Positions 1-64,000 are shown, counted from the first letter of the stretch. The stretch is DNA of 64,000 bases from Urbifossiella limnaea (GCF_007747215.1 NZ_CP036273.1:2216322-2280321); one strand, 5' to 3'. Program-made: numbers and translations. Notes: generated by a model from the letters alone, not told the origin.

Positions 1-1
1 C

Positions 2-367
2 TCGGCAGCGGATGTCTGCCGCCGCTACCGGCTGACCGAACTCACCGCAGTGGTGGAAGCGGTAGCAGCGGCCGAGCATCACACGCCGACCCGCCAGGAG
101 ATGGAGTTGGTCGCTGGAATGTTACGGGGCGTGTATTACCGCTACGTTCGGGATGACGGGTCGCAGGCGTTCGTTATCCGCGTGTCGGACGGCTTCCCCG
201 CCTCAATGCTGTGGCCGGGGCCGAGCTGGTGTCCGGAACCACGAGACGACTGCGAGGCCCAAGAGTTCGCAGAACGGATCCGCCAACAACTCACTCATAC
301 CTGGCGGCCGTTACGATGGGACCAAGAGGCCGAACCCGGCGCTGCAGCAGACGGCCCCCGCCTGTAG
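2..367 (+). CDS. Hypothetical cassette protein, 5' end cut by window edge
   Basis: The frame is open from base 2 to the stop at 365-367. The first usable start inside the window is GTG at 50, which has no Shine-Dalgarno sequence, so the gene probably begins upstream. I do not recognise the family. It is a small soluble protein without a signal peptide or membrane segment. Its last residues (EAEPGAAADGPRL) are translated from the attC-like palindrome at 329-424, so the gene ends inside the repeat, as cassette genes often do. The next gene follows in the same direction behind that palindrome. The coding assignment is reasonably safe; the function is unknown. Confidence 0.55.
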   Translation, partial: SAADVCRRYRLTELTAVVEAVAAAEHHTPTRQEMELVAGMLRGVYYRYVRDDGSQAFVIRVSDGFPASMLWPGPSWCPEPRDDCEAQEFAERIRQQLTHTWRPLRWDQEAEPGAAADGPRL

Positions 368-424
368 GTTTCTCGTGACCACCGCTTCAGCGGGCGGGGG
401 CCGCTGCTGAGCTTGTTGTTCGGC
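329..424 (+). repeat. attC-like site A (cassette junction)
   Basis: An imperfect 96-bp palindrome. The outer boxes GCCGAAC (329-335) and GTTCGGC (418-424) pair fully. Unpaired spacers of 5 nt follow on each side (336-340 and 413-417). Then GCT (341-343) pairs with AGC (410-412), G344 bulges, CAGCAG (345-350) pairs with CTGCTG (404-409), A351 bulges, and an 11-bp stem (352-362 with 393-403) closes a variable loop. Two bulged bases on one arm, a symmetric unpaired spacer and AAC/GTT outer boxes are hallmarks of integron attC sites. The outer box departs from the GTTRRRY consensus at one position. The expected exchange point is between G418 and T419. Confidence 0.72.
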
Positions 425-437
425 CACGGAGGAGCGG

Positions 438-938
438 ATGCGACGAAGTCGCTGGTTGCTCGTCGCCGTAGCCCTCGCCGCCATCGGCGGTGGTGTCTAC
501 CTACTGGCCGCCCGTGACGATCGGCACCGCGGACAGTTCCCGGAACTCAAGCCGGACCTCGCCGCTCCGGAGGGCTACGCCTGGGAGTTCCGCGACGGCC
601 CCGACTTCTACACCTGGGTGTTGGCCGAGCCGGTCGAGGCCGGGAAGCGGTCCCGATCCGGGGCCGGGGTGTACGTCGGCCACCACCCGAACCCGTCCAA
701 GACCGCCGGGGACGAGGGGCGGGTCCCGGGGCGGGTATGTGGTCGAGACGTGACGTGGCTGATCGAGCGGAGTGACGCCCCGGCCGATCGGTGGGTCCGG
801 CGAGACGTTGTGTTCGGGTACGACCACGGCCCCGGATACGCTCCGGTCCGGTTACACGTGTGGGTGTGGGGACCGACCGAGGATGTCGTCGCCGGTCTGG
901 CCGGCCGCCTCGGGGATTTGACGTTCAGCCCCAGGTGA
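438..938 (+). CDS. Small membrane-anchored or secreted hypothetical protein (cassette)
   Basis: 166 residues. ATG 438 is preceded by a strong GGAGGAG at 428-434 and lies 19 bp after the predicted exchange point of attC-like site A. Residues 1-25 (basic MRRSR, then a hydrophobic stretch ending LLAARDD) form a signal peptide or single N-terminal anchor. The rest is a compact, Trp/Tyr-rich exported domain. No family is recognised. It occupies a complete cassette-like unit (419-1036) bounded by two copies of the palindrome, which suggests it moved as a unit. Confidence 0.72.
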   Translation: MRRSRWLLVAVALAAIGGGVYLLAARDDRHRGQFPELKPDLAAPEGYAWEFRDGPDFYTWVLAEPVEAGKRSRSGAGVYVGHHPNPSKTAGDEGRVPGRVCGRDVTWLIERSDAPADRWVRRDVVFGYDHGPGYAPVRLHVWVWGPTEDVVAGLAGRLGDLTFSPR

Positions 939-951
939 TGGCAGCGCGGGG

Positions 952-1042
952 GCCGAACCCGGCGCTGCAGCAGACGGCCGCCTCCGTTGCGATTCGTGAC
1001 CCACAGCCAGTAGCGCGGCCGCTGCTGAGCTAGATGTTCGGC
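952..1042 (+). repeat. attC-like site B (cassette junction)
   Basis: 91-bp imperfect palindrome with the same fold as site A. Outer boxes are GCCGAAC (952-958) and GTTCGGC (1036-1042). Spacers are 959-963 and 1031-1035. GCT (964-966) pairs with AGC (1028-1030), G967 bulges, CAGCAG (968-973) pairs with CTGCTG (1022-1027), A974 bulges, and CGGCCGC (975-981) pairs with 1015-1021. The loop sequence differs from site A while the stems are kept. That covariation indicates a selected structure. Predicted exchange point is 1036/1037. Confidence 0.72.
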
Positions 1043-1060
1043 CGAGGGAGATCATCCGGT

Positions 1061-2953
1061 ATGCGGCTCATCTTCCTGTGTTGCGCCTTCGGCCTCGCCG
1101 ACGGACACGCCCGGCTATTGGCGGCCCCGGTCCCGAGAAGCGAGCCCCCGGTCCCGCTCCCCGAGACGGTGACCCGGGCGTGGGTCAAGGCCGGGGCCGA
1201 GGTCGGGTGGATGAGCCCTGACGACGGCTCGCACCGGTTCCGCGCCGGCAGCCCAGGCCGGCCCGGCGAGGTGCCCGCGTTCCGATTCGGGTTCCGCGCT
1301 GCGGTCGCGCTCGCCGGTCTTCCCGCCCCACCCGTGCCCTTCGGGATCGACCTTGGCTTCTCCAGGGGAACAACCGAGGACAACCTCAAGGCCCTCGGTC
1401 GGTTCCCCACCCTCCACGCCCTCGGCCTCAGCCACCAGGATCTCGACACCCCGCTGACCGACGCCGGGCTCGCCCACCTCGCCGGGCTCCGTCAACTCCG
1501 CGGCCTCGACATCAGCTCGTCGATCGACGTTTCCGACGCGGGACTTCGGCACCTCGCCGAGCTGGCTGACCTCCGGACTCTCAACCTCGGGTTCACCAAG
1601 GCCACGCCGGACGGGCTTGACCACCTCCGCGGGCTGGCCCGCCTCCAGCACCTCGACCTCGCGGGCCTTCGGGTTGGAGACGAGGGGCTGCGGAAGCTCG
1701 CGGCCTTCAAGGACCTCCGCGGCCTTCACCTGTACGGCACCGGCGTGACGGGCGCGGGCCTGAAGCATCTGGCCGCCCTTCCCGAGCTCCGGACCTTGAG
1801 CATCCCCGGTGCGCAGGGCGTGGACCGGGGCGCGGCCGACCTGGCCCGGATGAAGCAACTCCGGGATCTCCACCTGGACGAAACCGACGTGACGGACGCC
1901 GGGCTGAAGGATCTCGCCGGCCTGACCGCAGTCCGCACCCTCAACCTGCGCGGCACCCGGGTCACGGACGACGGCCTCGCCCACCTCGCCGGACTGTCTC
2001 GGCTGGAGGAGCTAGACCTGGGGGTCCGGGCGGTCACCGACGCCGGGCTGGTCCACCTCGCCGGGCTGCGCGACCTCCGGACCCTCTACCTCTACTTCAC
2101 CCGGGTCACCGGCCGCGGGTTCGTCCACCTCGCCGGGCTGCCGGGGCTGCAGAAGCTCGTCCTGTGGTCTACCCCGCTGGAGGACGCCGAGCTCCGGCAC
2201 TTGGCCGGGCTGAAGCACCTGCGGGAGCTGAGCCTACAGAAGACCCCGGTCTCGGACGCGGGGCTCGCGGGGGTCGCCGGGCTGGCGGCGATGGAGGACC
2301 TGGACCTCGTCGGAACACGAGTGGCCGGCCCGGGCCTGCGCCACCTGGCGGGGATGGGGCAGCTCCGGGAGCTGTACCTGGACCAGACTCCACTTACCGA
2401 CGCCGGGCTGACGGCCCTCCCGGCCCTACCTCGACTCCGACTCCTCTCGGCCCGCGACACCGCCGTCGCCGACGCCGGGCTGTCGGCCGTGGGCGCGCTG
2501 CCTCGGCTCGAGCGACTGCGCCTCGACAACACCAAGGTCACCGGCAGCGGGGTCAAGCACCTCGCCGCCCTCGGCGGACTCCGTGAGATCTACCTCGGCA
2601 AGACGGGTCTCACGGACCTATCGGGTTTCGCCGGGCTGTCCGGCCTGGAGATCCTCGACCTTTACGGCGCGACGGTCAACGACGAAGTCCTGCGGGACTT
2701 GGTCGGGTGCCGGCGGTTGAAGGAGCTGGGCCTCGACAGCACCCCCATCACCGACGCCGGGCTGAGGCACGTTGGCCGCATCCCTGGGCTCGTCCGCCTC
2801 GACCTCGGCCGCACCGGGATCACGGACGCCGGCCTGAAGGAGATCCAGGGATGTAGGCTGTTGAAAAAGTTAGGAGTCGGGCGGACGGGGGTTACCGGTG
2901 ATGGGGTGGCGGAGGTGCGGCGGGCGCTTCCGGGGTGCCAGGTGAACGACTAG
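1061..2953 (+). CDS. Exported leucine-rich-repeat protein (ribonuclease-inhibitor type)
   Basis: 630 residues. I chose ATG 1061 because a signal peptide (MRLIFLCCAFGLADG) starts there and GAGGGAG lies about 10 bp upstream. The in-frame ATG at 1034 falls inside attC-like site B. From about residue 115 to the end the protein is a run of over 20 leucine-rich repeats with a 24-residue period (pattern VTDAGLxHLAGLxxLxxLxL), a solenoid typical of protein-protein recognition. Such long LRR proteins are abundant in Gemmata-type planctomycetes; substrate and partner are unknown. It fills a roughly 2-kb cassette-like unit (1037-3065), which is large for an integron cassette. Confidence 0.85.
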   Translation: MRLIFLCCAFGLADGHARLLAAPVPRSEPPVPLPETVTRAWVKAGAEVGWMSPDDGSHRFRAGSPGRPGEVPAFRFGFRAAVALAGLPAPPVPFGIDLGFSRGTTEDNLKALGRFPTLHALGLSHQDLDTPLTDAGLAHLAGLRQLRGLDISSSIDVSDAGLRHLAELADLRTLNLGFTKATPDGLDHLRGLARLQHLDLAGLRVGDEGLRKLAAFKDLRGLHLYGTGVTGAGLKHLAALPELRTLSIPGAQGVDRGAADLARMKQLRDLHLDETDVTDAGLKDLAGLTAVRTLNLRGTRVTDDGLAHLAGLSRLEELDLGVRAVTDAGLVHLAGLRDLRTLYLYFTRVTGRGFVHLAGLPGLQKLVLWSTPLEDAELRHLAGLKHLRELSLQKTPVSDAGLAGVAGLAAMEDLDLVGTRVAGPGLRHLAGMGQLRELYLDQTPLTDAGLTALPALPRLRLLSARDTAVADAGLSAVGALPRLERLRLDNTKVTGSGVKHLAALGGLREIYLGKTGLTDLSGFAGLSGLEILDLYGATVNDEVLRDLVGCRRLKELGLDSTPITDAGLRHVGRIPGLVRLDLGRTGITDAGLKEIQGCRLLKKLGVGRTGVTGDGVAEVRRALPGCQVND

Positions 2954-2979
2954 CGTTGAGCTAGACCCGGGAATGCCCG

Positions 2980-3071
2980 GCCGAACCCCACGCTGCAGCA
3001 GACCGCGGCCTCATCAGCGAGTAGCATGGGTCCAGCGCTCACGGCCGCGGCTGCTGAGCTTTTTGTTCGGC
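2980..3071 (+). repeat. attC-like site C (cassette junction)
   Basis: 92-bp imperfect palindrome. Outer boxes are GCCGAAC (2980-2986) and GTTCGGC (3065-3071). Spacers are CCCAC (2987-2991) and TTTTT (3060-3064). GCT (2992-2994) pairs with AGC (3057-3059), G2995 bulges, CAGCAG (2996-3001) pairs with CTGCTG (3051-3056), A3002 bulges, and CCGCGGCC (3003-3010) pairs with 3043-3050. The spacer sequences differ from sites A and B but keep their length of five. Predicted exchange point is 3065/3066. Confidence 0.72.
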
Positions 3072-3091
3072 GGCGGAGGCGGAGGGCGCGC

Positions 3092-3451
3092 GTGGGCATC
3101 GTCATCTGCCCGAAGCACGGCCACGGGTTCTTGTACAACTGCCCGCATCTCGTGGCGGCGGTCGTGGCTCACTCGCCCCTGCCCGGAGTGGAGTACCTGG
3201 AGTACGCCCCGAGCGACGACCCGGCGTTCCTGATCGGGTGCTGGTACTGCCCGGCGTGCGTGGCGGCCCACTGCCTCCCGCCATCCGGCAGCGTGCCGTT
3301 CGACTCCGAGAAGTTCCCCGAGGGGGTCTCGCCGCTGTTGCAGCCGATGTGCCCGGAGTGCTTCCGTCAGTGGCGGGCCGCCGGACTCGGGTCGCGCCAA
3401 GACGCCGAACCCGGCGCTGCAGCAGACCGCGGCCTCATAAGCGGTTCGTGA
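3092..3451 (+). CDS. Cysteine-rich putative zinc-binding hypothetical protein (cassette)
   Basis: 119 residues from GTG 3092, which has GGAGG-type sequence at about 3075-3085 and sits 26 bp after the predicted exchange point of site C. Upstream in-frame starts lie in the palindrome. The protein carries several Cys/His pairs (ICPKHGHG, CPH, CWYCPAC, CPEC), consistent with one or two structural zinc sites. It has no signal peptide. The C-terminus (EPGAAADRGLISGS) is translated from attC-like site D. The family is not recognised. Confidence 0.65.
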   Translation: MGIVICPKHGHGFLYNCPHLVAAVVAHSPLPGVEYLEYAPSDDPAFLIGCWYCPACVAAHCLPPSGSVPFDSEKFPEGVSPLLQPMCPECFRQWRAAGLGSRQDAEPGAAADRGLISGS

Positions 3452-3488
3452 GCCGTAACAGCCAAGGGACGCGGCTGCTGAGCTGGAT
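3404..3488 (+). repeat. attC-like site D, right outer box lost
   Basis: The left half is intact: GCCGAAC (3404-3410), spacer CCGGC, GCT, bulge G3419, CAGCAG (3420-3425), bulge A3426, then CCGCG (3427-3431). The right half has CGCGG (3470-3474), CTGCTG (3475-3480), AGC (3481-3483) and a 5-nt spacer (3484-3488). At 3489-3495 the expected GTTCGGC is replaced by CAGCTAT. The site therefore looks recombined or decayed at its right edge and may mark the end of the functional array. Confidence 0.6.
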
Positions 3489-3546
3489 CAGCTATCGGGC
3501 CAGAGACGGCCGAACCGGGTCGTCTGGCTATCGGGAGGGCGTGACG

Positions 3547-3882
3547 GTGGTGCGCCAGATTAGCGAGGCCGATTGGCGAATTCTTCGCCAGTTGGAGCCG
3601 ATCGCCCGAGATCGCTTCTGCGATCGCATCCTGTCCGAAGTCGTCGGCCGTGCGACGGACGCCACAGTAGGTAGTCACGAGCGGTACTTGGCGGTGTACC
3701 GCCTCCTCGAGAAGCGGGATCGGGCGTTGTCCGATGCGTTCGACGGCCTACGGCGGTCCACTGCCTTCCTGCAACTGGCGCGCATGCGGTCGCTGGGACT
3801 GATCACCGAGGAGGAGTTCGCGAGATTCAGCCCCGAGACGAGGCAGGTGGTGGCCGTGTTTTCCGGCGACTCACAGGCATGA
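3547..3882 (+). CDS. Small helical hypothetical protein (last array gene)
   Basis: About 111 residues. The start is one of GTG 3541, 3547 or 3550; I prefer 3547 because GGGAGG (3533-3538) then sits 8 bp upstream. The protein is predicted mostly alpha-helical (VVRQISEADWRILRQLEP..., then EKRDRALSDAFDGLRRS), is soluble, and has no recognisable domain. It follows the damaged attC-like site D in the same orientation and is followed by a remnant of the repeat at 3926-3937, so it is probably a former cassette gene. Confidence 0.6.
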   Translation: MVRQISEADWRILRQLEPIARDRFCDRILSEVVGRATDATVGSHERYLAVYRLLEKRDRALSDAFDGLRRSTAFLQLARMRSLGLITEEEFARFSPETRQVVAVFSGDSQA

Positions 3883-4076
3883 TATTCCCGAGTCGGAGGG
3901 GTGCCGCACCGTTCCCGATGGCGAGGCCGAACCCGGCTGACCCGGAACCTTTCCAGGCGAAGCAGCCCCGACCACAGAGTTGCGCAGCTTTGGCACGGCG
4001 GTCGGATCATACCTTCGGCGCTGCCGGCCGGCGCCCGTCGGGAGGGTGATTGATCGACGGTGGAGCGGTCGCCGAA

Positions 4077-4145
4077 CCCCTGGCGCCGGCGCCACCCTAC
4101 CCCTGGCGCCGGTGCCACCCCCGCCCAGTCTTATTCTCTGTCTCT
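4077..4145 (+). repeat. GC-rich 70-bp repeat, left copy
   Basis: Two near-identical units of CCCCTGGCGCCGGYGCCACC lie in tandem (4077 and 4100), followed by CGCCCAGTCTT and a pyrimidine-rich tail. The same arrangement of CCCCTGGCGCC, a degenerate second unit and CGCCCAGTCTT recurs at 13309-13377, at the end of the polymerase gene. The two copies are in the same orientation about 9.2 kb apart. Confidence 0.5.
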
Positions 4146-4406
4146 TACTCCATATCCCCGGCGTGGCATCCGCTCGACAGGTGACAGCACCGCCGCCCCC
4201 TGACCTCCGCGCCCGCGTTCTCGCCGCATCGGTCGCGCCGACGCCGCGCCGCGGTCGCGAGCCGACCTCGTTGCCGTATCCGGCGAGTTGGACGATTCTG
4301 AACGATTCTGAACTGGTTGCGCGATTCGGGATGACCCGCGGCGCGCAGTCGTCCCGGCGCCCGGACGGAAGCGGGGAACGCGCCGCGGTGTTGCACACGT
4401 ACCGGG

Positions 4407-4412
4407 TATGAT
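4407..4412 (+). promoter_or_regulatory. Candidate -10 element, possible leaderless start
   Basis: TATGAT ends 5 bp before ATG 4418, and no Shine-Dalgarno sequence precedes that start. If this is a real -10 box, transcription would begin at or next to the ATG, giving a leaderless mRNA for the following operon. No convincing -35 box is seen at the usual spacing. Similar GGGTAT/GGGTAC motifs lie upstream of other island genes (6381 and 13818). Confidence 0.3.
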
Positions 4413-4417
4413 TCAGC

Positions 4418-4717
4418 ATGGGCTGGGAACGACGTGGGAGCCGGCAGCACTTTTACACCGCCCGCCGGGTCGGCGGGCGGGTCGTCAAGGAGTACGGCCC
4501 GGCCGCCGTCGCTGCCGTCGCCGCCCAGCTGGAGGCCGAGCAGCGAGCGGAACGCGCCGCCGGGCGGGCCGCGGTCGAGCGTGCCCGCGCCGAGCTCGAC
4601 GCCTTGGACGCGGCCGTCGCCCCCTTGGCGGAGGCCGCAGACATAGCCCTCCGCGCGGCGATGCTCGCGGCCGGCTACCACAATCACAAGGGCCAGTGGA
4701 GGAAACGCCGTGGCTGA
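4418..4717 (+). CDS. Conserved small coiled-coil protein of mobile gene pair
   Basis: 99 residues. A short basic N-terminus (MGWERRGSRQHFYTARRVGG) is followed by an Ala/Glu-rich helix likely to form a coiled coil (residues 27-80) and a basic end (HNHKGQWRKRRG). From memory, short proteins with this MGWERRG start and QWRKRR end occur in Planctomycetes, Chloroflexi and Acidobacteria next to a protein ending in a QVNVA-type motif, exactly as here. Function is unknown. It overlaps the next gene by 8 bp (GTGGCTGA), so the two are translationally coupled. Confidence 0.7.
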   Translation: MGWERRGSRQHFYTARRVGGRVVKEYGPAAVAAVAAQLEAEQRAERAAGRAAVERARAELDALDAAVAPLAEAADIALRAAMLAAGYHNHKGQWRKRRG

Positions 4718-5243
4718 TGCAGCTCTGGCGACGAAACAAGCCACCACCGAGGCGAGTAAGCTCCTGGCGCTCATCAAGCGGGCGGAAGGCGGGGACGCGA
4801 CCGCTCTCCCTGCCTTGCGGGAGTCGCTGGCCCTCCCGGGCATCGCGGACGTGCTCGGCGGCGATGTCGCCCGAAAGGCCGCCGACCGGTTCCTCGATGC
4901 CTTCTGCGGGAAGCACCTCGCCACCCGGGAGGCGACGGCCACGAAGATGGCCCAACTCCGGACCGAACTGGCCGGAGCGAACTCCACCGCCGTCGAGCGG
5001 CTGCTGGCCGACCGGGCGGTCCTGTGCTGGTTCCACGTCCACAAGCTCGAGATCAGCTACGCCGGGAAGGAGTCGATGTCGCTCGCGCTGGCCGACCACT
5101 ACCAGAAGTGCATCGACCGCGCCCACCGCCGCTACCTGTCGGCCCTGAAGGCGCTGGCTGAGGTCCGCAAGCTGAACGTGACGGTGCAGCTCAACATCGC
5201 CCGGAAGCAGGTCAACGTCGCAGGTGCGGCCGCCGGGGTGTGA
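4710..5243 (+). CDS. Conserved helical protein with C-terminal QVNVA motif
   Basis: 177 residues from GTG 4710, overlapping the previous stop. Mostly helical (leucine- and arginine-rich, residues 10-155), ending in LNIARKQVNVAGAAAGV. The same kind of ending (MNVAQQQVNVAT) closes the gene at 5587-6312, so two proteins of one operon share a C-terminal tag. Such proteins are widespread companions of the MGWERRG protein, but I know of no assigned role. It overlaps the next gene by GTGA (5240-5243). Confidence 0.7.
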   Translation: MADAALATKQATTEASKLLALIKRAEGGDATALPALRESLALPGIADVLGGDVARKAADRFLDAFCGKHLATREATATKMAQLRTELAGANSTAVERLLADRAVLCWFHVHKLEISYAGKESMSLALADHYQKCIDRAHRRYLSALKALAEVRKLNVTVQLNIARKQVNVAGAAAGV

Positions 5244-5590
5244 CACGCTTTGTGGTCCCAAACCTTCGTCTACCCCGAATGGGCATTGTCGTGAGCAAGC
5301 GCATAAACAAAACCCAGGAACCGTTACCCAAGACGCTGCCGGGCGTGGTCTGCGCCCAGCGGGTGCGTTGCGGGAAACCGCGGTGCCGCTGCGCTCACGG
5401 GCAGCGCCACCTCGCCTTTTATCGCTTCTGGCGCGAGGGCGGCCGGCTACGAAAGCGATACGTCCGACGCGCCGACCTGGCGTCGGTGGGGGCCGCGTGC
5501 GAGGCCCGTCTGCGGGAGCGCCAGGCACTGGCCGAAGGATGGCAACAGTGGCGGAAACTGGTGGCCGGCGTGCGGGAGGTGTCGAGATGA
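5240..5590 (+). CDS. DUF6788-like Cys-motif protein
   Basis: 116 residues. GTG 5240 overlaps the preceding stop (GTGA); ATG 5279 is an alternative start. The core, with VRCGKPRCRCAHGQRH and then FYRFWREGGRLRKRYVRR, matches the pattern I associate with DUF6788: a CGxxxCxC cluster with a basic beta-rich segment, often seen near transposable elements. The Cys cluster could bind zinc and nucleic acid, but that is inference. It overlaps the next gene by ATGA (5587-5590), making this a four-gene chain. Confidence 0.65.
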   Translation: MTRFVVPNLRLPRMGIVVSKRINKTQEPLPKTLPGVVCAQRVRCGKPRCRCAHGQRHLAFYRFWREGGRLRKRYVRRADLASVGAACEARLRERQALAEGWQQWRKLVAGVREVSR

Positions 5591-6312
5591 GCGAGATCGC
5601 AACCACACCTGCGGCACCCAGCGAGGCTGGCGTCATCGCCGGGGAGCTGGCCCGGTCGTTCGGCGAGATGGTCCGGCTCTACGAGAAGCACTTCTCCCTG
5701 TCGCGCGAGGACGCCATTCGACGTGCCGCCGAATCGCCGGAGGGCGATGTCGAGCGAGTACTGAACGCGCCGCCCGATCAGGTCAGCTGGTTCGACCTGC
5801 ACGGTATCGCCCGGACCGACCCTGACCGCGCGACGGCCCGGTGGGACGAGATCAAGCGAGCCGCGCTGGACGAACTCCGGACCGGCCACCGGGCCGCCCA
5901 GGCCGTCGAGACGGCCAACGACGGCGCCTGGCAGCGGGCACAGTTCCTGGCGCTGCGGGAGGAACTGTCGGCCGAGTGGCAGCCCCGTAACGGCGTCGAG
6001 CGCCAACTCCTCGACACCATGGCGCAGGCGCAGGAGGGTTACCTTTCGTGGCTGCGGGTGTTGACGATCCGCACCAACCTGGAGAGCTGTACCAACGACC
6101 GGCGCCACAAGGAGGAGGGGAGGTGGGGTCCGCCGCGGCAGAGCGACGCCGACGCCCTCGACCAGGCCGCCGCGATGATGGACCGGTACAACCGCATCTT
6201 CCTGCGGACGCTCCGCGCCCTGTGCGACATGCGACGGCACACCGGCCCCGTGATCGTGAAGAAAGGCGGGCAGATGAACGTGGCGCAGCAGCAGGTGAAC
6301 GTGGCCACCTGA
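5587..6312 (+). CDS. Hypothetical helical protein with C-terminal QVNVA motif
   Basis: 241 residues from ATG 5587 (ATGA overlap with the gene before). Residues 20-75 are acidic and helical; the middle contains ERQLLDTMAQAQEGYLSWLRVL and MDRYNRIFLRTLRALCDMRR, resembling the helical repeats in the shorter 4710-5243 protein. It ends in GGQMNVAQQQVNVAT, the same tag. The two may be paralogues or share a binding partner through the tag. Last gene of the overlapping operon. Function unknown. Confidence 0.7.
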   Translation: MSEIATTPAAPSEAGVIAGELARSFGEMVRLYEKHFSLSREDAIRRAAESPEGDVERVLNAPPDQVSWFDLHGIARTDPDRATARWDEIKRAALDELRTGHRAAQAVETANDGAWQRAQFLALREELSAEWQPRNGVERQLLDTMAQAQEGYLSWLRVLTIRTNLESCTNDRRHKEEGRWGPPRQSDADALDQAAAMMDRYNRIFLRTLRALCDMRRHTGPVIVKKGGQMNVAQQQVNVAT

Positions 6313-6380
6313 AGTGCCTCGACGGCGCCCGCCGCCGCTCTGCGGCATGCAGCCGACTCGTCCGGGCAACTCCGGCGGGT

Positions 6381-6386
6381 ACGATT
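6381..6386 (+). promoter_or_regulatory. Candidate -10 element upstream of HTH gene
   Basis: TACGAT within GGCGGGTACGAT lies 49 bp before ATG 6435, the same GGGTA context as the motifs at 4407 and 13818. No clear -35 box is visible. Weak evidence, based mainly on the shared context. Confidence 0.2.
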
Positions 6387-6434
6387 GGGTGAACGCCCGG
6401 TTACGCCGGGCTACTCGCCCACCGGAGACGACGG

Positions 6435-6998
6435 ATGAAGCCCACCGCCCCTCGGGCCGAACTGAGCCTGGCCCAGCAGTCCGCCGTCGATCTGCTCGCC
6501 GCCGGGAAGAACGACACCGAGACGGCCGCCGCGGTCGGGCTGAACCGCGTCACCGTCACCCGGTGGCGGCTGTACTCGCCGGAGTTCCGGGCGGCGCTGG
6601 CGGACCGCCGGGCCGCCGTCTGGGGCGCGTCGGCCGACCGGCTCCGGGCGCTCCTCCCGCAGGCCATCGACGCCCTGGCCGACGCGCTCCAGGACGCCGA
6701 CACCGCCGACCGGGTGGACGTGGCGCTGGCCGTGCTGAAGCTGGCCGGGCCGATCCCGCTGGTGCCGGCCGGGCCGACCGACCCGGACGAGATCGTGCGG
6801 GCCGTGGTCGAGGCCGAGCGGGAGCGGCTCCGCGACCGCGACGAAGCCCTCGACGAGTACGACGGCCTGCCCGACCACGACGCCCACACGAAGGCCGTCC
6901 GCAAGCGCCTCGCCCTGCTCGCCAGCCCCCCGGACCCGCCGGCCGCCGTCCCGGCACTCCCCTGCGGTCGAGCCGACGACGGTAACGACCGACCCTGA
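6435..6998 (+). CDS. Helix-turn-helix protein, terminase-small-subunit-like
   Basis: 187 residues. Residues 10-45 form a helix-turn-helix (LSLAQQSAVDLLAAGKNDTE, then AAAVGLNRVTVTRWR) like those in phage terminase small subunits and transposase-linked HTH proteins. A helical region with PQAIDALADAL-type repeats and a charged tail follow. No large terminase or packaging gene is nearby, so it is more likely a stand-alone DNA-binding protein of the island than a packaging factor. Confidence 0.7.
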   Translation: MKPTAPRAELSLAQQSAVDLLAAGKNDTETAAAVGLNRVTVTRWRLYSPEFRAALADRRAAVWGASADRLRALLPQAIDALADALQDADTADRVDVALAVLKLAGPIPLVPAGPTDPDEIVRAVVEAERERLRDRDEALDEYDGLPDHDAHTKAVRKRLALLASPPDPPAAVPALPCGRADDGNDRP

Positions 6999-7126
6999 GC
7001 TCAAACACGTCCCGCGGGTCGCTCAACACTCCTCAATGCTGTTCATTTGCTCCCTACCGACCTCGACGGCCTCTGACCGCCGGCGCTACCGTGGACGCGG
7101 TATTTTTCCGCTCACGGGGCACCGGC

Positions 7127-7912
7127 ATGGGGACGACGCAGATTCCGACCCTCCCGAGAACGCGGGACTGGGTCCGTGTGGTGAGGTTGATTCAGGCCGG
7201 GGCCGACGCGGCCCAGGTCGCGCGGGCCGTCATCCGGGCCGCCGCCGACGCGCTGGCCGCCGCGACCCGGGACGAGGGGGTGGCCGAGGCCGCCTGGCTC
7301 CTCGCCCAACTCCCGCCCGCCGCCCGGGAGGACGACTTCGCGGCCGCCCTGCGGGACTGCGGCATGCGCGTCCCGGACGCGCCCGGACTGATGGACGTAG
7401 TTGTCGCCGTCTCCGACGCGATGGACGACCGGTTCCCGAACAACCGCGGCCGGACCGACGTGACCGAGATCGCCCAGACGGCCGCCGCCGAGGCCGTCGC
7501 CGCGACCGTGGGCGTGAAGACCGCGGGATTCTTCGGGGCGGCCCCGCCGGAAGTCCAGAAGGCGGTCGCCGGGCTCGCCACGGTCAAGAAGTTCGGCGCG
7601 TTCGTCCGCACGTTCTTCGCCCGGCTCGTGTTCAAGTGCCTCGACTCGTTCGTCAGCCGGGCCACGCCGGCCGAGGTCGGGGCTGGCCGGCGGTTCACCA
7701 CGCTGGCCCAGGAGCGAGAGTTCACCCGGGCGCTGGAAACGCACTGCTGGGACTGCGCGCACGTCGTCGAGCACTTCGCCGGCAAGTGGCGGTCGAGGGC
7801 CAAGTGGGTCCGCGGGGAAGTGGACCGGCCGAGCGCCGCCGGGTTCGCCCAGCGGGCGATGGAGAAGGTCGTCACCCTGCTCCGGGAAGGGGGGACGGTC
7901 GATGGCCACTGA
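7127..7912 (+). CDS. Hypothetical partner of QueC-like protein
   Basis: 261 residues. I chose ATG 7127 (MGTTQIPTL); an in-frame GTG at 7091 would add 12 residues. Residues 15-85 are Ala-rich helices, residues 85-150 are mixed with a short segment AEAVAATVGVKTAGFFG, and the C-terminal third is helical and basic (FVRTFFARLVFKCLDSFVSR...). The family is not recognised and it does not resemble QatB as I remember it. The gene overlaps the QueC-like gene by 11 bp (7902-7912), so the two are coupled and probably act together. Confidence 0.7.
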   Translation: MGTTQIPTLPRTRDWVRVVRLIQAGADAAQVARAVIRAAADALAAATRDEGVAEAAWLLAQLPPAAREDDFAAALRDCGMRVPDAPGLMDVVVAVSDAMDDRFPNNRGRTDVTEIAQTAAAEAVAATVGVKTAGFFGAAPPEVQKAVAGLATVKKFGAFVRTFFARLVFKCLDSFVSRATPAEVGAGRRFTTLAQEREFTRALETHCWDCAHVVEHFAGKWRSRAKWVRGEVDRPSAAGFAQRAMEKVVTLLREGGTVDGH

Positions 7913-9932
7913 GCGTGCGATCCGGTGCGGGCAGGCCCGCGGGCAATTCACCTTTACCGACCCCTGCCCCCTCCGCCTGCGGATGTGGGGGGAGGGGTGG
8001 AACGTCCGGTACGTCCCCGACGACATCCGGTCCCGGCTGTACCGCGACCCGGCGCCGGAGGTCCTCGACCTGATCGACGTGGCGACCTACGTCTACGCGG
8101 CCGACCGGATGGTCGGCCGGGGGAGCCCGGCCGACGTGCGGTTCGGGCCGAACTGGCGCCGCCGGTTGTGCTTCCGGGTCCCGGTCCGCAAACCCGACCT
8201 CTGGGGGCAGCCGGCCGTGCGGCAGGACCTGGAGGCGGTTCTGTCGTTCATGTCCGAGGACACCTACGAGTTCGAGTTCGAGCACTACTCCGACCCGCCG
8301 GCAGCGCAGCGGTACATGGTGTTCACCGGTCCGGGGGCCGACCGCGAGCCGGATGAGGTGGTGCTATTCTCCGGCGGGCTGGACTCCGTCGCCGGGGCGG
8401 TGCGGGAGGTGGTGGCGGAACGGAAGTCGGTCGCCCTCGTCGGGCACCGGCCGTCCGGGGCGGTCGCCCCCCGGCAGGCGGAACTGATCCGGCTGCTCTC
8501 CGCCCGGGCCGCTCATCGCCCGCTCCTGCTGCCGGTGCGAGTGAACATCCGCCGCGGGCTCGGGCGGGAATCGACCCAGCGGTCCCGGACGTTCCTATAC
8601 GCTTCCCTCGGCGCGGCGTTCGCCGCGGCGCTCGGCCGGGACCGGCTGCGGTTCTACGAGAACGGCATCACCAGCCACAACTTTCCGCTCGCCGGGTCGG
8701 TGGTCGGGGCGCGGGCCAGCCGGAGCACGCACCCGCGGGTCATCGCCGGGCTCACCCGGTTCTTCACCCGGCTGATCGGGCGGTCGTTCACCGTCGAGAA
8801 TCCGTTCCAGACGTTCACGAAGACGGGCGTCGTCCGGGAGATCCTGGCGGCCGGGTGCGGGGAGACGATCCGCCACACGGTGAGCTGCTCGTTCCCGCGC
8901 CGGCAGCGGGCGGGGAAGCCGCACTGCGGGGTCTGCTCGCAGTGCGTGGACCGCCGGTTCGCGGTCCTCGCGGCCGGGGCGGAGGCGTTCGACCCCGAGG
9001 ACGGCTACCGGGTGCCGCTGGTGACCGGTGAGCGGGCCGGGGCCGCGCCGCGGACGATGTTGTCGGTGTACGTCCAGACGGCCACCCGGGTGGAGACCGA
9101 GACCCCGGTCGGGTTCTTCGGCCGGTACGGTGAGGCGGCCCGGTCGCTGCGGTACTTGGGCGCCAAGCCGGACGCGGCCGCGGTCGGGGTGCTCGAGCTG
9201 TACCGCGACCACGCCCGCGAGGTGACCCGGGTCGTGGACGCCGAAACCGCCCGCCACGCGGCCGCGCTCCGGCGCGGCGAGCTGCCGCCGAGTTGCTTGG
9301 TCCGGTTGGTCTGCGATGCGACCCAGGCGGGGAGCGATCGGGTTGCACCGGCCCCAGAACCCCCGGCCGGGGAGAACATGTTCCGCCGGTCGGGCCGCGC
9401 GTGGGAGGCTCGGTTTGCGGGCGGCCGCCGGTTCGTCGTACTCCGGTCCGTCGGGGCGACCTACCTGCACCACCTCCTGTCGCGGCCGGACGTGCCGATC
9501 CCGGCCGCCGAGCTCGTCTGCCTGGAGTCCGGAGAGGCCGGCCGGATCGGTTTGGGGGACGCCGGCGAGGTCCTCGACGACGAGGCCCGGCGGGCCTACC
9601 GGGACTGTCACCGCGAGCGGTACGAGGAGCTGGCCGGCGAGCGGGACGAGGCCCGGCGCAACAACGATTCCGGCCGCCTGGAGAAGGCCCAGCACGAGTT
9701 GGAGGCGCTCGCCGGGGAGCTGGTCACGGCCGGTGCGCTCGGCGGCCGAGTCCGGCGGGCGTGCGACGACCGTGATCGCCTCCGCAAGGCCGTCGGCAAC
9801 GCCATCCGCCGCGTAGTGACCGAGATCGGCGACGACGACAAGGCCTTCGCCACGCACCTTTCCCCGCCCCGCCTCACCTGCGGGGCATCCCCCTGCTACC
9901 GCCCCGGGCAGCCCATCACCTGGGAACTCTGA
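7902..9932 (+). CDS. QueC-like PP-loop enzyme fused to an extra C-terminal domain
   Basis: 676 residues, about three times the length of QueC. Residues about 145-400 form the QueC-like N-type ATP pyrophosphatase domain, with the PP-loop SGGLDS at 157-162 and a four-Cys zinc site (C329, C342, C345, C348; motif HCGVCSQC). The N-terminal 140 residues are not assigned. From about residue 490 a second domain begins (FAGGRRFVVLRSVGATYLHH ... LLSRP). It continues into a coiled segment and ends SPCYRPG. This pattern resembles the C-terminal domain of large actinobacterial regulatory ATPases. QueC homologues outside queuosine operons occur in anti-phage systems (Qat, some CBASS). No queD/queE/queF is adjacent, so a defence role is inferred. 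Confidence 0.85.
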   Translation: MATERAIRCGQARGQFTFTDPCPLRLRMWGEGWNVRYVPDDIRSRLYRDPAPEVLDLIDVATYVYAADRMVGRGSPADVRFGPNWRRRLCFRVPVRKPDLWGQPAVRQDLEAVLSFMSEDTYEFEFEHYSDPPAAQRYMVFTGPGADREPDEVVLFSGGLDSVAGAVREVVAERKSVALVGHRPSGAVAPRQAELIRLLSARAAHRPLLLPVRVNIRRGLGRESTQRSRTFLYASLGAAFAAALGRDRLRFYENGITSHNFPLAGSVVGARASRSTHPRVIAGLTRFFTRLIGRSFTVENPFQTFTKTGVVREILAAGCGETIRHTVSCSFPRRQRAGKPHCGVCSQCVDRRFAVLAAGAEAFDPEDGYRVPLVTGERAGAAPRTMLSVYVQTATRVETETPVGFFGRYGEAARSLRYLGAKPDAAAVGVLELYRDHAREVTRVVDAETARHAAALRRGELPPSCLVRLVCDATQAGSDRVAPAPEPPAGENMFRRSGRAWEARFAGGRRFVVLRSVGATYLHHLLSRPDVPIPAAELVCLESGEAGRIGLGDAGEVLDDEARRAYRDCHRERYEELAGERDEARRNNDSGRLEKAQHELEALAGELVTAGALGGRVRRACDDRDRLRKAVGNAIRRVVTEIGDDDKAFATHLSPPRLTCGASPCYRPGQPITWEL

Positions 9933-9948
9933 ACGGTCGGCAGATCAC

Positions 9949-9971
9949 CGCGCTACGCCCGAAGTAGCGCG
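9949..9971 (+). terminator. Hairpin after QueC-like gene
   Basis: CGCGCTAC (9949-9956) pairs with GTAGCGCG (9964-9971) around a 7-nt loop, 17 bp after the stop of the QueC-like gene. There is no U tract, so it is a candidate stem-loop terminator or 3' stabiliser rather than a textbook intrinsic terminator. Confidence 0.4.
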
Positions 9972-10095
9972 CGGAACGCACGGTGTAGCGCCGTGAGGGT
10001 GTTCGGGGGCCGAGGCGCCCCCGGACGGCCCCGGGGCGCCCGCCGCTCGGCCCCCGGCCACCCACCCGAGCGGTCCCGGTCAGGACACGTGACGG

Positions 10096-10377
10096 ATGAC
10101 CCCTTCCTCCCCTATCGCGGGGACGCCCGCCCCCGGTTCGCCCCGTCGCCGGCGGACGGCCCGGCTGTTAGTCCGCCGAAAGCAGGCCGCCCGGCTCTGC
10201 GCCGTCGGCGTAGCGACATGGGACCGGTGGAACGCCGCCGGACTGAACCCCCGTCCGACAAAAATCGCCGGCGCGGTCCTCTGGGGCGCCGCCGAGCTCG
10301 CCGCGTGGTGCCGGCGCGGCTGCCCGCCCCGTGACCAGTGGACCCCGCTCTGGGAGTCGTTGCTCACCCGGAAGTAG
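10096..10377 (+). CDS. AlpA/excisionase-like DNA-binding protein
   Basis: 93 residues. After a basic, Pro-rich N-terminus, residues 27-75 match the MerR-type winged helix of AlpA/Xis proteins: RKQAARLCAVGVATWDRWNA, then a beta wing (TKIAGAVLWGAAELAAW) and CPPRDQW. Such proteins direct excision or activate an integrase gene in integrated elements. The position between cargo genes and the polymerase/integrase block fits a directionality factor for this island. Confidence 0.75.
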   Translation: MTPSSPIAGTPAPGSPRRRRTARLLVRRKQAARLCAVGVATWDRWNAAGLNPRPTKIAGAVLWGAAELAAWCRRGCPPRDQWTPLWESLLTRK

Positions 10378-10473
10378 CCTCCGCAGTCTGCCGTTGCGTC
10401 CGCCCCCGGCGCGGGCTGCGGCGGGCCCTCAAGACCCAGACCGAACCGAGTTCCCAACCTTACGAGGTGTCAC

Positions 10474-11106
10474 GTGATCCGCGACCCGTTGACCCCCTCG
10501 ACCGCGAACGGCACGACCGCCGCCCCGTTCGACGCCACCCCCGGCCCGGACCCGTTCGACGTGGGCCGGCTCCGCCTGCCGGCGGACGACGACGCCGACC
10601 TGGGCGTGCGGGAGCTGCTCGTCACCGTCCCCTACCGCAAGCCGTCGAAGGAGACGTTCTTCCGGGTCCACCCGGACCCCGCCTACCGGTGCGTCGGCGG
10701 GCTGATCGAGCTGAAGGACGACGACGCCGAATCCTACTGGGTGGACCGGAGCCTCTGGCCCCACCTGGCCGACGAGCCGACGTTCGGCCGGCGGCACGTC
10801 TTCACCTGCGCCAGCCGGCAGGGGCTAGTGTTCCTGTGGGGCTGTCGGCTCCCCGGGCCGGACGGCAAGTCGCCCGACTGGGTGAGCATCCCGCTCGAGG
10901 CCGCGAAGGCCGCGGAATCGAAGTGGGTGAAGCTGTTCTGGGATCAGGCGCAGCGGCGGCACCGGATCAAGGTGAGCGCGCACCTCACCGACGAGCCGGC
11001 GTGGCCGGAGCTGCCGCTCCCGGAACTCCTCCGGCTGGCGTTCCGCGACCGGGTGGTGACGACCCTCGACCACCCGATCCTCCAGCGCCTCCGCGGGGAG
11101 CGCTGA
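10474..11106 (+). CDS. Conserved mobile-element protein
   Basis: 210 residues from GTG 10474, with GAGGTG 6 bp upstream. It contains LLVTVPYRKPSKETFFRVHP, then GGLIELKDDDAE and LFWDQAQRRHRIK. I recognise this pattern from proteins next to polymerase and integrase genes of integrated elements in other phyla, where it has no firm function. It ends 2 bp before the polymerase start, so the two are probably co-transcribed and may act together in element replication. Confidence 0.7.
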   Translation: MIRDPLTPSTANGTTAAPFDATPGPDPFDVGRLRLPADDDADLGVRELLVTVPYRKPSKETFFRVHPDPAYRCVGGLIELKDDDAESYWVDRSLWPHLADEPTFGRRHVFTCASRQGLVFLWGCRLPGPDGKSPDWVSIPLEAAKAAESKWVKLFWDQAQRRHRIKVSAHLTDEPAWPELPLPELLRLAFRDRVVTTLDHPILQRLRGER

Positions 11107-11108
11107 CC

Positions 11109-13418
11109 GTGGAGGTGCTCGCCTGTTACCGGGAGGTGTGGTGCGCGGACTTCGAGTTCCGCGCCCCCGCCGGCCACCGCCCGGAGCCGCTGTGCGTCTG
11201 CGCCCGGGAGCTCCGGACCGGGCGGGCGGTCCGCCACTGGCTCACCGACGACCCGCCCGCCGTCTCGCCGTACCCGACCGACCCGGGGGCGCTGTTCGTG
11301 GCGTACTACGCCAGCGCCGAGCTCGGGTGTCACCTCGCCCTGGGGTGGCCGCTCCCGGCCCGGGTGCTCGACCTGTTCGCGGAGTTCCGGAACCTGACGA
11401 ACGGCCGCCCGCCGACCCACGGGAGCGGGCTGCTCGGGGCGCTGGCGTTCTTCGGGCTCGACGCGCTCGACGGGGCGGAGAAGGACGGGATGCGGGAACT
11501 CGCCATGCGACCGGGCGGGCACACCGCCACCGAGCGGGCCGCGCTCCTCGACTACTGCGCGTCCGACGCCGACGCACTCGCCCGGCTGCTCCCGCGGATG
11601 GCCCGGGGGCTCGACCTCCCCCGGGCGCTGCTCCGCGGCCGCTACATGGCCGCCGCCGCCCGGATGGAGTGGGCCGGGGTGCCGATCGACGCCGCCGCCC
11701 TCGCCGGGCTGCGGGGGCGGTGGGACGCGATCAAGGCCCGGCTGGTGCGGGCGGTGGACCGCGACTACGGGGTCTACGTCCCCGCCGGCCGCCGGCCGCT
11801 CGACCCCGCGACCCGGTTCGGCGGCGCGGTCCTCGCCGCTGCCAGGGAGTGGGAGCTCGACCCCACCGAACTGGCGGAGGCCGCCGAGTACGTCCACCGG
11901 GTCGAGAAGGCCGCGGCCGCCCCCCGGCTCGAGGCGGTCCGCGCCGCCCGGCAATCCACCGGGCTCACCGAGGCGCGGGTGGGGAAGCTGATTGACGGGG
12001 GCAAAGACTACCTGGACGTTCCCGGGTTCGACGTGTCGGCGCGGGAACTGGCCGGGATGTACCCCGACCTGGGAATCGGGGGCGGGTACGACCCGGACGG
12101 GGTGGACGACGACTACGGGCCGAAGCTCTGGGAGGTGCTGGCCGAACCCGACCCGGTGACGCCGCCGCGGCACGACCCCGCGACACTCCGCCGGGCCGCC
12201 GGGCTGGTCGGGCCGGCGGGCGTGCCGACCACCTACGCCGGGCCGCTGACGTTCTCAGCCGCCCGTTGGGGGGAGTACCTCACCCGCGCCGGCATCCCGT
12301 GGCCCCGGCTGCCGAGCGGCGCCCTCGCCCTGGACGACGACACGTTCCGGGAGATGGCGAAGGCCTACCCGGACCGGCTGGGGCCGATGCGGGAGCTGCG
12401 GCACACGCTCGGGATGATGCGGCTCCACGAACTGGCGGTCGGGCCGGACGGGCGGAACCGGTGCCTCCTGTCCGCGTTCCGGTCGCGGACCGGGCGGAAC
12501 CAGCCGTCGAACTCCGCGTTCGTGTTCGGCCCGTCGGTGTGGCTCCGGGCGCTGATCCGGCCCGCGCCGGGTCGGGCGGTCGCGTACGTGGACTGGTCGC
12601 AGCAGGAGCTGGCCATCGCCGCCGCGCTGTCGCGTGACCCGGGGATGATGGAGGCCTATACGTCGGGGGACTTCTACCTGACGTTCGCGAAGATGGCCGG
12701 CGCGGTCCCGGCGATGGCTACCAAGCGCACCCACGGGCGGGAGCGCGACCGGTTCAAGGTGGTCGCGCTCGGGGTGCTGTACGGGCTCGGGGCGGACGGG
12801 CTGGCGAGGAAGCTCGGGGAGCCCCCGCTCCGGGGGCGGGAGCTCCTCGACATGCACCGCCGCGCCTTCCGCCGGTTCTGGGACTGGTCGGACACAGTCG
12901 AGGAGCGGGCGATCCTCACCGGCCGGCTGCGGACCGCGTTCGGGTGGTCGATCCGGGTCGGTGCGGACGCGAACCCGCGGAGCCTGCGGAACTGGCCGAT
13001 GCAGGCGAGCGGGGCGGAAATGATGCGGCTGGCCGCCTGCCTCGCCACCGAGCGCGGCGTCGGTGTGTGCTGCCCGGTCCACGACGCATTTCTGGTCGAG
13101 GCCGCCGCCGACGGGATCGAGGCGGAGACGGACCGGATGCGGACCGCGATGCGGGAGGCGTCGGAGCTGGTGCTGCCCGGATTCCCGCTCGGGACCGACG
13201 CGAAGATCGTCCGCCACCCGGATCGGTTCACCGATCCGCGGGGCGAGCGCATGTGGCGGACCGTTTCCGGCATCCTGGCCGAGCTCGAGGCCGCGGACGA
13301 CTTCGCCACCCCTGGCGCCGACGCCACCCCACCCCCCGCGCCGGCGCTACACCCGCCCAGTCTTGTTTCTGTGTCTGGTGGTATTCACCCCTGGGAGGGC
13401 GCGGCCGATGGGTGGTGA
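11109..13418 (+). CDS. Family A DNA polymerase of the integrated element
   Basis: 769 residues from GTG 11109. The N-terminal domain is a DEDD-type 3'-5' exonuclease: CADFEFRAP near residue 14, a second Asp in ARVLDLFAEF, and YCASDADAL with the Tyr/Asp pair. The polymerase domain has motif A VDWSQQELAIAA at about 493, motif B RDRFKVVALGVLYG at about 547 and motif C CPVHDAFLVEAA at about 655 with the catalytic Asp. All key residues are present, so it should be active. It is shorter than housekeeping PolA and lacks a 5'-nuclease domain. Context (Xis-like, wHTH, integrase) indicates it replicates the mobile element. Its end overlaps the next gene by 11 bp. Confidence 0.9.
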   Translation: MEVLACYREVWCADFEFRAPAGHRPEPLCVCARELRTGRAVRHWLTDDPPAVSPYPTDPGALFVAYYASAELGCHLALGWPLPARVLDLFAEFRNLTNGRPPTHGSGLLGALAFFGLDALDGAEKDGMRELAMRPGGHTATERAALLDYCASDADALARLLPRMARGLDLPRALLRGRYMAAAARMEWAGVPIDAAALAGLRGRWDAIKARLVRAVDRDYGVYVPAGRRPLDPATRFGGAVLAAAREWELDPTELAEAAEYVHRVEKAAAAPRLEAVRAARQSTGLTEARVGKLIDGGKDYLDVPGFDVSARELAGMYPDLGIGGGYDPDGVDDDYGPKLWEVLAEPDPVTPPRHDPATLRRAAGLVGPAGVPTTYAGPLTFSAARWGEYLTRAGIPWPRLPSGALALDDDTFREMAKAYPDRLGPMRELRHTLGMMRLHELAVGPDGRNRCLLSAFRSRTGRNQPSNSAFVFGPSVWLRALIRPAPGRAVAYVDWSQQELAIAAALSRDPGMMEAYTSGDFYLTFAKMAGAVPAMATKRTHGRERDRFKVVALGVLYGLGADGLARKLGEPPLRGRELLDMHRRAFRRFWDWSDTVEERAILTGRLRTAFGWSIRVGADANPRSLRNWPMQASGAEMMRLAACLATERGVGVCCPVHDAFLVEAAADGIEAETDRMRTAMREASELVLPGFPLGTDAKIVRHPDRFTDPRGERMWRTVSGILAELEAADDFATPGADATPPPAPALHPPSLVSVSGGIHPWEGAADGW
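13309..13377 (+). repeat. GC-rich 70-bp repeat, right copy
   Basis: CCCCTGGCGCCGACGCCACC, then a degenerate second unit and CGCCCAGTCTT, parallel to the copy at 4077-4145. Here it encodes the low-complexity Pro/Ala tail of the DNA polymerase, so the polymerase C-terminus may have been extended into repeat sequence. Confidence 0.5.
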
Positions 13419-13776
13419 CCCGTTCGATCCGGCCCGCATCCACCCGCCGGGGGAACCCGACCCGACGCCGACGCGCCCGCCCCGGCACCGCCCGGGGGAG
13501 CCGTTCCTCCGCGGCCCGATCCCATGGGCGTGGGTGACGACGGCCGCCGCGCTGCCGGGGAAGGCGCTGGCGGTCGGGCTGGTGCTCTGGCGGGAGGCCG
13601 GGTGCGTGAACCGGCGGACGGTGCGGGTGACGCTCGCCCGACTGGCCGGCCCGCGGCTGTCGGCGGACGCCGCCCGCCGCGGGGTGCGCGCCCTCGAGCG
13701 GGCCGGGCTGGTGTCCGTCGAACTCCGCCCCGGGTGCGGGCTGGTCGTGACGTTGAACGACGCGCCCGCGGGGTGA
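13408..13776 (+). CDS. Winged-helix protein linked to element polymerase
   Basis: 122 residues from ATG 13408, overlapping the polymerase end by 11 bp. A Pro-rich N-terminus is followed by FLRGPIPWAWVTTAAALPGK, VGLVLWREAGC and a winged-helix core (RRGVRALERAGLVSVELRPG). This family is a regular neighbour of element polymerases and integrases in many bacteria. It probably binds DNA as a replication initiator or regulator; no direct evidence separates these options. Confidence 0.75.
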   Translation: MGGDPFDPARIHPPGEPDPTPTRPPRHRPGEPFLRGPIPWAWVTTAAALPGKALAVGLVLWREAGCVNRRTVRVTLARLAGPRLSADAARRGVRALERAGLVSVELRPGCGLVVTLNDAPAG

Positions 13777-13817
13777 CCGCGCAACTACCGAGCTGGCGCG
13801 CCGCCGTGGCCGCCGGG

Positions 13818-13823
13818 TATACT
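13818..13823 (+). promoter_or_regulatory. Candidate -10 element for the integrase
   Basis: TATACT in the context CCGGGTATACT lies 82 bp upstream of ATG 13905, after the stop of the winged-helix gene. It is a good -10 match in otherwise very GC-rich DNA, but no -35 box is seen at 16-18 bp. Confidence 0.35.
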
Positions 13824-13904
13824 CCTCTTGCCTTTAGCCGTGCCGGCGGGATGCGACCTGAGAACCGCACCCGCCGGCCGGCCGTTCTCAGAAAGGCCCG
13901 TCCG

Positions 13905-15641
13905 ATGGCAACCCTGTTCAAGCCCACCCGTCCTTACCCGCTCCCGCCCGGGGCCGAGATCGTCCGCAAGGGCGGCCGGCCGCACGCCCGGATACCCGAG
14001 AGGGGGAGGGCGGCGCTGTACCCGCTGAGCGCGGACGGCGCCGCCTACCTGAAGCCGGCCGCGAAGTGGGCCGCCGACGTGCGGTTCGCGGACGGCACCC
14101 GCAAGCGCGTCCGGTTCTCCCCCAACCGGGACGCCGCCGCGCTGATGCTGGCGGACCTGTTGAAGCGGATCGAGAACGAGAAGGCCGGGGTGATCGACCG
14201 GACCGGACCGCACCGGAAGCGCCCGCTGACCGCGCACGTCTCCGACTGGCTCGACAGTCTGCGGGCGAACGGCCGCGACGAAACCTATCTCGGGTTGAAG
14301 GCGGGTCGGATGCGCGCCGTTGTCGAGGGGTGTGGGTGGGTGTTCCCCGGAGACATGTCCGCCGACCGGCTCGAAACGTACCTCGCCGGGCTCCGGTCCG
14401 CCCGCCCCGACCTTCCGCCGATCCCGGCCGGGGTCGAGACGTTCACCGGCGCGGAGGTGGGGCGACTGCTCGGGGGCGTGACCCGGCAAACCGTCTCCAT
14501 CCTGGTCCGCCGGCACGGGCTCACCGGGACCGGGAACGGGAAGGCCCGCCGGTTCCCCCGGGCGACCGTCGAGGAACTCCGCCGGCTGCGCGACCACGGC
14601 GCTTCCGTCCAGACTTCGAACCACTACCTGCAAGCAGCCCACCAGTTCGCCCGGTGGCTGGCGGACAACGGGCGGACCGACGGGAACCCGTTCCGCCGGC
14701 TGAAGGCGATGAACGCCCGCCTCGACCAGCGCCGCCGGCGGGGCGAGTTCTCCCCGGCGGAGGTGGTCGCGATCCTCGCCGCCGCCGGGTCGAGCGCCGC
14801 GACCGTCAGCGGGCTGGCCGGCGCCGACCGGGTGATGCTGTACCGGACCGCGCTCGGGACCGGGTTCCGCGCCGCCGAACTCGCTGCCGTGACCCCGGAC
14901 ATGTTCGACCTCGACGCGACGCCGCCGGCGCTGATCCTCCCGCCGGAGTTCTCCAAGAACCGGAAGGTGGCGGTTCAACCCCTCGCCGCGTCCCTGGCCG
15001 CCGACCTGCGCCACTACCTCCCTGGCCGCCCGGGGAAAGAACCCGTCTGGCCCGGGGCGTGGCCTGTGAAGGCGGCGGACATGCTCCGGGTGGACCTGAC
15101 CGCCGCCGGGGTGCCGTGCGACGTGGACGGGCCGGAAGGTGTCGAAACGCGGGACTTTCATGCGCTCCGGAACTGCTACATCTCGGACGTTCTCCGGTCC
15201 GGTGCCGACCTGAAGCAAGCCATGACGCTGGCGCGGCACTCCGACCCCCGGCTGACTACCGCCCGCTACGGCCGGACCCGCTTGCACGATCTCGGCGCGG
15301 TGGTGGATCGGCTCCCCGGTGGGACCGCCACCGACCGCGAACCGGCTGTCCTCCGGCACACTGGGACGGACTCCGGGAGCAGCACGGGAGCAGCAACGGG
15401 AGCAGCAGCCATCGGAAGCGGGCGGGGCTTTCTGAGGGTGATCGAAGAAACCAACACCGGGGGAGGGGAGGGGGGTGGCACGAAAAAACCCCTGCGGCAA
15501 CAGGGGTTAGAGAGCAATCGGGGGCGATTGAGTGTTCCTGAGAAAGAGGCCTCGCCCGGATTCGAACCGGGGAATGACGGTTTTGCAAACCGTTGCCTTA
15601 CCACTTGGCTACGAGGCCGTCCGGTCCCTGACGGCGAGTGA
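13905..15641 (+). CDS. Tyrosine recombinase (integrase) running through tRNA-Cys
   Basis: 578 residues from ATG 13905. An N-terminal SAM-like DNA-binding region, with an inserted HTH-like segment (EVGRLLGGVTRQTVSILVRR), is followed by the catalytic domain: R322 (GTGFRAAEL), H419 and R422 (HALRN), H445 (ARHSD) and the nucleophile Y455 (ARYGR). The catalytic set is complete, so it should be active. After Tyr a 123-residue tail remains; residues 548-571 are the antisense translation of the tRNA-Cys gene. The tail is low-complexity before that and is probably dispensable. The position next to the tRNA 3' end fits integration of the island at this tRNA. Confidence 0.9.
   Translation: MATLFKPTRPYPLPPGAEIVRKGGRPHARIPERGRAALYPLSADGAAYLKPAAKWAADVRFADGTRKRVRFSPNRDAAALMLADLLKRIENEKAGVIDRTGPHRKRPLTAHVSDWLDSLRANGRDETYLGLKAGRMRAVVEGCGWVFPGDMSADRLETYLAGLRSARPDLPPIPAGVETFTGAEVGRLLGGVTRQTVSILVRRHGLTGTGNGKARRFPRATVEELRRLRDHGASVQTSNHYLQAAHQFARWLADNGRTDGNPFRRLKAMNARLDQRRRRGEFSPAEVVAILAAAGSSAATVSGLAGADRVMLYRTALGTGFRAAELAAVTPDMFDLDATPPALILPPEFSKNRKVAVQPLAASLAADLRHYLPGRPGKEPVWPGAWPVKAADMLRVDLTAAGVPCDVDGPEGVETRDFHALRNCYISDVLRSGADLKQAMTLARHSDPRLTTARYGRTRLHDLGAVVDRLPGGTATDREPAVLRHTGTDSGSSTGAATGAAAIGSGRGFLRVIEETNTGGGEGGGTKKPLRQQGLESNRGRLSVPEKEASPGFEPGNDGFANRCLTTWLRGRPVPDGE
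15483..15508 (-). terminator. Intrinsic terminator of tRNA-Cys
   Basis: On the minus strand an 8-bp stem (AACCCCTG / CAGGGGTT, 6-nt loop) is followed by six T residues (15488-15483), 39 bp after the tRNA 3' end. This is a textbook Rho-independent terminator. It lies inside the integrase reading frame. Confidence 0.8.
15547..15618 (-). tRNA. tRNA-Cys (GCA anticodon)
   Basis: 72 nt. Acceptor arms GGCCTCG and CGAGGCC pair perfectly, with discriminator T. The D arm is GCC/GGC, the anticodon stem is ACGGT/ACCGT with loop TTGCAAA (anticodon GCA), and the T arm is CCCGG-TTCGAAT-CCGGG. CCA is not encoded. The 3' end faces the integrase gene, the usual arrangement when an element has integrated in a tRNA gene. 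I found no second copy of the tRNA 3' end to the left within the window. Confidence 0.95.
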
Positions 15642-15743
15642 ATTCTATCCCCCGGCGGCGGTACGTCAACGTCCCGCACCTGCTGTATCGGTCGCGGTAT
15701 GGGTGCGGGTTGAGGTGGTTTCGGATGGCCCCCGGGCTGGGGC

Positions 15744-15771
15744 GTGTGGTATGATAACGGTCCTACCACAC
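15744..15771 (+). promoter_or_regulatory. Candidate promoter with inverted repeat
   Basis: The extended -10 TGGTATGAT (15747-15755) lies inside an 8-bp perfect inverted repeat (GTGTGGTA 15744-15751, TACCACAC 15764-15771), 21 bp upstream of the DUF1501 start. The repeat could be an operator overlapping the promoter. No clear -35 box is seen. Confidence 0.4.
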
Positions 15772-15791
15772 ACCCGTTCCGGGTCCGATTC

Positions 15792-17111
15792 ATGCCCACC
15801 GCGGCCACCCGTCGAGACTTCCTCCGCCTCGGGGCTGGTGCCGTCGCCCTCGGCATCCCGAACACGGCCGCTGCTTCCGCCGCGCGTGGCAACTCCGTCA
15901 TCCTCGTCAACCTGACCGGCGGCCTCAGCCACCTCGACAGCCTCGACCCGAAGCCGGACGCGCCCGCCGAAGTCCGCGGCGAGTTCGGCACCATCGCCAC
16001 CACCGTGCCGGGCCTGCGGTTCTGCGAGCACCTGCCGCTGCTGGCGTCGCGGATGCGGCAGTTCGCGCTCGTCCGGTCGCTGTCGCACCGCGAGAACGGC
16101 CACCTCCCCGGCACCCACCGGCTGCTCACCGGCGCGACCATGCCGAACCAGCGCGGCAGCGACCTGGACAACATCCTGTCGCGCCGCGACTGGCCGTGCT
16201 ACGCCGCGGCGCTGAACCAGATTCGCCCCCGACACGACGGCGTCCCGAACGGCGTCACCCTGCCGCACTCGCTCATCGAGGGGCCGCTGACGTGGCCCGG
16301 CCAGCACGCCGGCTTCCTCGGCCCGACGCACGACCCAATGCTCGTGACGCAAGACCCGAGCCGGCCGACGTTCCGCATGGACGCCTTCACACCCGCCGCG
16401 GGGCTGGACCCGGACCGCGTCGAGGGGCGCCGCTCGCTGCTGGAGCAGATCGAGTCCGGCGGCACCGGCGACCCGACGTTCCGCGACCACCAGCGGCGGG
16501 CGTTTGAGATGCTGACCTCCGACCGCGTGGCAGGCGCCTTCCGCCTGGACCGCGAGCCGGAGCGCGTCCGCGACCGATACGGGCGGACAATGTTCGGCCA
16601 GTCGCTGCTGCTGGCCCGCCGGCTGGTGCAGGCCGGGGTGCCGGTGGTGCAGGCGAACATGGGCATCGTGCAGAACTGGGACACCCACGTCGACAACTGG
16701 GGCCGCCTGAAGTCGCGCCTGCTGCCGTGGCTCGACCGGGCACTGACGGCGCTCGTGGATGACCTCGAAGGCTCGGGCCTGCTCGACCGCACGTTCGTGG
16801 CGTGCCTCGGCGAGTTCGGGCGGACGCCGAAGGTGAGCACGCTGCCGGGTGAGTCGATCCCCGGCCGCGACCACTGGGCGTCGGTGTACTCGGGCCTGTT
16901 CGCCGGGGCCGGCGTCGTGGGCGGCCGCGTGATCGGCCGCTCGGACAAGACGGGGGCGTTCCCGACGAGCACGGCGTACACCCCGTTCGACGTAGGGGCG
17001 ACGATCTACCAGGCTCTCGGCGTGGCGCCCGACAGCGAAATCCGCGACCCGCAGAACCGCCCGAACAAGGTCAACGGCGGCGACCCGATGGCGGTGCTGT
17101 TCCAGAACTGA
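15792..17111 (+). CDS. DUF1501 family protein, Tat-exported
   Basis: 439 residues. A twin-arginine signal (TRRDFLRLGAGAVALG, residues 6-21) is followed by the sulfatase-like DUF1501 fold: ILVNLTGGLSHLDSLDPKP, the RSLSH and HLPGTHRLLTG motifs, and later LGEFGRTPKV and GRDHW. DUF1501 proteins are heavily expanded in planctomycetes, usually paired with DUF1800 or DUF1549 partners; neither is adjacent here. The reaction is not established, although the alkaline-phosphatase-like core suggests a hydrolase. Monocistronic, ending at a 54-bp palindrome. Confidence 0.9.
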   Translation: MPTAATRRDFLRLGAGAVALGIPNTAAASAARGNSVILVNLTGGLSHLDSLDPKPDAPAEVRGEFGTIATTVPGLRFCEHLPLLASRMRQFALVRSLSHRENGHLPGTHRLLTGATMPNQRGSDLDNILSRRDWPCYAAALNQIRPRHDGVPNGVTLPHSLIEGPLTWPGQHAGFLGPTHDPMLVTQDPSRPTFRMDAFTPAAGLDPDRVEGRRSLLEQIESGGTGDPTFRDHQRRAFEMLTSDRVAGAFRLDREPERVRDRYGRTMFGQSLLLARRLVQAGVPVVQANMGIVQNWDTHVDNWGRLKSRLLPWLDRALTALVDDLEGSGLLDRTFVACLGEFGRTPKVSTLPGESIPGRDHWASVYSGLFAGAGVVGGRVIGRSDKTGAFPTSTAYTPFDVGATIYQALGVAPDSEIRDPQNRPNKVNGGDPMAVLFQN

Positions 17112-17114
17112 TGA

Positions 17115-17168
17115 GACTTCGCCGCTCGCGGCGTAGCACCGCGGTGCTACGCCGCGAGCGGCGAAGTC
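17115..17168. terminator. 54-bp perfect palindrome, bidirectional terminator
   Basis: Perfect self-complementarity around 17141/17142 (27 bp per arm; arms begin GACTTCGCCGCTCGCGG). It fills the space between two converging genes (stops at 17111 and 17171), so it most likely terminates both. There is no U tract. Confidence 0.7.
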
Positions 17169-17170
17169 GA

Positions 17171-17905
17171 TCACGCCTTCATCCGTGCCCGCAGCCGCAC
17201 ACCCATGTCGTTCATCTGCCGCTTCGCCTCGTCGCGTGCCGTGTTGAAGCCCGCGCTCGTCACGGACCCCGCCCGCAGGTAGTCGAGCATCACCTTCTCG
17301 GCGTCCATGAAGCCGGCGCACCCCTCGGCCACCAGGTCCGCCAGTTCGACCGGGATCGTCGTGATGCCGTTGCGGTCGCCGTGGAGCAGGTCGCCGGGGT
17401 GAATCCACACGCCGCCGACGCGCACCGGCACGCCCAGGTCCACGATCTGGGTGTAGCCGTGCGACGGGATCGTGCAGCCGGTGAAGCACGGGAACTTCAG
17501 CGGCTCGATCTGGTCGATGTCGCGGCCGCCGCCGCTCGACACCAGCCCCACGCACCCGAACGCCTGGTACGTCGTCGCCATGATCTCGCCGAACGTCGCC
17601 GCGACGGGCGGGTCGTCCAGGTCCTGAAACACGACCACTTTGGGGCCGGGCGTCTTCTCCAACAGTTCGACCTGGCGCGACAGGCCCATGTAGGTGTCGC
17701 CGCCGCGGGGTGGGGCCGCGGCGCGGAACGTGGCCGTGGACGCGAACCCGACCATAGGCGGCAGCGTGGGGTAATACGCGCGGATGCGGGCGTCGGTGTA
17801 CCCGGCCGTGCGCGGGCGGACCTCCAGCAGCTCGATCACGTTGCACACGGTCGGCGTGTCGTACTTCCGCAGGGCGACGAGGGTGGCGTCGGCGACGGGG
17901 GTCAT
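17171..17905 (-). CDS. RraA-like / HMG-aldolase family protein
   Basis: 244 residues. It matches the RraA-like fold once called demethylmenaquinone methyltransferase: TPTVCNVIELL near the N-terminus, a central GEIMATTYQAFGCVGLVSSG, then GGGRDIDQI and the WIHPGDLLHGDRNGI motif with the Asp that binds divalent metal in the aldolase members. Members are HMG/CHA aldolases, oxaloacetate decarboxylases or RNase E regulators; sequence alone does not choose. The divergent gene is the zinc alcohol dehydrogenase at 18043. Confidence 0.8.
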   Translation of the reverse strand: MTPVADATLVALRKYDTPTVCNVIELLEVRPRTAGYTDARIRAYYPTLPPMVGFASTATFRAAAPPRGGDTYMGLSRQVELLEKTPGPKVVVFQDLDDPPVAATFGEIMATTYQAFGCVGLVSSGGGRDIDQIEPLKFPCFTGCTIPSHGYTQIVDLGVPVRVGGVWIHPGDLLHGDRNGITTIPVELADLVAEGCAGFMDAEKVMLDYLRAGSVTSAGFNTARDEAKRQMNDMGVRLRARMKA

Positions 17906-18042
17906 GGCGGCGGTCCGATGGGAGGGAATGCGAGTGTCATACCCGCCGCCGGCCCGCGCGGCGACGGGGTTGGGGTTGCCCGCGGTCCGGCGTCCGTGGT
18001 ACTACCCGCGCTCTCCCCGATTTGCGCACACCGCGAGGCCGC

Positions 18043-19104
18043 ATGAAGACGACCGCCGCCGTTCTCGTCGAACTCGCCCGCCCGCTGGAACTCGCCGACC
18101 TCGACGTGCCGGCGCTCAAGCCGGGTCAGGTGCTCGTCGAGGTGGCGTACAGTGGCGTGTGCCACACCCAGGTCGGCGAGGCCCGCGGCCACCGCGGCGA
18201 GGACAAATTCCTGCCGCACTGCCTCGGCCACGAGGGAAGCGGCATCGTCCGCGAGTGCGGCGCCGGCGTCACCAAGGTGAAGCCCGGCGACCGCGCCATC
18301 CTGTCGTGGATCAAGGGCTCGGGCCTCGACGTGCCTGGTTGCGTGTACGACTGGGCTGGCCGCAAGGTGAACGCCGGCGGCATCACCACCTTCGCCACGT
18401 ACTCCGTCATCAGCGAGAACCGGCTGACCGTCGTGCCCGAGGGGATGTCGCTGCGGCTGGCGGCGCTAGTCGGCTGTGCCGTGCCCACCGGGGCCGGCGT
18501 CGTGTTCAACACCGCCCAGCCGCGGCCGGGGCAGAGCGTCGTCGTCTTCGGCGCTGGTGGCATCGGCTGCTGCGCCGTAGCCGCGGCGACGCTGTCCGGG
18601 TGTACGCCGGTCATCGCCGTGGACGTGAACCCCGACAAGCTGACCCTGGCGAAGCGGCTCGGGGCGTCACACACGATCAACGGCAAGACGAGCGACGCGG
18701 TGGCGGAAATCCTCAAGCTGTGCAAGGGCGGTGTCGATTTCGCCATCGAGGCCACTGGCGTTCCCGCGGTGATGCGGCAGGCGATGGCGTGCGTGCGGTC
18801 GCAGGGCGGCACGGCGGTGGTCGTCGGCAACGCCCGCTTCGGCAGCACGCTCGACCTCGACCCGCGCGAGCTGAACCAGGGGAAGCGGCTGTTCGGCACC
18901 TGGGGCGGCGACAACGTGCCCGACCGCGACTACCCGCGCTACTGCAAGCTGCTGGCCGCCGGCCGGCTCGACCTCGAGCCGCTGATGACCGGTGGTTACG
19001 GCCTGGCCGACGTGAACCGCGCGCTCGACGACCTGGAGCACGGCGCGGCGCACCGGCCGATCCTGGAGATCGGCGCCGCCGCGAGTGCGGCGAAGGCCGC
19101 GTAA
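18043..19104 (+). CDS. Zinc-type alcohol dehydrogenase (MDR family)
   Basis: 353 residues from ATG 18043. GroES-like catalytic domain with SGVCHTQ (catalytic-zinc Cys) and GHEGSGIV (His), and a Rossmann domain with VFGAGGIGCCAV and IAVDVN (NAD preference by the acidic Asp). The four-Cys structural-zinc lobe usual after the GDR motif is missing and replaced by a shorter loop (SGLDVPGCVYDW). It heads a + strand run of sugar genes with short gaps, so it probably oxidises or reduces a sugar or sugar-alcohol intermediate rather than ethanol. Confidence 0.85.
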   Translation: MKTTAAVLVELARPLELADLDVPALKPGQVLVEVAYSGVCHTQVGEARGHRGEDKFLPHCLGHEGSGIVRECGAGVTKVKPGDRAILSWIKGSGLDVPGCVYDWAGRKVNAGGITTFATYSVISENRLTVVPEGMSLRLAALVGCAVPTGAGVVFNTAQPRPGQSVVVFGAGGIGCCAVAAATLSGCTPVIAVDVNPDKLTLAKRLGASHTINGKTSDAVAEILKLCKGGVDFAIEATGVPAVMRQAMACVRSQGGTAVVVGNARFGSTLDLDPRELNQGKRLFGTWGGDNVPDRDYPRYCKLLAAGRLDLEPLMTGGYGLADVNRALDDLEHGAAHRPILEIGAAASAAKAA

Positions 19105-19128
19105 CCCCGACGAATTGAGGCGCTACCC

Positions 19129-19758
19129 ATGCTCGTCGGGCTCGACTTCGACAACACGATCGTCTGCTACGACCGCCTGTTCCACCGGCTGGCCGTCGAG
19201 CAGGGGCTCGTCCCCGTGTCGCTGCCGGCCACGAAGGGCGCCGTCCGCGACCACATCCGCGCGATCGGCCGCGAGCCCGAGTGGACGGCGATGCAGGGCG
19301 TCGGCTACGGCCCCCGCATTTCGGACGCCGAGCCGTTCCCCGGCGTGAAAGAGTTTCTTCGTGCCTGCCGCGCCGCGGGCGTGGACGTGGCGATCGTCAG
19401 CCACAAGACGAAGCACCCGTACCTCGGCCCGGCTTACGACCTGCACGCCGCGGCGCACACGTTCTTGACCACGCACGGGTTCTACGACACCGCCGACACC
19501 GGGCTGTCACCGGAGCGGGTGAACCTCGAACTGACCAAGCAGGCGAAGCTCGACCGCATCGGCGCCCTCGGCTGCGACGTGTTCGTGGACGACCTCCCCG
19601 AGTTCCTCGGCGAGCCGTCGTTCCCTGCGAAGCCGCGGAAGCTGCTGTTCGACCCGGCCGACGCCAACGCCGACCGCAGCGACTACACGCGGGTGACCAG
19701 TTGGGCGGCCGTGACGTCGTTCGTTCTCGGCGGGGAGGTGAGCCGATGGGCGGCGTAG
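19129..19758 (+). CDS. HAD-superfamily phosphatase
   Basis: 209 residues. HAD motif I is DFDNT (D6, D8, T10), motif II is around AIVSHKTKHPY, and the acidic motif is CDVFVDDLPEFLG. The length and cap region fit a small-molecule phosphatase. It is placed between the dehydrogenase and an APH-like kinase in a sugar operon, overlapping the latter by 13 bp, so it likely dephosphorylates a sugar-phosphate intermediate; the substrate is not determinable. Confidence 0.8.
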   Translation: MLVGLDFDNTIVCYDRLFHRLAVEQGLVPVSLPATKGAVRDHIRAIGREPEWTAMQGVGYGPRISDAEPFPGVKEFLRACRAAGVDVAIVSHKTKHPYLGPAYDLHAAAHTFLTTHGFYDTADTGLSPERVNLELTKQAKLDRIGALGCDVFVDDLPEFLGEPSFPAKPRKLLFDPADANADRSDYTRVTSWAAVTSFVLGGEVSRWAA

Positions 19759-20795
19759 ACCGGCAGGCCGTGATCGCGCTCGCGGACGCCGCCGGGGTCG
19801 GCCCGGCGACGGCCGTACTGCCGCTCGCGGGCGGGGCGAACAACCGCGTCTACCGCCTCGACACGGCGACCGGCCCGGTGCTGCTGAAGTCCTACTTCCG
19901 CCACCCGGCCGACCCGCGCGACCGGCTCGGGGCCGAGTGGGCGTTCCTCCGCTTCGCCGCCGCGGCCGACGTGCGCTGGGTGCCGCAACCACTCGCCGTC
20001 GACCCGCCGAACGGGCTCGCGCTGTACGAGTACGTGCCCGGGGAGGGGATGCACGGCACCACCGCCGCCGAGCGCGACGTGGACGTGGCTCTCGCGTTCT
20101 ACCGCGCGCTGCATGCTGCTCGGAATCGCGTCGAGGCGGGGAACCTGCCGCGGGCGTCGGAGTCGTGCTTCAGCCTGGACGACCACTTCGCCACCGTCGC
20201 CCGCCGCGTCGAGCGGCTGCGCTCGATCCCGATCAACGGCGACACCGATACAAGCGCGGCGGCATTCGTGAACACCGAACTGGTCCCCGCGTGGCGATCC
20301 GTTCACACGTCCGCCCGCGCGCAGGCCGCGGCGAGCGGGCTGTACCTCGACCGGCCGCTCGACCCGGCCGACCGGTGCGTGTCGCCGTCGGACTTCGGGT
20401 TCCACAACTGCCTCCGCGAGCCGTCGGGCCGGCTCCGCTTCATCGACTTCGAGTACGCCGGGTGGGACGACCCGGCGAAGCTGGTGTGCGACTTCTTCTG
20501 CCAGCCGGCGGTGCCGGCCCCGACCGCGGCGTTCGACCGCTTCAGCTCCGCCGTGGGCGCCGGCTTCGCCGAGCCGCTGGCGTTCCAGGCCCGCGCCGCG
20601 CTCTTGCTGCCGGTGTACCGGGTGAAGTGGGTGTGCATCATGCTCAACGAGTTCCTGCCGGTTGGCGGGAGCCGGCGGGCGTTCGCCGGTTCGGCCGCGG
20701 AGCACGACGCTCGCAAGGCCGCCCAGCTCGGCAAGGCCCGCGCCGCCCTCGCGGCCGTCGTTTCCTCCCCTGTCCCGTTGCGGAAGGTCGCATGA
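19746..20795 (+). CDS. Aminoglycoside-phosphotransferase-like kinase
   Basis: 349 residues from ATG 19746, overlapping the HAD gene. Kinase-like fold: LAGGANNRVYRLDTATGPV, then the conserved Lys in VLLKSY, the catalytic loop SDFGFHN (SDF where APH enzymes usually have HGD) and the metal-binding IDFEYAGWDDP. The operon context suggests phosphorylation of a sugar or alditol, not antibiotic resistance. Overlaps the next gene by ATGA. Confidence 0.8.
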   Translation: MGGVDRQAVIALADAAGVGPATAVLPLAGGANNRVYRLDTATGPVLLKSYFRHPADPRDRLGAEWAFLRFAAAADVRWVPQPLAVDPPNGLALYEYVPGEGMHGTTAAERDVDVALAFYRALHAARNRVEAGNLPRASESCFSLDDHFATVARRVERLRSIPINGDTDTSAAAFVNTELVPAWRSVHTSARAQAAASGLYLDRPLDPADRCVSPSDFGFHNCLREPSGRLRFIDFEYAGWDDPAKLVCDFFCQPAVPAPTAAFDRFSSAVGAGFAEPLAFQARAALLLPVYRVKWVCIMLNEFLPVGGSRRAFAGSAAEHDARKAAQLGKARAALAAVVSSPVPLRKVA

Positions 20796-21784
20796 GCAAG
20801 GTCGTCGTCCTCGGCGCGAATTCGTTCTCCGGGCAGGACTTCGTGGACCTGCTGCTGGACGACCCGGCCTACACCGTGGTCGGCGTCAGCCGGTCGCCGG
20901 AGCGGTCGAGCCTGGCCCTGCGGTACAAGCTGCGGAAGGACCTGTCGAAGTACCGCTACCACGCGCTCGACATGAACCGCGACATGGGCAAGATCCTCTC
21001 CATGCTGGACGAGGAGAAGCCCGACGCGATCGTGAACTTCGCCGCCCAGAGCGAGGTGGCCCCGAGCTGGGACCACCCCGAGCACTGGTTCCAGACGAAC
21101 ACGGTGGCGCTGTCGTACCTCGTGAACCACCTGCGGAAGCAGAAGTACCTCAAGCGGTACGTCCACATCTCGTCGCCGGAGGCCTACGGGACGTGCGTGG
21201 GGCGCGTGACGGAAGAGTCGCCGCTGAACCCGAGCACGCCCTACGCGGCGTCGAAGGCCGCGGCCGACTACCTGCTGAAAACCTACGCCAAGCAGTACGG
21301 CTTCCCGCTGCTGACCGTGCGGGCGACGAACGTGTACGGCGCCCGCCAGCAGCTGTTCAAGATCATCCCGCGGTCGGCGATTTACGTGAAGCTGGGTCGC
21401 ACGATCGAGCTGCACGGCGGCGGCCGGGCGGTGAAGTCGTACATCCACATCCGCGACGTGTCGCACGGCGAGAAGGCGATCCTGGAGCGCGGCCGCGTCG
21501 GCGAGCTGTACCACATCTCGCCGGACGAGGGCGTGGCGGTGCGCGACGTGGTGGGCACGATCTGCGCCCGCCTGGGCAAGCGTTTCGAGGACGCGACCCG
21601 CACCGTGGACGAGCGCCCCGGCCAGGACGCGGCCTACGTGATCGACGCGGCGAAGATTCGCGCCGAGCTCGGCTGGAAGCAGACGATTTCGCTGGACGAG
21701 GGGCTCGGCGAGGTGGTGCAGTGGGTGAACGACTACTGGCCCGAGATTCAGAGCCAGACGCTCGAATACCGCCACGCGGCCTGA
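20792..21784 (+). CDS. NAD-dependent sugar epimerase/dehydratase (RfbB/Gmd-like)
   Basis: 330 residues. Extended SDR: the nucleotide motif is VVVLGANSFSGQDF (glycine pattern changed from GxxGxxG), with NFAAQSEV, SSPEAYG and the YAASK catalytic Tyr/Lys. It also has the VRATNVYG-R and IHIRDVS motifs of nucleotide-sugar 4,6-dehydratases and epimerases. It likely acts on a nucleotide-activated hexose or heptose. Translationally coupled to the kinase gene. Confidence 0.85.
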   Translation: MSKVVVLGANSFSGQDFVDLLLDDPAYTVVGVSRSPERSSLALRYKLRKDLSKYRYHALDMNRDMGKILSMLDEEKPDAIVNFAAQSEVAPSWDHPEHWFQTNTVALSYLVNHLRKQKYLKRYVHISSPEAYGTCVGRVTEESPLNPSTPYAASKAAADYLLKTYAKQYGFPLLTVRATNVYGARQQLFKIIPRSAIYVKLGRTIELHGGGRAVKSYIHIRDVSHGEKAILERGRVGELYHISPDEGVAVRDVVGTICARLGKRFEDATRTVDERPGQDAAYVIDAAKIRAELGWKQTISLDEGLGEVVQWVNDYWPEIQSQTLEYRHAA

Positions 21785-21799
21785 CCGGGAGCGGGCGAA

Positions 21800-22639
21800 A
21801 TGTCTGACGCGGCGTGGCTCGTGGTCGGGGCGGACGGCGGCATCGGCCGCCCGCTCCTCGCCCGCCTCCGGGCCGACGGCCGCGCCGCCGTCGGCACCAC
21901 CCGGCGGGGCATCGGTGACGGCCTTCAACTCGATCTCTCCGCCGATCCAGACTCCTGGCAGATTCCCGTGCACGTCGCGGTCGCCTACCTCTGCGCCGCG
22001 GTCACCTCGATCGACGCCTGCCGCCGCGACCCGGCCGGCACCCGTGGCGTGAATGTCGATCAGACGCTGGCACTCGCCGCACGACTGCGCGAGCGTGGGG
22101 CGCACGTCGTCTTCCTGTCCACGAATCAGGTGTTCGATGGCACCGTACCGTTCCGTTGCGAAGCGGATACGGTCTGCCCCCTGACGGAGTACGGTCGGCA
22201 GAAGTCTGATGCCGAGACCGCGCTGCTCGCCACCGGCGCGGCAACGGTCGTGCGCTTCACGAAGGTCGTGCCGCCGGACTGGTCGCTCATCCACAAGTGG
22301 CGTGACGCACTCTCGCGCGGCGAGCCGGTGGAGGCGTTCGGTGACATGGTGTTGTCACCGGTGCCGCTCGGCATCGCGGTCGAGGCCCTGGCGCGGGTTG
22401 GGGAGAAGCGGCCGGGCGGCGTGATTCACGTCTCGGGGACCGAGGACTGCACCTACGCCGAGCTGGCCCGCCGGCTGGCTGTGGTGATGGGTGCTGACCA
22501 GGCCCTGGTGCGGGCGGTGTCGTGCCGCGATCGCGGCATTCCCGCGGAGGCGGCGCCGGCGCACACGGCGCTGGCGACGGCGCGGCTGAGCCGCGAGTTG
22601 GGGCTCGCGGCGCCGACGGCGACAGACTTGTTCCGATAG
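21800..22639 (+). CDS. RmlD-like sugar-nucleotide reductase
   Basis: 279 residues. VVGADGGIGRPL at the N-terminus, then FLSTNQVFDGT, a YGRQKSDAE active-site segment and VVRFTKVV, all in the positions of dTDP-4-dehydrorhamnose reductases. It is the last gene of the + strand operon; its stop is only 2 bp from the stop of the converging methyltransferase gene, so any terminators must overlap coding sequence. Confidence 0.75.
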   Translation: MSDAAWLVVGADGGIGRPLLARLRADGRAAVGTTRRGIGDGLQLDLSADPDSWQIPVHVAVAYLCAAVTSIDACRRDPAGTRGVNVDQTLALAARLRERGAHVVFLSTNQVFDGTVPFRCEADTVCPLTEYGRQKSDAETALLATGAATVVRFTKVVPPDWSLIHKWRDALSRGEPVEAFGDMVLSPVPLGIAVEALARVGEKRPGGVIHVSGTEDCTYAELARRLAVVMGADQALVRAVSCRDRGIPAEAAPAHTALATARLSRELGLAAPTATDLFR

Positions 22640-22641
22640 CT

Positions 22642-23352
22642 TCAGCGCGGGCCGACGCACATCGCCAGCAGGTAGTGCGCCATCGGGTGGTAGCCGGTGT
22701 GGACCACCTCGTCGTTCATCGAGAACAGGAACACGTTCTTGAAGTGCCGCAGCATCACCTGGCGGTACTCGTTCCCGTCCTTGCAGTTCACGTGCCCCTC
22801 CTTGCTCGGCGGCGAGGCGTACGCCTGCGACTGCAGCGACGGCGAGCCGATGATCGCCACGCCGTCTGCGGACAGCGACTTGGCGATGTTGCCGACGTAC
22901 ACGTCCTCCTGCTCGGGCACGATGTGCTCGAACACGTCCAGCGAATACGCGGCGTCGAACCCGCCCGGCGCGATCGGCCCGGAGAGGATGTCGTGAACGA
23001 GCGTGTCGCACGCCCATCCGTCGGCGGCCATCCGCTTCTTGGCGTCGTCCAGGAACAGCGGGTCGAAGTCGGTCGCGGTCACGGTGCAGCCGGCCTGCAC
23101 GACCAGCCGGGTGCCGAAGGCGTCGGCGCAGCCGACCTCCACGACGCGCTTCTGGCCGGTCAGCATTTTGGCCACGAACTTGTACCGCGACAGCAGGAAG
23201 ACGAGCCGGCGCGGGTCGTCCTTCCACGTCTGGTTGGACATGATGCCGAACCGCGAGAAGCCGTCGCGCAGCGCCAGGTCCACCTCGAACTGGTACTGCG
23301 TCTCGCGGCTCTTCAGGGCGGTGCCGTTGCCGGTTCCCATGGGTTTCCTCAT
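22642..23352 (-). CDS. SAM-dependent methyltransferase
   Basis: 236 residues from ATG 23352, which overlaps the stop of the upstream gene (ATGA); ATG 23340 is possible. Class I fold with VVEVGCADAFGTR (motif I) and YSLDVFEHIV (motif IV). Its N-terminus is charged and soluble. Last gene of the minus strand polysaccharide operon; the methyl acceptor is probably a sugar. Confidence 0.8.
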   Translation of the reverse strand: MRKPMGTGNGTALKSRETQYQFEVDLALRDGFSRFGIMSNQTWKDDPRRLVFLLSRYKFVAKMLTGQKRVVEVGCADAFGTRLVVQAGCTVTATDFDPLFLDDAKKRMAADGWACDTLVHDILSGPIAPGGFDAAYSLDVFEHIVPEQEDVYVGNIAKSLSADGVAIIGSPSLQSQAYASPPSKEGHVNCKDGNEYRQVMLRHFKNVFLFSMNDEVVHTGYHPMAHYLLAMCVGPR

Positions 23353-24038
23353 CAGGCGGCTGCGGCCGCGGCGGGGGGCTCGAACGCGATGTACTCGTAG
23401 TCGCCGGTGTAGCCCGCGAGGCCGTACAGCCACGCCCACGACTCGGGCCGCAGGAACGTCTCGCAGGTCAGCGCCCAGCACTGCAGGTTGAACAGCTCCT
23501 CGGCGTCCTTGAACGTCTCGACGACGAGGTACTTGTACGTGCTGACGCGCTCCATCTCCTTCAGCGCCGTCACGACTTCCTGCGGCGGCAGGTTATGCAG
23601 CGCGTTCAGCGAGATCACCAGGTCGAACTCGCCGTCCTGGAACGGCAGCGCGTCCTGGGCGCGGTGCTTGAACAGGAACGGCTTCACCTCGGGCTTCGCG
23701 GTGTCGAGAGCGTAGTCGGACACGTCGAAGCCGGCGACGGTGCAGCCGGGGAGGAGTTGCGTGAACTCGTGCAGCAGGAAGCCGCGGCCGCAGCCGATGT
23801 CCAGCACCTTCGCGCCGGGCTTGAGCTTGTAGGTGTCGATGAGTTGGCGCGCCACCACGGCCCAGCGGCCGTCGTACTTGTAGCCGCCGTAGCCGTAGCG
23901 GCGGTCGCCGTCCCAGTAGTCGCGGTCGAAGCGGCGGGCGACGACCGAGCAGTGGACCTTGTCGTCCGCCATCCGCCCGACGTAGTCGCGGGCGGTGCGG
24001 CGGTGGAGCTGGTTCACGATGTTGAGCAGGCGACCCAT
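23352..24038 (-). CDS. Class I SAM-dependent methyltransferase
   Basis: 228 residues. ATG 24038 is preceded by GAGGAG, a strong ribosome-binding site, preferred over the upstream in-frame ATG at 24065. Motif I is VLDIGCGRGFLLHE, with VAGFDVSD and LVISLNALHNLP following. The Ala-rich tail (PPAAAAAA) is low complexity. Coupled to the second methyltransferase. Confidence 0.85.
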   Translation of the reverse strand: MGRLLNIVNQLHRRTARDYVGRMADDKVHCSVVARRFDRDYWDGDRRYGYGGYKYDGRWAVVARQLIDTYKLKPGAKVLDIGCGRGFLLHEFTQLLPGCTVAGFDVSDYALDTAKPEVKPFLFKHRAQDALPFQDGEFDLVISLNALHNLPPQEVVTALKEMERVSTYKYLVVETFKDAEELFNLQCWALTCETFLRPESWAWLYGLAGYTGDYEYIAFEPPAAAAAA

Positions 24039-24054
24039 GCACTCCTCGTGATGA

Positions 24055-25008
24055 TTACGCCGCAATGCGGACGGGCTTCGGCCGCGCGGACAGAAGCGTC
24101 GTCGCGGTCGCGGCCACGGCCTCGGCCGAGATGCCGTACTTCCGCATCATGCCGTTCTGGTCGCCGTACACGCTCGGGAACACGTCCGGGATGCCGACGC
24201 GCTTGAACTTCCGCGACGCCAGCAGGTCCGTCTCCGCGAGGTACTCGGCGCACGCGCCGCCGAGCCCGCCGATGATCGTGTGTTCCTCGACGGCCACGAT
24301 CGCGGCCGCGCCCTCGGCGTGGGCGTGCAGCGCCTCGGTGTCGAACGGCTTGATCGTCGGGAAGTGAAGCACCGCGGCCTTCACGCCGCCGGCGGCGAGC
24401 TGGTCGGCCGCGGCCAGGCACACCTGCAGGCCGACGCCGGTGGTCACGAGCAGCACCTCGCCGCCGGTGCGCATCGGCACGGCCTTGCCGATTACGAACG
24501 GGCCGGTCTGCGTGGTGACGATCGGGTCGTGCCCCTTCGCCACGCGGATGTAGATCGGGCCGGCGTGGTCCACGCTCGCGTGCATGAACCGGATCATCTC
24601 CTTCGCGTCGGCCGGGGCCACGACCGCCATGTTCGGCAGCGCCCGCATGATGGCGATGTCTTCGGTCGCCAGGTGCGTCGGGCCGAGCGGCGCGTACACC
24701 ACGCCGCCCCCGTTGGCGATGAGCCGCACGTTGACGTTGTGCAGGCACAGGTCCACCGCCACCTGCTCGTAGCAGCGGCGGCTGAGGAACGTGGCGATCG
24801 TGTTCAGGTACACGACGTGCCCCTCCATCGCCAGCCCGGCAGCGACGCCGACGAGGTTCTGCTCGGCGACCCCTTCCATGAAGAAGCGGTCCGGCATGTC
24901 GCGCTTGAACTCGGCCAGCACGCCGACGCCCAGGTCGGAGCCGACGAACACGATCCGCTCGTCGGTCTTCGCCAGCTCGTAGACCGTTTTCAGGCAGTTC
25001 TCGCGCAT
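24055..25008 (-). CDS. Transketolase, C-terminal subunit
   Basis: 317 residues: the pyrimidine-binding and C-terminal halves of transketolase as a separate polypeptide (FFMEGVAEQNLVGVAAGLA, with the catalytic Glu; THLATEDIAIMRALPNM; EEHTIIGGLGGA). ATG 25008 overlaps the stop of the N-terminal subunit (ATGA), so the two form one split enzyme. In surface-sugar clusters such pairs transfer a two-carbon unit to make unusual or branched sugars; the exact product here is unknown. Confidence 0.9.
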   Translation of the reverse strand: MRENCLKTVYELAKTDERIVFVGSDLGVGVLAEFKRDMPDRFFMEGVAEQNLVGVAAGLAMEGHVVYLNTIATFLSRRCYEQVAVDLCLHNVNVRLIANGGGVVYAPLGPTHLATEDIAIMRALPNMAVVAPADAKEMIRFMHASVDHAGPIYIRVAKGHDPIVTTQTGPFVIGKAVPMRTGGEVLLVTTGVGLQVCLAAADQLAAGGVKAAVLHFPTIKPFDTEALHAHAEGAAAIVAVEEHTIIGGLGGACAEYLAETDLLASRKFKRVGIPDVFPSVYGDQNGMMRKYGISAEAVAATATTLLSARPKPVRIAA

Positions 25009-25826
25009 CACGCCTCCCCGATGGCGGCCAGGAGCGCTTCGACTTCCTGGTCGGTGACCTTGTTCTTGTGGTGCCACTTCATGTTGTTCTCGGCGAAGTG
25101 CGCACCCTTACCCTTCACCGTGTGGGCGATGATTGCACTCGGCTTGTCGGCCGCGAACGGCAGCGCCGTGAATGTCGCCCGCAGGGCAGCCACGTCGTGC
25201 CCATCCACCTCGCGGACGGCGAACCCGAAGCTCCGCCACTTGTCGGCGAACGGCTCCAGGTCCTGCACTTCCTTGGTGCTGGCGTAGCTCTGGTGCTTGT
25301 TGTAATCCACGATCGCCGTGAGGCTCGACAGTCCGTGCTTGCCGGCGCACATGGCCGCCTCCCACACCGAGCCCTCGTTGCACTCGCCGTCGCCGAGCAC
25401 CACGAACACGCGGCTATCCCGCTTGGCGATGCGCTGGCTGAGGGCGATGCCGACGCCGATGGGGAGGCCGTGGCCGAGGGCGCCGGTGCTGGCTTCGACG
25501 CCGGGCACCTTGCCCGCGTCCGGGTGGCCGCCGAGGATGCCGTCGGCGGCGCAGAACTTGTCGAGCTCGGCGGGCGGGAAGTAGCCCTTGTCGGCGAGGA
25601 GGGCGTAGAGCGCCAGGCAGCCGTGCCCCTTGCTGAGGATGCAGCGGTCGCGGCCCTTCCACTTCGGGTCTTGGGGGTTGAACCGGAGCACGTCGTCGTA
25701 CAGGACGCGGAAGATTTCGATGAGCGAGAACGCCGCCCCGACGTGGCCGCGGCGGGCCTTCTGGAGCGTGCGGACGATGACCCGGCGGAGGTCTTTCGAC
25801 CGCTCGTCGAGGCGGGTGGTGGTCAT
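25008..25826 (-). CDS. Transketolase, N-terminal subunit
   Basis: 272 residues: the TPP-binding half, with KARRGHVGAAFSLIEI, LSKGHGCLALY, ASTGALGHGLPIGVG and the TPP/Mg motif GDGECNEGSVWEA. Coupled to the C-terminal subunit by a 1-base stop/start overlap. Together they should form a functional thiamine-diphosphate enzyme dedicated to this sugar pathway. Confidence 0.9.
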   Translation of the reverse strand: MTTTRLDERSKDLRRVIVRTLQKARRGHVGAAFSLIEIFRVLYDDVLRFNPQDPKWKGRDRCILSKGHGCLALYALLADKGYFPPAELDKFCAADGILGGHPDAGKVPGVEASTGALGHGLPIGVGIALSQRIAKRDSRVFVVLGDGECNEGSVWEAAMCAGKHGLSSLTAIVDYNKHQSYASTKEVQDLEPFADKWRSFGFAVREVDGHDVAALRATFTALPFAADKPSAIIAHTVKGKGAHFAENNMKWHHKNKVTDQEVEALLAAIGEA

Positions 25827-25967
25827 GGCGATGCCTTCCGTGGCGGCCGGGTGTGTGGGTGTACCCCGGCGGGGTCTGCGGAATCAACCCGAGCTTGCGG
25901 TGCGGGTGGTCTATTCGTCGTCGTTCGGCTATTTGGCCAGTATCAGGTCGCAACGGGTTGCAGACCT

Positions 25968-26351
25968 CTACCGCCCCTGCTGGTCAGGTAGCTCAATCAG
26001 CCGCTCCCCGTGGGCGCTTACCTCCAAGACCACTGGCGCAAGAGGATCAACCTCCGGGTAATCCGCCTCCGGCTCGCACCACACTACGCACCCGATCTCG
26101 TGAGCCGCTTGCCGCGCACAAGCAGCGGACGACACCCACGGCAGTTCGGCGGACTGGAACCAGATGCCAGTCCCGCCGGGGCCTTCCATCCCGGGTTGTA
26201 CGATCACTGTGCCAAGGCGGGTGCGATACACCGATGCACCGCCGGCGTCCGTCAGCTCGGCGAGTGGGCTAGCGATCGAATCGAGCCACGCAGCTACCTG
26301 CTCAGTCGTACAGCCGCGGACGACGATCTCGATGCCTCTCGAGCTTGCCAC
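25968..26351 (-). CDS. Hypothetical protein in sugar operon
   Basis: 127 residues. Starts MASSRGIEIVVRGCTTEQV; a mixed alpha/beta soluble protein with no signal peptide, no membrane segment and no catalytic motif I can name. It sits between the transketolase and glycosyltransferase genes, separated by 141 and 30 bp, but looks unrelated to sugar chemistry and may be an insertion in the cluster. Confidence 0.6.
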   Translation of the reverse strand: MASSRGIEIVVRGCTTEQVAAWLDSIASPLAELTDAGGASVYRTRLGTVIVQPGMEGPGGTGIWFQSAELPWVSSAACARQAAHEIGCVVWCEPEADYPEVDPLAPVVLEVSAHGERLIELPDQQGR

Positions 26352-26381
26352 CGCCGAACCCCTTTAGGACCGACCAAGGCT

Positions 26382-27473
26382 CTACCCGGCCACCCGCCGC
26401 GCAGCGCGACCGGCGAGCCAACGCAGCTTCCCGCCGATCCCCGGCGGCAGCGCCTCCGACTCGGCCCGCGCCAGCAGGTTCTTCAGGTGAACCAACTCTG
26501 CGTCGCGCCCGGCCTTCTCGCGCTCGGCGTCCTGCCAGAACGGGCCGAGGAAGAACGCCGCCAACTCGCGCACGGCCGGGTCCGGGTCGTCGAGCAGGCC
26601 GCGGTAGTCGTCGCGGGTGAAGCCGTTAAGCAGGCCGAGGACCGGCTTCGACCAGCAGTCCGGGCGCTCCGCCGCGGCGCGGATCAGGTCGGTTCCCAGG
26701 AACGCGATGCTGCCGTTGCGGCTGAAGTACGGCGCCACGTCGGCGGTTTCGGGCGACGTGAGGCAGTCCAGCAGCGCGGCCAGCGCCGCGACGTTGCGGG
26801 TGCGGTCGCGGAAGCCGGCGCCGGAGTACGACTCCGGTTGCAGGATCGTCACCGACAGCGTTTCGGGGACGTAGCAGCAACCGCCGCGGAAGGCGATCAG
26901 CAGCCACGCCAGCCAGTCGGAGTACCACGCGAGTTCGGGACGGAGGCCGCCGACTTCCACGAGCCGCTTGCGGCGGCAGACGTTGGCGTGCCCCGGAATC
27001 CCGCGGCGGACGGCGGCGCACACCTCGTCCCGCGTGTAGAACCCCGCCCGCTCCGGCCAGGCGTGCAACACCACGCCGACCGGGCCGTCGCCGACGCGGT
27101 ACGCCCCGTGGGCGCAGGCGATGCCGCAGTCGGGGTGCCGGTCGAGCTGCGTCAGCAACTTCTCGAAGAAGCCCGGGAGGACGTAGTCGTCGGCCGCGGC
27201 CAGCACCACGTACTCGCCAGCGGCCGCGGCCAGCCCCTCGTTGTACGTCGCGCACACGCCCTGGTTGCGTGCGTGCCAAACGGGCTTCACCACGGGATCG
27301 CGGCGGGCGTAGTCCTCGATTACCGCCCGGCTGTCGTCGCGGTCGGAGGCGTCGTCGATGACGAGAACCTCCCGCGGACGCACGGACTGCGACAGGATCG
27401 CGTCCAGCGCCCGCGGGAGTTTCGCCGCGTGGTTGTAGTTGGCGACGACGACGCTCAGGTCGGCGGTCGGCAT
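26382..27473 (-). CDS. Family 2 glycosyltransferase
   Basis: 363 residues from ATG 27473. GT-A fold: LSVVVANYNHAAKLPRALDA at the start, VLVIDDASDRDD, and the AAADDYVLP DxD-like motif. The C-terminal 120 residues are helical with a basic end, suggesting peripheral membrane contact. It probably adds a sugar in cell-surface polysaccharide synthesis. Confidence 0.85.
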   Translation of the reverse strand: MPTADLSVVVANYNHAAKLPRALDAILSQSVRPREVLVIDDASDRDDSRAVIEDYARRDPVVKPVWHARNQGVCATYNEGLAAAAGEYVVLAAADDYVLPGFFEKLLTQLDRHPDCGIACAHGAYRVGDGPVGVVLHAWPERAGFYTRDEVCAAVRRGIPGHANVCRRKRLVEVGGLRPELAWYSDWLAWLLIAFRGGCCYVPETLSVTILQPESYSGAGFRDRTRNVAALAALLDCLTSPETADVAPYFSRNGSIAFLGTDLIRAAAERPDCWSKPVLGLLNGFTRDDYRGLLDDPDPAVRELAAFFLGPFWQDAEREKAGRDAELVHLKNLLARAESEALPPGIGGKLRWLAGRAARRVAG

Positions 27474-27484
27474 GGCGTCCCCGG

Positions 27485-28504
27485 TCAGGCGGCCTTCTTC
27501 TGCGCCGCCATCCAGGCGTTCATCGTCTTGATGTTCGAGTACCGTGCGGCGCTCAGCGAGTCGGGAATCTTCCCGGCCTTGAACGCCGCCACTAGCTCGC
27601 GTACCGCGTCCGGCACGGTGTACCGCGGCTCCCAGCCCAGCTCGCGCTTGATCTTCTCGCTCGACACCCGGTAGCTCCGGAGGTCGTCCGTCTTTGACGT
27701 GACGATCTTCACGTCCGGGCCGACCTCCGCCTTCACCGCCTCGGCGATGTCGGCGATGCTCATGTTCTGCCAGCCGGCGTTGAAGATCTTGCCGTCGATT
27801 TTCTCGGCGGGCATCTTCAGCACCTGGCAGTACAGGTCGGTCATGTCCTGGATGTGGAGGTTCGGCCGGTACTGGCTGCCGCCGAACACGGTGATCTCGC
27901 GCTTGTTCACGGCCAGGTTGGTGAGGATGTTCACCGACAGGTCGAGCCGCAGCCGCGGGGAGTAGCCGCACACGGTGGCCGGGCGGAGCGTGAGGCAGGT
28001 GAAGCCCGGCGCCCGCGCCGCCTCCAGCACGTCCTCGCACATGGCCTTGTACTTCGAGTAATCCGTGAGCGGCTTCAGCGGCAGCTCCTCGGTCACCTTC
28101 TCCTCGTCCTTGATCCCGTACACGCTCGACGACGAGGCGTACACGAACCGCTTCACCCCGTGCTGCTTCGACAGCTGCACGAGCGGGAAGAAGGCGTCGT
28201 AGTTGATCGACTTGCCGAGCGTCGGGTCCATCTCGAAGCTCGGGTCGTTCGAGATGCACGCGAGGTGGATCACCGCGGTGGCGCCCTTGATGCCGCGCTC
28301 GAGCGTCTCGCGGTCGCGCATGTCGCCCTTGATCTCGGTCAGCCGCGGGTGGCCCGCAACGGACGAGAGCACGTCGTCGCCGAACCAGTAGGTGTCCAGC
28401 ACGCGGACGGTGTGCCCCTCGGCCAGCAGCTTCGGGACCAGCACCGACCCGACGTACCCGGCCCCGCCGGTGACCAGAACCGTGTGCTTCGCGGACTCGC
28501 TCAT
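27485..28504 (-). CDS. NAD-dependent sugar epimerase/dehydratase
   Basis: 339 residues; start ATG 28504 (MSESAKHTVLV) has AGGCAGAG just upstream, and ATG 28534 would add ten residues. Extended SDR with VTGGAGYVGSVL, HLACISNDPS, ASSSSVYG and YSKYKAMCE (catalytic Tyr/Lys). Close in pattern to GDP/UDP-sugar epimerases of capsule and LPS clusters. Gap of 11 bp to the glycosyltransferase gene. Confidence 0.85.
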   Translation of the reverse strand: MSESAKHTVLVTGGAGYVGSVLVPKLLAEGHTVRVLDTYWFGDDVLSSVAGHPRLTEIKGDMRDRETLERGIKGATAVIHLACISNDPSFEMDPTLGKSINYDAFFPLVQLSKQHGVKRFVYASSSSVYGIKDEEKVTEELPLKPLTDYSKYKAMCEDVLEAARAPGFTCLTLRPATVCGYSPRLRLDLSVNILTNLAVNKREITVFGGSQYRPNLHIQDMTDLYCQVLKMPAEKIDGKIFNAGWQNMSIADIAEAVKAEVGPDVKIVTSKTDDLRSYRVSSEKIKRELGWEPRYTVPDAVRELVAAFKAGKIPDSLSAARYSNIKTMNAWMAAQKKAA

Positions 28505-28541
28505 CTCTGCCTCGGAGTGAACAGTGGTCGGCAAGACGACA

Positions 28542-30116
28542 TCAGCCGGCCAGCTTGAACTGCTGCGGCGCGGGCTGCGGCTTGGTCGTCTGGTGAACCT
28601 TCAACAGGCACTCGATGTGGCGGTACAGCGGGATCCGCTCGATCGACCGCTGGTTGCCGAGAATCTGCACGGCCTCGGCGCCCACCACGTTGCCCAGGAG
28701 CGGCACCACGTCGGCCGGCACGCCCGCGGCTACTGCCAGCGACGTGACGCACAGCACCGCGTCGCCGGCGCCGACGCGGTCCACCACCTTCGTGGCGAAC
28801 GCCGGGGCGCGGTGGTAGCCGCCGGGGGCGGTGTAGTAGAGGGTGCCGTTGCTGCCGCGGGTCATCATCACCTTCGGGCAGTGGAGCCGGTCGCTCACGT
28901 GCCGCACCATCTCGTCCGGCGTCAGGTGCAGCGTCCGCGTCTCCAGCGCCACCTCCCGCTGGGCGAGGCAGACGTAGTCCGCCCGCGGGTACTTGGAGAT
29001 CATGTTGAAGCCGTGGTTGCCGGCGTTCGACTGCGTGTTCACCGCCAGGAACCGGGCGTGCCGCGACAGCACGCCGATGGCGTTCCGCGTCAGCATCCCG
29101 TGGCCGTAGTCGGCCACGATCACCACGTCGTAGTTGGGAAGAAGCGCCCGCAGCCGGTCGCACAGGTCGGCGTCGGCGCGCTCGTCGAGCGCGTCGTCGT
29201 TGATCTTGTAGACCTCGAACATCTTCTGCGACAGGTACTTCTCGACGAACCGCTTCTTCACGATGGTCGGCGAGTCCTTCTTCTCGACGAAGTACGGCGT
29301 CACGTTCGACTTCAGCACGGAGCGGACGAACGGCTCCTCGTCCATCCCCTCGCCGAGCATGGTGAACACGTCCACCTTGTCGGCGAAGCTGGACGCGTGG
29401 TTGGCGCACGCCAGCACCCCGCCGCCGAACTTGTCGGTGCTCATGTACCGCGTCGCCAGCACCGGCTCCTTGCCGCTCTTGCCGATCGCCTCGCAGTAGG
29501 CGTACTCGTCGATGATCGTCTCGCCGACGACCAGCACCTTCAGCCCGGCGGCGGCCTTCAGCGGCGCCAGCACGGTCTCGGCGGGCCACCGCCCGGCGAA
29601 CTCGGCGAGGTACTCGCGGACGTGGTCCGGGTACTGGTTCATGTACTGGTTGATGAGGCCCGACGAGCTGAACACCACGTCTTCCGTGAACGCCACCTCG
29701 CCGCCGACCGCGCGCACCGCCTCGGCCTCCTGGCTGACGTGGCCGATGGTGTCTTGCAGGTTCTTGAACTCGCTCCCCTTGGCGAAGACGTCGGGCCGGA
29801 TCAGCCGGATCGTGTCCACGGCCGTCGGCCACTTGTTGACGGCGACGTAGTCGATGCACGCCAGCGACGCCAGGAACTCGGCCCGCAGCGACTCGGTGAA
29901 CGCCGGCCGGCCGACGCCCTTGTTCACGAACCGGTCGGGGGTGAGCGTCACCACCAGGATGTCGCCGAGTTTCTTGGCTTCCTCGAAGTGGCGGACGTGG
30001 CCGATGTGCAGCACGTCGAACACGCCGTGGCAGTGGACCACCCGGCGGCCGCCGGCCCTGGCCCGCTCGACGACCGTGGCGAGTTCGTCGAGGCCGGTAA
30101 TCTTCGGGTGCGGCAT
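28542..30116 (-). CDS. Fused cytidylyltransferase / PfkB sugar kinase (HldE-like, reversed order)
   Basis: 524 residues. Residues 26-170 are a nucleotidyltransferase (HGVFDVLHIGH at 30-40). Residues about 190-510 are a PfkB/RfaE-type kinase with the catalytic DRVGAGDAVL near 445. In HldE of E. coli the kinase comes first, so the domain order is reversed here. The likely reactions are phosphorylation and nucleotide activation of a heptose or similar sugar. It heads the minus strand operon that continues to 22642. Confidence 0.85.
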   Translation of the reverse strand: MPHPKITGLDELATVVERARAGGRRVVHCHGVFDVLHIGHVRHFEEAKKLGDILVVTLTPDRFVNKGVGRPAFTESLRAEFLASLACIDYVAVNKWPTAVDTIRLIRPDVFAKGSEFKNLQDTIGHVSQEAEAVRAVGGEVAFTEDVVFSSSGLINQYMNQYPDHVREYLAEFAGRWPAETVLAPLKAAAGLKVLVVGETIIDEYAYCEAIGKSGKEPVLATRYMSTDKFGGGVLACANHASSFADKVDVFTMLGEGMDEEPFVRSVLKSNVTPYFVEKKDSPTIVKKRFVEKYLSQKMFEVYKINDDALDERADADLCDRLRALLPNYDVVIVADYGHGMLTRNAIGVLSRHARFLAVNTQSNAGNHGFNMISKYPRADYVCLAQREVALETRTLHLTPDEMVRHVSDRLHCPKVMMTRGSNGTLYYTAPGGYHRAPAFATKVVDRVGAGDAVLCVTSLAVAAGVPADVVPLLGNVVGAEAVQILGNQRSIERIPLYRHIECLLKVHQTTKPQPAPQQFKLAG

Positions 30117-30462
30117 GTGGCTGCTTCCGTGCCCGGGGTCTGGTCGCGTCGTGCGGCCCGGTGTCGTCTGGTCGGGGGTGAGGCGGCCGACCCGTGCGGA
30201 ACCTGTTACCCTATCGGCCGACTGGCGGTAAAGATTTCACGAACCTTCCGCCTCCGTCGGCCGGGGGACTCGGGCGGCTTTCATAACCCGCAGCGGCGCG
30301 GAAAAAAAGGCGAACCCGGAGGGTTCAGTCGGATGAGGATTGTTTCTTCCGGCTGAGGGGGGTCGGGTCCCGGAAACATGTCACCGACTCATAAAAAAGT
30401 TGGTTCGGGCCAGTCGACAGGCGAGTGATGTGCGTAACGTTCTGCGCCCGTTCGTTTTCCGC
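30117..30462. other. 346-bp intergenic region
   Basis: No gene is supported. It is less GC-rich than its surroundings (runs such as GGAAAAAAAGG near 30300 and CATAAAAAAGTT near 30393) and should contain the promoter of the minus strand operon starting at 30116 and the 3' end of the PTPS-like operon. I could not assign -35/-10 boxes with confidence. Confidence 0.4.
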
Positions 30463-30954
30463 TCACGGCACCCATTCATAGGTCGCCGACTGGCCGATGT
30501 TCTCCTCCACCTCGACCCGCAGAACCTCCGGCACGAAGCCGTGACGGTCGCGGAGTGATTCGAGCAACCGCTCGGCCAGGTGTCGGGCGATCAGCTCGGC
30601 CGTCGTGTTCTCGATCGGCAGCAGCTTGCAGTCGCCGCGCGGGAACAGCCAGCGGCGGTCCTTGTACGTCACGTCCACGGTCGGGCCGGTGTCCACGACC
30701 GCGATCACCGGGTTGCGGGTGGCCAGCAGCATGTGGTGGTCCAGGTCGTCGGTAATCTCCTTCATCCGCGCCTTGAGCGCGACGAAGTCGAAGACGTAGA
30801 AGTCGGCGGCGAGCGGCCCCTCGACCTCGACCGCGGCCCGGTAGTTGTGGCCGTGCAGCCGCTCGCAGCGGTGCCCCTCGTAGCTGATGAAGTGGCCGCA
30901 GCAGAAGACCAGGTGGTCCTTGGTGACGCGGACCTTGTAGCGCTCGGTGGGCAT
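30463..30954 (-). CDS. 6-pyruvoyl-tetrahydropterin synthase-like protein
   Basis: 163 residues. PTPS/QueD fold with zinc-binding His at H21 (GHF) and H34/H36 (LHGHNY), and DDLDHHMLL later. In this context (3 bp behind the CitG-like gene, in an operon with Mch) it most likely serves pterin chemistry for tetrahydromethanopterin rather than queuosine synthesis. The catalytic Cys between the zinc ligands is present as C30. Confidence 0.85.
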   Translation of the reverse strand: MPTERYKVRVTKDHLVFCCGHFISYEGHRCERLHGHNYRAAVEVEGPLAADFYVFDFVALKARMKEITDDLDHHMLLATRNPVIAVVDTGPTVDVTYKDRRWLFPRGDCKLLPIENTTAELIARHLAERLLESLRDRHGFVPEVLRVEVEENIGQSATYEWVP

Positions 30955-30957
30955 GTG

Positions 30958-31854
30958 TCAGAGCCAGTCGGTCGCCGCCCAGCGGAACGGGGCGGTCGGG
31001 GCTACCTTACGCTCCCGCAGCGCCACGAACAGGCACGCCGTGATCAGGTCCGCCACCGCCCCCGGGTTCAGCCGGTTCCCGTCCGACCGCAGGTGCCGGT
31101 CCAACTCGACGCCGGCCCGCCGGCCGTCGGCCGAAGAAATCCCGCCCAGGCGTAGCACGTCGGCCGCGCGCCGCTGCACGTCGGCGGCGGCCGCCGCGCC
31201 CGCCTTCCGCGCGATCAGGGTGTCCGGGTACTCGGCCAACCAGTGCAACTGCGCGTCGATCACCGCCGCCTCCACGCACCCGAACCGGCGGAGCGCGTCG
31301 AGAAACGTCGGCACGCCGAAGTCGAACACGTCCGCGAACCCGTTGGCGTACTGGCGGGCCACCAGGTCGCGGTCGGCCGCCAGCGCCATCGCTTCGAGCA
31401 GCGTGATCGTCGGCTCGGCTCGCACGTCGGCTTCGGGGGCGTCGCCGAGGCCGCCGGGGTTCGCCACGCGGATCGCCTCGTACACGTCGCGCGCCGCGGC
31501 CACGCCGCACCGCTCCGTGTTCAGGACGTGGCGCGAGAAGCCCTCGCGGTCCATCGGCGCACCGGGGTGTGCGAGGGGCGTCAGCAGGAGCAGGATGCCG
31601 AGGTTCGTGTTCGACTCGACGACGGCGCGTGTCCGCCGCACGCAGGCCAGGACCGTGCCGCCGACGTCCTCGTAGTCGCCACGGCTGCCGAAGTTCGGCG
31701 TGACGACCGCGGCGCTCAGCAGGAACGACACCGCGTCCGCGTCCCGGAACGCGGCCCCGGGGTGGACGTTGCCGACCTTCCGGGCCATCACCTCCCACAC
31801 GCACGCCGTGGGGATCATCCACTGCGTCGGGTCGTCGAACCGCGGGGCCGTCAC
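30958..31854 (-). CDS. CitG-like (triphosphoribosyl-dephospho-CoA synthase family) protein
   Basis: 298 residues from GTG 31854, which overlaps the RimK-like stop (GTGA) and has GGAGT upstream. The fold signature includes WEVMARKVGNVHPGAAF and NTNLGILLLLTPLAHP. CitG relatives are regular members of H4MPT gene clusters in methylotrophs and planctomycetes, where they are thought to act in cofactor assembly; no citrate lyase gene is nearby. Confidence 0.85.
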   Translation of the reverse strand: MTAPRFDDPTQWMIPTACVWEVMARKVGNVHPGAAFRDADAVSFLLSAAVVTPNFGSRGDYEDVGGTVLACVRRTRAVVESNTNLGILLLLTPLAHPGAPMDREGFSRHVLNTERCGVAAARDVYEAIRVANPGGLGDAPEADVRAEPTITLLEAMALAADRDLVARQYANGFADVFDFGVPTFLDALRRFGCVEAAVIDAQLHWLAEYPDTLIARKAGAAAAADVQRRAADVLRLGGISSADGRRAGVELDRHLRSDGNRLNPGAVADLITACLFVALRERKVAPTAPFRWAATDWL

Positions 31855-32708
31855 CGGTACTCCTCCGTCAGAAAGCGGACCACGTCGGCCGCCACGTCGC
31901 GGCCCGTGACGGCCGCCAACGCCCGCCACCCGGGCACGGCGTTCACCTCGATCACGCTCAGGTCGCCGCCCGGCCCCGGGAGCAGGTCCACGCCCGCGAG
32001 CGGGCAGCCGACGGCCGCCGCCGCCCGCACCGCGAGTGACACCGCTCCGTCACCCAGTTCGACCTGCTCGGCCGTGCCGCCCTGGGCGACGTTGGTCCGC
32101 CAGTCGCCGCGGGCCGTGCGCCGCATCCCGGCGAGCACCTTGCCGCCGACCACGAACGCCCGCAAGTCCCAGCCCGGGTGGCGGACGAAGCCCTGCTGGT
32201 AGATCACCTGCCCGGTGCGGTCGAGGGCGTGAAACGTCCGCCACGCCGTCTCGCGGTCCGTCAGCCGCACCATGCCGCGCCCCTCGGACCCGAACAGCGG
32301 CTTCACCACCACGTCGCCGCCGAGCCGGTCGAACCCGTCCAGTGCGGCATCGGCCGTTTGAGAGACGTGGGTCGGCGGCGTCGGCAGGCCGGCGGCGGCG
32401 AGGCGGGTGCTGGTGAGGTACTTGTCCACGCACGTCTCGACGGCCCGCGGCGGGTTGAGGACGCGCACCCCGGCGGCGACCGCGGCGTGGAGCACGTCCA
32501 TGCGGAAGACGACCTGTTCGAGCGACCCGGCCGGCATGGTGCGGACGAGGGCCGCGTCGAACCCGGCGAGCGGCCCAGGGTGGGTGCCGACGGCCGCGGC
32601 GACGGTGCGGAAGTCCACGGGCTCGGCCGCGTGGCCGAGCTGGCGCGCGGCGCGGACGAGGTCGAGGACGTGCCACCCGCCGCCGCCGGAGAGGACTGCG
32701 ATTCGCAT
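31851..32708 (-). CDS. RimK-like ATP-grasp ligase
   Basis: 285 residues. ATP-grasp core: CVDKYLTSTRLAAAGLPTP, VVVKPLFGSEGRGMVRL and the C-terminal VDLLPGPGG...VIEVNAVPGW metal site. RimK-like ligases add glutamate or similar amino acids; in H4MPT clusters a relative (MptN in archaea) ligates glutamate to the cofactor. That is the likely role here, by context. Confidence 0.85.
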   Translation of the reverse strand: MRIAVLSGGGGWHVLDLVRAARQLGHAAEPVDFRTVAAAVGTHPGPLAGFDAALVRTMPAGSLEQVVFRMDVLHAAVAAGVRVLNPPRAVETCVDKYLTSTRLAAAGLPTPPTHVSQTADAALDGFDRLGGDVVVKPLFGSEGRGMVRLTDRETAWRTFHALDRTGQVIYQQGFVRHPGWDLRAFVVGGKVLAGMRRTARGDWRTNVAQGGTAEQVELGDGAVSLAVRAAAAVGCPLAGVDLLPGPGGDLSVIEVNAVPGWRALAAVTGRDVAADVVRFLTEEYR

Positions 32709-32713
32709 GTCGG

Positions 32714-33289
32714 TTAGGCCGGGGGGGCGCCGGGGCGCGGCGGGGGGAACAGGTCGCCGAGCCGGACGGCGAAGCCCGGTAACACCGCCTCGCCGGGCAT
32801 CACGTCGTTTTCTTCGAAGTCGGTCGTGGTTCGGTCTGGCCGGTAGGCGCGGGCCGTACGGGTGTCCGGGTAAACCACCCATACGAGGCCGACGCCCGCG
32901 GCCCGGTAGTCGTGCAGCTTCTCCTCCAACTCGCCGGCCTTGTCGTTCGGCGACACCACCTCGGCGGCGAAGTCGGGCGCCAGCTTCATGTGCCCCTGGG
33001 GCAACTGCTCGTCCGGCAGACGGCCGAACCGCACGGCCGACACGTCGGGGTAGCGGACGTTCCCGCGGGGGAAGCAGTCGAACCCGGCGTCGGCGTGAAA
33101 CACCCAGCCGTACCGTTGGGCGGTGGCGTACTCCAGGAGCCGGGCGTACAGGATGCCGCCGATCCAGCTGGAAATCGAGCCCGTGTGGCGCTCCTTCAGG
33201 CACCCGTTCACCAGCTCGTACCGCGAGTTGTCGGCCAGCTTCTCGAACTCCTCGGCGGCCAGCCGCGGCGGGTGGGCCAGCACGTTCAT
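32714..33289 (-). CDS. Uma2 family (DUF820) putative restriction-like endonuclease
   Basis: 191 residues. RYELVNGCLKERHTGSISSW at the N-terminus and LAPDFAAEVVSPNDKAGELE followed by KLHDYRAAGVGLVWVVYP match the Uma2/DUF820 PD-(D/E)XK-like fold, which is highly expanded in planctomycetes and cyanobacteria with unknown targets. It interrupts the H4MPT operon between Mch and the RimK-like gene, so it is probably a later insertion. Confidence 0.85.
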   Translation of the reverse strand: MNVLAHPPRLAAEEFEKLADNSRYELVNGCLKERHTGSISSWIGGILYARLLEYATAQRYGWVFHADAGFDCFPRGNVRYPDVSAVRFGRLPDEQLPQGHMKLAPDFAAEVVSPNDKAGELEEKLHDYRAAGVGLVWVVYPDTRTARAYRPDRTTTDFEENDVMPGEAVLPGFAVRLGDLFPPPRPGAPPA

Positions 33290-33329
33290 GGGATGCCTCC
33301 GTAGCGATTCCGACGACGCGAGTCGTGTC

Positions 33330-34265
33330 TCACTCCAGACCGAACGACTTCCGCACCAGCCCCGGCTCGCTGCGGCCGAAGCGGTGGCAGCGGCCCGTCT
33401 TCAGGTTGCGGAACTCCACCTCCGCCGGGGCGAACAGCAGCGGGTCGATCTTGTAGAAGTCCCCGTACCGGGCAAACAGCTCGGCGAATGGTGCCCCGTG
33501 GTCCGGCGACGCCGCCGACGGCACCTTCGGCCCCAGCGCCGCCAGTTGTTCGTCGTCGGCCCGCACCCACAGCGTGACCGCGCCGCCGTACAGGATGGCG
33601 TCGTTGGTGCGGCCGATGGCGGTGATCTCGTCCGGCGACACCGGCGGCAGCGGCGCCGTGCCGTACCCGCTCACCACCTGCGCCACGTCGAACTTCAGCT
33701 CGTGCAGCTTGTGCAGCGCCGTCTCCACCGACCGCGCCACCACCTGCACCGTCCCCGCCAGGCTCGACGCCGGCGCCACCAGGAGCGTCAGCGACTCCGC
33801 ACACTCCGGCAGCTTGGAGACGAGGTGCGCGATCACGTCCTCGGTCGGGTGCTTGCGCGTCTCCAGCACGCCGACGGCGACGCGGGCCTCTTCCTTGCCG
33901 GGGATGTGTTGGAACAGTTCCTCCCGCGCCGCGAGTGCCCGCATCGGCCCGGAGCCCATGGCGAAGAACTTGCCGACGGACACCTGCCAACCGGCGTACT
34001 GCGACGCGAGGCACGCCCGCACCGGGTCGTCGGTGGTCACCTGCACGGCCGGGCCGCCGAGGACGGTGCCCGGCACGTAGGCCACGTCGCCCAGGTCGGC
34101 GAGGCAGACGCGCGCCATCGCCAGCCCGGCGCCGAGGCTGCCGGTGACGGCCCCGCCGCAGTCGATGACGCGGGCGCCGCCGACCTTGCTCACGGCGACG
34201 CGGTAGCGGTCGGCGTTCCGTTCCAGCTCGTCGGCGACGGCGAGGGCACGGTCGTTCAGTGTCAT
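33330..34265 (-). CDS. mch: Methenyltetrahydromethanopterin cyclohydrolase
   Basis: 311 residues from ATG 34265 (overlaps the ATP-grasp stop as ATGA). Matches Mch over its length: GGAVTGSLGAGLAMARVCLA, FFAMGSGPMRALAAREEL and VVSGYGTAPLPPV. It interconverts methenyl-H4MPT and formyl-H4MPT in the tetrahydromethanopterin-linked C1 pathway, known from methylotrophs and from planctomycetes such as Gemmata. It identifies the operon's theme and guides assignment of its neighbours. Confidence 0.93.
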   Translation of the reverse strand: MTLNDRALAVADELERNADRYRVAVSKVGGARVIDCGGAVTGSLGAGLAMARVCLADLGDVAYVPGTVLGGPAVQVTTDDPVRACLASQYAGWQVSVGKFFAMGSGPMRALAAREELFQHIPGKEEARVAVGVLETRKHPTEDVIAHLVSKLPECAESLTLLVAPASSLAGTVQVVARSVETALHKLHELKFDVAQVVSGYGTAPLPPVSPDEITAIGRTNDAILYGGAVTLWVRADDEQLAALGPKVPSAASPDHGAPFAELFARYGDFYKIDPLLFAPAEVEFRNLKTGRCHRFGRSEPGLVRKSFGLE

Positions 34266-35428
34266 CGGGAGTGCTCCGCGGCGAAGATGCGGTCCAGGTC
34301 CGCCGCCCGTGATTGTAACCGGCGGCGGACATCGGCGGCGGACGAACCGCCTTCCATTAGCGTGAACACGGGCCAGCCGGGTTCGATCGTGCTGCCCGCG
34401 GCGGGCACGTCGGCGAAGGTGGGGAGGCTCCACGGGTCGAACGGGCCCCCGCGGTCGTCCCAAGGTCCGTGCGCGGGGAACACGAACCGGCGGGGGGCGT
34501 AATAGACCGCCTTCCCGAAGCCGCGGTGTCGCGGGTCGCGGCGGACGGGCCAATCGCCCAACGGAGCCCCAAATGCGGTGGCGTGGTCGAGCATCACGGC
34601 TCGCCCGGTGGCGTGCTCGATCACCTCGACGGAGCCGGTGTAGCGCGGGTTCACTTCGACCGGCCACGCCACGCCGGCGGCGTCGATAATGAAATCAACG
34701 CCGAATAACCCGACGAGCCCGCCGGCCCACGCGAGCGCGCTACCGAAGCGGCCGAGGGTGTCGGCGGTCGCAGCCGGCAGTTCGACCGGGCCGACGCTGC
34801 CGCCGTACCGGAAGACGCCCGCGTTAAGCCAGCCGACGTTGTTGAGTTGCTCCGTCACCCCGAGCAACCGAACCGCTGCGGCGCTGGCGACGAACACGGC
34901 CGACATCGGCACGCCGGTCACGGACTCCTGGAGGTAGTGCTGGCCGGCGTCGGGTACTGGGTCGGCAGGGTGGAACGGACGGATGCCGTAGCCCCCGGCG
35001 CCGCGGACCGGCTTCACGAGCCAGGTGCCGTCCGCGGGCGTCGCGTCGCCAGGAAGTACACGCGGCACCCGCACCGCGTCGCCTTCCGCGGACCACCACA
35101 CCTCGCCCATGAACAACGGGTCGCGGACGCGCTCCAGCACCGCCGGCGGGTTCCCCCACAGCGGCCGCCGTGCGGCCAGCTCGGCGACCACGTCGGGGTA
35201 GTTCTCCAGGCCGCCGGTGTAGAGCACGGGGCCGGGGGGGAACTGCTCCGCGAGCGCGGGCATACCGCGCGGGTACTCAGCGGACGGGCAGCGGGCGGCC
35301 GGCGCGTACAGGTCGCGGTCGGTGAACAGGTCCACGGCCCACGCCGGGTAGCCGGCGCGGGCGAGCGAGTGGACCGCCGCGCGGGCCGACGCCCCGACCA
35401 CGCCGACGATTGGTTTCGGATCGCTCAT
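34262..35428 (-). CDS. ATP-grasp protein of the H4MPT cluster
   Basis: 388 residues. N-terminal Rossmann-like part (VGVVGASARAAVHSLARAGY), ATP-grasp core (GTWLVKPVRGAGGYGIRPF; FGVDFIIDAAGVAWPVEVNP). This type of ATP-grasp protein travels with Mch in planctomycetes and methylotrophs. First gene of the six-gene operon. Odd point: its ATG lies only 8 bp after a strong 28-bp palindrome, leaving no visible ribosome-binding site. Confidence 0.85.
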   Translation of the reverse strand: MSDPKPIVGVVGASARAAVHSLARAGYPAWAVDLFTDRDLYAPAARCPSAEYPRGMPALAEQFPPGPVLYTGGLENYPDVVAELAARRPLWGNPPAVLERVRDPLFMGEVWWSAEGDAVRVPRVLPGDATPADGTWLVKPVRGAGGYGIRPFHPADPVPDAGQHYLQESVTGVPMSAVFVASAAAVRLLGVTEQLNNVGWLNAGVFRYGGSVGPVELPAATADTLGRFGSALAWAGGLVGLFGVDFIIDAAGVAWPVEVNPRYTGSVEVIEHATGRAVMLDHATAFGAPLGDWPVRRDPRHRGFGKAVYYAPRRFVFPAHGPWDDRGGPFDPWSLPTFADVPAAGSTIEPGWPVFTLMEGGSSAADVRRRLQSRAADLDRIFAAEHSR

Positions 35429-35436
35429 GACGAAGA

Positions 35437-35464
35437 AAGCCCGGGGACGGCCGTCCCCGGGCTT
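35437..35464 (-). terminator. 28-bp palindrome between spermidine-synthase-like gene and ATP-grasp gene
   Basis: AAGCCCGGGGACGG (35437-35450) and its exact complement (35451-35464) form a 14-bp stem. On the minus strand it is followed by TCTTCG. It lies after the stop at 35490 and probably ends that transcript, and it sits almost on top of the next start codon. Confidence 0.6.
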
Positions 35465-35489
35465 CGTGGGTGTCATCCTACCCGGGCCG

Positions 35490-38400
35490 CTACTCGGTGA
35501 TCGGCGTCGGGAGGCCGAACATCTTCCGCACGCTCTGCACCTGCTTGATCATGATGACCCGCAGCACGTCCGAGTAGTCGTCGGTCCACAGCGGCACGTC
35601 CTTGAGCACCTTCAGCTCGTGGAACATCTGGCCGTAGATGTACCCGGTCAGCGCCCCGAGCGTCGCGTCCGGGCCGGTCTTGCCCGCGTCGCGCATTCGC
35701 ATCGCCATCTGGTACAGCTGCGCCGCCTGGGGGCCTTCGCGGATGTTCATCTGCGTCAGCGTGATCTTGTCCGGCTCGGGGCCGCCCCACTCGCCCTTGA
35801 TGGCCTCCAGCGCGTTCTTGTCCGCGCCGTACTTGTTGAGCAGGAACACCAGCGGCTCGTTGCGGGTGCCGAACGCCTTGGCCTGGTCCACGGCCGACTT
35901 GCCGAGCACGCCTAGGTCGGCCTCCGAGCGGGCCAGCACGCACCAGCTCGACGCCGTCTTGCCCGGCCGGTTCTCGCTGTCGTCGTTCCACACCCGGGCC
36001 TTCAGGCCGAGGGCGTCGGCGATCCCCGCGACCACCGGCTCCAGCCGGACGTACTTGTTGGAGATGTGCAGGGCCAGGAGGCCGTGGTCGGTCACCTTCG
36101 TCATGTACATCTCGACCGCCTCCTTGGTGAGGAGGTGGACCGGGATGGCGTCCGAGCTGAAGGCGTCCACGAGGAGGAGCGAGTACTTCCGCTCGTTGTA
36201 GTCGCGGAGCTTCAGCCGGGCGTCGCCCATGCGGAAGTCGATGATGCCGCCGCGGTCGCGGGCGCCCTGCACGTAGGTGATCGGCCCCATCAGCGGCTCG
36301 GGCACGGCGGCGGCGCCGGCGGCCTTGGCCTCGTCGATCTCCTTCTGGTTCATCACCATCCACGGCGTCTCGACGATCTTCCGGACGGCCGGGTCGATCT
36401 CGTAGAAGTCGAGCTCCTGCCCGCGGAGGGCGTAGCACGACGCCGACCCGGTGCCGAGGCCGACCATCGCCATCTTGTCGGAGGCGGGGTTGCGGCCCTC
36501 CTCGATGGCCCGCATGCGGGTCTGCCACACCATCGCCCCCACGGGGCCGGTGCGGTGGTAGTACGTCAGCGGCTCCTGCCGCGGGTCCCACCGGTTCAGG
36601 GCGCCTTCGACGGCCAGCACGTCCCACGGGGTGAACACGCCGAACACGATCGGGGCGTCGGCCCGGACGATGTAGTACTCGTTGATCTGCGTGCCGTGGA
36701 GCGTGGTGCCGTGGACGAGCCGGGTGAAGTACCCGCGGGACTCGACCTTCAGGATGCCGAAGAAGCTGCGGTCGGTGTAGACGATGGACTCGTTCTGGGC
36801 CTCGCGGATGTGGTGGACGCCGAGGATGGCGGCCACCGACAGGGCGAACCGGGCCGGCCGGTCGACGAAGAAGAAGCACGCCATCACCGGCGGGCCGAAC
36901 GCCAGGATCGCCGCCGCCTTCGGCTCGTCCACGTCCATCCACTTCAGCCACGACGCGATCCGCTGCGACATCCAGTAGAACCAGCTCCCCTCCTCGCCGC
37001 GGGTGTCGTGGCAGTACGACGTGAACCAGATGAGGCAGGCCATCGTGATCGGCACCGCCACGTCCAGGGCGGTGCGGAAGTCGGTCTTCTTGGCCGACTC
37101 GGAGAACTGCGCCATCGGCAGCTCCTCCGGGTTCTCCGACGCCTGGTACTGGGCCACCTGCAACCGCCGCCAGAAGAACATCACCGCCCACGCCGGGATG
37201 AGCGCCACCAGGTACCAGTAGGTCACCAGCTTGCCGGTCTCCAGCATCATCTTGAACAGCATGTAACTCAGCCCGAGGCAGACCCCGTACACGGCGGCGG
37301 CGATGGCCGCGGTGGCCAGCCACTCGGACACGTCGCTCCGCGTGCCGGTCAGCTTCGGGAACAGCTTGCCGGCGGTGCGGGCGGCCTGGACGCCGAACAG
37401 CGGCACCATGCCGCACGCGAACACGATCGTGGTCGGGTACTCGTGGGCGTAGGTGAACACGAGCGGGGCGAAGATGCCGTTGAACATGCCGCCCAACATG
37501 CCGCCGACGGACATCCACACGAAGTACTGCGTCAGGTGCGTCACGTCCTTCGGCCGGTCGCGGGCCAGCTCGTAGTGGCACATCAGGGCGGCGAAGAAGA
37601 ACGCCCCGATGTGGATGGCCAGCGTCAGGGCCACGCGGTTGCCGGTGATGCCCGACACGAGCACGAACACCAGCACCAGCAGCATGATCGGGGCGAGGTT
37701 GCCGAGCACCACCCGGAACCACGGCGGGACCAGCGTGCTGAACGAGATGATGAACGTCACCAGGTACAGCGCCAGCGGGATGACCCACAGCAGCGGGATG
37801 CTGGCGATGTCGGTGGACATGTGGAACGTCACGGCGAGCATGAAGCTGCTCGGCACGAACGCCAGCAGCACCCACTTGGCGATCCGCAGCGGGCTCGGCG
37901 GCGGCTCGGCGTTCACGTCCAGGGCGCCGGGCTTGTTCGACTTCACGGGGCCGTTCCCGTTCTTGCTACCCGGGGGCACGCCGATCGGGTTGGCGGCCGC
38001 CCGGCCGCAGGCGACGATGAGCACGGCCAGGATGGCGAACCCGACGGCGAACAGCCACGCCTGCCCGTTGATCGTCATGTACGGTTCGATGAACAGCGGG
38101 TAGCCGAGGAGCGACACCAGGCTGCCGACGTTCGACGCGGCGTACAGGAAGTACGGGTCGCGGCTCGACGGGTGGCCGGTGAACGAGAACCACCGCTGGA
38201 GGAGCGGGGCGCTGGTGCTGGCCACGAAGAACGGCACGCCGATCGCGACCGCGAGGAGTGCCAGCACGGCGAAGAACGGGTTGGCCCCGTCGGTCGGGGC
38301 GAGGCCCTCGGCGACGGCGATGGGGGTGTGCCGGGTGCCGAACGCGACCGACAGGACGAACGCGGCGATGGCCGTGAGAAGTACGAGCGAGTGGAGCCAG

Positions 38401-38606
38401 CCCTGCTTCGCCGGCTCATGCCGGGTGCTCATCCAGTGGGCGTACAGGTATCCGAGCAGCAGCAGCACCTGGAAGAACACCATACAGGCGTTCCACACCG
38501 CCGGGCTGCCGCCGAGGAGCGGGAGGATCATCTTCCCGACCATCGGCTGCACCATAAAGAGCAGCGAGGCGCTGATGAACAACGTGACGGCGAACAACAG
38601 TGGCAC
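35490..38606 (-). CDS. Fused membrane transporter / spermidine-synthase-like protein
   Basis: 1038 residues. Residues 1-210 and 240-600 contain many hydrophobic segments (about 12-14 membrane helices), separated by a hydrophilic linker (residues 210-240). Residues about 620-1038 carry a spermidine-synthase-like methyltransferase fold with MAMVGLGTGSASCYALRGQE and DFYEIDP (SAM-site acidic residue). This is the fused MFS/spermidine-synthase family common in planctomycetes; neither the product nor transport has been shown. The usual ~800-residue members are shorter. Confidence 0.88.
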   Translation of the reverse strand: MPLLFAVTLFISASLLFMVQPMVGKMILPLLGGSPAVWNACMVFFQVLLLLGYLYAHWMSTRHEPAKQGWLHSLVLLTAIAAFVLSVAFGTRHTPIAVAEGLAPTDGANPFFAVLALLAVAIGVPFFVASTSAPLLQRWFSFTGHPSSRDPYFLYAASNVGSLVSLLGYPLFIEPYMTINGQAWLFAVGFAILAVLIVACGRAAANPIGVPPGSKNGNGPVKSNKPGALDVNAEPPPSPLRIAKWVLLAFVPSSFMLAVTFHMSTDIASIPLLWVIPLALYLVTFIISFSTLVPPWFRVVLGNLAPIMLLVLVFVLVSGITGNRVALTLAIHIGAFFFAALMCHYELARDRPKDVTHLTQYFVWMSVGGMLGGMFNGIFAPLVFTYAHEYPTTIVFACGMVPLFGVQAARTAGKLFPKLTGTRSDVSEWLATAAIAAAVYGVCLGLSYMLFKMMLETGKLVTYWYLVALIPAWAVMFFWRRLQVAQYQASENPEELPMAQFSESAKKTDFRTALDVAVPITMACLIWFTSYCHDTRGEEGSWFYWMSQRIASWLKWMDVDEPKAAAILAFGPPVMACFFFVDRPARFALSVAAILGVHHIREAQNESIVYTDRSFFGILKVESRGYFTRLVHGTTLHGTQINEYYIVRADAPIVFGVFTPWDVLAVEGALNRWDPRQEPLTYYHRTGPVGAMVWQTRMRAIEEGRNPASDKMAMVGLGTGSASCYALRGQELDFYEIDPAVRKIVETPWMVMNQKEIDEAKAAGAAAVPEPLMGPITYVQGARDRGGIIDFRMGDARLKLRDYNERKYSLLLVDAFSSDAIPVHLLTKEAVEMYMTKVTDHGLLALHISNKYVRLEPVVAGIADALGLKARVWNDDSENRPGKTASSWCVLARSEADLGVLGKSAVDQAKAFGTRNEPLVFLLNKYGADKNALEAIKGEWGGPEPDKITLTQMNIREGPQAAQLYQMAMRMRDAGKTGPDATLGALTGYIYGQMFHELKVLKDVPLWTDDYSDVLRVIMIKQVQSVRKMFGLPTPITE

Positions 38607-38740
38607 GGGGCGGCTCCGGGTGCGGATCGCGGGTGCGCGACAGCGGCTATCGGGTGGGTTGTATCGACGCCGCGGGCCGTCGGGTAGTTCCGGCGGCGGG
38701 GCGGGGTGGAAATGCGTCTGACGTGTTACGAACGGTCGCC

Positions 38741-38799
38741 GAGCCGGCCCCGTGAGGGGTCGGGTCGCCGGGCGGTCCGACCCCTCACGGGGCCGGCTC
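38741..38799. terminator. 23-bp-stem hairpin
   Basis: GAGCCGGCCCCGTGAGGGG (38741 onward, arm to 38763) pairs perfectly with 38777-38799 around a 13-nt loop. It lies between the start of the spermidine-synthase-like gene (38606) and the end of the NYN gene (38815), both on the minus strand, so it likely terminates the NYN transcript. Confidence 0.6.
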
Positions 38800-38814
38800 G
38801 CCTGTGGGATTCAG

Positions 38815-40188
38815 TCAGTCGTTAAGGCCGGCCGAGAAATCGTCGTCGTCCACCGGCGGCTTCGGCTTCGGCGGCGGCGCTTCGGCGGCGGGCTCCGCCG
38901 GCTTCCGCCGCGACCCGCCGCGCCGCGCCGCCGGCTTCGCGGCCGGCTCCGAAGGTGGCGCGTCCGCCTTCGGTGCCGCCGGCTTCGCGGCCGTGCGGCC
39001 GCCCGCCCGCGCCGGCGGCCGCCCCGCGGGCTTCGCGGGCGCCGCCGGGGCCGGCGGTGGCGCCGTTGCAGGGGCCTTCCGCGGGGCGTAGCTCGGTATC
39101 TCGTCCACGTCGTCGAGCGGGTCGAACTCGTCCACGAGCGCCCGACCGAGGGGCCGATCGTCGACCGGCTTGGCAGGCGGCGCGGCGGCCGGCGGGCGGA
39201 CCGGTCGCGGCGCCGGCTGACGTGCCGCGGGCGAGGCGGGCGGTTGCGCCGGGCGAGCGGGCGGGGCGGGTGATTGCGCCGGGCGAGCGGGCGGGGCGGG
39301 CTCCCGACCCGCGTCCCGCGCCGGGCCGACCGGCCCCGCCTGCCGCCGCGGCTCCGCCGCGGGGCGCGGGCCGCCGTTGGCCGGCGCCGCGGGCCGGCCG
39401 CCGGGGACGGGGCCGCCCTGCATTTCGAGGCCGAACCGCGTCACGATGTACATGCCGCTCGTCTTGTGCTTGTCGAGCTCGACCAGCCCGCTCTTCTCGG
39501 CGTCCTCCAGCAGCTCGCTGAAGGCGCGGTAGCCGTAATAGCCTTCGTTGAACGACGGCTTCTTCCGCTTCATCGTCTCCTTGACCATGGACGAATAGAT
39601 CACGTCCTTGTTCTCCCGCCGCAGCGCCAGCAGCGAGTCCAGCAGCAGGGCGAAGCCCTTGCGCTTCTTCTCCGGGATGCTCTCGTTCACGCCCGTCGGG
39701 ATGATCGGGGCGCGGTCCAGGTCCTCGTAGTAGATGAACTCGTCGCAGTTGTCGCGGAGCAGGTCGGAGGTGGCGTCCACCAGCCCGAGGCCGATGACGT
39801 GCTTGCCCAACTCCTTCAGCTTCGACACCAGCGGCGAGAAGTCGCTGTCGCCGGACACGATGCAGAACGTGTCGATGTGGTCCTTCGAGTACGCCAGGTC
39901 GATGGCGTCCACCACGAGGCGGATGTCGGCGGAGTTCTTGCCGGACACGCCGCGGCGGGGGATCTCGATCAACTCGATGGCGGCCTCGTGGAGCGCGCCC
40001 GTGTAGGCGCCGAACCGCGACCAGTCGGCGTACGCCTTCTTGCAGACGATCTTCCCCTTCTCGACGAGGCGCTCGAGCACCTTGCCGATCTCGAACCGGT
40101 CGCGCCGGCCGTTGAAGCCGAGGCCCATGTTCTCGAAGTCGATGAAGACGGCGAGTGATCGCTCGCCGTCCGCGCGGTGCGATTTCAT
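38815..40188 (-). CDS. NYN-domain (LabA/DUF88) protein with OST-HTH-like region
   Basis: 457 residues from ATG 40188. Residues 10-165 are a NYN/PIN-like nuclease domain (AVFIDFENM, then SGDSDFSPLV with conserved acidic residues). A winged-helix, LOTUS-like region follows at about 190-265 (KRKKPSFNEGYYGYRAFSEL). The last 190 residues are a Pro/Ala/Arg low-complexity tail with short tandem repeats (PPARPAQ). NYN proteins are RNA-processing enzymes; the tail may bind RNA or partners. Confidence 0.87.
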   Translation of the reverse strand: MKSHRADGERSLAVFIDFENMGLGFNGRRDRFEIGKVLERLVEKGKIVCKKAYADWSRFGAYTGALHEAAIELIEIPRRGVSGKNSADIRLVVDAIDLAYSKDHIDTFCIVSGDSDFSPLVSKLKELGKHVIGLGLVDATSDLLRDNCDEFIYYEDLDRAPIIPTGVNESIPEKKRKGFALLLDSLLALRRENKDVIYSSMVKETMKRKKPSFNEGYYGYRAFSELLEDAEKSGLVELDKHKTSGMYIVTRFGLEMQGGPVPGGRPAAPANGGPRPAAEPRRQAGPVGPARDAGREPAPPARPAQSPAPPARPAQPPASPAARQPAPRPVRPPAAAPPAKPVDDRPLGRALVDEFDPLDDVDEIPSYAPRKAPATAPPPAPAAPAKPAGRPPARAGGRTAAKPAAPKADAPPSEPAAKPAARRGGSRRKPAEPAAEAPPPKPKPPVDDDDFSAGLND

Positions 40189-40287
40189 GCTGGTATTGTG
40201 CGAAATACCGGCGGGGTTTGCCACGCCGGCCCGGCGGAGTTGGCCGGTCGGGGAAGGGCGGGGGGCGGAATAACCCGCCAGACCGGC

Positions 40288-40395
40288 GTTTCGAGTTTCG
40301 AGTTTCGAGTTTCGGGGCCGTCACGTCCGGCATACCCGACGCCGTTGACCCAACCCCACATACCTTAACCTCACTCGAAACTCTGAACTCGAAAC
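40288..40395. repeat. GTTTCGA tandem repeat with inverted partner
   Basis: 3.9 copies of GTTTCGA (40288-40314) face CTCGAAAC copies at 40374-40381 and 40388-40395, so the region can form a stem between the divergent NYN and SDR genes. It is AT-richer than its surroundings and may be regulatory or a mobile repeat. Confidence 0.5.
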
Positions 40396-40415
40396 ACGAA
40401 CCTCGGGAGCGAGCG

Positions 40416-41171
40416 ATGGCAGACCATTTCCGGCTCGACGGCAAGGTGGCGGTGGTGACCGGCGGCGGGCAGGGGATCGGCGAGGCGATCTGCCGCCGGC
40501 TCGCGTCCGCCGGGGCCAAAGTCGGCGTGTTCGACATGAACGCCGACAGCGCTAACCGGGTGGCGACGGCGATCGGCGGCGTGCCGATGGTCGGCGACCT
40601 GACGAAGGAAGCCGACCTGGAGCGCGTGTTCGGCGAGGTAGCGAAGGCCGCCGGGCCGGTGGACGTGCTCGTGAACAACGCCGGCGTCGCCAGCCGCAAG
40701 GGCCGCGACGTGCCGATCTGGGAGAGCGTCCGCGAGGACTGGGAGTTCGTGCTCGGCATAAACGTCACCGGGCTGGTGCTGTGCTGCAAGGCGGTGCTGC
40801 CGGGGATGATCGCCAAGGGGTACGGCCGGATCGTCAACATCGCCAGCATCGCGGGCAAGGAGGGGAACCCGAAGATGGCCCCGTACTCCGCCAGCAAGGC
40901 CGCGGTGATCGCGCTGACGAAGTCGCTGTCCAAGGAACTGGTGGGGAAGGGCGACATCTGCGTCAACAGCGTGTCGCCGGCGGTGATTCAGACGCCGATC
41001 CTGGACCAACTCGACCAGTCGCAGATCAACATGATGCTGAGCAAGATTCCGCTCGGCCGCACCGGCAAGCCGGACGAGGTGGCGGCGCTCGTGCACTTCC
41101 TGGCGAGCGCGGAGTGCAGCTTCACCACCGGCTTCTGCTTCGACATCTCCGGCGGCCGGGCGACGTACTAA
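40416..41171 (+). CDS. Short-chain dehydrogenase/reductase
   Basis: 251 residues. Classical SDR: VVTGGGQGIGEAI (TGxxxGIG), LVNNAGVAS, IVNIASIAG and the catalytic YSASK. The GVFDMN motif suggests NAD preference. Closest in pattern to FabG/gluconate-5-dehydrogenase-type enzymes; the substrate cannot be named. Monocistronic, ending at a long hairpin. Confidence 0.88.
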   Translation: MADHFRLDGKVAVVTGGGQGIGEAICRRLASAGAKVGVFDMNADSANRVATAIGGVPMVGDLTKEADLERVFGEVAKAAGPVDVLVNNAGVASRKGRDVPIWESVREDWEFVLGINVTGLVLCCKAVLPGMIAKGYGRIVNIASIAGKEGNPKMAPYSASKAAVIALTKSLSKELVGKGDICVNSVSPAVIQTPILDQLDQSQINMMLSKIPLGRTGKPDEVAALVHFLASAECSFTTGFCFDISGGRATY

Positions 41172-41177
41172 AAACAG

Positions 41178-41257
41178 GCTCACGCGGAGGCGCAGAGCCG
41201 CGGAGAAAACAAGAGTCAAACTCGGTTTTCTCCGCGGCTCTACGCCTCCGCGTGAGC
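41178..41257 (+). terminator. 33-bp-arm inverted repeat after SDR gene
   Basis: Arms at 41178-41210 and 41225-41257 pair with one mismatch around a 14-nt loop (arms begin GCTCACGCGGAGGCGCAGAG). It starts 6 bp after the SDR stop, so it probably terminates it. The core CACGCGGAGGCGCAGAG resembles a repeat found in many unrelated bacterial genomes. Confidence 0.6.
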
Positions 41258-41352
41258 TTACTTGTGATTTGACCCGGGCAGGAATCGTTCTACGGTTCCG
41301 GTGCCCGGGTTCGTCCCGGGCCTCACCCCACCCCGCCCGGGACTTCACCCGC

Positions 41353-42345
41353 ATGGCCCCCGCCACCGGCTACCGCCCGCTGTTCTACGCCACCGTGGCC
41401 ATCGCCACGGGGGCGCTCGGCGTCTGTTTCCTCTACTCCCGCAAGGCGACCGCCGCGGCCGAGGAGGCCGAGCGGCGCAACGAGGTGAACCCGTTCGCCA
41501 TGTCGCTGCGCAAGACGCGCGACCGCGAGTTCACGTTCACCGTCGAAAACTACGGGTACGTCTACCGCGGCACCACCGGCGAGCTCATCGACGACAGCGT
41601 GCTCACGTTCGGGGCGTGGGAGAAGTTCATCCTGTTCTTCATGGACGACTACACGACCGCGGCGAAGCTCAAGGACACGGCGTTCCTCGACGTGGGGGCG
41701 AACACCGGCCAGTACACCCTGTTCATGGCCCCGCGGACGAAGGAAGTCCACGCGGTCGAGCCGTTCCCGCCGGTGCTCAAGCGGCTCGACGACAACCTCG
41801 CCCTGAACAAGTTCCCGAACGTGGTCGTGCACCGCGTCGGCTTCGGCGAGACGGCGGCGGAGATTCCGTTCTTCTCGTCCGACGAGACGAACGCCGGCGG
41901 CGGCACCTTCCGCCCCGACGACCCCGACAAGAAGCCGTTCGGGGCGCTGAAGATCGTCGCCGCCGACGAGTACTTCAAGACCCGCCCGACGGCCCCCATC
42001 GGCATCGTCAAGATGGACATCGAGGGGTACGAGGAGCCGGCGCTGAAGGGCCTCCGCGCCACGATGGAGCGCGACCGCCCGCTGGTGATCGTGGAGGTGA
42101 CGACGGAGCACCACCCGGTGAAGGGCTCGATTCGCTCGTTCGACCAGCTGAAGGCGCTGTTCCCCGCCAACTACGAGTTCCTGTCGTTCCACGAGGCCCA
42201 GCAGCAGTTCGTGGACGGCAAGTACGACGTACGGCCGTTCCCCGCGGAGGAAGCCGCGCGGTTTTTCGCGGCGGAGAAGCAGCGGAACGTGATCGCGGTG
42301 CCGGCCGAGCGGCTGTCGGCGGTGCCGCGGTCGCGGGCCAAGTAA
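41353..42345 (+). CDS. FkbM-family methyltransferase, membrane-anchored
   Basis: 330 residues from ATG 41353. Residues 10-30 are a hydrophobic anchor. The FkbM domain has FLDVGANTGQYT (SAM motif I), VHAVEPFPPV and VKMDIEGYEEPALKG. Such enzymes O-methylate sugars or lipids. Its stop is 2 bp from that of the converging BrxL-like gene. Confidence 0.87.
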   Translation: MAPATGYRPLFYATVAIATGALGVCFLYSRKATAAAEEAERRNEVNPFAMSLRKTRDREFTFTVENYGYVYRGTTGELIDDSVLTFGAWEKFILFFMDDYTTAAKLKDTAFLDVGANTGQYTLFMAPRTKEVHAVEPFPPVLKRLDDNLALNKFPNVVVHRVGFGETAAEIPFFSSDETNAGGGTFRPDDPDKKPFGALKIVAADEYFKTRPTAPIGIVKMDIEGYEEPALKGLRATMERDRPLVIVEVTTEHHPVKGSIRSFDQLKALFPANYEFLSFHEAQQQFVDGKYDVRPFPAEEAARFFAAEKQRNVIAVPAERLSAVPRSRAK

Positions 42346-42347
42346 GC

Positions 42348-44396
42348 TCAGGCCTCCAGCGCGAGTGCCAGCGCCTCGCGGGCCGTCGCCACCGGGTGAA
42401 TCTCGAGGGCGGCCCGCACCTCCTCCGGCAGCCCCATCACCGCCGTGGCCTGACTCGCCGGCACGACGACGTGCTTCCGCCCCGCCCGTGCCGCCGCCGC
42501 GAGCTTCTGCCCGAGCCCGCCGACGGCCCCCACCTCGCCGTGCAGCGCCACCTCGCCGGTGAACGCCCAGCCCGGCTTCACCGGCCGGTTCGCCAGCGCC
42601 GACACGATTCCCACGGCGAACGCCAGCCCCGCGGAGGGGCCGTCCTTCGACTCCGCGATCTTCACCAGGTGCACGGCCACCGTCTGGCTCTTGAGCCGCT
42701 GCTCGGGGATGCCGAAGTCGCGGAAGTTCGCCCGCACCAGGTTGTAGACCGCCCGCACCGAGTCCTTCAGGGCGCCGCCGTGGAGGCCGGTGACCTCCAC
42801 GCCGGGCGAGCCGTTGATCGCCGACACCTGAATCAGGATCACGTCGCCGCCGACCTCCTGCCCGTCGCGGACCTGCACCGCCAGCCCCGTCGCCGCCCCG
42901 ACCACGGCTTCCGAGTTGAGCCGGTCCTGCGTCGCCGCCGCTTCGCGGCGTTGCAGGTCTTTCGCGGTGTGCGCCGCCACCGCCGCCGGCGCGACGAGCC
43001 GCGGCTTGAACTCGCCCGGGGCGAGCGCGCACAGCTGTTGATGCACCCGCTGGCGCAGTTCGCAGGCGAACGTGACCAACTCCAGCAACTCGGCGTCGGT
43101 GGCGTTGCCGTCGGGGTGCAGCAGTTTGAGCAGCCCCGACGTGAGCCGCTCCACGGCCGTCTGGTCGCGCCGCGTCAGCCCGGCGTGCAGCGGCACCGCC
43201 CGCACCCGGTCGGCGAAGCTGTCCTTCCGCAGTTGCGCCAGCACCTCGCCGAAGTAGTCCGTGACGAACCCGACGCCGGTGGCCACGGACGCGGGCGTGA
43301 TCTTCGGGACCTCCCAGCCGGGCAGGTAGCCGTGGACGCGGTCGAGGAACGCGGAGTCGATCAGCTCGTCGGGCAGCGGTTCGAGCAGGTGCGCGTACTT
43401 CGGGTGCGGCTGGTCGCCGTCCACGTCGACGTTGCCGGCGAAGACGAGGCCGGCGTCCGCGGCGAAGTGGAGCGCCCCGCGGCTGAACTGGCCGCTCTCC
43501 ATGTAGTCCTTCAGCGTCGAGATCGTCTCCGACTCGTCGCCGAAGCTGGTGTGTGCGATCTCGTCGAAGACGACGACCTTGCGCGTGCCGAGGATGCCGA
43601 CCTGCTTCGTGGCGAGGTTGACGAACAGGTTCGCTGGTGTCGTCTTGCCGCCGCTGACGGTGAAGACGCGCGGCGACAGGTTCCGCAGGAGGAACGTCTT
43701 GCCCGTCTGCCGCGGCCCGAGCTCGATGAGGTTCACGTTCCGTTCGACGAGCGGCACCATGCGGGCGAACAGCAGCAGCCGGGTGCGGCGGTCGGGGAAG
43801 GCGCCCGCGGCGTAGCCGGCGCTCTGGAGCAGCAGCGCCGCCCACTCGTCGGTCGTGAACTTCGCACGCGCGGCACGGAACTCGGCCACGTCGGGCGGCC
43901 CGACCTGGAACGGCGTGAACGCCACCAGTTCGTTCGGGGCGTCGGCGTTCACCTCCGGTGCGTATTTGACTTTCGCCGTACCCCACAGCCCGCCGAGGAG
44001 CAGGCCGGGGTTCCCCTCGATGACCGACGCCGGCACGCGCACCTTCTGGTCGCCGAGCGCCGGGACGCGGCCCCACCGCTGGCCGCCGCGCAGGTCCACG
44101 CGCGCCTCGACGTTGTCGATCAGCGTCACCTCGCCCTTGCCGAGCAGCTTCTCCTTCAGCAGCTCGCGGTGCTCCAGGTCGGGGAGCAACTCGGCGATCT
44201 TGGCCTGAATCTTGGCCAGGTCGTCGCGCCACGTCTCGGGCTTGACGTACTTGGCGATCAGGTACTCGGAGACGTACCGCGGCAGCCGGTGGAACGCGGC
44301 CTGCTGCGCGAGTGACTTCACGACGGCCTTGTCGCCGAGCAGCCCGTGGGCCTTGCGGTCGAGGTCGGTGAGCGGGTGGTCGTCGAACAGCGACAT
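42348..44396 (-). CDS. BrxL/Lon-like AAA+ protease
   Basis: 682 residues. The N-terminal 150 residues and AAA+ core match BREX BrxL: FTTDEWAALLLQSAG, FARMVPLVERNVNLIELGPR with Walker A GPRQTGKT, VVVFDEIAHTSF (Walker B), and GNVDVDGDQPHPK. The C-terminal 190 residues are a Lon-type protease with the catalytic Ser in KDGPSAG. No other BREX gene (pglX, brxC, pglZ, brxA/B) is in the window. It lies 13 bp behind the HhH-TerB gene and probably works with it. Confidence 0.87.
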   Translation of the reverse strand: MSLFDDHPLTDLDRKAHGLLGDKAVVKSLAQQAAFHRLPRYVSEYLIAKYVKPETWRDDLAKIQAKIAELLPDLEHRELLKEKLLGKGEVTLIDNVEARVDLRGGQRWGRVPALGDQKVRVPASVIEGNPGLLLGGLWGTAKVKYAPEVNADAPNELVAFTPFQVGPPDVAEFRAARAKFTTDEWAALLLQSAGYAAGAFPDRRTRLLLFARMVPLVERNVNLIELGPRQTGKTFLLRNLSPRVFTVSGGKTTPANLFVNLATKQVGILGTRKVVVFDEIAHTSFGDESETISTLKDYMESGQFSRGALHFAADAGLVFAGNVDVDGDQPHPKYAHLLEPLPDELIDSAFLDRVHGYLPGWEVPKITPASVATGVGFVTDYFGEVLAQLRKDSFADRVRAVPLHAGLTRRDQTAVERLTSGLLKLLHPDGNATDAELLELVTFACELRQRVHQQLCALAPGEFKPRLVAPAAVAAHTAKDLQRREAAATQDRLNSEAVVGAATGLAVQVRDGQEVGGDVILIQVSAINGSPGVEVTGLHGGALKDSVRAVYNLVRANFRDFGIPEQRLKSQTVAVHLVKIAESKDGPSAGLAFAVGIVSALANRPVKPGWAFTGEVALHGEVGAVGGLGQKLAAAARAGRKHVVVPASQATAVMGLPEEVRAALEIHPVATAREALALALEA

Positions 44397-44409
44397 CGGA
44401 GCCTCGGGG

Positions 44410-45885
44410 TCAGCCGAACACGTCGTCGAGCAGGGCGTTTTCGCGGATGTCGGTCGGCGGCGGGGCCGTCGGCTTCTCCAGCGGCTCGCCGAGCGGCGCG
44501 AGCAGCGCCTCGGCCGCGGCGCGGACGGCGGCCCGCTTCTGCTCGGCCATCCGCGCGAACTCGGGGCCGAGCGCCGCGGCCTTCACCGGGTCGAGCTTGT
44601 CCGTCAGGTTCGCGTACCGGCGCCGGATCAACTCGGCGTCGAGCGGCGCGCCTGCGGGGATGTCGAGGACGCCACGGTGATCCGCCGGCGCCACGATCGG
44701 AACGGGCAGCGGCGGGGCCTGGGGCGGCTTTGGCGCCGTCGTCGTCACCCCCAGCGCCGCGGCGATGCGGGCGAGGACGTCGCGCTCCTTGGCGGTCGGC
44801 GTGCCGGAGGCCGCGGCCACCTGCTCGGCGAACGCCAGCAGCGCCGGCCACTCCGCCGCCGGCACTGCGGCGCGAACGGCGAGCAGCGCGTCGCCCTCGG
44901 TCGGCACGGCCTTCTCGGTCTGCTCCAGAAGTGGGTCGAAGTTCCGCGCCAGCAGCGCGTCGTGGCCGAAGGTGCGGTCGAGGAACGCGCGCACGGCCTT
45001 CCGCTCGGCGGCGGCGATGCGACCGTCGGCCTTCGCTACCATCAGCCCGAACCCGACTGCGGCGCGGAGCCGCGCCAGCCCGTCCGGCTCGGCGGGCTTC
45101 GGCGGCGGTGCTGCGGGTGTGCCGGCGAGTGCGGCGCGGAACAGGTCGGCTGACGGGGCGGGTGCCGGTACCGGTGGCGGAACCGGTTGCACGGGAGGCG
45201 GGGGTGCCGGCGGCGGTGCGGCCGGCGGCACGACCACCACCGGGAACGGCCGGGCGATCACGTCGGCCAATTGTTTCGACTGGTTTTGACGCCGCAGGAA
45301 CGCCCCGAACGACACCGGCTGCGCCAGCGCGAACAGGTCGAACGCGGTCTTCAGCGCCTCCTCGACGGCGGTCAACTCGCGGCCGCGCTCGGCGGCGCGC
45401 GCGGCGTCGACGGCGCGGAGGCGGTCGGCGACGCGGCGGAACTCGACACCCTCGGTGCACCCGCCGGCGTCGAACCGGGCGCGGGCGTCGGCCTGCACCG
45501 CGACCAGCGCCTTCATCAGCGCCGTGCCGCGGGCCGGGCCGACTTCCGGGATGTCGGCGAACTTCGCACCCAGCAGGTCGGCGACGAACGGGCCGGCGGC
45601 GGCCTTCACCTTCTCGACCGTCTTCTCGCCGATGCCGGGGTAGGCGCCCAGCCGGTCGGTCGGGATGGTGTTCAGGTGCCGGCGGAAGAAGTCGTCGCGG
45701 AGGCGGGCCAGTTCGGTGTCCGCGCGGCTGGTCTCGGCGAGGACGGCGGCGTGTCGGGCGCGGAGGGCCTGAAGGTGGGCAACGACCCGCCGCCGCCAGC
45801 GGGCCGCGGGCGTGGCCCGGTAGGCGGCATAGGCCGCGGCCACGGCCGCGGCGACGGCGACGAACGGGAGGAGCACGTACAGCAT
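44410..45885 (-). CDS. Membrane-anchored HhH and TerB-like protein
   Basis: 491 residues from ATG 45885. Residues 4-24 form an N-terminal membrane helix. A helix-hairpin-helix pair at about 80-115 (YPGIGEKTVEKVKAAAG) suggests DNA contact. A Pro-rich linker follows, then a TerB-like helical region (about 265-375; GFGLMVAKADGRIAAAERKA) and a C-terminal J-domain-like helix pair. It precedes the BrxL-like gene in one transcript. Function unknown; the combination suggests a stress- or DNA-linked sensor for the protease. Confidence 0.8.
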   Translation of the reverse strand: MLYVLLPFVAVAAAVAAAYAAYRATPAARWRRRVVAHLQALRARHAAVLAETSRADTELARLRDDFFRRHLNTIPTDRLGAYPGIGEKTVEKVKAAAGPFVADLLGAKFADIPEVGPARGTALMKALVAVQADARARFDAGGCTEGVEFRRVADRLRAVDAARAAERGRELTAVEEALKTAFDLFALAQPVSFGAFLRRQNQSKQLADVIARPFPVVVVPPAAPPPAPPPPVQPVPPPVPAPAPSADLFRAALAGTPAAPPPKPAEPDGLARLRAAVGFGLMVAKADGRIAAAERKAVRAFLDRTFGHDALLARNFDPLLEQTEKAVPTEGDALLAVRAAVPAAEWPALLAFAEQVAAASGTPTAKERDVLARIAAALGVTTTAPKPPQAPPLPVPIVAPADHRGVLDIPAGAPLDAELIRRRYANLTDKLDPVKAAALGPEFARMAEQKRAAVRAAAEALLAPLGEPLEKPTAPPPTDIRENALLDDVFG

Positions 45886-46017
45886 TCGGTCGACCGGCCC
45901 CGGGGTACGGGCAGTGTACGGTGATTCGCCGCCGCCCGACACTCCTTCCGGTGTGGTGCCCGCGCCCCCGGGTGCCTATCCTGAGGGAGTGTGGTTCCGG
46001 TCGTCCGCGAGGCCCGC

Positions 46018-47469
46018 ATGTACCCGACGCCCGACTTCTCGCCCACCGGCTTCGACCTGTCGCTGCCGCTGCTCACCGCCTACCTGCTGGCCGCCACCGC
46101 CGGCGTCCTCGCCTTCGCCGCCTTGCTCGGCGTCGTCACGCTGCCGGTCTTCTTCCTGTTCGTCTACGCCGCCGAACTCGTCCTCGCCCGGGTGTCGGAG
46201 TCGGGGGCGCTCGCGGTCAAGGTGCTGCTGATGCTCTTCCGCGGCCTCCGCCGCAGCCCCCTCCGCACGTCGCTGACGTACCTCGCGCTGTTCGTCCTCA
46301 CCTTCGTGCTGACCATGATCTACACGATCATCACGTTCATCGGGCGGGCGACGGCCGAGAAGGAGGCCAACTTCAAGATCATCATGACCGAAAAGTACTC
46401 GATCCCGAGCATGATGCCGCCCGGCTACGAGGACCGACTGAAGGGCATCATCGACGCCCTGCCGCCGGACCTGCGGCCGGTCGCCGGGGCCGACGACATG
46501 ATCGCCTGGAGCTTCGTCGGCGGCACCACCGACCCGTCAAACCCGAAGCCCGAGAACGCCCTGTTCATGTTCTGCGTCGAGCCGCGGAAGATCCCGCTCA
46601 TGATGGACGGGCTGGAGCGGAAGGACTTGACGGACGCCGAGAACGCCGAGATGGACCGGTGCGTTAAGCTGATGGAGGAGGACTTCCGCAGGATCATGGT
46701 GAGCCCGTCGCGGATGAAGAAGATGAACGTGCAGGTCGGCCAGCGGTTGAAGCTGACCAGCATGGGTTACAAGGACGTGGTCTTCGACTTCGAGATCGTC
46801 GGCACGCTGCCGGACGGGAAGTACGAGGGCGTCGGCTTCTGCAGCCGGAGTTACCTCGACGCCATGCTCAAGTCGTGGTCGAGCGCCCACAACGGCGAGG
46901 CCCACCCGCTGGCCAACAAGTGCGTGAACCTCGTCTGGGTGCGGGTGCCGAACCGCGAGTCCTACGAGCGGATCGCCGCGGCCGTGAGCGAGCCCAAGAA
47001 CTTCAGCGCCCCCGCGGTGAAGGTGGAGACGGCGAGCGCCGGCATCGGCACCTTCATGGAAGCGTACAAGTCGATCTTCAACGGCATGAAGTACGTCCTG
47101 TCGCCGGCGATGCTCGTCATCATGTCGCTGGTGGTGGCCAACGCCATCAGCATCAGCGCCCGCGAGCGGCGGACGGAGATGGCGGTGCTGAAGGTGCTCG
47201 GCTTCCTGCCGCGGCACGTCGCGGGGCTGATCCTCGGTGAGGCGCTTCTGGTGGGCGCGATCGCCGGCGGGATGAGCACGCTGGTGGCGTGGGGGCTGTT
47301 GGGGAACTTCAAGTTCCAGATCGCCTTCCTGGGTGCGTTCATCGTGCCGACGGAGGTGCTGGTGATCGGCCCGGTTCTGGGGATGTGCGTGGCGTTCATC
47401 GGCAGCATCGGCCCGGCCCTGAGTTCGAAGAACGTGAAAGTCGCCGAGGTGTTCGCCCGGCAGGCGTAA
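46018..47469 (+). CDS. ABC transporter permease (MacB/FtsX type)
   Basis: 483 residues; ATG 46018 has GAGG 7 bp upstream; GTG 45991 is an alternative start. Two N-terminal membrane segments, a large outer domain (about 110-345) and a C-terminal FtsX-like core (VLSPAMLVIMSLVVANAISI, then SARERRTEMAVLKVLGFLPR). Typical of lipoprotein- or substrate-export permeases working with an ATPase, but none is adjacent. Confidence 0.87.
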   Translation: MYPTPDFSPTGFDLSLPLLTAYLLAATAGVLAFAALLGVVTLPVFFLFVYAAELVLARVSESGALAVKVLLMLFRGLRRSPLRTSLTYLALFVLTFVLTMIYTIITFIGRATAEKEANFKIIMTEKYSIPSMMPPGYEDRLKGIIDALPPDLRPVAGADDMIAWSFVGGTTDPSNPKPENALFMFCVEPRKIPLMMDGLERKDLTDAENAEMDRCVKLMEEDFRRIMVSPSRMKKMNVQVGQRLKLTSMGYKDVVFDFEIVGTLPDGKYEGVGFCSRSYLDAMLKSWSSAHNGEAHPLANKCVNLVWVRVPNRESYERIAAAVSEPKNFSAPAVKVETASAGIGTFMEAYKSIFNGMKYVLSPAMLVIMSLVVANAISISARERRTEMAVLKVLGFLPRHVAGLILGEALLVGAIAGGMSTLVAWGLLGNFKFQIAFLGAFIVPTEVLVIGPVLGMCVAFIGSIGPALSSKNVKVAEVFARQA

Positions 47470-47498
47470 CCCGGCCGCCGGTTCAACCGCGAGAGCCC

Positions 47499-49550
47499 AT
47501 GAACCCCGTCCTCCGCTTCGCCCGCGCCGTCCGCAGCCTGGCCGGCACCATGGTCACGCTGGTGCTGTCGCTGCTGCCGCTGACGGCACTTCTCGTCGCG
47601 CTGCCGGCGGTGGCGCCGAACGAGGCCGTGCTGTCCGACAGCGTCCCCCCCGCGACCACCCGCGGCCGGCGATTCCTCCGCCGACTCGGCGGCCTCGGCG
47701 CCGGGTTCGTCGTGGTCGTAGCCTTGTTCGCGTTCGCCGTCGAGCTGGTCGGCCGGCTGCCGCTGCCGGACCGCGGGCAGTTCGGCTCGCTCGCGCAGAA
47801 GGTGCTCGGGGCCGTCCCCGCCGAGATGCTGCCGCCCGGCCCGGAACCAACCGTCGGAATTACCGCCGGCATCGTCCCGCCCACGCCGCCGGAGATGGTG
47901 AAGAAGCGCGCCAAGCTCGAACGCGCCCTGTCCACCGGCGTCGATGACCCCGTCCGCCAGCGTGAGGCGAAGGCCGACCTGGACACCGTCAACGCCCAGA
48001 TCGCCGAGGTGCTGCCGAACTCGCGGCAGCTGCAAATCCTGCTCAGCCCGGAGTGGGGGCCGTGGCTCGGGCAGCCGATCTGGAAGCTGCTGCCGCCGCC
48101 GCTCGTGCAGCACTGGCCGTTCATCTTCCTCGTCGTGTACGCTGCCGACCTCGGGCTGCTGCTGATGATCGGCCGGGTGCCGCTGGCGTACAACTTCCGC
48201 AACCTCGTCGTCCGCTGGCGAATCGCCGGCCTCACCTCGCTGGCGTTCACCGTCGTCGTCGGCCTGCTCGTCGTGCTGCTGGCGTTCGTGAACGGCATGT
48301 ACAAGCTGAACGAGGGGACCGGCATCCCCGGCAACGTGTTCGTCCTCTCGGACGGGGCCACCGACGAGTTGTTCAGCAACCTCGGCTACGGCGACACGGA
48401 CAACGCCCTGCGGCAGGCGGCGACGCTCGACCCGGAGGGGAACCCGCTGCCGGCGCCGGTGCGGGTGGCGCGCGTGCGGAAGGAGAAGGACGGCACGCTG
48501 ACGCGGCTCAAGGGCGACGAGGAGCCGCCGGCCGGGCAGCCGGCGACGTACCTGGCGAGCAAGGAGATTTACTTCGTCGTCAGCCAGCCGGTGCCGGTGA
48601 AGGAGGGCGAGCAGGCCCGCCGCCGGCTGCTGAACATGCGGGCCGTGGACGACGCCCCCGTCGCCGCCGCCGTCCACAACATCTCCCTGTACGACGGCGG
48701 CCGGTGGTTCACCCAGACCGGCGTGCGGCAGATCCCGACCGGCGAGAAGAACGCCGACGGCAGCCCGCGGGTGCGGAACTACGTGGAGTGCGTGCTGGGC
48801 GAGGGGGCGGCCGGCATCCTCGGCGCGGACGCGAACAAGCCGCGGCTCGAGGTCGGCGACACGTTCCAGCTCGGCGACCTGGACTGGATCGTGGTCGGCA
48901 TCATGAAGGCCGAGGGGACGACGTTCGGCTCCGAGGTGTGGGTGCAGAACATCGACGTGGTGACGAAGACGTTCGGCAAGAAGGGGACGTACACGACGAT
49001 GGTGCTGCGGTGCGACCCGGACACGGCCGACGCCGCGAAGGCGCTGGCGTACCACCTCCAGTACCGGTACACGGCCGCGAAGTTCAAGCCGTTCGCGGAG
49101 CCGGACTACTACGCCGAGCTGACCAAGACGAACGACCAGTTCCTGACGTGGATCGTGCTCGTGGCCGCGATCATGGCCATCGGCGGCGTGTTCGGCGTGA
49201 TGAACACGATGTTCGCGGCCATCGCCGCGCGCATCCGCGAGGTGGGCGTGCTCCGCATCCTCGGGTTCAAGCGGTGGCAGATCCTCATCTCGTTCATGCT
49301 GGAGTCGCTGGCCATCGCCGCGGTGGGGGGCATGCTCGGGTGCGTGATCGGGTTCGCCGCCGACGGCATGGAGGCGCGGAGCCAGCTGTCCAGCGGCGCC
49401 GGCGGCGGCAAGAGCGTGTCGCTGAGGATGGTGGTGGACTACCAGACGGTCGCGGCGGGGATGCTGTTCACGCTGGTGATGGGCCGCCTCGGCGGGCTGG
49501 TGCCGGCCCTGTCGGCGATGCGGATGGAGATTCTCGACTCGCTCCGCTGA
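47499..49550 (+). CDS. ABC transporter permease (MacB/FtsX type), long
   Basis: 683 residues, 29 bp after the first permease. Membrane helices at about 20-40, 65-85 and 210-230, then a large outer domain (about 275-540) and an FtsX core (VAAIMAIGGVFGVMNTMFAA, IREVGVLRILGFKRWQILIS). Paired with the previous gene as a heterodimeric permease; the ATPase and periplasmic partner must be encoded elsewhere. Confidence 0.87.
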   Translation: MNPVLRFARAVRSLAGTMVTLVLSLLPLTALLVALPAVAPNEAVLSDSVPPATTRGRRFLRRLGGLGAGFVVVVALFAFAVELVGRLPLPDRGQFGSLAQKVLGAVPAEMLPPGPEPTVGITAGIVPPTPPEMVKKRAKLERALSTGVDDPVRQREAKADLDTVNAQIAEVLPNSRQLQILLSPEWGPWLGQPIWKLLPPPLVQHWPFIFLVVYAADLGLLLMIGRVPLAYNFRNLVVRWRIAGLTSLAFTVVVGLLVVLLAFVNGMYKLNEGTGIPGNVFVLSDGATDELFSNLGYGDTDNALRQAATLDPEGNPLPAPVRVARVRKEKDGTLTRLKGDEEPPAGQPATYLASKEIYFVVSQPVPVKEGEQARRRLLNMRAVDDAPVAAAVHNISLYDGGRWFTQTGVRQIPTGEKNADGSPRVRNYVECVLGEGAAGILGADANKPRLEVGDTFQLGDLDWIVVGIMKAEGTTFGSEVWVQNIDVVTKTFGKKGTYTTMVLRCDPDTADAAKALAYHLQYRYTAAKFKPFAEPDYYAELTKTNDQFLTWIVLVAAIMAIGGVFGVMNTMFAAIAARIREVGVLRILGFKRWQILISFMLESLAIAAVGGMLGCVIGFAADGMEARSQLSSGAGGGKSVSLRMVVDYQTVAAGMLFTLVMGRLGGLVPALSAMRMEILDSLR

Positions 49551-49562
49551 TACGCGGGGAAG

Positions 49563-49584
49563 CCCACCGGTTGCGACCGGTGGG
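49563..49584. terminator. Hairpin between converging genes
   Basis: CCCACCGG pairs with CCGGTGGG around a 6-nt loop, in the 50-bp gap between the permease stop (49550) and the glycosyltransferase stop (49601). No U tract. Confidence 0.5.
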
Positions 49585-49600
49585 GCGTTCCGCCGTTCTT

Positions 49601-51430
49601 CTACCTCACAAGACTGCCCAACCGGTTCCCGCTCTCCACCGGCGCCACCGCGGCCCGCGGATCCGTCGCCCCGAGCGCCAGGTCGAACGCCGCCTTCATG
49701 CCGCGGTTCCAGTTGCCCAGGTTGTACGTCGTCTCCACGTCCGCCCGCGCCGTGCGGCCGAGGCGGCGGCGCAGCTCGCGGTCCTCCACCAGCCGCGACA
49801 CGGCCTCGACGATCCCCGCCACCACGACCGGGTCCGCCGTGTACATCGTCTCGTAGTTCTCGCGCAGCACGCCGGCCTCCTCGTCGGCCCACGACGCCAC
49901 GCCGTGCCGGCCGCGGACGACGAGCCCGTTGCGGCCGTCCTCCAAATACTCCTCCATGCCCCAGCCGTCGGAGCCGACCACGGCCAGGCCGTAGGACATG
50001 GCTTGCAGCAGCGACACGATGTGAACGCGGGCCGCCGGCAGCAGGAAGATGTGGCTGCGGGCGTGCAACTCGGCCATCTCCTCGGGCGTCAGGAAGCGGT
50101 CGATGACGCGCACCCACCCGTCGGCGAGGACGCGGTGGTAGTGGTCGGCGATGTCCGGCAGGCTCGTCCGCAGCGTCAGCCGCACGTTCGGGTACTTCTG
50201 CCGAATCTGGGCGAACGCTTCGAGCACGTCGAGCCCGCCGCGGACGAAGAAGTTCTCGGCGACCTGGCACCACGAGTTGATGAACAGCAGGTCGATCGGG
50301 GCGTCGGCCGGCTCCTCGTCGTGGGGCTGGAAGCGGGCCGGCAGCCGCACCCCGAGCGGGGCGTACACCACCTTCTTGCGGATCGTCTCGCTGTCGAACA
50401 GCGCCGAAATCAGCCGCGCCGACGACTTCATGTGCGTGAGGATGGCCCGGCAGTGGTCGGCCTCGAGCAGCGTCTTGACGATGCCGTAGACCGGCCGCTC
50501 GCGCACGTCCATGTCGCACGTGTGGCCGTTCTGGATGAGCGGGTAGAACAGCGTCGTCGGGTCTTCGACCTCGATCACCCACGGGTTCTGGCCGAACGTG
50601 TACGGCATGCTCGTGAGGAACACCAGGTCGTGCTTGCCGCCCACCAGCAGCTGCGACTGCAGGTGCCGCGACACGATGAACCGCGCCGCGGCCAGCGGTC
50701 GGCAGCCCTTCCGCACCAGCAGCAGGAACATCGTGACGGCCGCCACCAGCACGCGCCACCGGGCCGCGAGGGTCACGCCCTTGCGCGGGCGGACGAAGGC
50801 GAACGGGAAGCGGACGATCGAGCACAGCGTGAACCACAGCCGCAGCGGCCTCGGGCCGGCGAGGGCGATCATCCGCGTCAGCAGGCCGAATTTCGTGGAC
50901 GGCGTGACGCCGGAGCGGGTGAAGCGGTAGCCGGCCGGCGGGCTCTGGGTGTGGCCGAACTGCGGGTGCGCGCCGCAGTTCCCGGAGCCGACGTACACCG
51001 GCAGCCAGCCGGCGAACTCGACCGGCCGGCCGGCGGCGATGGCTTTATACTTCTCGTCCACGCCGCCGAGGCTGGCCGCGCTCACGACGCCGGCGGCGCT
51101 GCGGTCGGCGGGGAAGTCGAGGTCCACGGGGCCGGAGCCGTGTGGGATGGCGTGGTACGCGCCGCGGAAGCGAACCACGTCGTACCCGTCGCGGCGGGCC
51201 ACCGCTTCGGGCGTGTCTTCGGCCGGGTCGTGGGCGTCGATGAGCGCCTGCATCGCCGGCAGGGTCGCGGCGCACTTCACCGCCGGGTGGTCGAACAGCC
51301 GCTCCTCGGCGAGGAGGCGGACTTCGTCGGCGGTCGGCGGGATGCCGAAGACGCGGCCGTGCGTGCGGATGACGCGCCAGCCGTTGTAGCGGTCCGGGAA
51401 CGGGGTCTTGGCTTGCCGGCCGAGTCGCAT
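49601..51430 (-). CDS. Glycosyltransferase (GT4-like)
   Basis: 609 residues. The N-terminal 150 residues are unique and not assigned. A middle hydrophobic region (about 185-250) precedes a GT-B glycosyltransferase domain, with LFINSWCQVAENFFVRGGLD, PNVRLTLRTSLPDI and the late SYGLAVVGSDGWGMEEYLEDG donor site. It probably builds a surface glycan and pairs with the GT at 51474 and the exporter at 52428. Confidence 0.85.
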   Translation of the reverse strand: MRLGRQAKTPFPDRYNGWRVIRTHGRVFGIPPTADEVRLLAEERLFDHPAVKCAATLPAMQALIDAHDPAEDTPEAVARRDGYDVVRFRGAYHAIPHGSGPVDLDFPADRSAAGVVSAASLGGVDEKYKAIAAGRPVEFAGWLPVYVGSGNCGAHPQFGHTQSPPAGYRFTRSGVTPSTKFGLLTRMIALAGPRPLRLWFTLCSIVRFPFAFVRPRKGVTLAARWRVLVAAVTMFLLLVRKGCRPLAAARFIVSRHLQSQLLVGGKHDLVFLTSMPYTFGQNPWVIEVEDPTTLFYPLIQNGHTCDMDVRERPVYGIVKTLLEADHCRAILTHMKSSARLISALFDSETIRKKVVYAPLGVRLPARFQPHDEEPADAPIDLLFINSWCQVAENFFVRGGLDVLEAFAQIRQKYPNVRLTLRTSLPDIADHYHRVLADGWVRVIDRFLTPEEMAELHARSHIFLLPAARVHIVSLLQAMSYGLAVVGSDGWGMEEYLEDGRNGLVVRGRHGVASWADEEAGVLRENYETMYTADPVVVAGIVEAVSRLVEDRELRRRLGRTARADVETTYNLGNWNRGMKAAFDLALGATDPRAAVAPVESGNRLGSLVR

Positions 51431-51473
51431 CCGTGCGGCTCCTGATTCGGGACGAGCGGTCTGAACCGAGAGG

Positions 51474-52367
51474 TTAAACGAACAGCGCCGTGATGCTCCG
51501 GCGGAGCTTGTTCAGCACCCGCCCCGGCAGCCGGCGGACCGGCTGCTCGCGCAGCCGCCGCAGCACGCGGAACGGCGCCGAGCCCCACGGCCGGCGCGTC
51601 ACGTCGGTGCCGTGCAGCATGTTCAGGTACACGTTGCGGGCCTGGCGGCGGACCAGCTCGAACCAGTACCGGTTCGTCGGCCCCACGTTGTTCGTGATCT
51701 CCATCCGGTTGAACGTCGGCGCCAGCCCGCAGCTGGCCGGCCGGTCGTCGGCCCCGCGGCGCTCGTAGAACGGGGCGTGCGTCTTCCACAGCACCACGCC
51801 GTACAGGTCGTAAAGCACCACCGACAGGCCCATCAGCCAGCTGTCCACGTTCGCCTGCCAGCCGAAGTTCTGGCACACCTCGATCAGCCGGGCACTCACC
51901 ACCGGCGACCAGCCGCCGAACGACACCACCCAGCTGCGGATCATGTCCTCGCGGTCGTAGCGCCCGGCGTAGGCCTCGATCGGCGGGCGGACGTAGCCCA
52001 TCACGCAGAACTCGTCCTCGACGGAAAGCACGTTCGACACCCACCCGGGCCGCGTGAACACGAAGTCGTCGGCGGTCATGAGGCAGAACCGGCCGGCCGG
52101 ATTCCGCTCGGTGAACAGGTACTCCTGGGCGTTGTGCAGCCCGTGCCGCCCTTCGCCCCGCGACCAGCTGAACGCCTTCACGGCGAACGGGTACGCGGCC
52201 AGCTCGGCGTCGGTCATCCGCTCGTCGTCGTCACTGTCGAACTTGATCAGGAATTCGAGTTGCTCGCGCTCGGCGGGCGTCGTGGTGGCCACGGCCGAGT
52301 CGAGGAGCCGGCGCAGCCCGCTGTCGGGGTTGCCCTTGGCGCGGGAGCAGAACAGCACGCTGATCAC
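51474..52367 (-). CDS. Glycosyltransferase-like protein
   Basis: 297 residues from GTG 52367, with GGAGG 6 bp upstream. Begins VISVLFCSRAKGN like GT-A enzymes, with LEFLIKFDSDDDERM and MTADDFVFTRPGWV as the DxD-type acidic motifs. The C-terminal region is basic and helical. Between the GT4-like gene and the export permease, so part of the same glycan pathway. Confidence 0.8.
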   Translation of the reverse strand: MISVLFCSRAKGNPDSGLRRLLDSAVATTTPAEREQLEFLIKFDSDDDERMTDAELAAYPFAVKAFSWSRGEGRHGLHNAQEYLFTERNPAGRFCLMTADDFVFTRPGWVSNVLSVEDEFCVMGYVRPPIEAYAGRYDREDMIRSWVVSFGGWSPVVSARLIEVCQNFGWQANVDSWLMGLSVVLYDLYGVVLWKTHAPFYERRGADDRPASCGLAPTFNRMEITNNVGPTNRYWFELVRRQARNVYLNMLHGTDVTRRPWGSAPFRVLRRLREQPVRRLPGRVLNKLRRSITALFV

Positions 52368-52427
52368 GGGGCGCCTCCGGTCGGGTGCGGCAGGGTACGA
52401 CAGTCCGCGGCGGGCGGTCAAGCCGGG

Positions 52428-53213
52428 TCACAGCTGGTACACGAGCCGGCGGTGGCCGCGGCGGATGGCGAGCATCGCCAGGAACCCGAGGCCCGCCGTG
52501 AACGCCGCGGCGTACACGTACAGCTTGAGTTCGGGCACGGTGCCGTTGGCGAGCGGCGTGCGGATCAGTTCCAGGAACAGGTTCACCGGGTTGACGCGGG
52601 CCAGCCAGCCGGCGCCCTTGTCCACCAGCACCTCGGGCGGGTAGATGATCGGCGTCAGGAAGAACAGCATCTGGCAGCCGATGTCCAGGAGGTGCCGCGT
52701 GTCCTGGAAGTAGCACTGGGCGAAGGCGAACAGCGTGGCCGCGGCCCACCCGGCGACGAGCAGCAGCACCAGCGCCGGCAGCACCACCGGGAACACGGCC
52801 AGCTTCTCGAAGCCGCCGTCCACGAAGACTACCGCGGCGACGGCGACGAGCAGTGCGATGCCGGCGTGGACGGCGGAGCCGAGCACGGGCCGGAGCGGGT
52901 ACAGGGCGTACGGCAGCAGGCTCTGGCGGATGTACCGCTCGTGGTCGAGGAAGGCGTTGCTGCCGGCGACGAGCGACTCGCGAACGAAGTTCCACACGGC
53001 GAGGCCGAGCAGCAGCGACGTGACGTACCGGCCGGGGCTCATGCCGAGGATGCCGCTGAAGATGAGGACGAACACGCCGGCCATGACGAGCGGCTGGATG
53101 ACCGTCCAGCCCACGCCGATGGCGGAGCGGGTGTAGCGGTTCTTGAGGTCGAGCCGGACGAGGGACAGGAGGAAGTGGCGAAACCGCCACACCGCCGACA
53201 GCTGGGTGACCAT
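52428..53213 (-). CDS. ABC-2 polysaccharide/O-antigen export permease
   Basis: 261 residues from ATG 53213. Six predicted membrane helices and the TagG/KpsM-type start (RDLKNRYTRS-like: LVRLDLKNRYTRSAIGVGW). It should pair with a KpsT/TagH ATPase to export a lipid-linked polysaccharide, but no such ATPase gene is adjacent; the nearest ATPase (57144) is of another type. Confidence 0.87.
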   Translation of the reverse strand: MVTQLSAVWRFRHFLLSLVRLDLKNRYTRSAIGVGWTVIQPLVMAGVFVLIFSGILGMSPGRYVTSLLLGLAVWNFVRESLVAGSNAFLDHERYIRQSLLPYALYPLRPVLGSAVHAGIALLVAVAAVVFVDGGFEKLAVFPVVLPALVLLLVAGWAAATLFAFAQCYFQDTRHLLDIGCQMLFFLTPIIYPPEVLVDKGAGWLARVNPVNLFLELIRTPLANGTVPELKLYVYAAAFTAGLGFLAMLAIRRGHRRLVYQL

Positions 53214-53292
53214 CCGTGGCCCTTTCGCGCACCGGGTGCGGGCGAAGGGTAACCCACGCCGCGGGGCGGGTGCCAGAGCAATTCGTGGGCGA

Positions 53293-53321
53293 GGCGAGCC
53301 GGGGCGTCGGCCCCCGGATTC
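53293..53321 (+). repeat. Dispersed repeat, single copy
   Basis: A 29-bp copy of a GC-rich repeat starting GGCGAGCCGGGGCGTCGG and ending GGATTC, in the gap between the export permease and the MFS gene. The same unit appears twice, inverted, at 62566-62645. Confidence 0.55.
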
Positions 53322-53332
53322 TGGCTCGGGGC

Positions 53333-54613
53333 TCAAGCGTCCGGCAGCGGCCGCGGCCGGTACGCCGCCCACGCCGCGGCGCCGCACACCAGCACGCCGA
53401 CGTACACGTCGAACAGCGGATCCCACTGTTCTCGGCCGGTGTAGCCCAGTTCCGCGCGCCAGTCGGCGAACCGGCCGACGAACCACTGCGACGCGGCCGC
53501 GCCGATCACCCCAACGCCGTTCATCAGCCCGAACAGCGCCCCGACGTGCCGGCCGCACTGCGGAATCGCCACCGACCACCAGTTCGGCAGCGTCAGGTGC
53601 ATTGCCAGCATCGCCGCTGCCATGAGGGTTGCGGAAAAGAGCGCGTCGTCGGCCCGCGCGCCGGCGAACAGGCAAGCCGCTGCGGCGAGGTAACACGCCA
53701 CCGCCAGCCGCCGCCGTGCCGCGACCGCGTCGGCGGCGACCGCCGTGATCCGGTCGGCGATCAGCCCTCCGAGGAAGACGCCAGCCGCCGACCCGGCCAA
53801 CACCAGCGACGACAGCCGGCCCGCGGCGAGATTGTCCAGCCCGCGCGCGGCCACGAGGTACTTCGACAGCCAGGTGTACGACAGGTACGTGTAGAACGCG
53901 CCGATCACCATGATGAGCCCGAGCACGAGCACGCCGCGGTTCGTCAGCACGGTGGCCCACGGCACCGGCCCCGGCTCAAGCGGCCGCACCTCGACGCCGG
54001 CGCGGATCGTCGCCAACTCCTCGGCGTTCACCGAAGGATGAACGGCCGGATCGTCGCGGAACCACAGGTAGAACCCGACCGCCCACACGACGCCGACGCT
54101 GCCGAACACGACGAACGCCCACCGCCACCCGGCCAGCTCGATCACCAGTGCGGCGGCCACCGGCGACGCCGCGCCGCCGAGTTGGGCCGCGGTGAGCATG
54201 ACCCCCTGCACGCGGCCGCGCTCGGCCACCGGGAACCACCGCGAAATGACCCGCGCCGCGTTCGGGAAGGCGCCGGCCTCACCCGCCCCGAACAGGAAGC
54301 GGATCGCCACCAGCGACGCGAAGCCCCACGCCGCCCCGGTGAGTGCCGTGAACACCGACCACCAGATGACGATGCGGGCGAGTACGGAGCGCGAGCCGAA
54401 GCGGTCGCCGAGCCGACCGGTGGGAATTTCGAACAGCCCGTAGGCGATGGTGAACGCCATCGCCACGTAGCCGATCTGCGTGTTGGTCAGGCCGAGTTCC
54501 CGCTGCATCGGGTCGATGGCCTGGCCGAAGCAGACGCGGTCGAGGTAGAGCACGCCCGCGAGGCCACACAGCCACAGGGCGAGGACGAACCGGGCGCGCG
54601 AGGGGGCGGGCAT
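53333..54613 (-). CDS. MFS transporter (hexuronate/phthalate-type)
   Basis: 426 residues from ATG 54613. Twelve predicted helices; LYLDRVCFGQAIDPMQRELG and GRLGDRFGSR match the anion:cation symporter (ACS) family. The substrate is probably an organic acid. The divergent gene (54684) is a dimethylformamidase-like protein. Confidence 0.87.
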   Translation of the reverse strand: MPAPSRARFVLALWLCGLAGVLYLDRVCFGQAIDPMQRELGLTNTQIGYVAMAFTIAYGLFEIPTGRLGDRFGSRSVLARIVIWWSVFTALTGAAWGFASLVAIRFLFGAGEAGAFPNAARVISRWFPVAERGRVQGVMLTAAQLGGAASPVAAALVIELAGWRWAFVVFGSVGVVWAVGFYLWFRDDPAVHPSVNAEELATIRAGVEVRPLEPGPVPWATVLTNRGVLVLGLIMVIGAFYTYLSYTWLSKYLVAARGLDNLAAGRLSSLVLAGSAAGVFLGGLIADRITAVAADAVAARRRLAVACYLAAAACLFAGARADDALFSATLMAAAMLAMHLTLPNWWSVAIPQCGRHVGALFGLMNGVGVIGAAASQWFVGRFADWRAELGYTGREQWDPLFDVYVGVLVCGAAAWAAYRPRPLPDA

Positions 54614-54683
54614 GTGTGGAGTGTACCCGATCGCGGCCCGGAAGGGGCTCGCGTTTCGCCGGCCGGCGTGGTGAAATGCCGCG

Positions 54684-56276
54684 ATGCTCATCGGACACGT
54701 CGGCGACGAACGCTATTCCGCCCTGGCCGGCGTCCGCCTCGAATTCCAGGACGCCCGCGGCGGTTCGTGGGAGGCACTCTCCCGCGCCAGCGGCGCCGTC
54801 CACGCCGAACTGCCGCCGGGCGACTACCGCGTCGTGATTCATCACCCGGGCTTCGGCGCGAAGTTCTCGCGCGTCACGCTACCCGCCGCGGAGCCGTACC
54901 TCTTCCGCCTCCTGAGCGACGGCCTTCTGGGGTACGCCTGGCCGAAGTGGGTGCGGGCCGGCGAGGCGAGCGAGTTTCGCGTCCACAGCGTCGAGCCGTA
55001 CCACCTGGAACTGTGGCGGTACGGCTGGGAGCCCGAGTTCGTCCGCTCTCTCGGGTGGCACGACGAACACGCCCCGCGCGCCACGATGCAGACGACGCCC
55101 GACGGCGACTACACCCGCACCGGCGTCCGCTGGAACGAGGTGGGGTACGCCAACAGCGTGCATTCGCAGCACGTCGCGGCCCCGGCGCGCAGCGGCCTGT
55201 ACTACTTTCGCGCGTCCACGGCCGGCGGCCGCCGCTTCGCCTTCCCGTGGGTCGTGGCGCCGGCGAAGCCCACGCACCCGGTCGCGGTGCTGGCCTCGAA
55301 CCTCACGTGGAACGCCTACAACTCGTTCGGCGGCCGGAGCAACTACATCCACGCCGACGGCTTCCCGCCGACGCCGACGGTGAACAGCCGGGCCGAACTG
55401 AAGCGCTACGCCGACGCCGGCTTCTTCACCTGGGGCGCGGCCGACTACCCGCCGCTGTCGTTCGACCGGCCCGAGCCGTTCAACCACATCGACTTCGCCG
55501 AGCGGGTCACCGACCCGATCGAGGGCCGGCAGGCGTGCCACCTCGCCCCCGCGGAGTGGCGCCTCCTCGGCTGGCTGGAGCGCGAGGAGTTCGCCTACGA
55601 CTACTACGCCGAGTCACATCTCGACGACGGCACCCTGGACCTGCGTGCGTACCGCGTGCTGATTCTCAGCGTTCACCCCGAGTACTGGACGCGCCGCATG
55701 TACGACCGCGTCAAGCGCTGGGTCTTCGAGGAGGGCGGCCGGCTGATGTACCTCGGTGGGAACGGCTTGAACTGCGAGGTGGAACTGCGGCCGGACGGGT
55801 CGATGGTGTGCCACAACGAGAAGTTGCGCGGGTTGAGCGTTGAGGGGCTCGGCGGCTTCGAGAGTCGGCTGCACATCCGCCACGAGTCGGAGGCGAACCT
55901 GCTCGGCGTCGTGTTCACCCCGGCGGGCGCGATGACGGGGGCGCCGTACCGCGTGCTCGACGCCGACCACTGGGCCTTCGCCGGAACGGGTCTGAAGACC
56001 GGCGACGAGTTCGGGGAGTTGTCGCTCCACCGCCGCTGCCCGGGCGGGGCGTCGGGCCACGAGACGGACAAGCGCTCGCCGAGTTCGCCGCCGCACGCGC
56101 ACGTCCTGGCCCGCGGCCTGAACCCCGACGACGGCGGGGCGGAGATCGTGACCTACGACACGCCGGCCGGCGGGGCGGTGTTCTCGGTGGGCTCGATCAA
56201 CTACGTCGCGTCGCTGCCGGTGGACGGGCACGTGTCGCGGGTCACGGCCAACGTGCTGTGGCGGTTCCTGGAGTGA
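54684..56276 (+). CDS. N,N-dimethylformamidase beta-subunit-like protein
   Basis: 530 residues. N-terminal beta domain (residues 1-180) then the DMFase-like core: LASNLTWNAYNSFGGRSNYI, AYRVLILSVHPEYWTRRMYD, EEGGRLMYLGGNGLNCEVEL and SVGSINY. Known members are amide hydrolases with a tyrosine-bound iron, but many relatives are of unknown substrate. Divergent from the MFS gene, suggesting uptake and catabolism of an organic acid or amide. Confidence 0.85.
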   Translation: MLIGHVGDERYSALAGVRLEFQDARGGSWEALSRASGAVHAELPPGDYRVVIHHPGFGAKFSRVTLPAAEPYLFRLLSDGLLGYAWPKWVRAGEASEFRVHSVEPYHLELWRYGWEPEFVRSLGWHDEHAPRATMQTTPDGDYTRTGVRWNEVGYANSVHSQHVAAPARSGLYYFRASTAGGRRFAFPWVVAPAKPTHPVAVLASNLTWNAYNSFGGRSNYIHADGFPPTPTVNSRAELKRYADAGFFTWGAADYPPLSFDRPEPFNHIDFAERVTDPIEGRQACHLAPAEWRLLGWLEREEFAYDYYAESHLDDGTLDLRAYRVLILSVHPEYWTRRMYDRVKRWVFEEGGRLMYLGGNGLNCEVELRPDGSMVCHNEKLRGLSVEGLGGFESRLHIRHESEANLLGVVFTPAGAMTGAPYRVLDADHWAFAGTGLKTGDEFGELSLHRRCPGGASGHETDKRSPSSPPHAHVLARGLNPDDGGAEIVTYDTPAGGAVFSVGSINYVASLPVDGHVSRVTANVLWRFLE

Positions 56277-56303
56277 CCGGTTCGCTGCGACGACGCGAGC
56301 GCG

Positions 56304-57140
56304 TTACTTCGACTTGAACAACGGGAACTTCCGCACGCCGAGCCGGTTCAGCCAGTACGCCCCCACCGTGGTCAGCGTCTGGAGCCCGTACTTGGTACTG
56401 CGGCGGAAGTTAATCTGACTCGCCTCGTCGAAGTACCGCACCGGCACCGGCACGTCGCCGAGGCGGAACCCGAAGTGGACCGCCTGCACCAGGAACTGCG
56501 TGTCGAACACGAAGTCGTCCGAGTTCCCCTCGAACGGGATCGTCTCCAGCACCTGCCGCCGGTACACGCGGAAGCCGCTGTGGAACTCGCCCAAGTTCTG
56601 GCCTAGCGACAGGTTCTCGAACGCCGTCAGCCCGCGGTTGCTCAAATACTTCCACCACGGCATGCCGCACTTGAGCGTCTCCGACCGGCTCCGCACGCGG
56701 TTGCCGAGCACCACGTCGCAGATGCCCAGCTCGATGACGCCGACCGCGTGCGGGATCACCCGCGCGTCGTACTGGTAGTCGGGGTGGATCATCACCACGA
56801 TGTCGGCGCCGCGCTCCAGGCAGTACCGGTAGCACGTCTTCTGGTTGCCGCCGTAGCCGGTGTTCTTCTCGTGCTGGATCACCGTCAGGCCCATGTCGCG
56901 GGCGATGCGGACGGTGTCGTCCTTGCTGCAGTCGTCCACCAGCAGGATTTCGTCCACGCTGTCCGGCGGGAAGTCGGCGATGGTGGCGGCGAGCGTGGAC
57001 GCGGCGTTGTACGCCGGGAGCACGGCGATGATCTTGTGCTTCCGCCGCGGCTCGGGGCCGGTGGGGTGGAGGATGCGGTCCACGGAGAACGGGGCGTGGA
57101 CCGGGTTGAGCGGCGGCTCGGTCAGCAGGGTTGACGACAT
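56304..57140 (-). CDS. Polyprenyl-phosphate glycosyltransferase (DPM1-like, GT2)
   Basis: 278 residues. GT-A core: [44 protein letters not shown] and MIHPDYQYD with the DxD-like motif. No clear C-terminal membrane helices, so a soluble or peripheral enzyme. It probably transfers mannose or glucose to a polyprenyl phosphate for surface glycans. Confidence 0.88.
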
Positions 57141-57143
57141 AAC

Positions 57144-57881
57144 TCAGCGGAGGCGGTAGGGGACTTCGAGGCCGTGGCGGTCCATCAGGGCGGCGTCGGC
57201 GAGCAGCGCGGTCGCGGGGCCGTCGGCGTGGAGCGAGCCGCCGTCGAGCACGAGGACGCGCGAGCAGGTGTCGAGGACCAACTCCAGGTCGTGCGTGGCG
57301 ATCAGCTTCGTGCCGGGGAGGTTTCTTACGACGCCGATCAACTCGCGGCGGCCGCGCGGGTCGAGGAACATGCTCGGCTCGTCGAGGAGCAGCACCGCCG
57401 GCCGCATCGCCAGCACGCCGGCCAGCGCCGCCCGCCGCTTCTCGCCGCCGCTGAGCTGGAACGGCACCCGCTCCGCCGCGTCGGCCAGCCCGACCGCGGT
57501 CAGCGCCTCCGCGGCCCGCACACACGCCTCGGCGGAGGTCGCGCCGAGGTTCAGCGGGCCGAACGCCACGTCCTCGCGGACCGTCGGGCTGAACAGCTGG
57601 TCGTCGGGGTTCTGGAACACCACGCCGACGGTTTCGGGGAGCTTGCGCCGCTGGGAGGCATCCGCGGGGTCGAGGCCGTGAACCGACGCCTGCCCCGGCT
57701 CTCCCGGCAGGACGCCGCACAGCCGGAGGAACAGCGTCGTCTTGCCGGCGCCGTTCGGCCCCACGAGGCCGACGCACTCGCCGGGCTCGACGGAGAACGT
57801 CACGCCGGACAGGGCGGTGCGGCCGTCGGCGTAGGTGTGCGAGAGGTCGGCGGCGCGGACGGCGGGAGTCACGCCGGGCAT
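57144..57881 (-). CDS. ECF-type ABC transporter ATPase (CbiO/EcfA-like)
   Basis: 245 residues. Walker A GPNGAGKTTLF, Q-loop VVFQNPDDQLFSPTVREDVAFG, signature LSGGEKRRAALAGVLA, Walker B VLLLDEPSMFLDP. Matches energising ATPases for cobalt/nickel or vitamin uptake. No EcfT or S component is in the window. It lies 3 bp behind the GT2 gene but is functionally unrelated to it. Confidence 0.88.
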   Translation of the reverse strand: MPGVTPAVRAADLSHTYADGRTALSGVTFSVEPGECVGLVGPNGAGKTTLFLRLCGVLPGEPGQASVHGLDPADASQRRKLPETVGVVFQNPDDQLFSPTVREDVAFGPLNLGATSAEACVRAAEALTAVGLADAAERVPFQLSGGEKRRAALAGVLAMRPAVLLLDEPSMFLDPRGRRELIGVVRNLPGTKLIATHDLELVLDTCSRVLVLDGGSLHADGPATALLADAALMDRHGLEVPYRLR

Positions 57882-57890
57882 TGTAGGGCG

Positions 57891-58697
57891 TCAGCGCCCG
57901 ACGTGCTGCTGGATCGCCACCCAGTAGGCGCGGGCCTCGTCGCTCTCGTCGGTCAGGCCGAGCCCGCGGGCGCGGATGCGGGCCACCTCCGGGCTCAGCT
58001 GGTCGGCCGTGCGGAAGCGGACGTACCACAGCGCCCCGGCCCGCAGGCCGTCGTCGTCGAACACGTACACCGGCTGCGCCGAGCGGTCCAGCAGCGCGCG
58101 GTCGAACGCGGTCGCGGCGGCGGGCAGCGTTTCCGGCGTCGTCTCGATGGCGGTGAACGTCAGCCCCTTCTTCTCGGCCACGTCGCGGACGGCGGCCACG
58201 TCGGCGCCCGCGGCGTGGAGGTACACGACGGAGCGGAAGCCTTGCCGCTTCAGCGTGTCGAACCCGTCCAGCGCCGGCCGGCGGCCCGACGCGGCAGTCG
58301 GGTTCACCCGCACGAACCCGGGCACGCCGCCGGCCGGCTCGGCGCCCGCGGCGACGGGGGGCTCCTGCGTCACCTGCGGCGCCCGCGCCGGCGGCTGGAG
58401 CACACCCGGCGACGACAGCGACGACTTCCCGCCCGGCACCGGGTCCGGCAGGAGAATCTCTGGCGCCGGCCCCCGCGGAGCCGCGCTCCCGCCCGGGAAC
58501 GCACCGAGGTCGGCTGGCGGCAACTGCCCACCCGGCGCGGGCGAGATCGGCACGCCCGGCGGCGGGATGTTGCCCGGGCTCGGCGGCAGCGGTAAGTACG
58601 GCCGGGGGGTGCCCACGGACGAACTACAGCACTTGTGGCGGCAGCCGCCCACGACGCCCGCGACGAGCACGGCGGTGAGGAGGAGTTTGCGACGCAT
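57891..58697 (-). CDS. Lipoprotein with phosphatase-like C-terminal domain
   Basis: 268 residues from ATG 58697. The N-terminus ends VVGGC, a lipobox. Residues 25-125 are a Pro/Gly-rich linker. The C-terminal half (GFDTLKRQGFRSVVYLH...) has the outline of the dual-specificity-phosphatase-like fold but I see no CxxxxxR active site. Envelope protein of unknown role, 9 bp after the ECF ATPase. Confidence 0.75.
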   Translation of the reverse strand: MRRKLLLTAVLVAGVVGGCRHKCCSSSVGTPRPYLPLPPSPGNIPPPGVPISPAPGGQLPPADLGAFPGGSAAPRGPAPEILLPDPVPGGKSSLSSPGVLQPPARAPQVTQEPPVAAGAEPAGGVPGFVRVNPTAASGRRPALDGFDTLKRQGFRSVVYLHAAGADVAAVRDVAEKKGLTFTAIETTPETLPAAATAFDRALLDRSAQPVYVFDDDGLRAGALWYVRFRTADQLSPEVARIRARGLGLTDESDEARAYWVAIQQHVGR

Positions 58698-58950
58698 GAC
58701 GGTCCCTCCGCGATCGACCCACGTTCCGACACTCGATTCTAGACCAACGCCCGGCAGGTCACGCGAAACTTGAGCCGCGCCGCGGAATTTGCAGGAATTA
58801 CAAGCGCCGATCCTGCGGGTGGGAGGGGATGCGCCGGCGGGGCCGACTGGGCAACCCGCGCGGTGGGATGGGTAAGGTGGGCTCCCGGTGCGAACCGCGA
58901 ACCGATAGAATCCCTCATTCCGGAATCCTCGACCGTCACGGCGGACTCCC

Positions 58951-61900
58951 ATGTCGCTCGACCACCCGTTCCTGAACACCGCCCGCGATCGCGTCCTCGT
59001 CCTCGACGGCGGTATGGGCACGAGCCTCCACCGCTACCACCCGACCGACGCCGACTGGGGGTATGGGCCGAACGGCAAGTCGCTGATGAACCTGTCCGAC
59101 GCCCTCGCCTACACCCGCCCGCACTGGATCCAGGAAATCCACGAGGGCTACTTCGCCGCCGGGTGCGACGCGGTCGAGACGAACACGTTCAACGCCAACA
59201 CGATCAGCCTGGAGGACTTCGGCCTCGCCGACAAACTCGACGAGATCAACCGCCTGAACATCCGCCTGGCGAAGGCCGCGGCCGCGAAGTTCGCCACGCC
59301 CGCCCGGCCGCGCTACGTCGTCGGCAGCGTCGGGCCGGGGGTCAAGATGCCGTCGCTGACGGACCCGGCGATCTACGTGGACTTCGACACGATGGCCGCG
59401 GCGTACCGCCCGCAGCTCCGCGCCATGATCGAGGAGCGCGTGGACGCCGTCCTCGTCGAGACGTGCTTCGACATCCTCCAGGCCAAGTGCGTGGCGATCA
59501 CCGCGATCGAGGAGATGAAGCGCGCCGGCGTCCGGCTCCCGCTGATGGTGCAACTCACCATCATCGACGCGAACAAGAAGATGCTGCCGGGGACGGACAT
59601 CCCCTCGGCCCTCGTCGCCCTCGACCCGATCGACGAGATCGACGTGATCGGGATGAACTGCGGGGTCGGCCCCGACCTGATGAACGACGACATCCGCCAC
59701 CTGAGCCGGCACAGCCGGAAGCTGGTGAGCGTGCTGCCGAACGCCGGCCTGCCCGAGAACCGCAACGGCGAGACGTTCTTCCCGCTCGACCCGGCCGGGC
59801 TGGCGACGTGGCTCGAAAAGTTCGTCACCGAGTACGGGGTGAACATCATCGGCGGCTGCTGCGGCACGACGAAGGACCATCTCAAGGCCGTTTGCGACCG
59901 GATCGGCGGCAAGACCCCCGCGAAGCGGACCCTGACGTACATCCCCGCCGTGTCGAGCCTGCAATCACTGCAGGAGTTGGTTGTCGATCAGAAGCCGCTC
60001 CTGGTCGGCGAGCGCACCAACACCAACGGCTCGCGGAAGTTCAAGCAGCACCTCGAGAAGGACGACTGGAACGGCCTCGTCGAGATGGCCCGGGAGCAGG
60101 AGCGCGAGGGCGTCCACGTCCTCGACGTGTGCGTGGACTACGTCGGCCGCGACGGCGTCCGCGACATGAAGGAGACGATCAAGCGCTACAACGCGGTGCT
60201 GACCAAGCCGATCATGCTCGACAGCACCGAGGTGCCGGTCATCGAGGCCGGGCTGAAGCTGTGCAGCGGCAAGGCCATCATCAACAGCATCAACCTCGAA
60301 GACGGCCGCAAGACGCTCGACCCCAAGACCATCCTCGCCAAGAAGTACGGGGCCGCGCTCGTCGCCCTCACCATCGACGAGAAGGGGCAGGCGGACACGG
60401 CCGAGTGGAAGTTCGAGGTCGCCAAGCGCATTTACGACATCGTCGTCCATGAGTACGGCATCCCGCCGTCGGACCTGATGTTCGACACGCTCGTGTTCCC
60501 GCTGAGCACCGGGCAGGAGCAGACGCGCAAGAGCGCCATCGCCACGTTCGACTCGATCCGCCTCGTCAAGCAGAACCTGCCCGGGGCGCTTACGCACCTC
60601 GGCCTGTCGAACTGCTCGTTCGGCCTGAGCCCGTACACGCGGCAGGTGCTGAACAGCATGTACCTCCACTACGCCGTCGAGGCCGGGCTCGACTCGGCGA
60701 TCCTGCACGCCGCCAAGATCATGCCGCTGGCGAGCATCGACGACACGGGCCGCGAACTGTGCCGGCGGCTGCTGTTCGACGAGCGCGTGTTCGACGCCGC
60801 GGGGAACTGCGTGGAAGACCCGCTGCAGATGCTCATCGAGCACTACGCGGACAAGAAGGCCGAGTCGAAAAAGGGCGAGAGCCTGGGCGCGTCGGCGGAG
60901 GAGCGGCTGCGGCAGGCGATCATCCAGGGCCGTCGCGAGACGCTCGTCGCCGACCTGGACGCGGCCCGCGAGCGGCACAGCCCCATCGACATCATCAACA
61001 AGATTTTGCTGGACGGCATGAAGGTCGTCGGCGACCTGTTCGGCAGCGGCCAGATGCAGCTGCCGTTCGTGTTGCAAAGCGCCGAGGTGATGAAGGCCGC
61101 GGTGGCGTACCTCGAGCAGTACATGGAGAAGGTCGAAGGGGCCGAGAAGGGGAAGATCGTGCTCGCCACCGTGAAGGGCGACGTCCACGACATCGGCAAG
61201 AATCTCGTGGACATCATCCTCACGAACAACGGCTACAAGGTCTCGAACCTCGGCATCAAGCAGCCGGTGGACGCGATGATCGCCGAGTTCCAGAAGACCA
61301 ACGCCGACGCCATCGGCATGTCGGGCCTGCTGGTGAAGTCGACCGTCATCATGAAGGAAGACCTGGTGACGCTGAACGAGCGCGGCCTGAACCCGCCGGT
61401 GATCCTCGGCGGGGCGGCGCTGAACCGCCGCTACGTCGAGGAGGACTTGCGGGCGATCTACAAGGGCCGGCTGTACTACGGCGAGGACGCCTTCGCCGGC
61501 CTGCGGGTGATGGACGAGATCGTCGCCCGCAAGAAGCTGGCGAGCGTCGGCAGCTCGGCCCTGCGCGGGGTCGTGGAATCGAGCGGCCGCCAGACGGGAA
61601 CGCAGGACACGTTCGACGCCCGCACCCACGAGCCGGGCGGGCCGCACCTGCACGACGGCGCCGGCAAGCGGTCGAAGCCGCACGCCAACGGGAAGGCACT
61701 GCCGTCCCGCTCGCCGGGGCTGCCGAAGGCGCCGGACGTGCCGGTGCCGCCGTTCCTCGGCAGCCGGGTCCGCACCGACTTCGACATGCGCGAGGTGTTC
61801 GGCTTCATCAACGAGATCACGCTGTTCAGCACCCAGTGGCAGTTCCGCAAGGGCGGCGTGAAGGTGGCCGACTACGATACCCAGATCCGCGACACGGCCC

Positions 61901-62562
61901 GGCCGGCGCTCGAGCGCCTGAAGGACCTGTGCCTTGCCGAAAACGTCCTCCGCCCCGCCGCGGCCTACGGCTTCTTCCCGGCCGCGTCCGACGGCACGAA
62001 GCTCACCGTCTACGAGGCTGACGGCACGACGCCGAAGACGAGCTTCGACTTCCCCCGGCAGGACCACGGCGACTACCTGTGCCTGTCGGACTACGTCGAG
62101 CCGGCGCGCGACGGCCGGGCCGTGGACTACGTCGGCTTCATGGCGGTGACGATGGGGCACGAGGTGACGCGTATCGCCCAGGAGTGGTACAACGCCGGCC
62201 GCTACCAGGACTACATGTTCCTGCACGGCCTCGGGGTGGAGGCGGCGGAGGCTCTGGCCGAGTTGTTCCACCGCGACCTGCGCCGCGAGTGGGGCATCGG
62301 CGGCGGCGACGCGGCCGACGTGCGGAAGCTGTTCAAGAAGCACTACCGCGGCTGCCGCTACGCCTTCGGCTACCCCGCCTGCCCGCGGCTCGAAGACCAG
62401 CAGCAGTTGTTCGAGCTGATCGAACCGGGGCGGGTGGGATTGGCGCTGAGCGAGCAATTTCAGCTGGAGCCGGAGCAGAGCACGACGGCGATCGTGCTGC
62501 ACCACCCGTCGGCGAAGTACTTCAACGTCAGCCGGTACACCGACGAGGCGGTTGCCGAGTAA
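58951..62562 (+). CDS. metH: Cobalamin-dependent methionine synthase
   Basis: 1203 residues, near the normal MetH length. Homocysteine domain (1-330) with zinc ligands C237, C303 and C304 (GGCCGT); pterin domain (about 345-620); cobalamin domain (about 640-870) with the DVHDIGKN motif, H746; SAM activation domain (about 925-1203) with the YPACP motif. A His/Gly/Pro-rich linker of about 55 residues separates the cobalamin and activation domains. It transfers a methyl group from methyl-THF (or a related pterin) to homocysteine. No cobalamin riboswitch is evident in the 252 bp upstream. Confidence 0.95.
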   Translation: MSLDHPFLNTARDRVLVLDGGMGTSLHRYHPTDADWGYGPNGKSLMNLSDALAYTRPHWIQEIHEGYFAAGCDAVETNTFNANTISLEDFGLADKLDEINRLNIRLAKAAAAKFATPARPRYVVGSVGPGVKMPSLTDPAIYVDFDTMAAAYRPQLRAMIEERVDAVLVETCFDILQAKCVAITAIEEMKRAGVRLPLMVQLTIIDANKKMLPGTDIPSALVALDPIDEIDVIGMNCGVGPDLMNDDIRHLSRHSRKLVSVLPNAGLPENRNGETFFPLDPAGLATWLEKFVTEYGVNIIGGCCGTTKDHLKAVCDRIGGKTPAKRTLTYIPAVSSLQSLQELVVDQKPLLVGERTNTNGSRKFKQHLEKDDWNGLVEMAREQEREGVHVLDVCVDYVGRDGVRDMKETIKRYNAVLTKPIMLDSTEVPVIEAGLKLCSGKAIINSINLEDGRKTLDPKTILAKKYGAALVALTIDEKGQADTAEWKFEVAKRIYDIVVHEYGIPPSDLMFDTLVFPLSTGQEQTRKSAIATFDSIRLVKQNLPGALTHLGLSNCSFGLSPYTRQVLNSMYLHYAVEAGLDSAILHAAKIMPLASIDDTGRELCRRLLFDERVFDAAGNCVEDPLQMLIEHYADKKAESKKGESLGASAEERLRQAIIQGRRETLVADLDAARERHSPIDIINKILLDGMKVVGDLFGSGQMQLPFVLQSAEVMKAAVAYLEQYMEKVEGAEKGKIVLATVKGDVHDIGKNLVDIILTNNGYKVSNLGIKQPVDAMIAEFQKTNADAIGMSGLLVKSTVIMKEDLVTLNERGLNPPVILGGAALNRRYVEEDLRAIYKGRLYYGEDAFAGLRVMDEIVARKKLASVGSSALRGVVESSGRQTGTQDTFDARTHEPGGPHLHDGAGKRSKPHANGKALPSRSPGLPKAPDVPVPPFLGSRVRTDFDMREVFGFINEITLFSTQWQFRKGGVKVADYDTQIRDTARPALERLKDLCLAENVLRPAAAYGFFPAASDGTKLTVYEADGTTPKTSFDFPRQDHGDYLCLSDYVEPARDGRAVDYVGFMAVTMGHEVTRIAQEWYNAGRYQDYMFLHGLGVEAAEALAELFHRDLRREWGIGGGDAADVRKLFKKHYRGCRYAFGYPACPRLEDQQQLFELIEPGRVGLALSEQFQLEPEQSTTAIVLHHPSAKYFNVSRYTDEAVAE

Positions 62563-62565
62563 CCC

Positions 62566-62645
62566 GGCGACCCGGGGGCGTCAGCCCGCGGATTCGCTTC
62601 TCTGACGCGCCCCGAGAATCCGGGGGCCGACACCCCCCGCTCGCC
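62566..62645. terminator. Inverted pair of dispersed repeat after metH
   Basis: Two copies of a 30-bp GC-rich repeat (62566-62595 and 62616-62645) face each other around a 20-nt loop, between the metH stop (62562) and the acyltransferase stop (62581, inside the first copy). They should form a strong stem and serve as a terminator. The same unit occurs singly at 53293-53321. Confidence 0.6.
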
Positions 62646-63708
62646 CGGCGGTAGCGGCCCGCAGCCGCCCGCAGGACGCGACCAGCCGATCGGCGCCGCG
62701 CTTCAGCCGGCCGTGCATCCACAACTCGAACCGGCCGAACGCCAGGCCGGCCGTGATCGCCACGACGCCCGCGAGCGCCGCGCCGGCCGACGTACCCACG
62801 AGCACGTTCGCCTGCTGCATTAGCCGGAACGACAGCAGGAGGAGCGGTACGTGCACCAGGTACAGGCCGTAGCTGTAACCCCCGCCGACGGCCAGGCGGT
62901 TCGTCGCGCTCACGTCCGGCACCTGCACCAGGAACCACACCGTCAGCCCGGCCGCGACGCCGCGGAGCCACTGGTGCGGGTCGATGTCGGCGAACGGCAC
63001 CCACAGCGCGGCGACCAGTTGCAGCGCGCACGCGACGGCGAACACCGGCCACCGCCAGCGGCGGCCGTACCCCGCGAGCGAGTACGCCAGCACCCCCATC
63101 AGGAACGGGGCCACGTACACCGACACCCAAGCCGTCTTCCACGACGGCAGCGACGCACTCCCCATCCCCGGCGCCACCACCGACTTCACGGCCAGCACCG
63201 CCAGCCACGCGGCCGCGGCGTACGGAAGGCCGCGAACGCCGACCGCGAGCCGGCACGCGACCAGCCCGATCACCAGCACCATCTCGTAGATCAGCGTCCA
63301 CTCCACGACCAGCGGGTACTGGCCGAGCCGGAAGGCGGTCGGCGGCGTGAGGAGTACGGTCTCGGCGGTCGGGTTCGGCTCCGCGAACGACAGGTACGGC
63401 CCCGGCCACAGGCCGACCGCGCACGCAGCGGTGACGGCGCCCATCGTCAGCCAGTACCCCGGGTAGAGGCGCACCGCCCGGTGCAGCAGGAAACGCCCCG
63501 GCGACGACGATTGCAGGGCGTGCGTGAGGACGAAGCCCGACACGGCGAAGAACAGCGGCACAAAGGCGGGGGCGATGCCCGGGAGGTGCAGCAGATCCCA
63601 CCCGGGGCCGGACACGCCGAACTCGCGCTCGGCGTACGGGCTCAGGTGGGTGACGACGACGCCGACCGCCGCGACGAGGCGGAGCACCTGGATGTTGTTG
63701 AAGCGCAT
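62581..63708 (-). CDS. Acyltransferase 3 family protein (OafA/YrhL-like)
   Basis: 375 residues with about ten membrane segments. Starts RFNNIQVLRLVAAVGVVVTH and has VPLFFAVSGFVLTH, the acyltransferase-3 signatures with the catalytic His near residue 21. It probably O-acetylates a surface glycan. Its 3' end overlaps the repeat that ends metH. Confidence 0.87.
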   Translation of the reverse strand: MRFNNIQVLRLVAAVGVVVTHLSPYAEREFGVSGPGWDLLHLPGIAPAFVPLFFAVSGFVLTHALQSSSPGRFLLHRAVRLYPGYWLTMGAVTAACAVGLWPGPYLSFAEPNPTAETVLLTPPTAFRLGQYPLVVEWTLIYEMVLVIGLVACRLAVGVRGLPYAAAAWLAVLAVKSVVAPGMGSASLPSWKTAWVSVYVAPFLMGVLAYSLAGYGRRWRWPVFAVACALQLVAALWVPFADIDPHQWLRGVAAGLTVWFLVQVPDVSATNRLAVGGGYSYGLYLVHVPLLLLSFRLMQQANVLVGTSAGAALAGVVAITAGLAFGRFELWMHGRLKRGADRLVASCGRLRAATAGRAGGVGPRILGARQRSESAG

Positions 63709-63759
63709 ACCGCCCCCTCGACGGGCGGCTCATACCGAGTCCCCGCGGGCGCGGGAAGG

Positions 63760-64000
63760 TCAGTGCGCGTGGTGGTGGAGGAACTGCTGCATGTCGGTGC
63801 CGAACGTCTGGGCCAGCACGCCGGGCGTCAGGATCTCGTGCGGCGTCCCCTGGCACTGGATGGCGCCGTCGCGCAGGCAGAGCACGTGGTGCGCGTACCG
63901 GCTCACCATGCTCAACTCGTGCGACACCAGCAACACCGTCACGCCGGTGCTCCGGTTCAGCTCGGCAATCAGGTCGTAGAACTTCTGCTGGTCCTTGAAG
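63760..64000 (-). CDS. Metal ABC transporter ATPase (ZnuC-like), 5' part outside window
   Basis: The C-terminal 80 residues are present, continuing off the right edge. The H-loop VLLVSHELSMVSRYA and the end TDMQQFLHHHAH match zinc/manganese ABC ATPases. The His-rich C-terminus is typical of metal uptake systems. Walker motifs lie outside the window. Confidence 0.8.
   Translation of the reverse strand, partial: FKDQQKFYDLIAELNRSTGVTVLLVSHELSMVSRYAHHVLCLRDGAIQCQGTPHEILTPGVLAQTFGTDMQQFLHHHAH

What the first reader, a model, noticed from the sequence alone, without database searches (positions are those of the whole stretch)
7902..9932. QueC-like enzyme fused to a regulatory-ATPase-type C-terminal domain
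The PP-loop (157-162) and four-Cys zinc site (C329/342/345/348) show a QueC-type active site, but residues 490-676 match the C-terminal domain I associate with large actinobacterial regulatory ATPases. No queuosine genes accompany it. QueC homologues in Qat and some CBASS systems modify proteins or take part in defence; this architecture is not one I know.
Basis: partly seen in the sequence, partly recalled or inferred. Interest (0 to 1): 0.88.

Follow-up and report, generated by a model that had tools for sequence, protein, structure and literature searches.

The report
Phage-borne QatB–QatC pair with DNA-binding tail
The gene is not a queuosine enzyme: with the gene before it, it forms the two-protein core (QatB and QatC) of a known bacterial anti-virus system, here in a separate lineage carried mostly by viruses integrated in bacterial genomes and fused to a DNA-binding domain that may replace the system's two missing parts.

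Summary
In detail: a 676-aa ORF at 7902-9932 with the stated PP-loop, zinc cysteines and C-terminal domain. Residues 50-361 are QatC, not QueC (PADLOC 4e-49; solved QatC 3e-24). The unannotated gene before it (ATG at 7127, not the long-ORF GTG) starts MGTT; Gly2 is invariant in relatives and its model matches solved QatB (Z 14.1, 208 of 215 residues). So this is a QatB-QatC pair. It has no QatA or QatD (0 of 89 loci, against 12 of 13 canonical loci) and forms a separate lineage from canonical QatC (100/97 support). Most of about 80 relatives lie on viral contigs, between serine integrase/DUF2924 and early replication genes; 23 of 29 long contigs match a lambda-type portal family. The window's copy sits in a ~12-kb element beside tRNA-Cys. 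Best reading: a mobile-element QatBC module whose DNA partner is fused to QatC. Chemistry and antiviral function are inferred. New variant of a known kind.

The parts
7127..7912 (+). qatB-like gene, 261 aa, N-terminus MGTTQIPTLPRTRDW (Gly2 is the presumed modification site)
   Evidence: Start set by relatives, all beginning MG(H/T)...; M1-G2 invariant in the 42 aligned. Model versus solved QatB 9y01_A: Z 14.1, rmsd 3.8, 208 of 215 aligned. dN/dS 0.16.
7902..9311 (+). QatC core (residues 1-470): QatC N-terminal extension, QueC-fold ATP-pyrophosphatase domain, and the helical extension that in P. aeruginosa QatC contacts QatB
   Evidence: PADLOC QatC 3.8e-49; PDB QatC 9vlk 2.9e-24; NCBIfam NF041925 8.3e-54 but below its cut-off. 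Role of the helical extension taken from PMC13279940.
7902..7912 (+). overlap of the qatB end with the qatC start (likely translational coupling)
   Evidence: Read from coordinates; similar short overlaps in relatives, e.g. L066, L033.
8370..8387 (+). PP-loop SGGLDS (residues 157-162), ATP site
   Evidence: 80-81 of 81 family members and all 8 canonical QatC from related genomes.
8718..8735 (+). SRSTHP (residues 273-278), the site of QatC T278/T280; Ser-Ser in this lineage, TRTTHP in most relatives
   Evidence: The second Ser (residue 275) is found only in the window and L031 (2 of 81). Role of T278/T280 from PMC13279940.
8886..8945 (+). zinc site C329, C342, C345, C348 with CGxCxxCxxRR
   Evidence: Cysteines invariant in 81 of 81.
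9369..9929 (+). C-terminal domain (residues 490-676): OmpR/PhoB-type winged helix with an inserted coiled-coil hairpin
   Evidence: AlphaFold2 mean pLDDT 87; Foldseek top rows nearly all OmpR-family DNA-binding domains at weak E; VIA-align Z 8.2, 92 aligned (SaeR), Z 8.0, 95 aligned (PhoB).
9564..9737 (+). coiled-coil hairpin insertion (about residues 555-612)
   Evidence: Model residues 79-136; the bin covering residues 556-620 is the fastest evolving part, dN/dS 0.71.
11109..13415 (+). DNA polymerase family A-like gene of the same mobile element
   Evidence: Pfam PF00476 1.8e-22; PHROG 17 8.4e-43.
13905..15638 (+). tyrosine integrase; its open frame runs into tRNA-Cys
   Evidence: PHROG 1 9.1e-26; Pfam PF00589 below cut-off.
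15546..15618 (-). tRNA-Cys (gca) at the element's right edge, presumed attachment site
   Evidence: homology with the element in L031 ends at 15528. No left copy of the attachment site was found.

Best explanation
The two genes are a mobile-element QatB-QatC module. QatC binds ATP with its PP-loop and, as proposed for canonical Qat and shown for Cap9 in type IV CBASS, activates a small acid (7-carboxy-7-deazaguanine or a relative) and conjugates it to the exposed Gly2 of QatB. The pair then acts against competing phages without QatA or QatD. The winged helix fused to QatC brings the QatBC complex to DNA, taking the place of the separate DNA-handling proteins QatA and QatD. Supported here: QatB and QatC identity by sequence and predicted fold, conserved active site and Gly2, absence of QatA/QatD near the pair, phage/element location, and a predicted OmpR-type winged helix. 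Inferred: the reaction, the substrate, DNA binding, and antiviral function.
For: QatC identity; QatB fold match Z 14.1 against 6.7 for the next unrelated row; weak but supporting profile match of the phage-type and canonical QatB alignments (E 1.2e-5, probability 81%); invariant M1-G2 and near-invariant P10 in a tail motif MGHxRLGxLPRTRxW, parallel to the MGTS motif and Pro16/Trp18 of canonical QatB; active site conserved in 81 sequences. In canonical Qat, QatB+QatC alone protect against phage lambda, and QatC catalysis and QatB Gly2 are required (PMC13279940). QatA/QatD in 0 of 89 family loci versus 12 of 13 canonical. Phage setting: 150 IMG/VR relatives, lambda-type portal in 23 of 29 long contigs (20 over cut-off), GpA terminase in 13 of 29, constant position beside integrase/DUF2924. 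The C-terminal slot holds a winged helix by model, Pfam Trans_reg_C in four sister-lineage tails, and a DpnII/MboI-type nuclease domain in a plasmid relative. Separate lineage with 100/97 support.
Against: No direct evidence of defence: the pair sits in the phage early/integration region, where a regulator would also fit. The QatB tail before the first helix is only about 12 residues, against 30-90 in canonical QatB, so reach to the active site is unproven. The window lineage has Ser-Ser where canonical QatC has functionally essential Thr-Thr. QatC's reaction has not been reconstituted even for canonical Qat. The winged-helix assignment rests on structure alone; Foldseek E-values are weak and the profile-profile match to the Trans_reg_C tails is poor (probability 15%). 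QatA/QatD were looked for only near the pair, not elsewhere in host genomes.
Confidence: 0.55

Rival explanations
1. The pair is a phage regulatory switch, not a weapon: QatC with its winged helix is a DNA-binding regulator of the early or lysogeny promoters, and ATP-dependent modification of QatB Gly2 sets its state.
For: QatB-QatC are often the first genes of the operon running into sigma factor, Sak4, DUF669, helicase and primase, divergent from or next to the integrase; OmpR/PhoB-type winged helices are typical transcription-regulator domains; the family is common on temperate-phage contigs.
Against: In many lambda-portal prophages the pair lies at the very edge of the called provirus with early genes running the other way, a typical cargo position; a LexA-like or other small gene lies beside the pair in some loci; the only tested relatives are defensive. 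The Leptospira relative has a nuclease domain in place of the winged helix.
Confidence: 0.25
2. An ordinary Qat-like defence pair whose winged helix only autoregulates its own promoter.
For: The helix is added after the QatC extensions and is swapped between lineages without change in the core; qatB and qatC overlap, so the complex could bind its own promoter.
Against: Does not explain a nuclease-type domain in the same slot or the consistent loss of QatA and QatD.
Confidence: 0.13
3. A true QueC-type enzyme making preQ0 for tRNA or for phage DNA modification (anti-restriction).
For: Weak Pfam QueC match; the PHROG 1550 label 'QueC-like queuosine biosynthesis'; phages do carry 7-deazaguanine pathways (own knowledge).
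Against: QueC signature motifs replaced by QatC ones; no QueD-family or TGT gene in 30 viral records; QatB adjacent wherever the region is complete; the host has its own QueC and a QueC-QueD pair; canonical QatC fails to complement a queC deletion (PMC13329287).
Confidence: 0.03

Closest known systems
qatABCD anti-phage system (QatB-QatC core; PDB 9y01/9y02, 9vlk, 9zee)
   Same: QatC sequence motifs, QatB fold, N-terminal Met-Gly start, adjacent qatB-qatC order.
   Different: No QatA or QatD nearby; short QatB tail; extra C-terminal winged helix on QatC; mainly on prophage contigs; separate lineage; Ser-Ser for Thr-Thr in the window copy.
Type IV CBASS Cap9 with its CD-NTase substrate
   Same: QueC-fold enzyme paired with a protein whose N-terminal glycine is (Cap9, by the literature) or is presumed (here) to be modified.
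   Different: Substrate fold is QatB, not a CD-NTase; Cap9 keeps QueC active-site motifs and has no extensions; no TGT-family (Cap10-like) gene found.
Canonical QueC (PF06508, preQ0 synthesis)
   Same: Fold, PP-loop, zinc site.
   Different: Substrate motifs YxQxHxxE, VPxRN and YPDC belong to QueC and not to QatC; here the QatC set is present; no preQ0 operon.
OmpR/PhoB-type winged-helix domain (Pfam Trans_reg_C)
   Same: Predicted fold of the C-terminal domain; sister lineages carry Pfam-detectable Trans_reg_C in the same slot.
   Different: About 58-residue coiled-coil hairpin inserted in the window's version; not detected by Pfam.
Streptomyces 'AAA family ATPase' WP_332880967.1 and other CTD proteins
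   Same: Share the same unnamed C-terminal domain.
   Different: N-terminal parts are ATPase, kinase-TPR, helicase, TPR or short stand-alone proteins.

Membership tests
QatC (QueC-like protein of Qat) | Sequence match to the QatC family over the core | tested here: met
   PADLOC 3.8e-49, PDB QatC 2.9e-24.
QatC (QueC-like protein of Qat) | Score over NCBI's curated QatC cut-off (NF041925, 280 bits) | tested here: not met
   183 bits for the window, 185-218 for three relatives: a sister lineage by NCBI's own limit.
QatC (QueC-like protein of Qat) | QatC motifs D(x)4R..WxR, RxRxxxF/Y, ExG, HP, TK, zinc C..CGxCxxRR | tested here: met
   Conserved in 78-81 of 81; motif list from PMC13329287. Window zinc spacing is C(x)12C, not C(x)19C.
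QatC (QueC-like protein of Qat) | Invariant Thr pair T278/T280 | tested here: not met
   Ser-Ser in the window and L031; in the family residue 275 is Thr in 79 of 81. Conservative change.
QatB | QatB helical fold | tested here: met
   Model Z 14.1, rmsd 3.8, 208 of 215 residues of 9y01_A; profile match E 1.2e-5. Plain sequence search finds no QatB.
QatB | N-terminal Met-Gly (MGTS) motif | tested here: met
   MGTT in the window, MG invariant in 42 aligned relatives; 7 of 8 canonical QatB begin MGTS/MGTT.
QatB | Long disordered N-terminal tail (30-90 aa) | tested here: not met
   First helix starts at residue 13 of the model; tail length of canonical QatB from PMC13279940.
qatABCD system | QatA ATPase and QatD nuclease in the operon | tested here: not met
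   0 of 89 family loci, 12 of 13 canonical loci by the same search. So not filed as qatABCD.
qatABCD system | Anti-phage activity | not testable with these tools
   Needs plaque assays.
QueC (preQ0 synthase) | Location with queD/queE | tested here: not met
   No QueD-family gene in 30 viral records or in the element; host QueC-QueD pair is elsewhere.
OmpR/PhoB winged helix | Fold | tested here: met
   Z 8.2 over 92 residues (SaeR), 8.0 over 95 (PhoB), many OmpR-family rows. Z near 8 is moderate; sequence profiles alone inconclusive.
OmpR/PhoB winged helix | DNA binding | not testable with these tools
   Needs a binding assay.

The most novel reading that the evidence does not exclude
Temperate phages have turned the QatB-QatC protein-modification pair into a lysogeny or early-gene switch: a DNA-binding QatC whose modification of QatB Gly2 controls phage transcription.
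Probability: 0.22. Interest if true: 0.85.

Novelty: new variant of a known kind. Interest (0 to 1): 0.62.

Why it matters
What QatA and QatD do in Qat immunity, and what reaction QatC catalyses, are stated open questions (PMC13279940). A natural lineage that has dispensed with QatA and QatD beside the pair, carries a DNA-binding or nuclease domain on QatC, and has a near-minimal QatB tail is a ready test system: it predicts that the missing function is DNA recognition. It also suggests that a bacterial immune chemistry is widely carried by temperate phages, not only by bacterial defence islands, and gives a predicted fold to an unnamed domain found on several kinds of regulatory protein.

Tried and rejected
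Rejected: preQ0/queuosine role. Rejected: QatB start at the long-ORF GTG 7091. Sequence searches for the partner (Pfam, PADLOC, NCBIfam, PHROGs, PDB sequences) gave nothing usable; Foldseek against PDB gave no significant row; only the VIA-align second look found QatB. Profile-profile comparison of the CTD with the Trans_reg_C-bearing tails aligned only the first 46 columns at 15% probability: inconclusive. Search for a second copy of the attachment site left of the element found no convincing repeat. Cultured phages: no member of the family; only two unannotated Listeria phage records matching the QatC core at 27-28%. HK97-type capsid family only in 2 of 30 contigs; lambda-type portal and GpA terminase are the informative markers. 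Papers linking QatC to phages/prophages or DUF2924: none relevant found. One cited QatBC paper was not held.

Full report
Observation. The ORF at 7902-9932 (+) encodes 676 residues with SGGLDS at 157-162 and cysteines 329, 342, 345 and 348.

Enzyme identity. Pfam gives only a weak QueC match (E 1.2e-5), but PADLOC gives QatC at 3.8e-49 over residues 50-361, the solved QatC structures match at 2.9e-24 and 5.5e-23, and NCBIfam's QatC model matches at 8.3e-54, below its curated cut-off. In 81 distinct family members the PP-loop, RxRxF, ENG, THP, TK and all zinc residues are essentially invariant, as in 8 canonical QatC from genomes of the same phylum. The QatC T278/T280 pair reads Ser-Ser in the window and in its closest relative L031; the second Ser is unique to these two.

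Partner. The gene overlapping the QatC start was not recognised by any family library. Relatives fix its start at 7127, giving MGTTQIPTLPRTRDW. In 42 aligned relatives Met1-Gly2 is invariant and the tail consensus is MGHxRLGxLPRTRxW. The predicted structure (pLDDT 85) matches solved QatB 9y01_A with Z 14.1, rmsd 3.8 over 208 of 215 residues; the best row that is not QatB has Z 6.7. Phage-type and canonical QatB profiles align at E 1.2e-5 (probability 81%). Canonical QatB in plasmid and related genomes begin MGTS or MGTT in 7 of 8. Unlike canonical QatB (tails of 30-90 residues, PMC13279940), the first helix here starts at residue 13.

C-terminal domain. It is found apart from QatC in many genomes of the phylum, fused to a Ser/Thr kinase with TPRs, a Hel308-like helicase, TPR proteins or short stand-alone proteins. 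Pfam has no model that detects it in P0001. The model (pLDDT 87) has strands, two helices, a coiled-coil hairpin, a long helix and a terminal hairpin. Foldseek's top rows are nearly all OmpR/PhoB-family DNA-binding domains, at weak E; VIA-align gives Z about 8 over 92-95 of about 100 residues for SaeR and PhoB, with the hairpin inserted. Independent support: 55 of 95 loci were detected with this domain (a lower bound, since several tails listed without it, such as L086 and L091, carry it by eye), while sister lineages have other tails. Four of these tails pass Pfam's Trans_reg_C cut-off, and a Leptospira noguchii plasmid QatC carries a DpnII/MboI-type nuclease domain in the same slot. The direct profile-profile test was inconclusive.

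Distribution and context. 150 relatives were found among IMG/VR viral contigs, 80 kept. A gene-order survey of 87 loci shows qatB-qatC beside a serine integrase (61 loci) and DUF2924 (55), and often followed by a sigma factor, Sak4 annealing protein, DUF669 SSB, helicase, primase and methylase. In many lambda-portal prophages the pair is at the edge of the called provirus. Of 29 long contigs, 23 match the lambda-type portal family (20 over cut-off) and 13 the GpA terminase. No QatA or QatD occurs near the pair in 89 family loci, while the same search finds both in 12 of 13 canonical loci. No QueD-family or TGT gene occurs in 30 viral records. A tree separates the family (50 rows) from 13 canonical QatC with 100/97 support; the winged-helix-with-coiled-coil type of the window falls in one 28-row group (99/100).

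The window copy. It lies in an element of about 12 kb that aligns with L031 from 3504 to 15528 and ends beside tRNA-Cys 15546-15618; it also has a family-A DNA polymerase-like gene and a tyrosine integrase. Family searches of the element's main genes gave no capsid, portal or terminase, so it may be a satellite or reduced prophage (inference; not every ORF was searched). Selection against L031: QatB dN/dS 0.16, QatC residues 1-470 0.15, whole C-terminal domain 0.43, bin over the coiled coil 0.71, last part with the long helix and wing 0.17. The pair is maintained by selection.

Mechanism. In canonical Qat, QatB and QatC alone protect against lambda, QatC catalysis and QatB Gly2 are essential, and the reaction is unresolved (PMC13279940). 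Conservation of exactly these features here makes N-terminal modification of QatB by QatC the best-supported chemistry, but it is inferred. The host genome has QueC (with an intein-like insert) and a separate QueC-QueD pair, so 7-deazaguanine precursors are probably available. The C-terminal slot repeatedly holding a DNA-binding or nuclease-type domain, together with loss of QatA and QatD from the operon, suggests that DNA recognition has been moved onto QatC. Whether the outcome is defence against competing phages or regulation of the carrier phage cannot be settled by sequence; I put defence ahead because tested relatives are defensive and because of the cargo-like position in many prophages.

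Classification. It is a QatB-QatC pair by fold and motifs, but not a qatABCD system: two defining genes are absent near the pair and the NCBI QatC cut-off is not reached. Hence a new variant of a known kind.

Noticed in passing
Host genome G000:C1 about 6054502-6056640 (L160:703-2841, minus): The host's canonical QueC is interrupted by what looks like an intein of several hundred residues, inserted just before the YPDC substrate motif (ends ...GVLAHN|SGYPDC). Read from sequence only; no family search run.
   Followed up: partly
L145:5057-7701 (Leptospira noguchii plasmid NZ_CP091938.1): QatB-like protein starting MGHERLG followed by QatC fused to a DpnII/MboI-type nuclease domain (Pfam PF18742, 1.2e-9); no qatA or qatD annotated nearby.
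   Followed up: partly
L043, L045, L039, L040, L044, L049, L050 and L041, L042, L046, L047, L048, L051: The coiled-coil winged-helix domain, without a detected Pfam model, is fused to Ser/Thr kinase-TPR, Hel308-like helicase and TPR proteins, or nearly alone in short proteins.
   Followed up: partly
window 331-432, 951-1043, 2968-3071, 3400-3488: An interspersed repeat of about 90-100 bases, also present next to the related element in L031 (124-225, 615-719, 1559-1621).
   Followed up: no
window 30466-30954 (-), with 31854-34265: A PTPS/QueD-family gene near what look by eye like an ATP-grasp gene and a methenyl-tetrahydromethanopterin cyclohydrolase-like gene; probably pterin (C1) metabolism, not queuosine.
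   Followed up: partly
IMG/VR loci L065-L144: DUF2924 lies beside the serine integrase in most of these phages (55 of 87 loci carry it); its constant linkage suggests a role in integration or excision.
   Followed up: no
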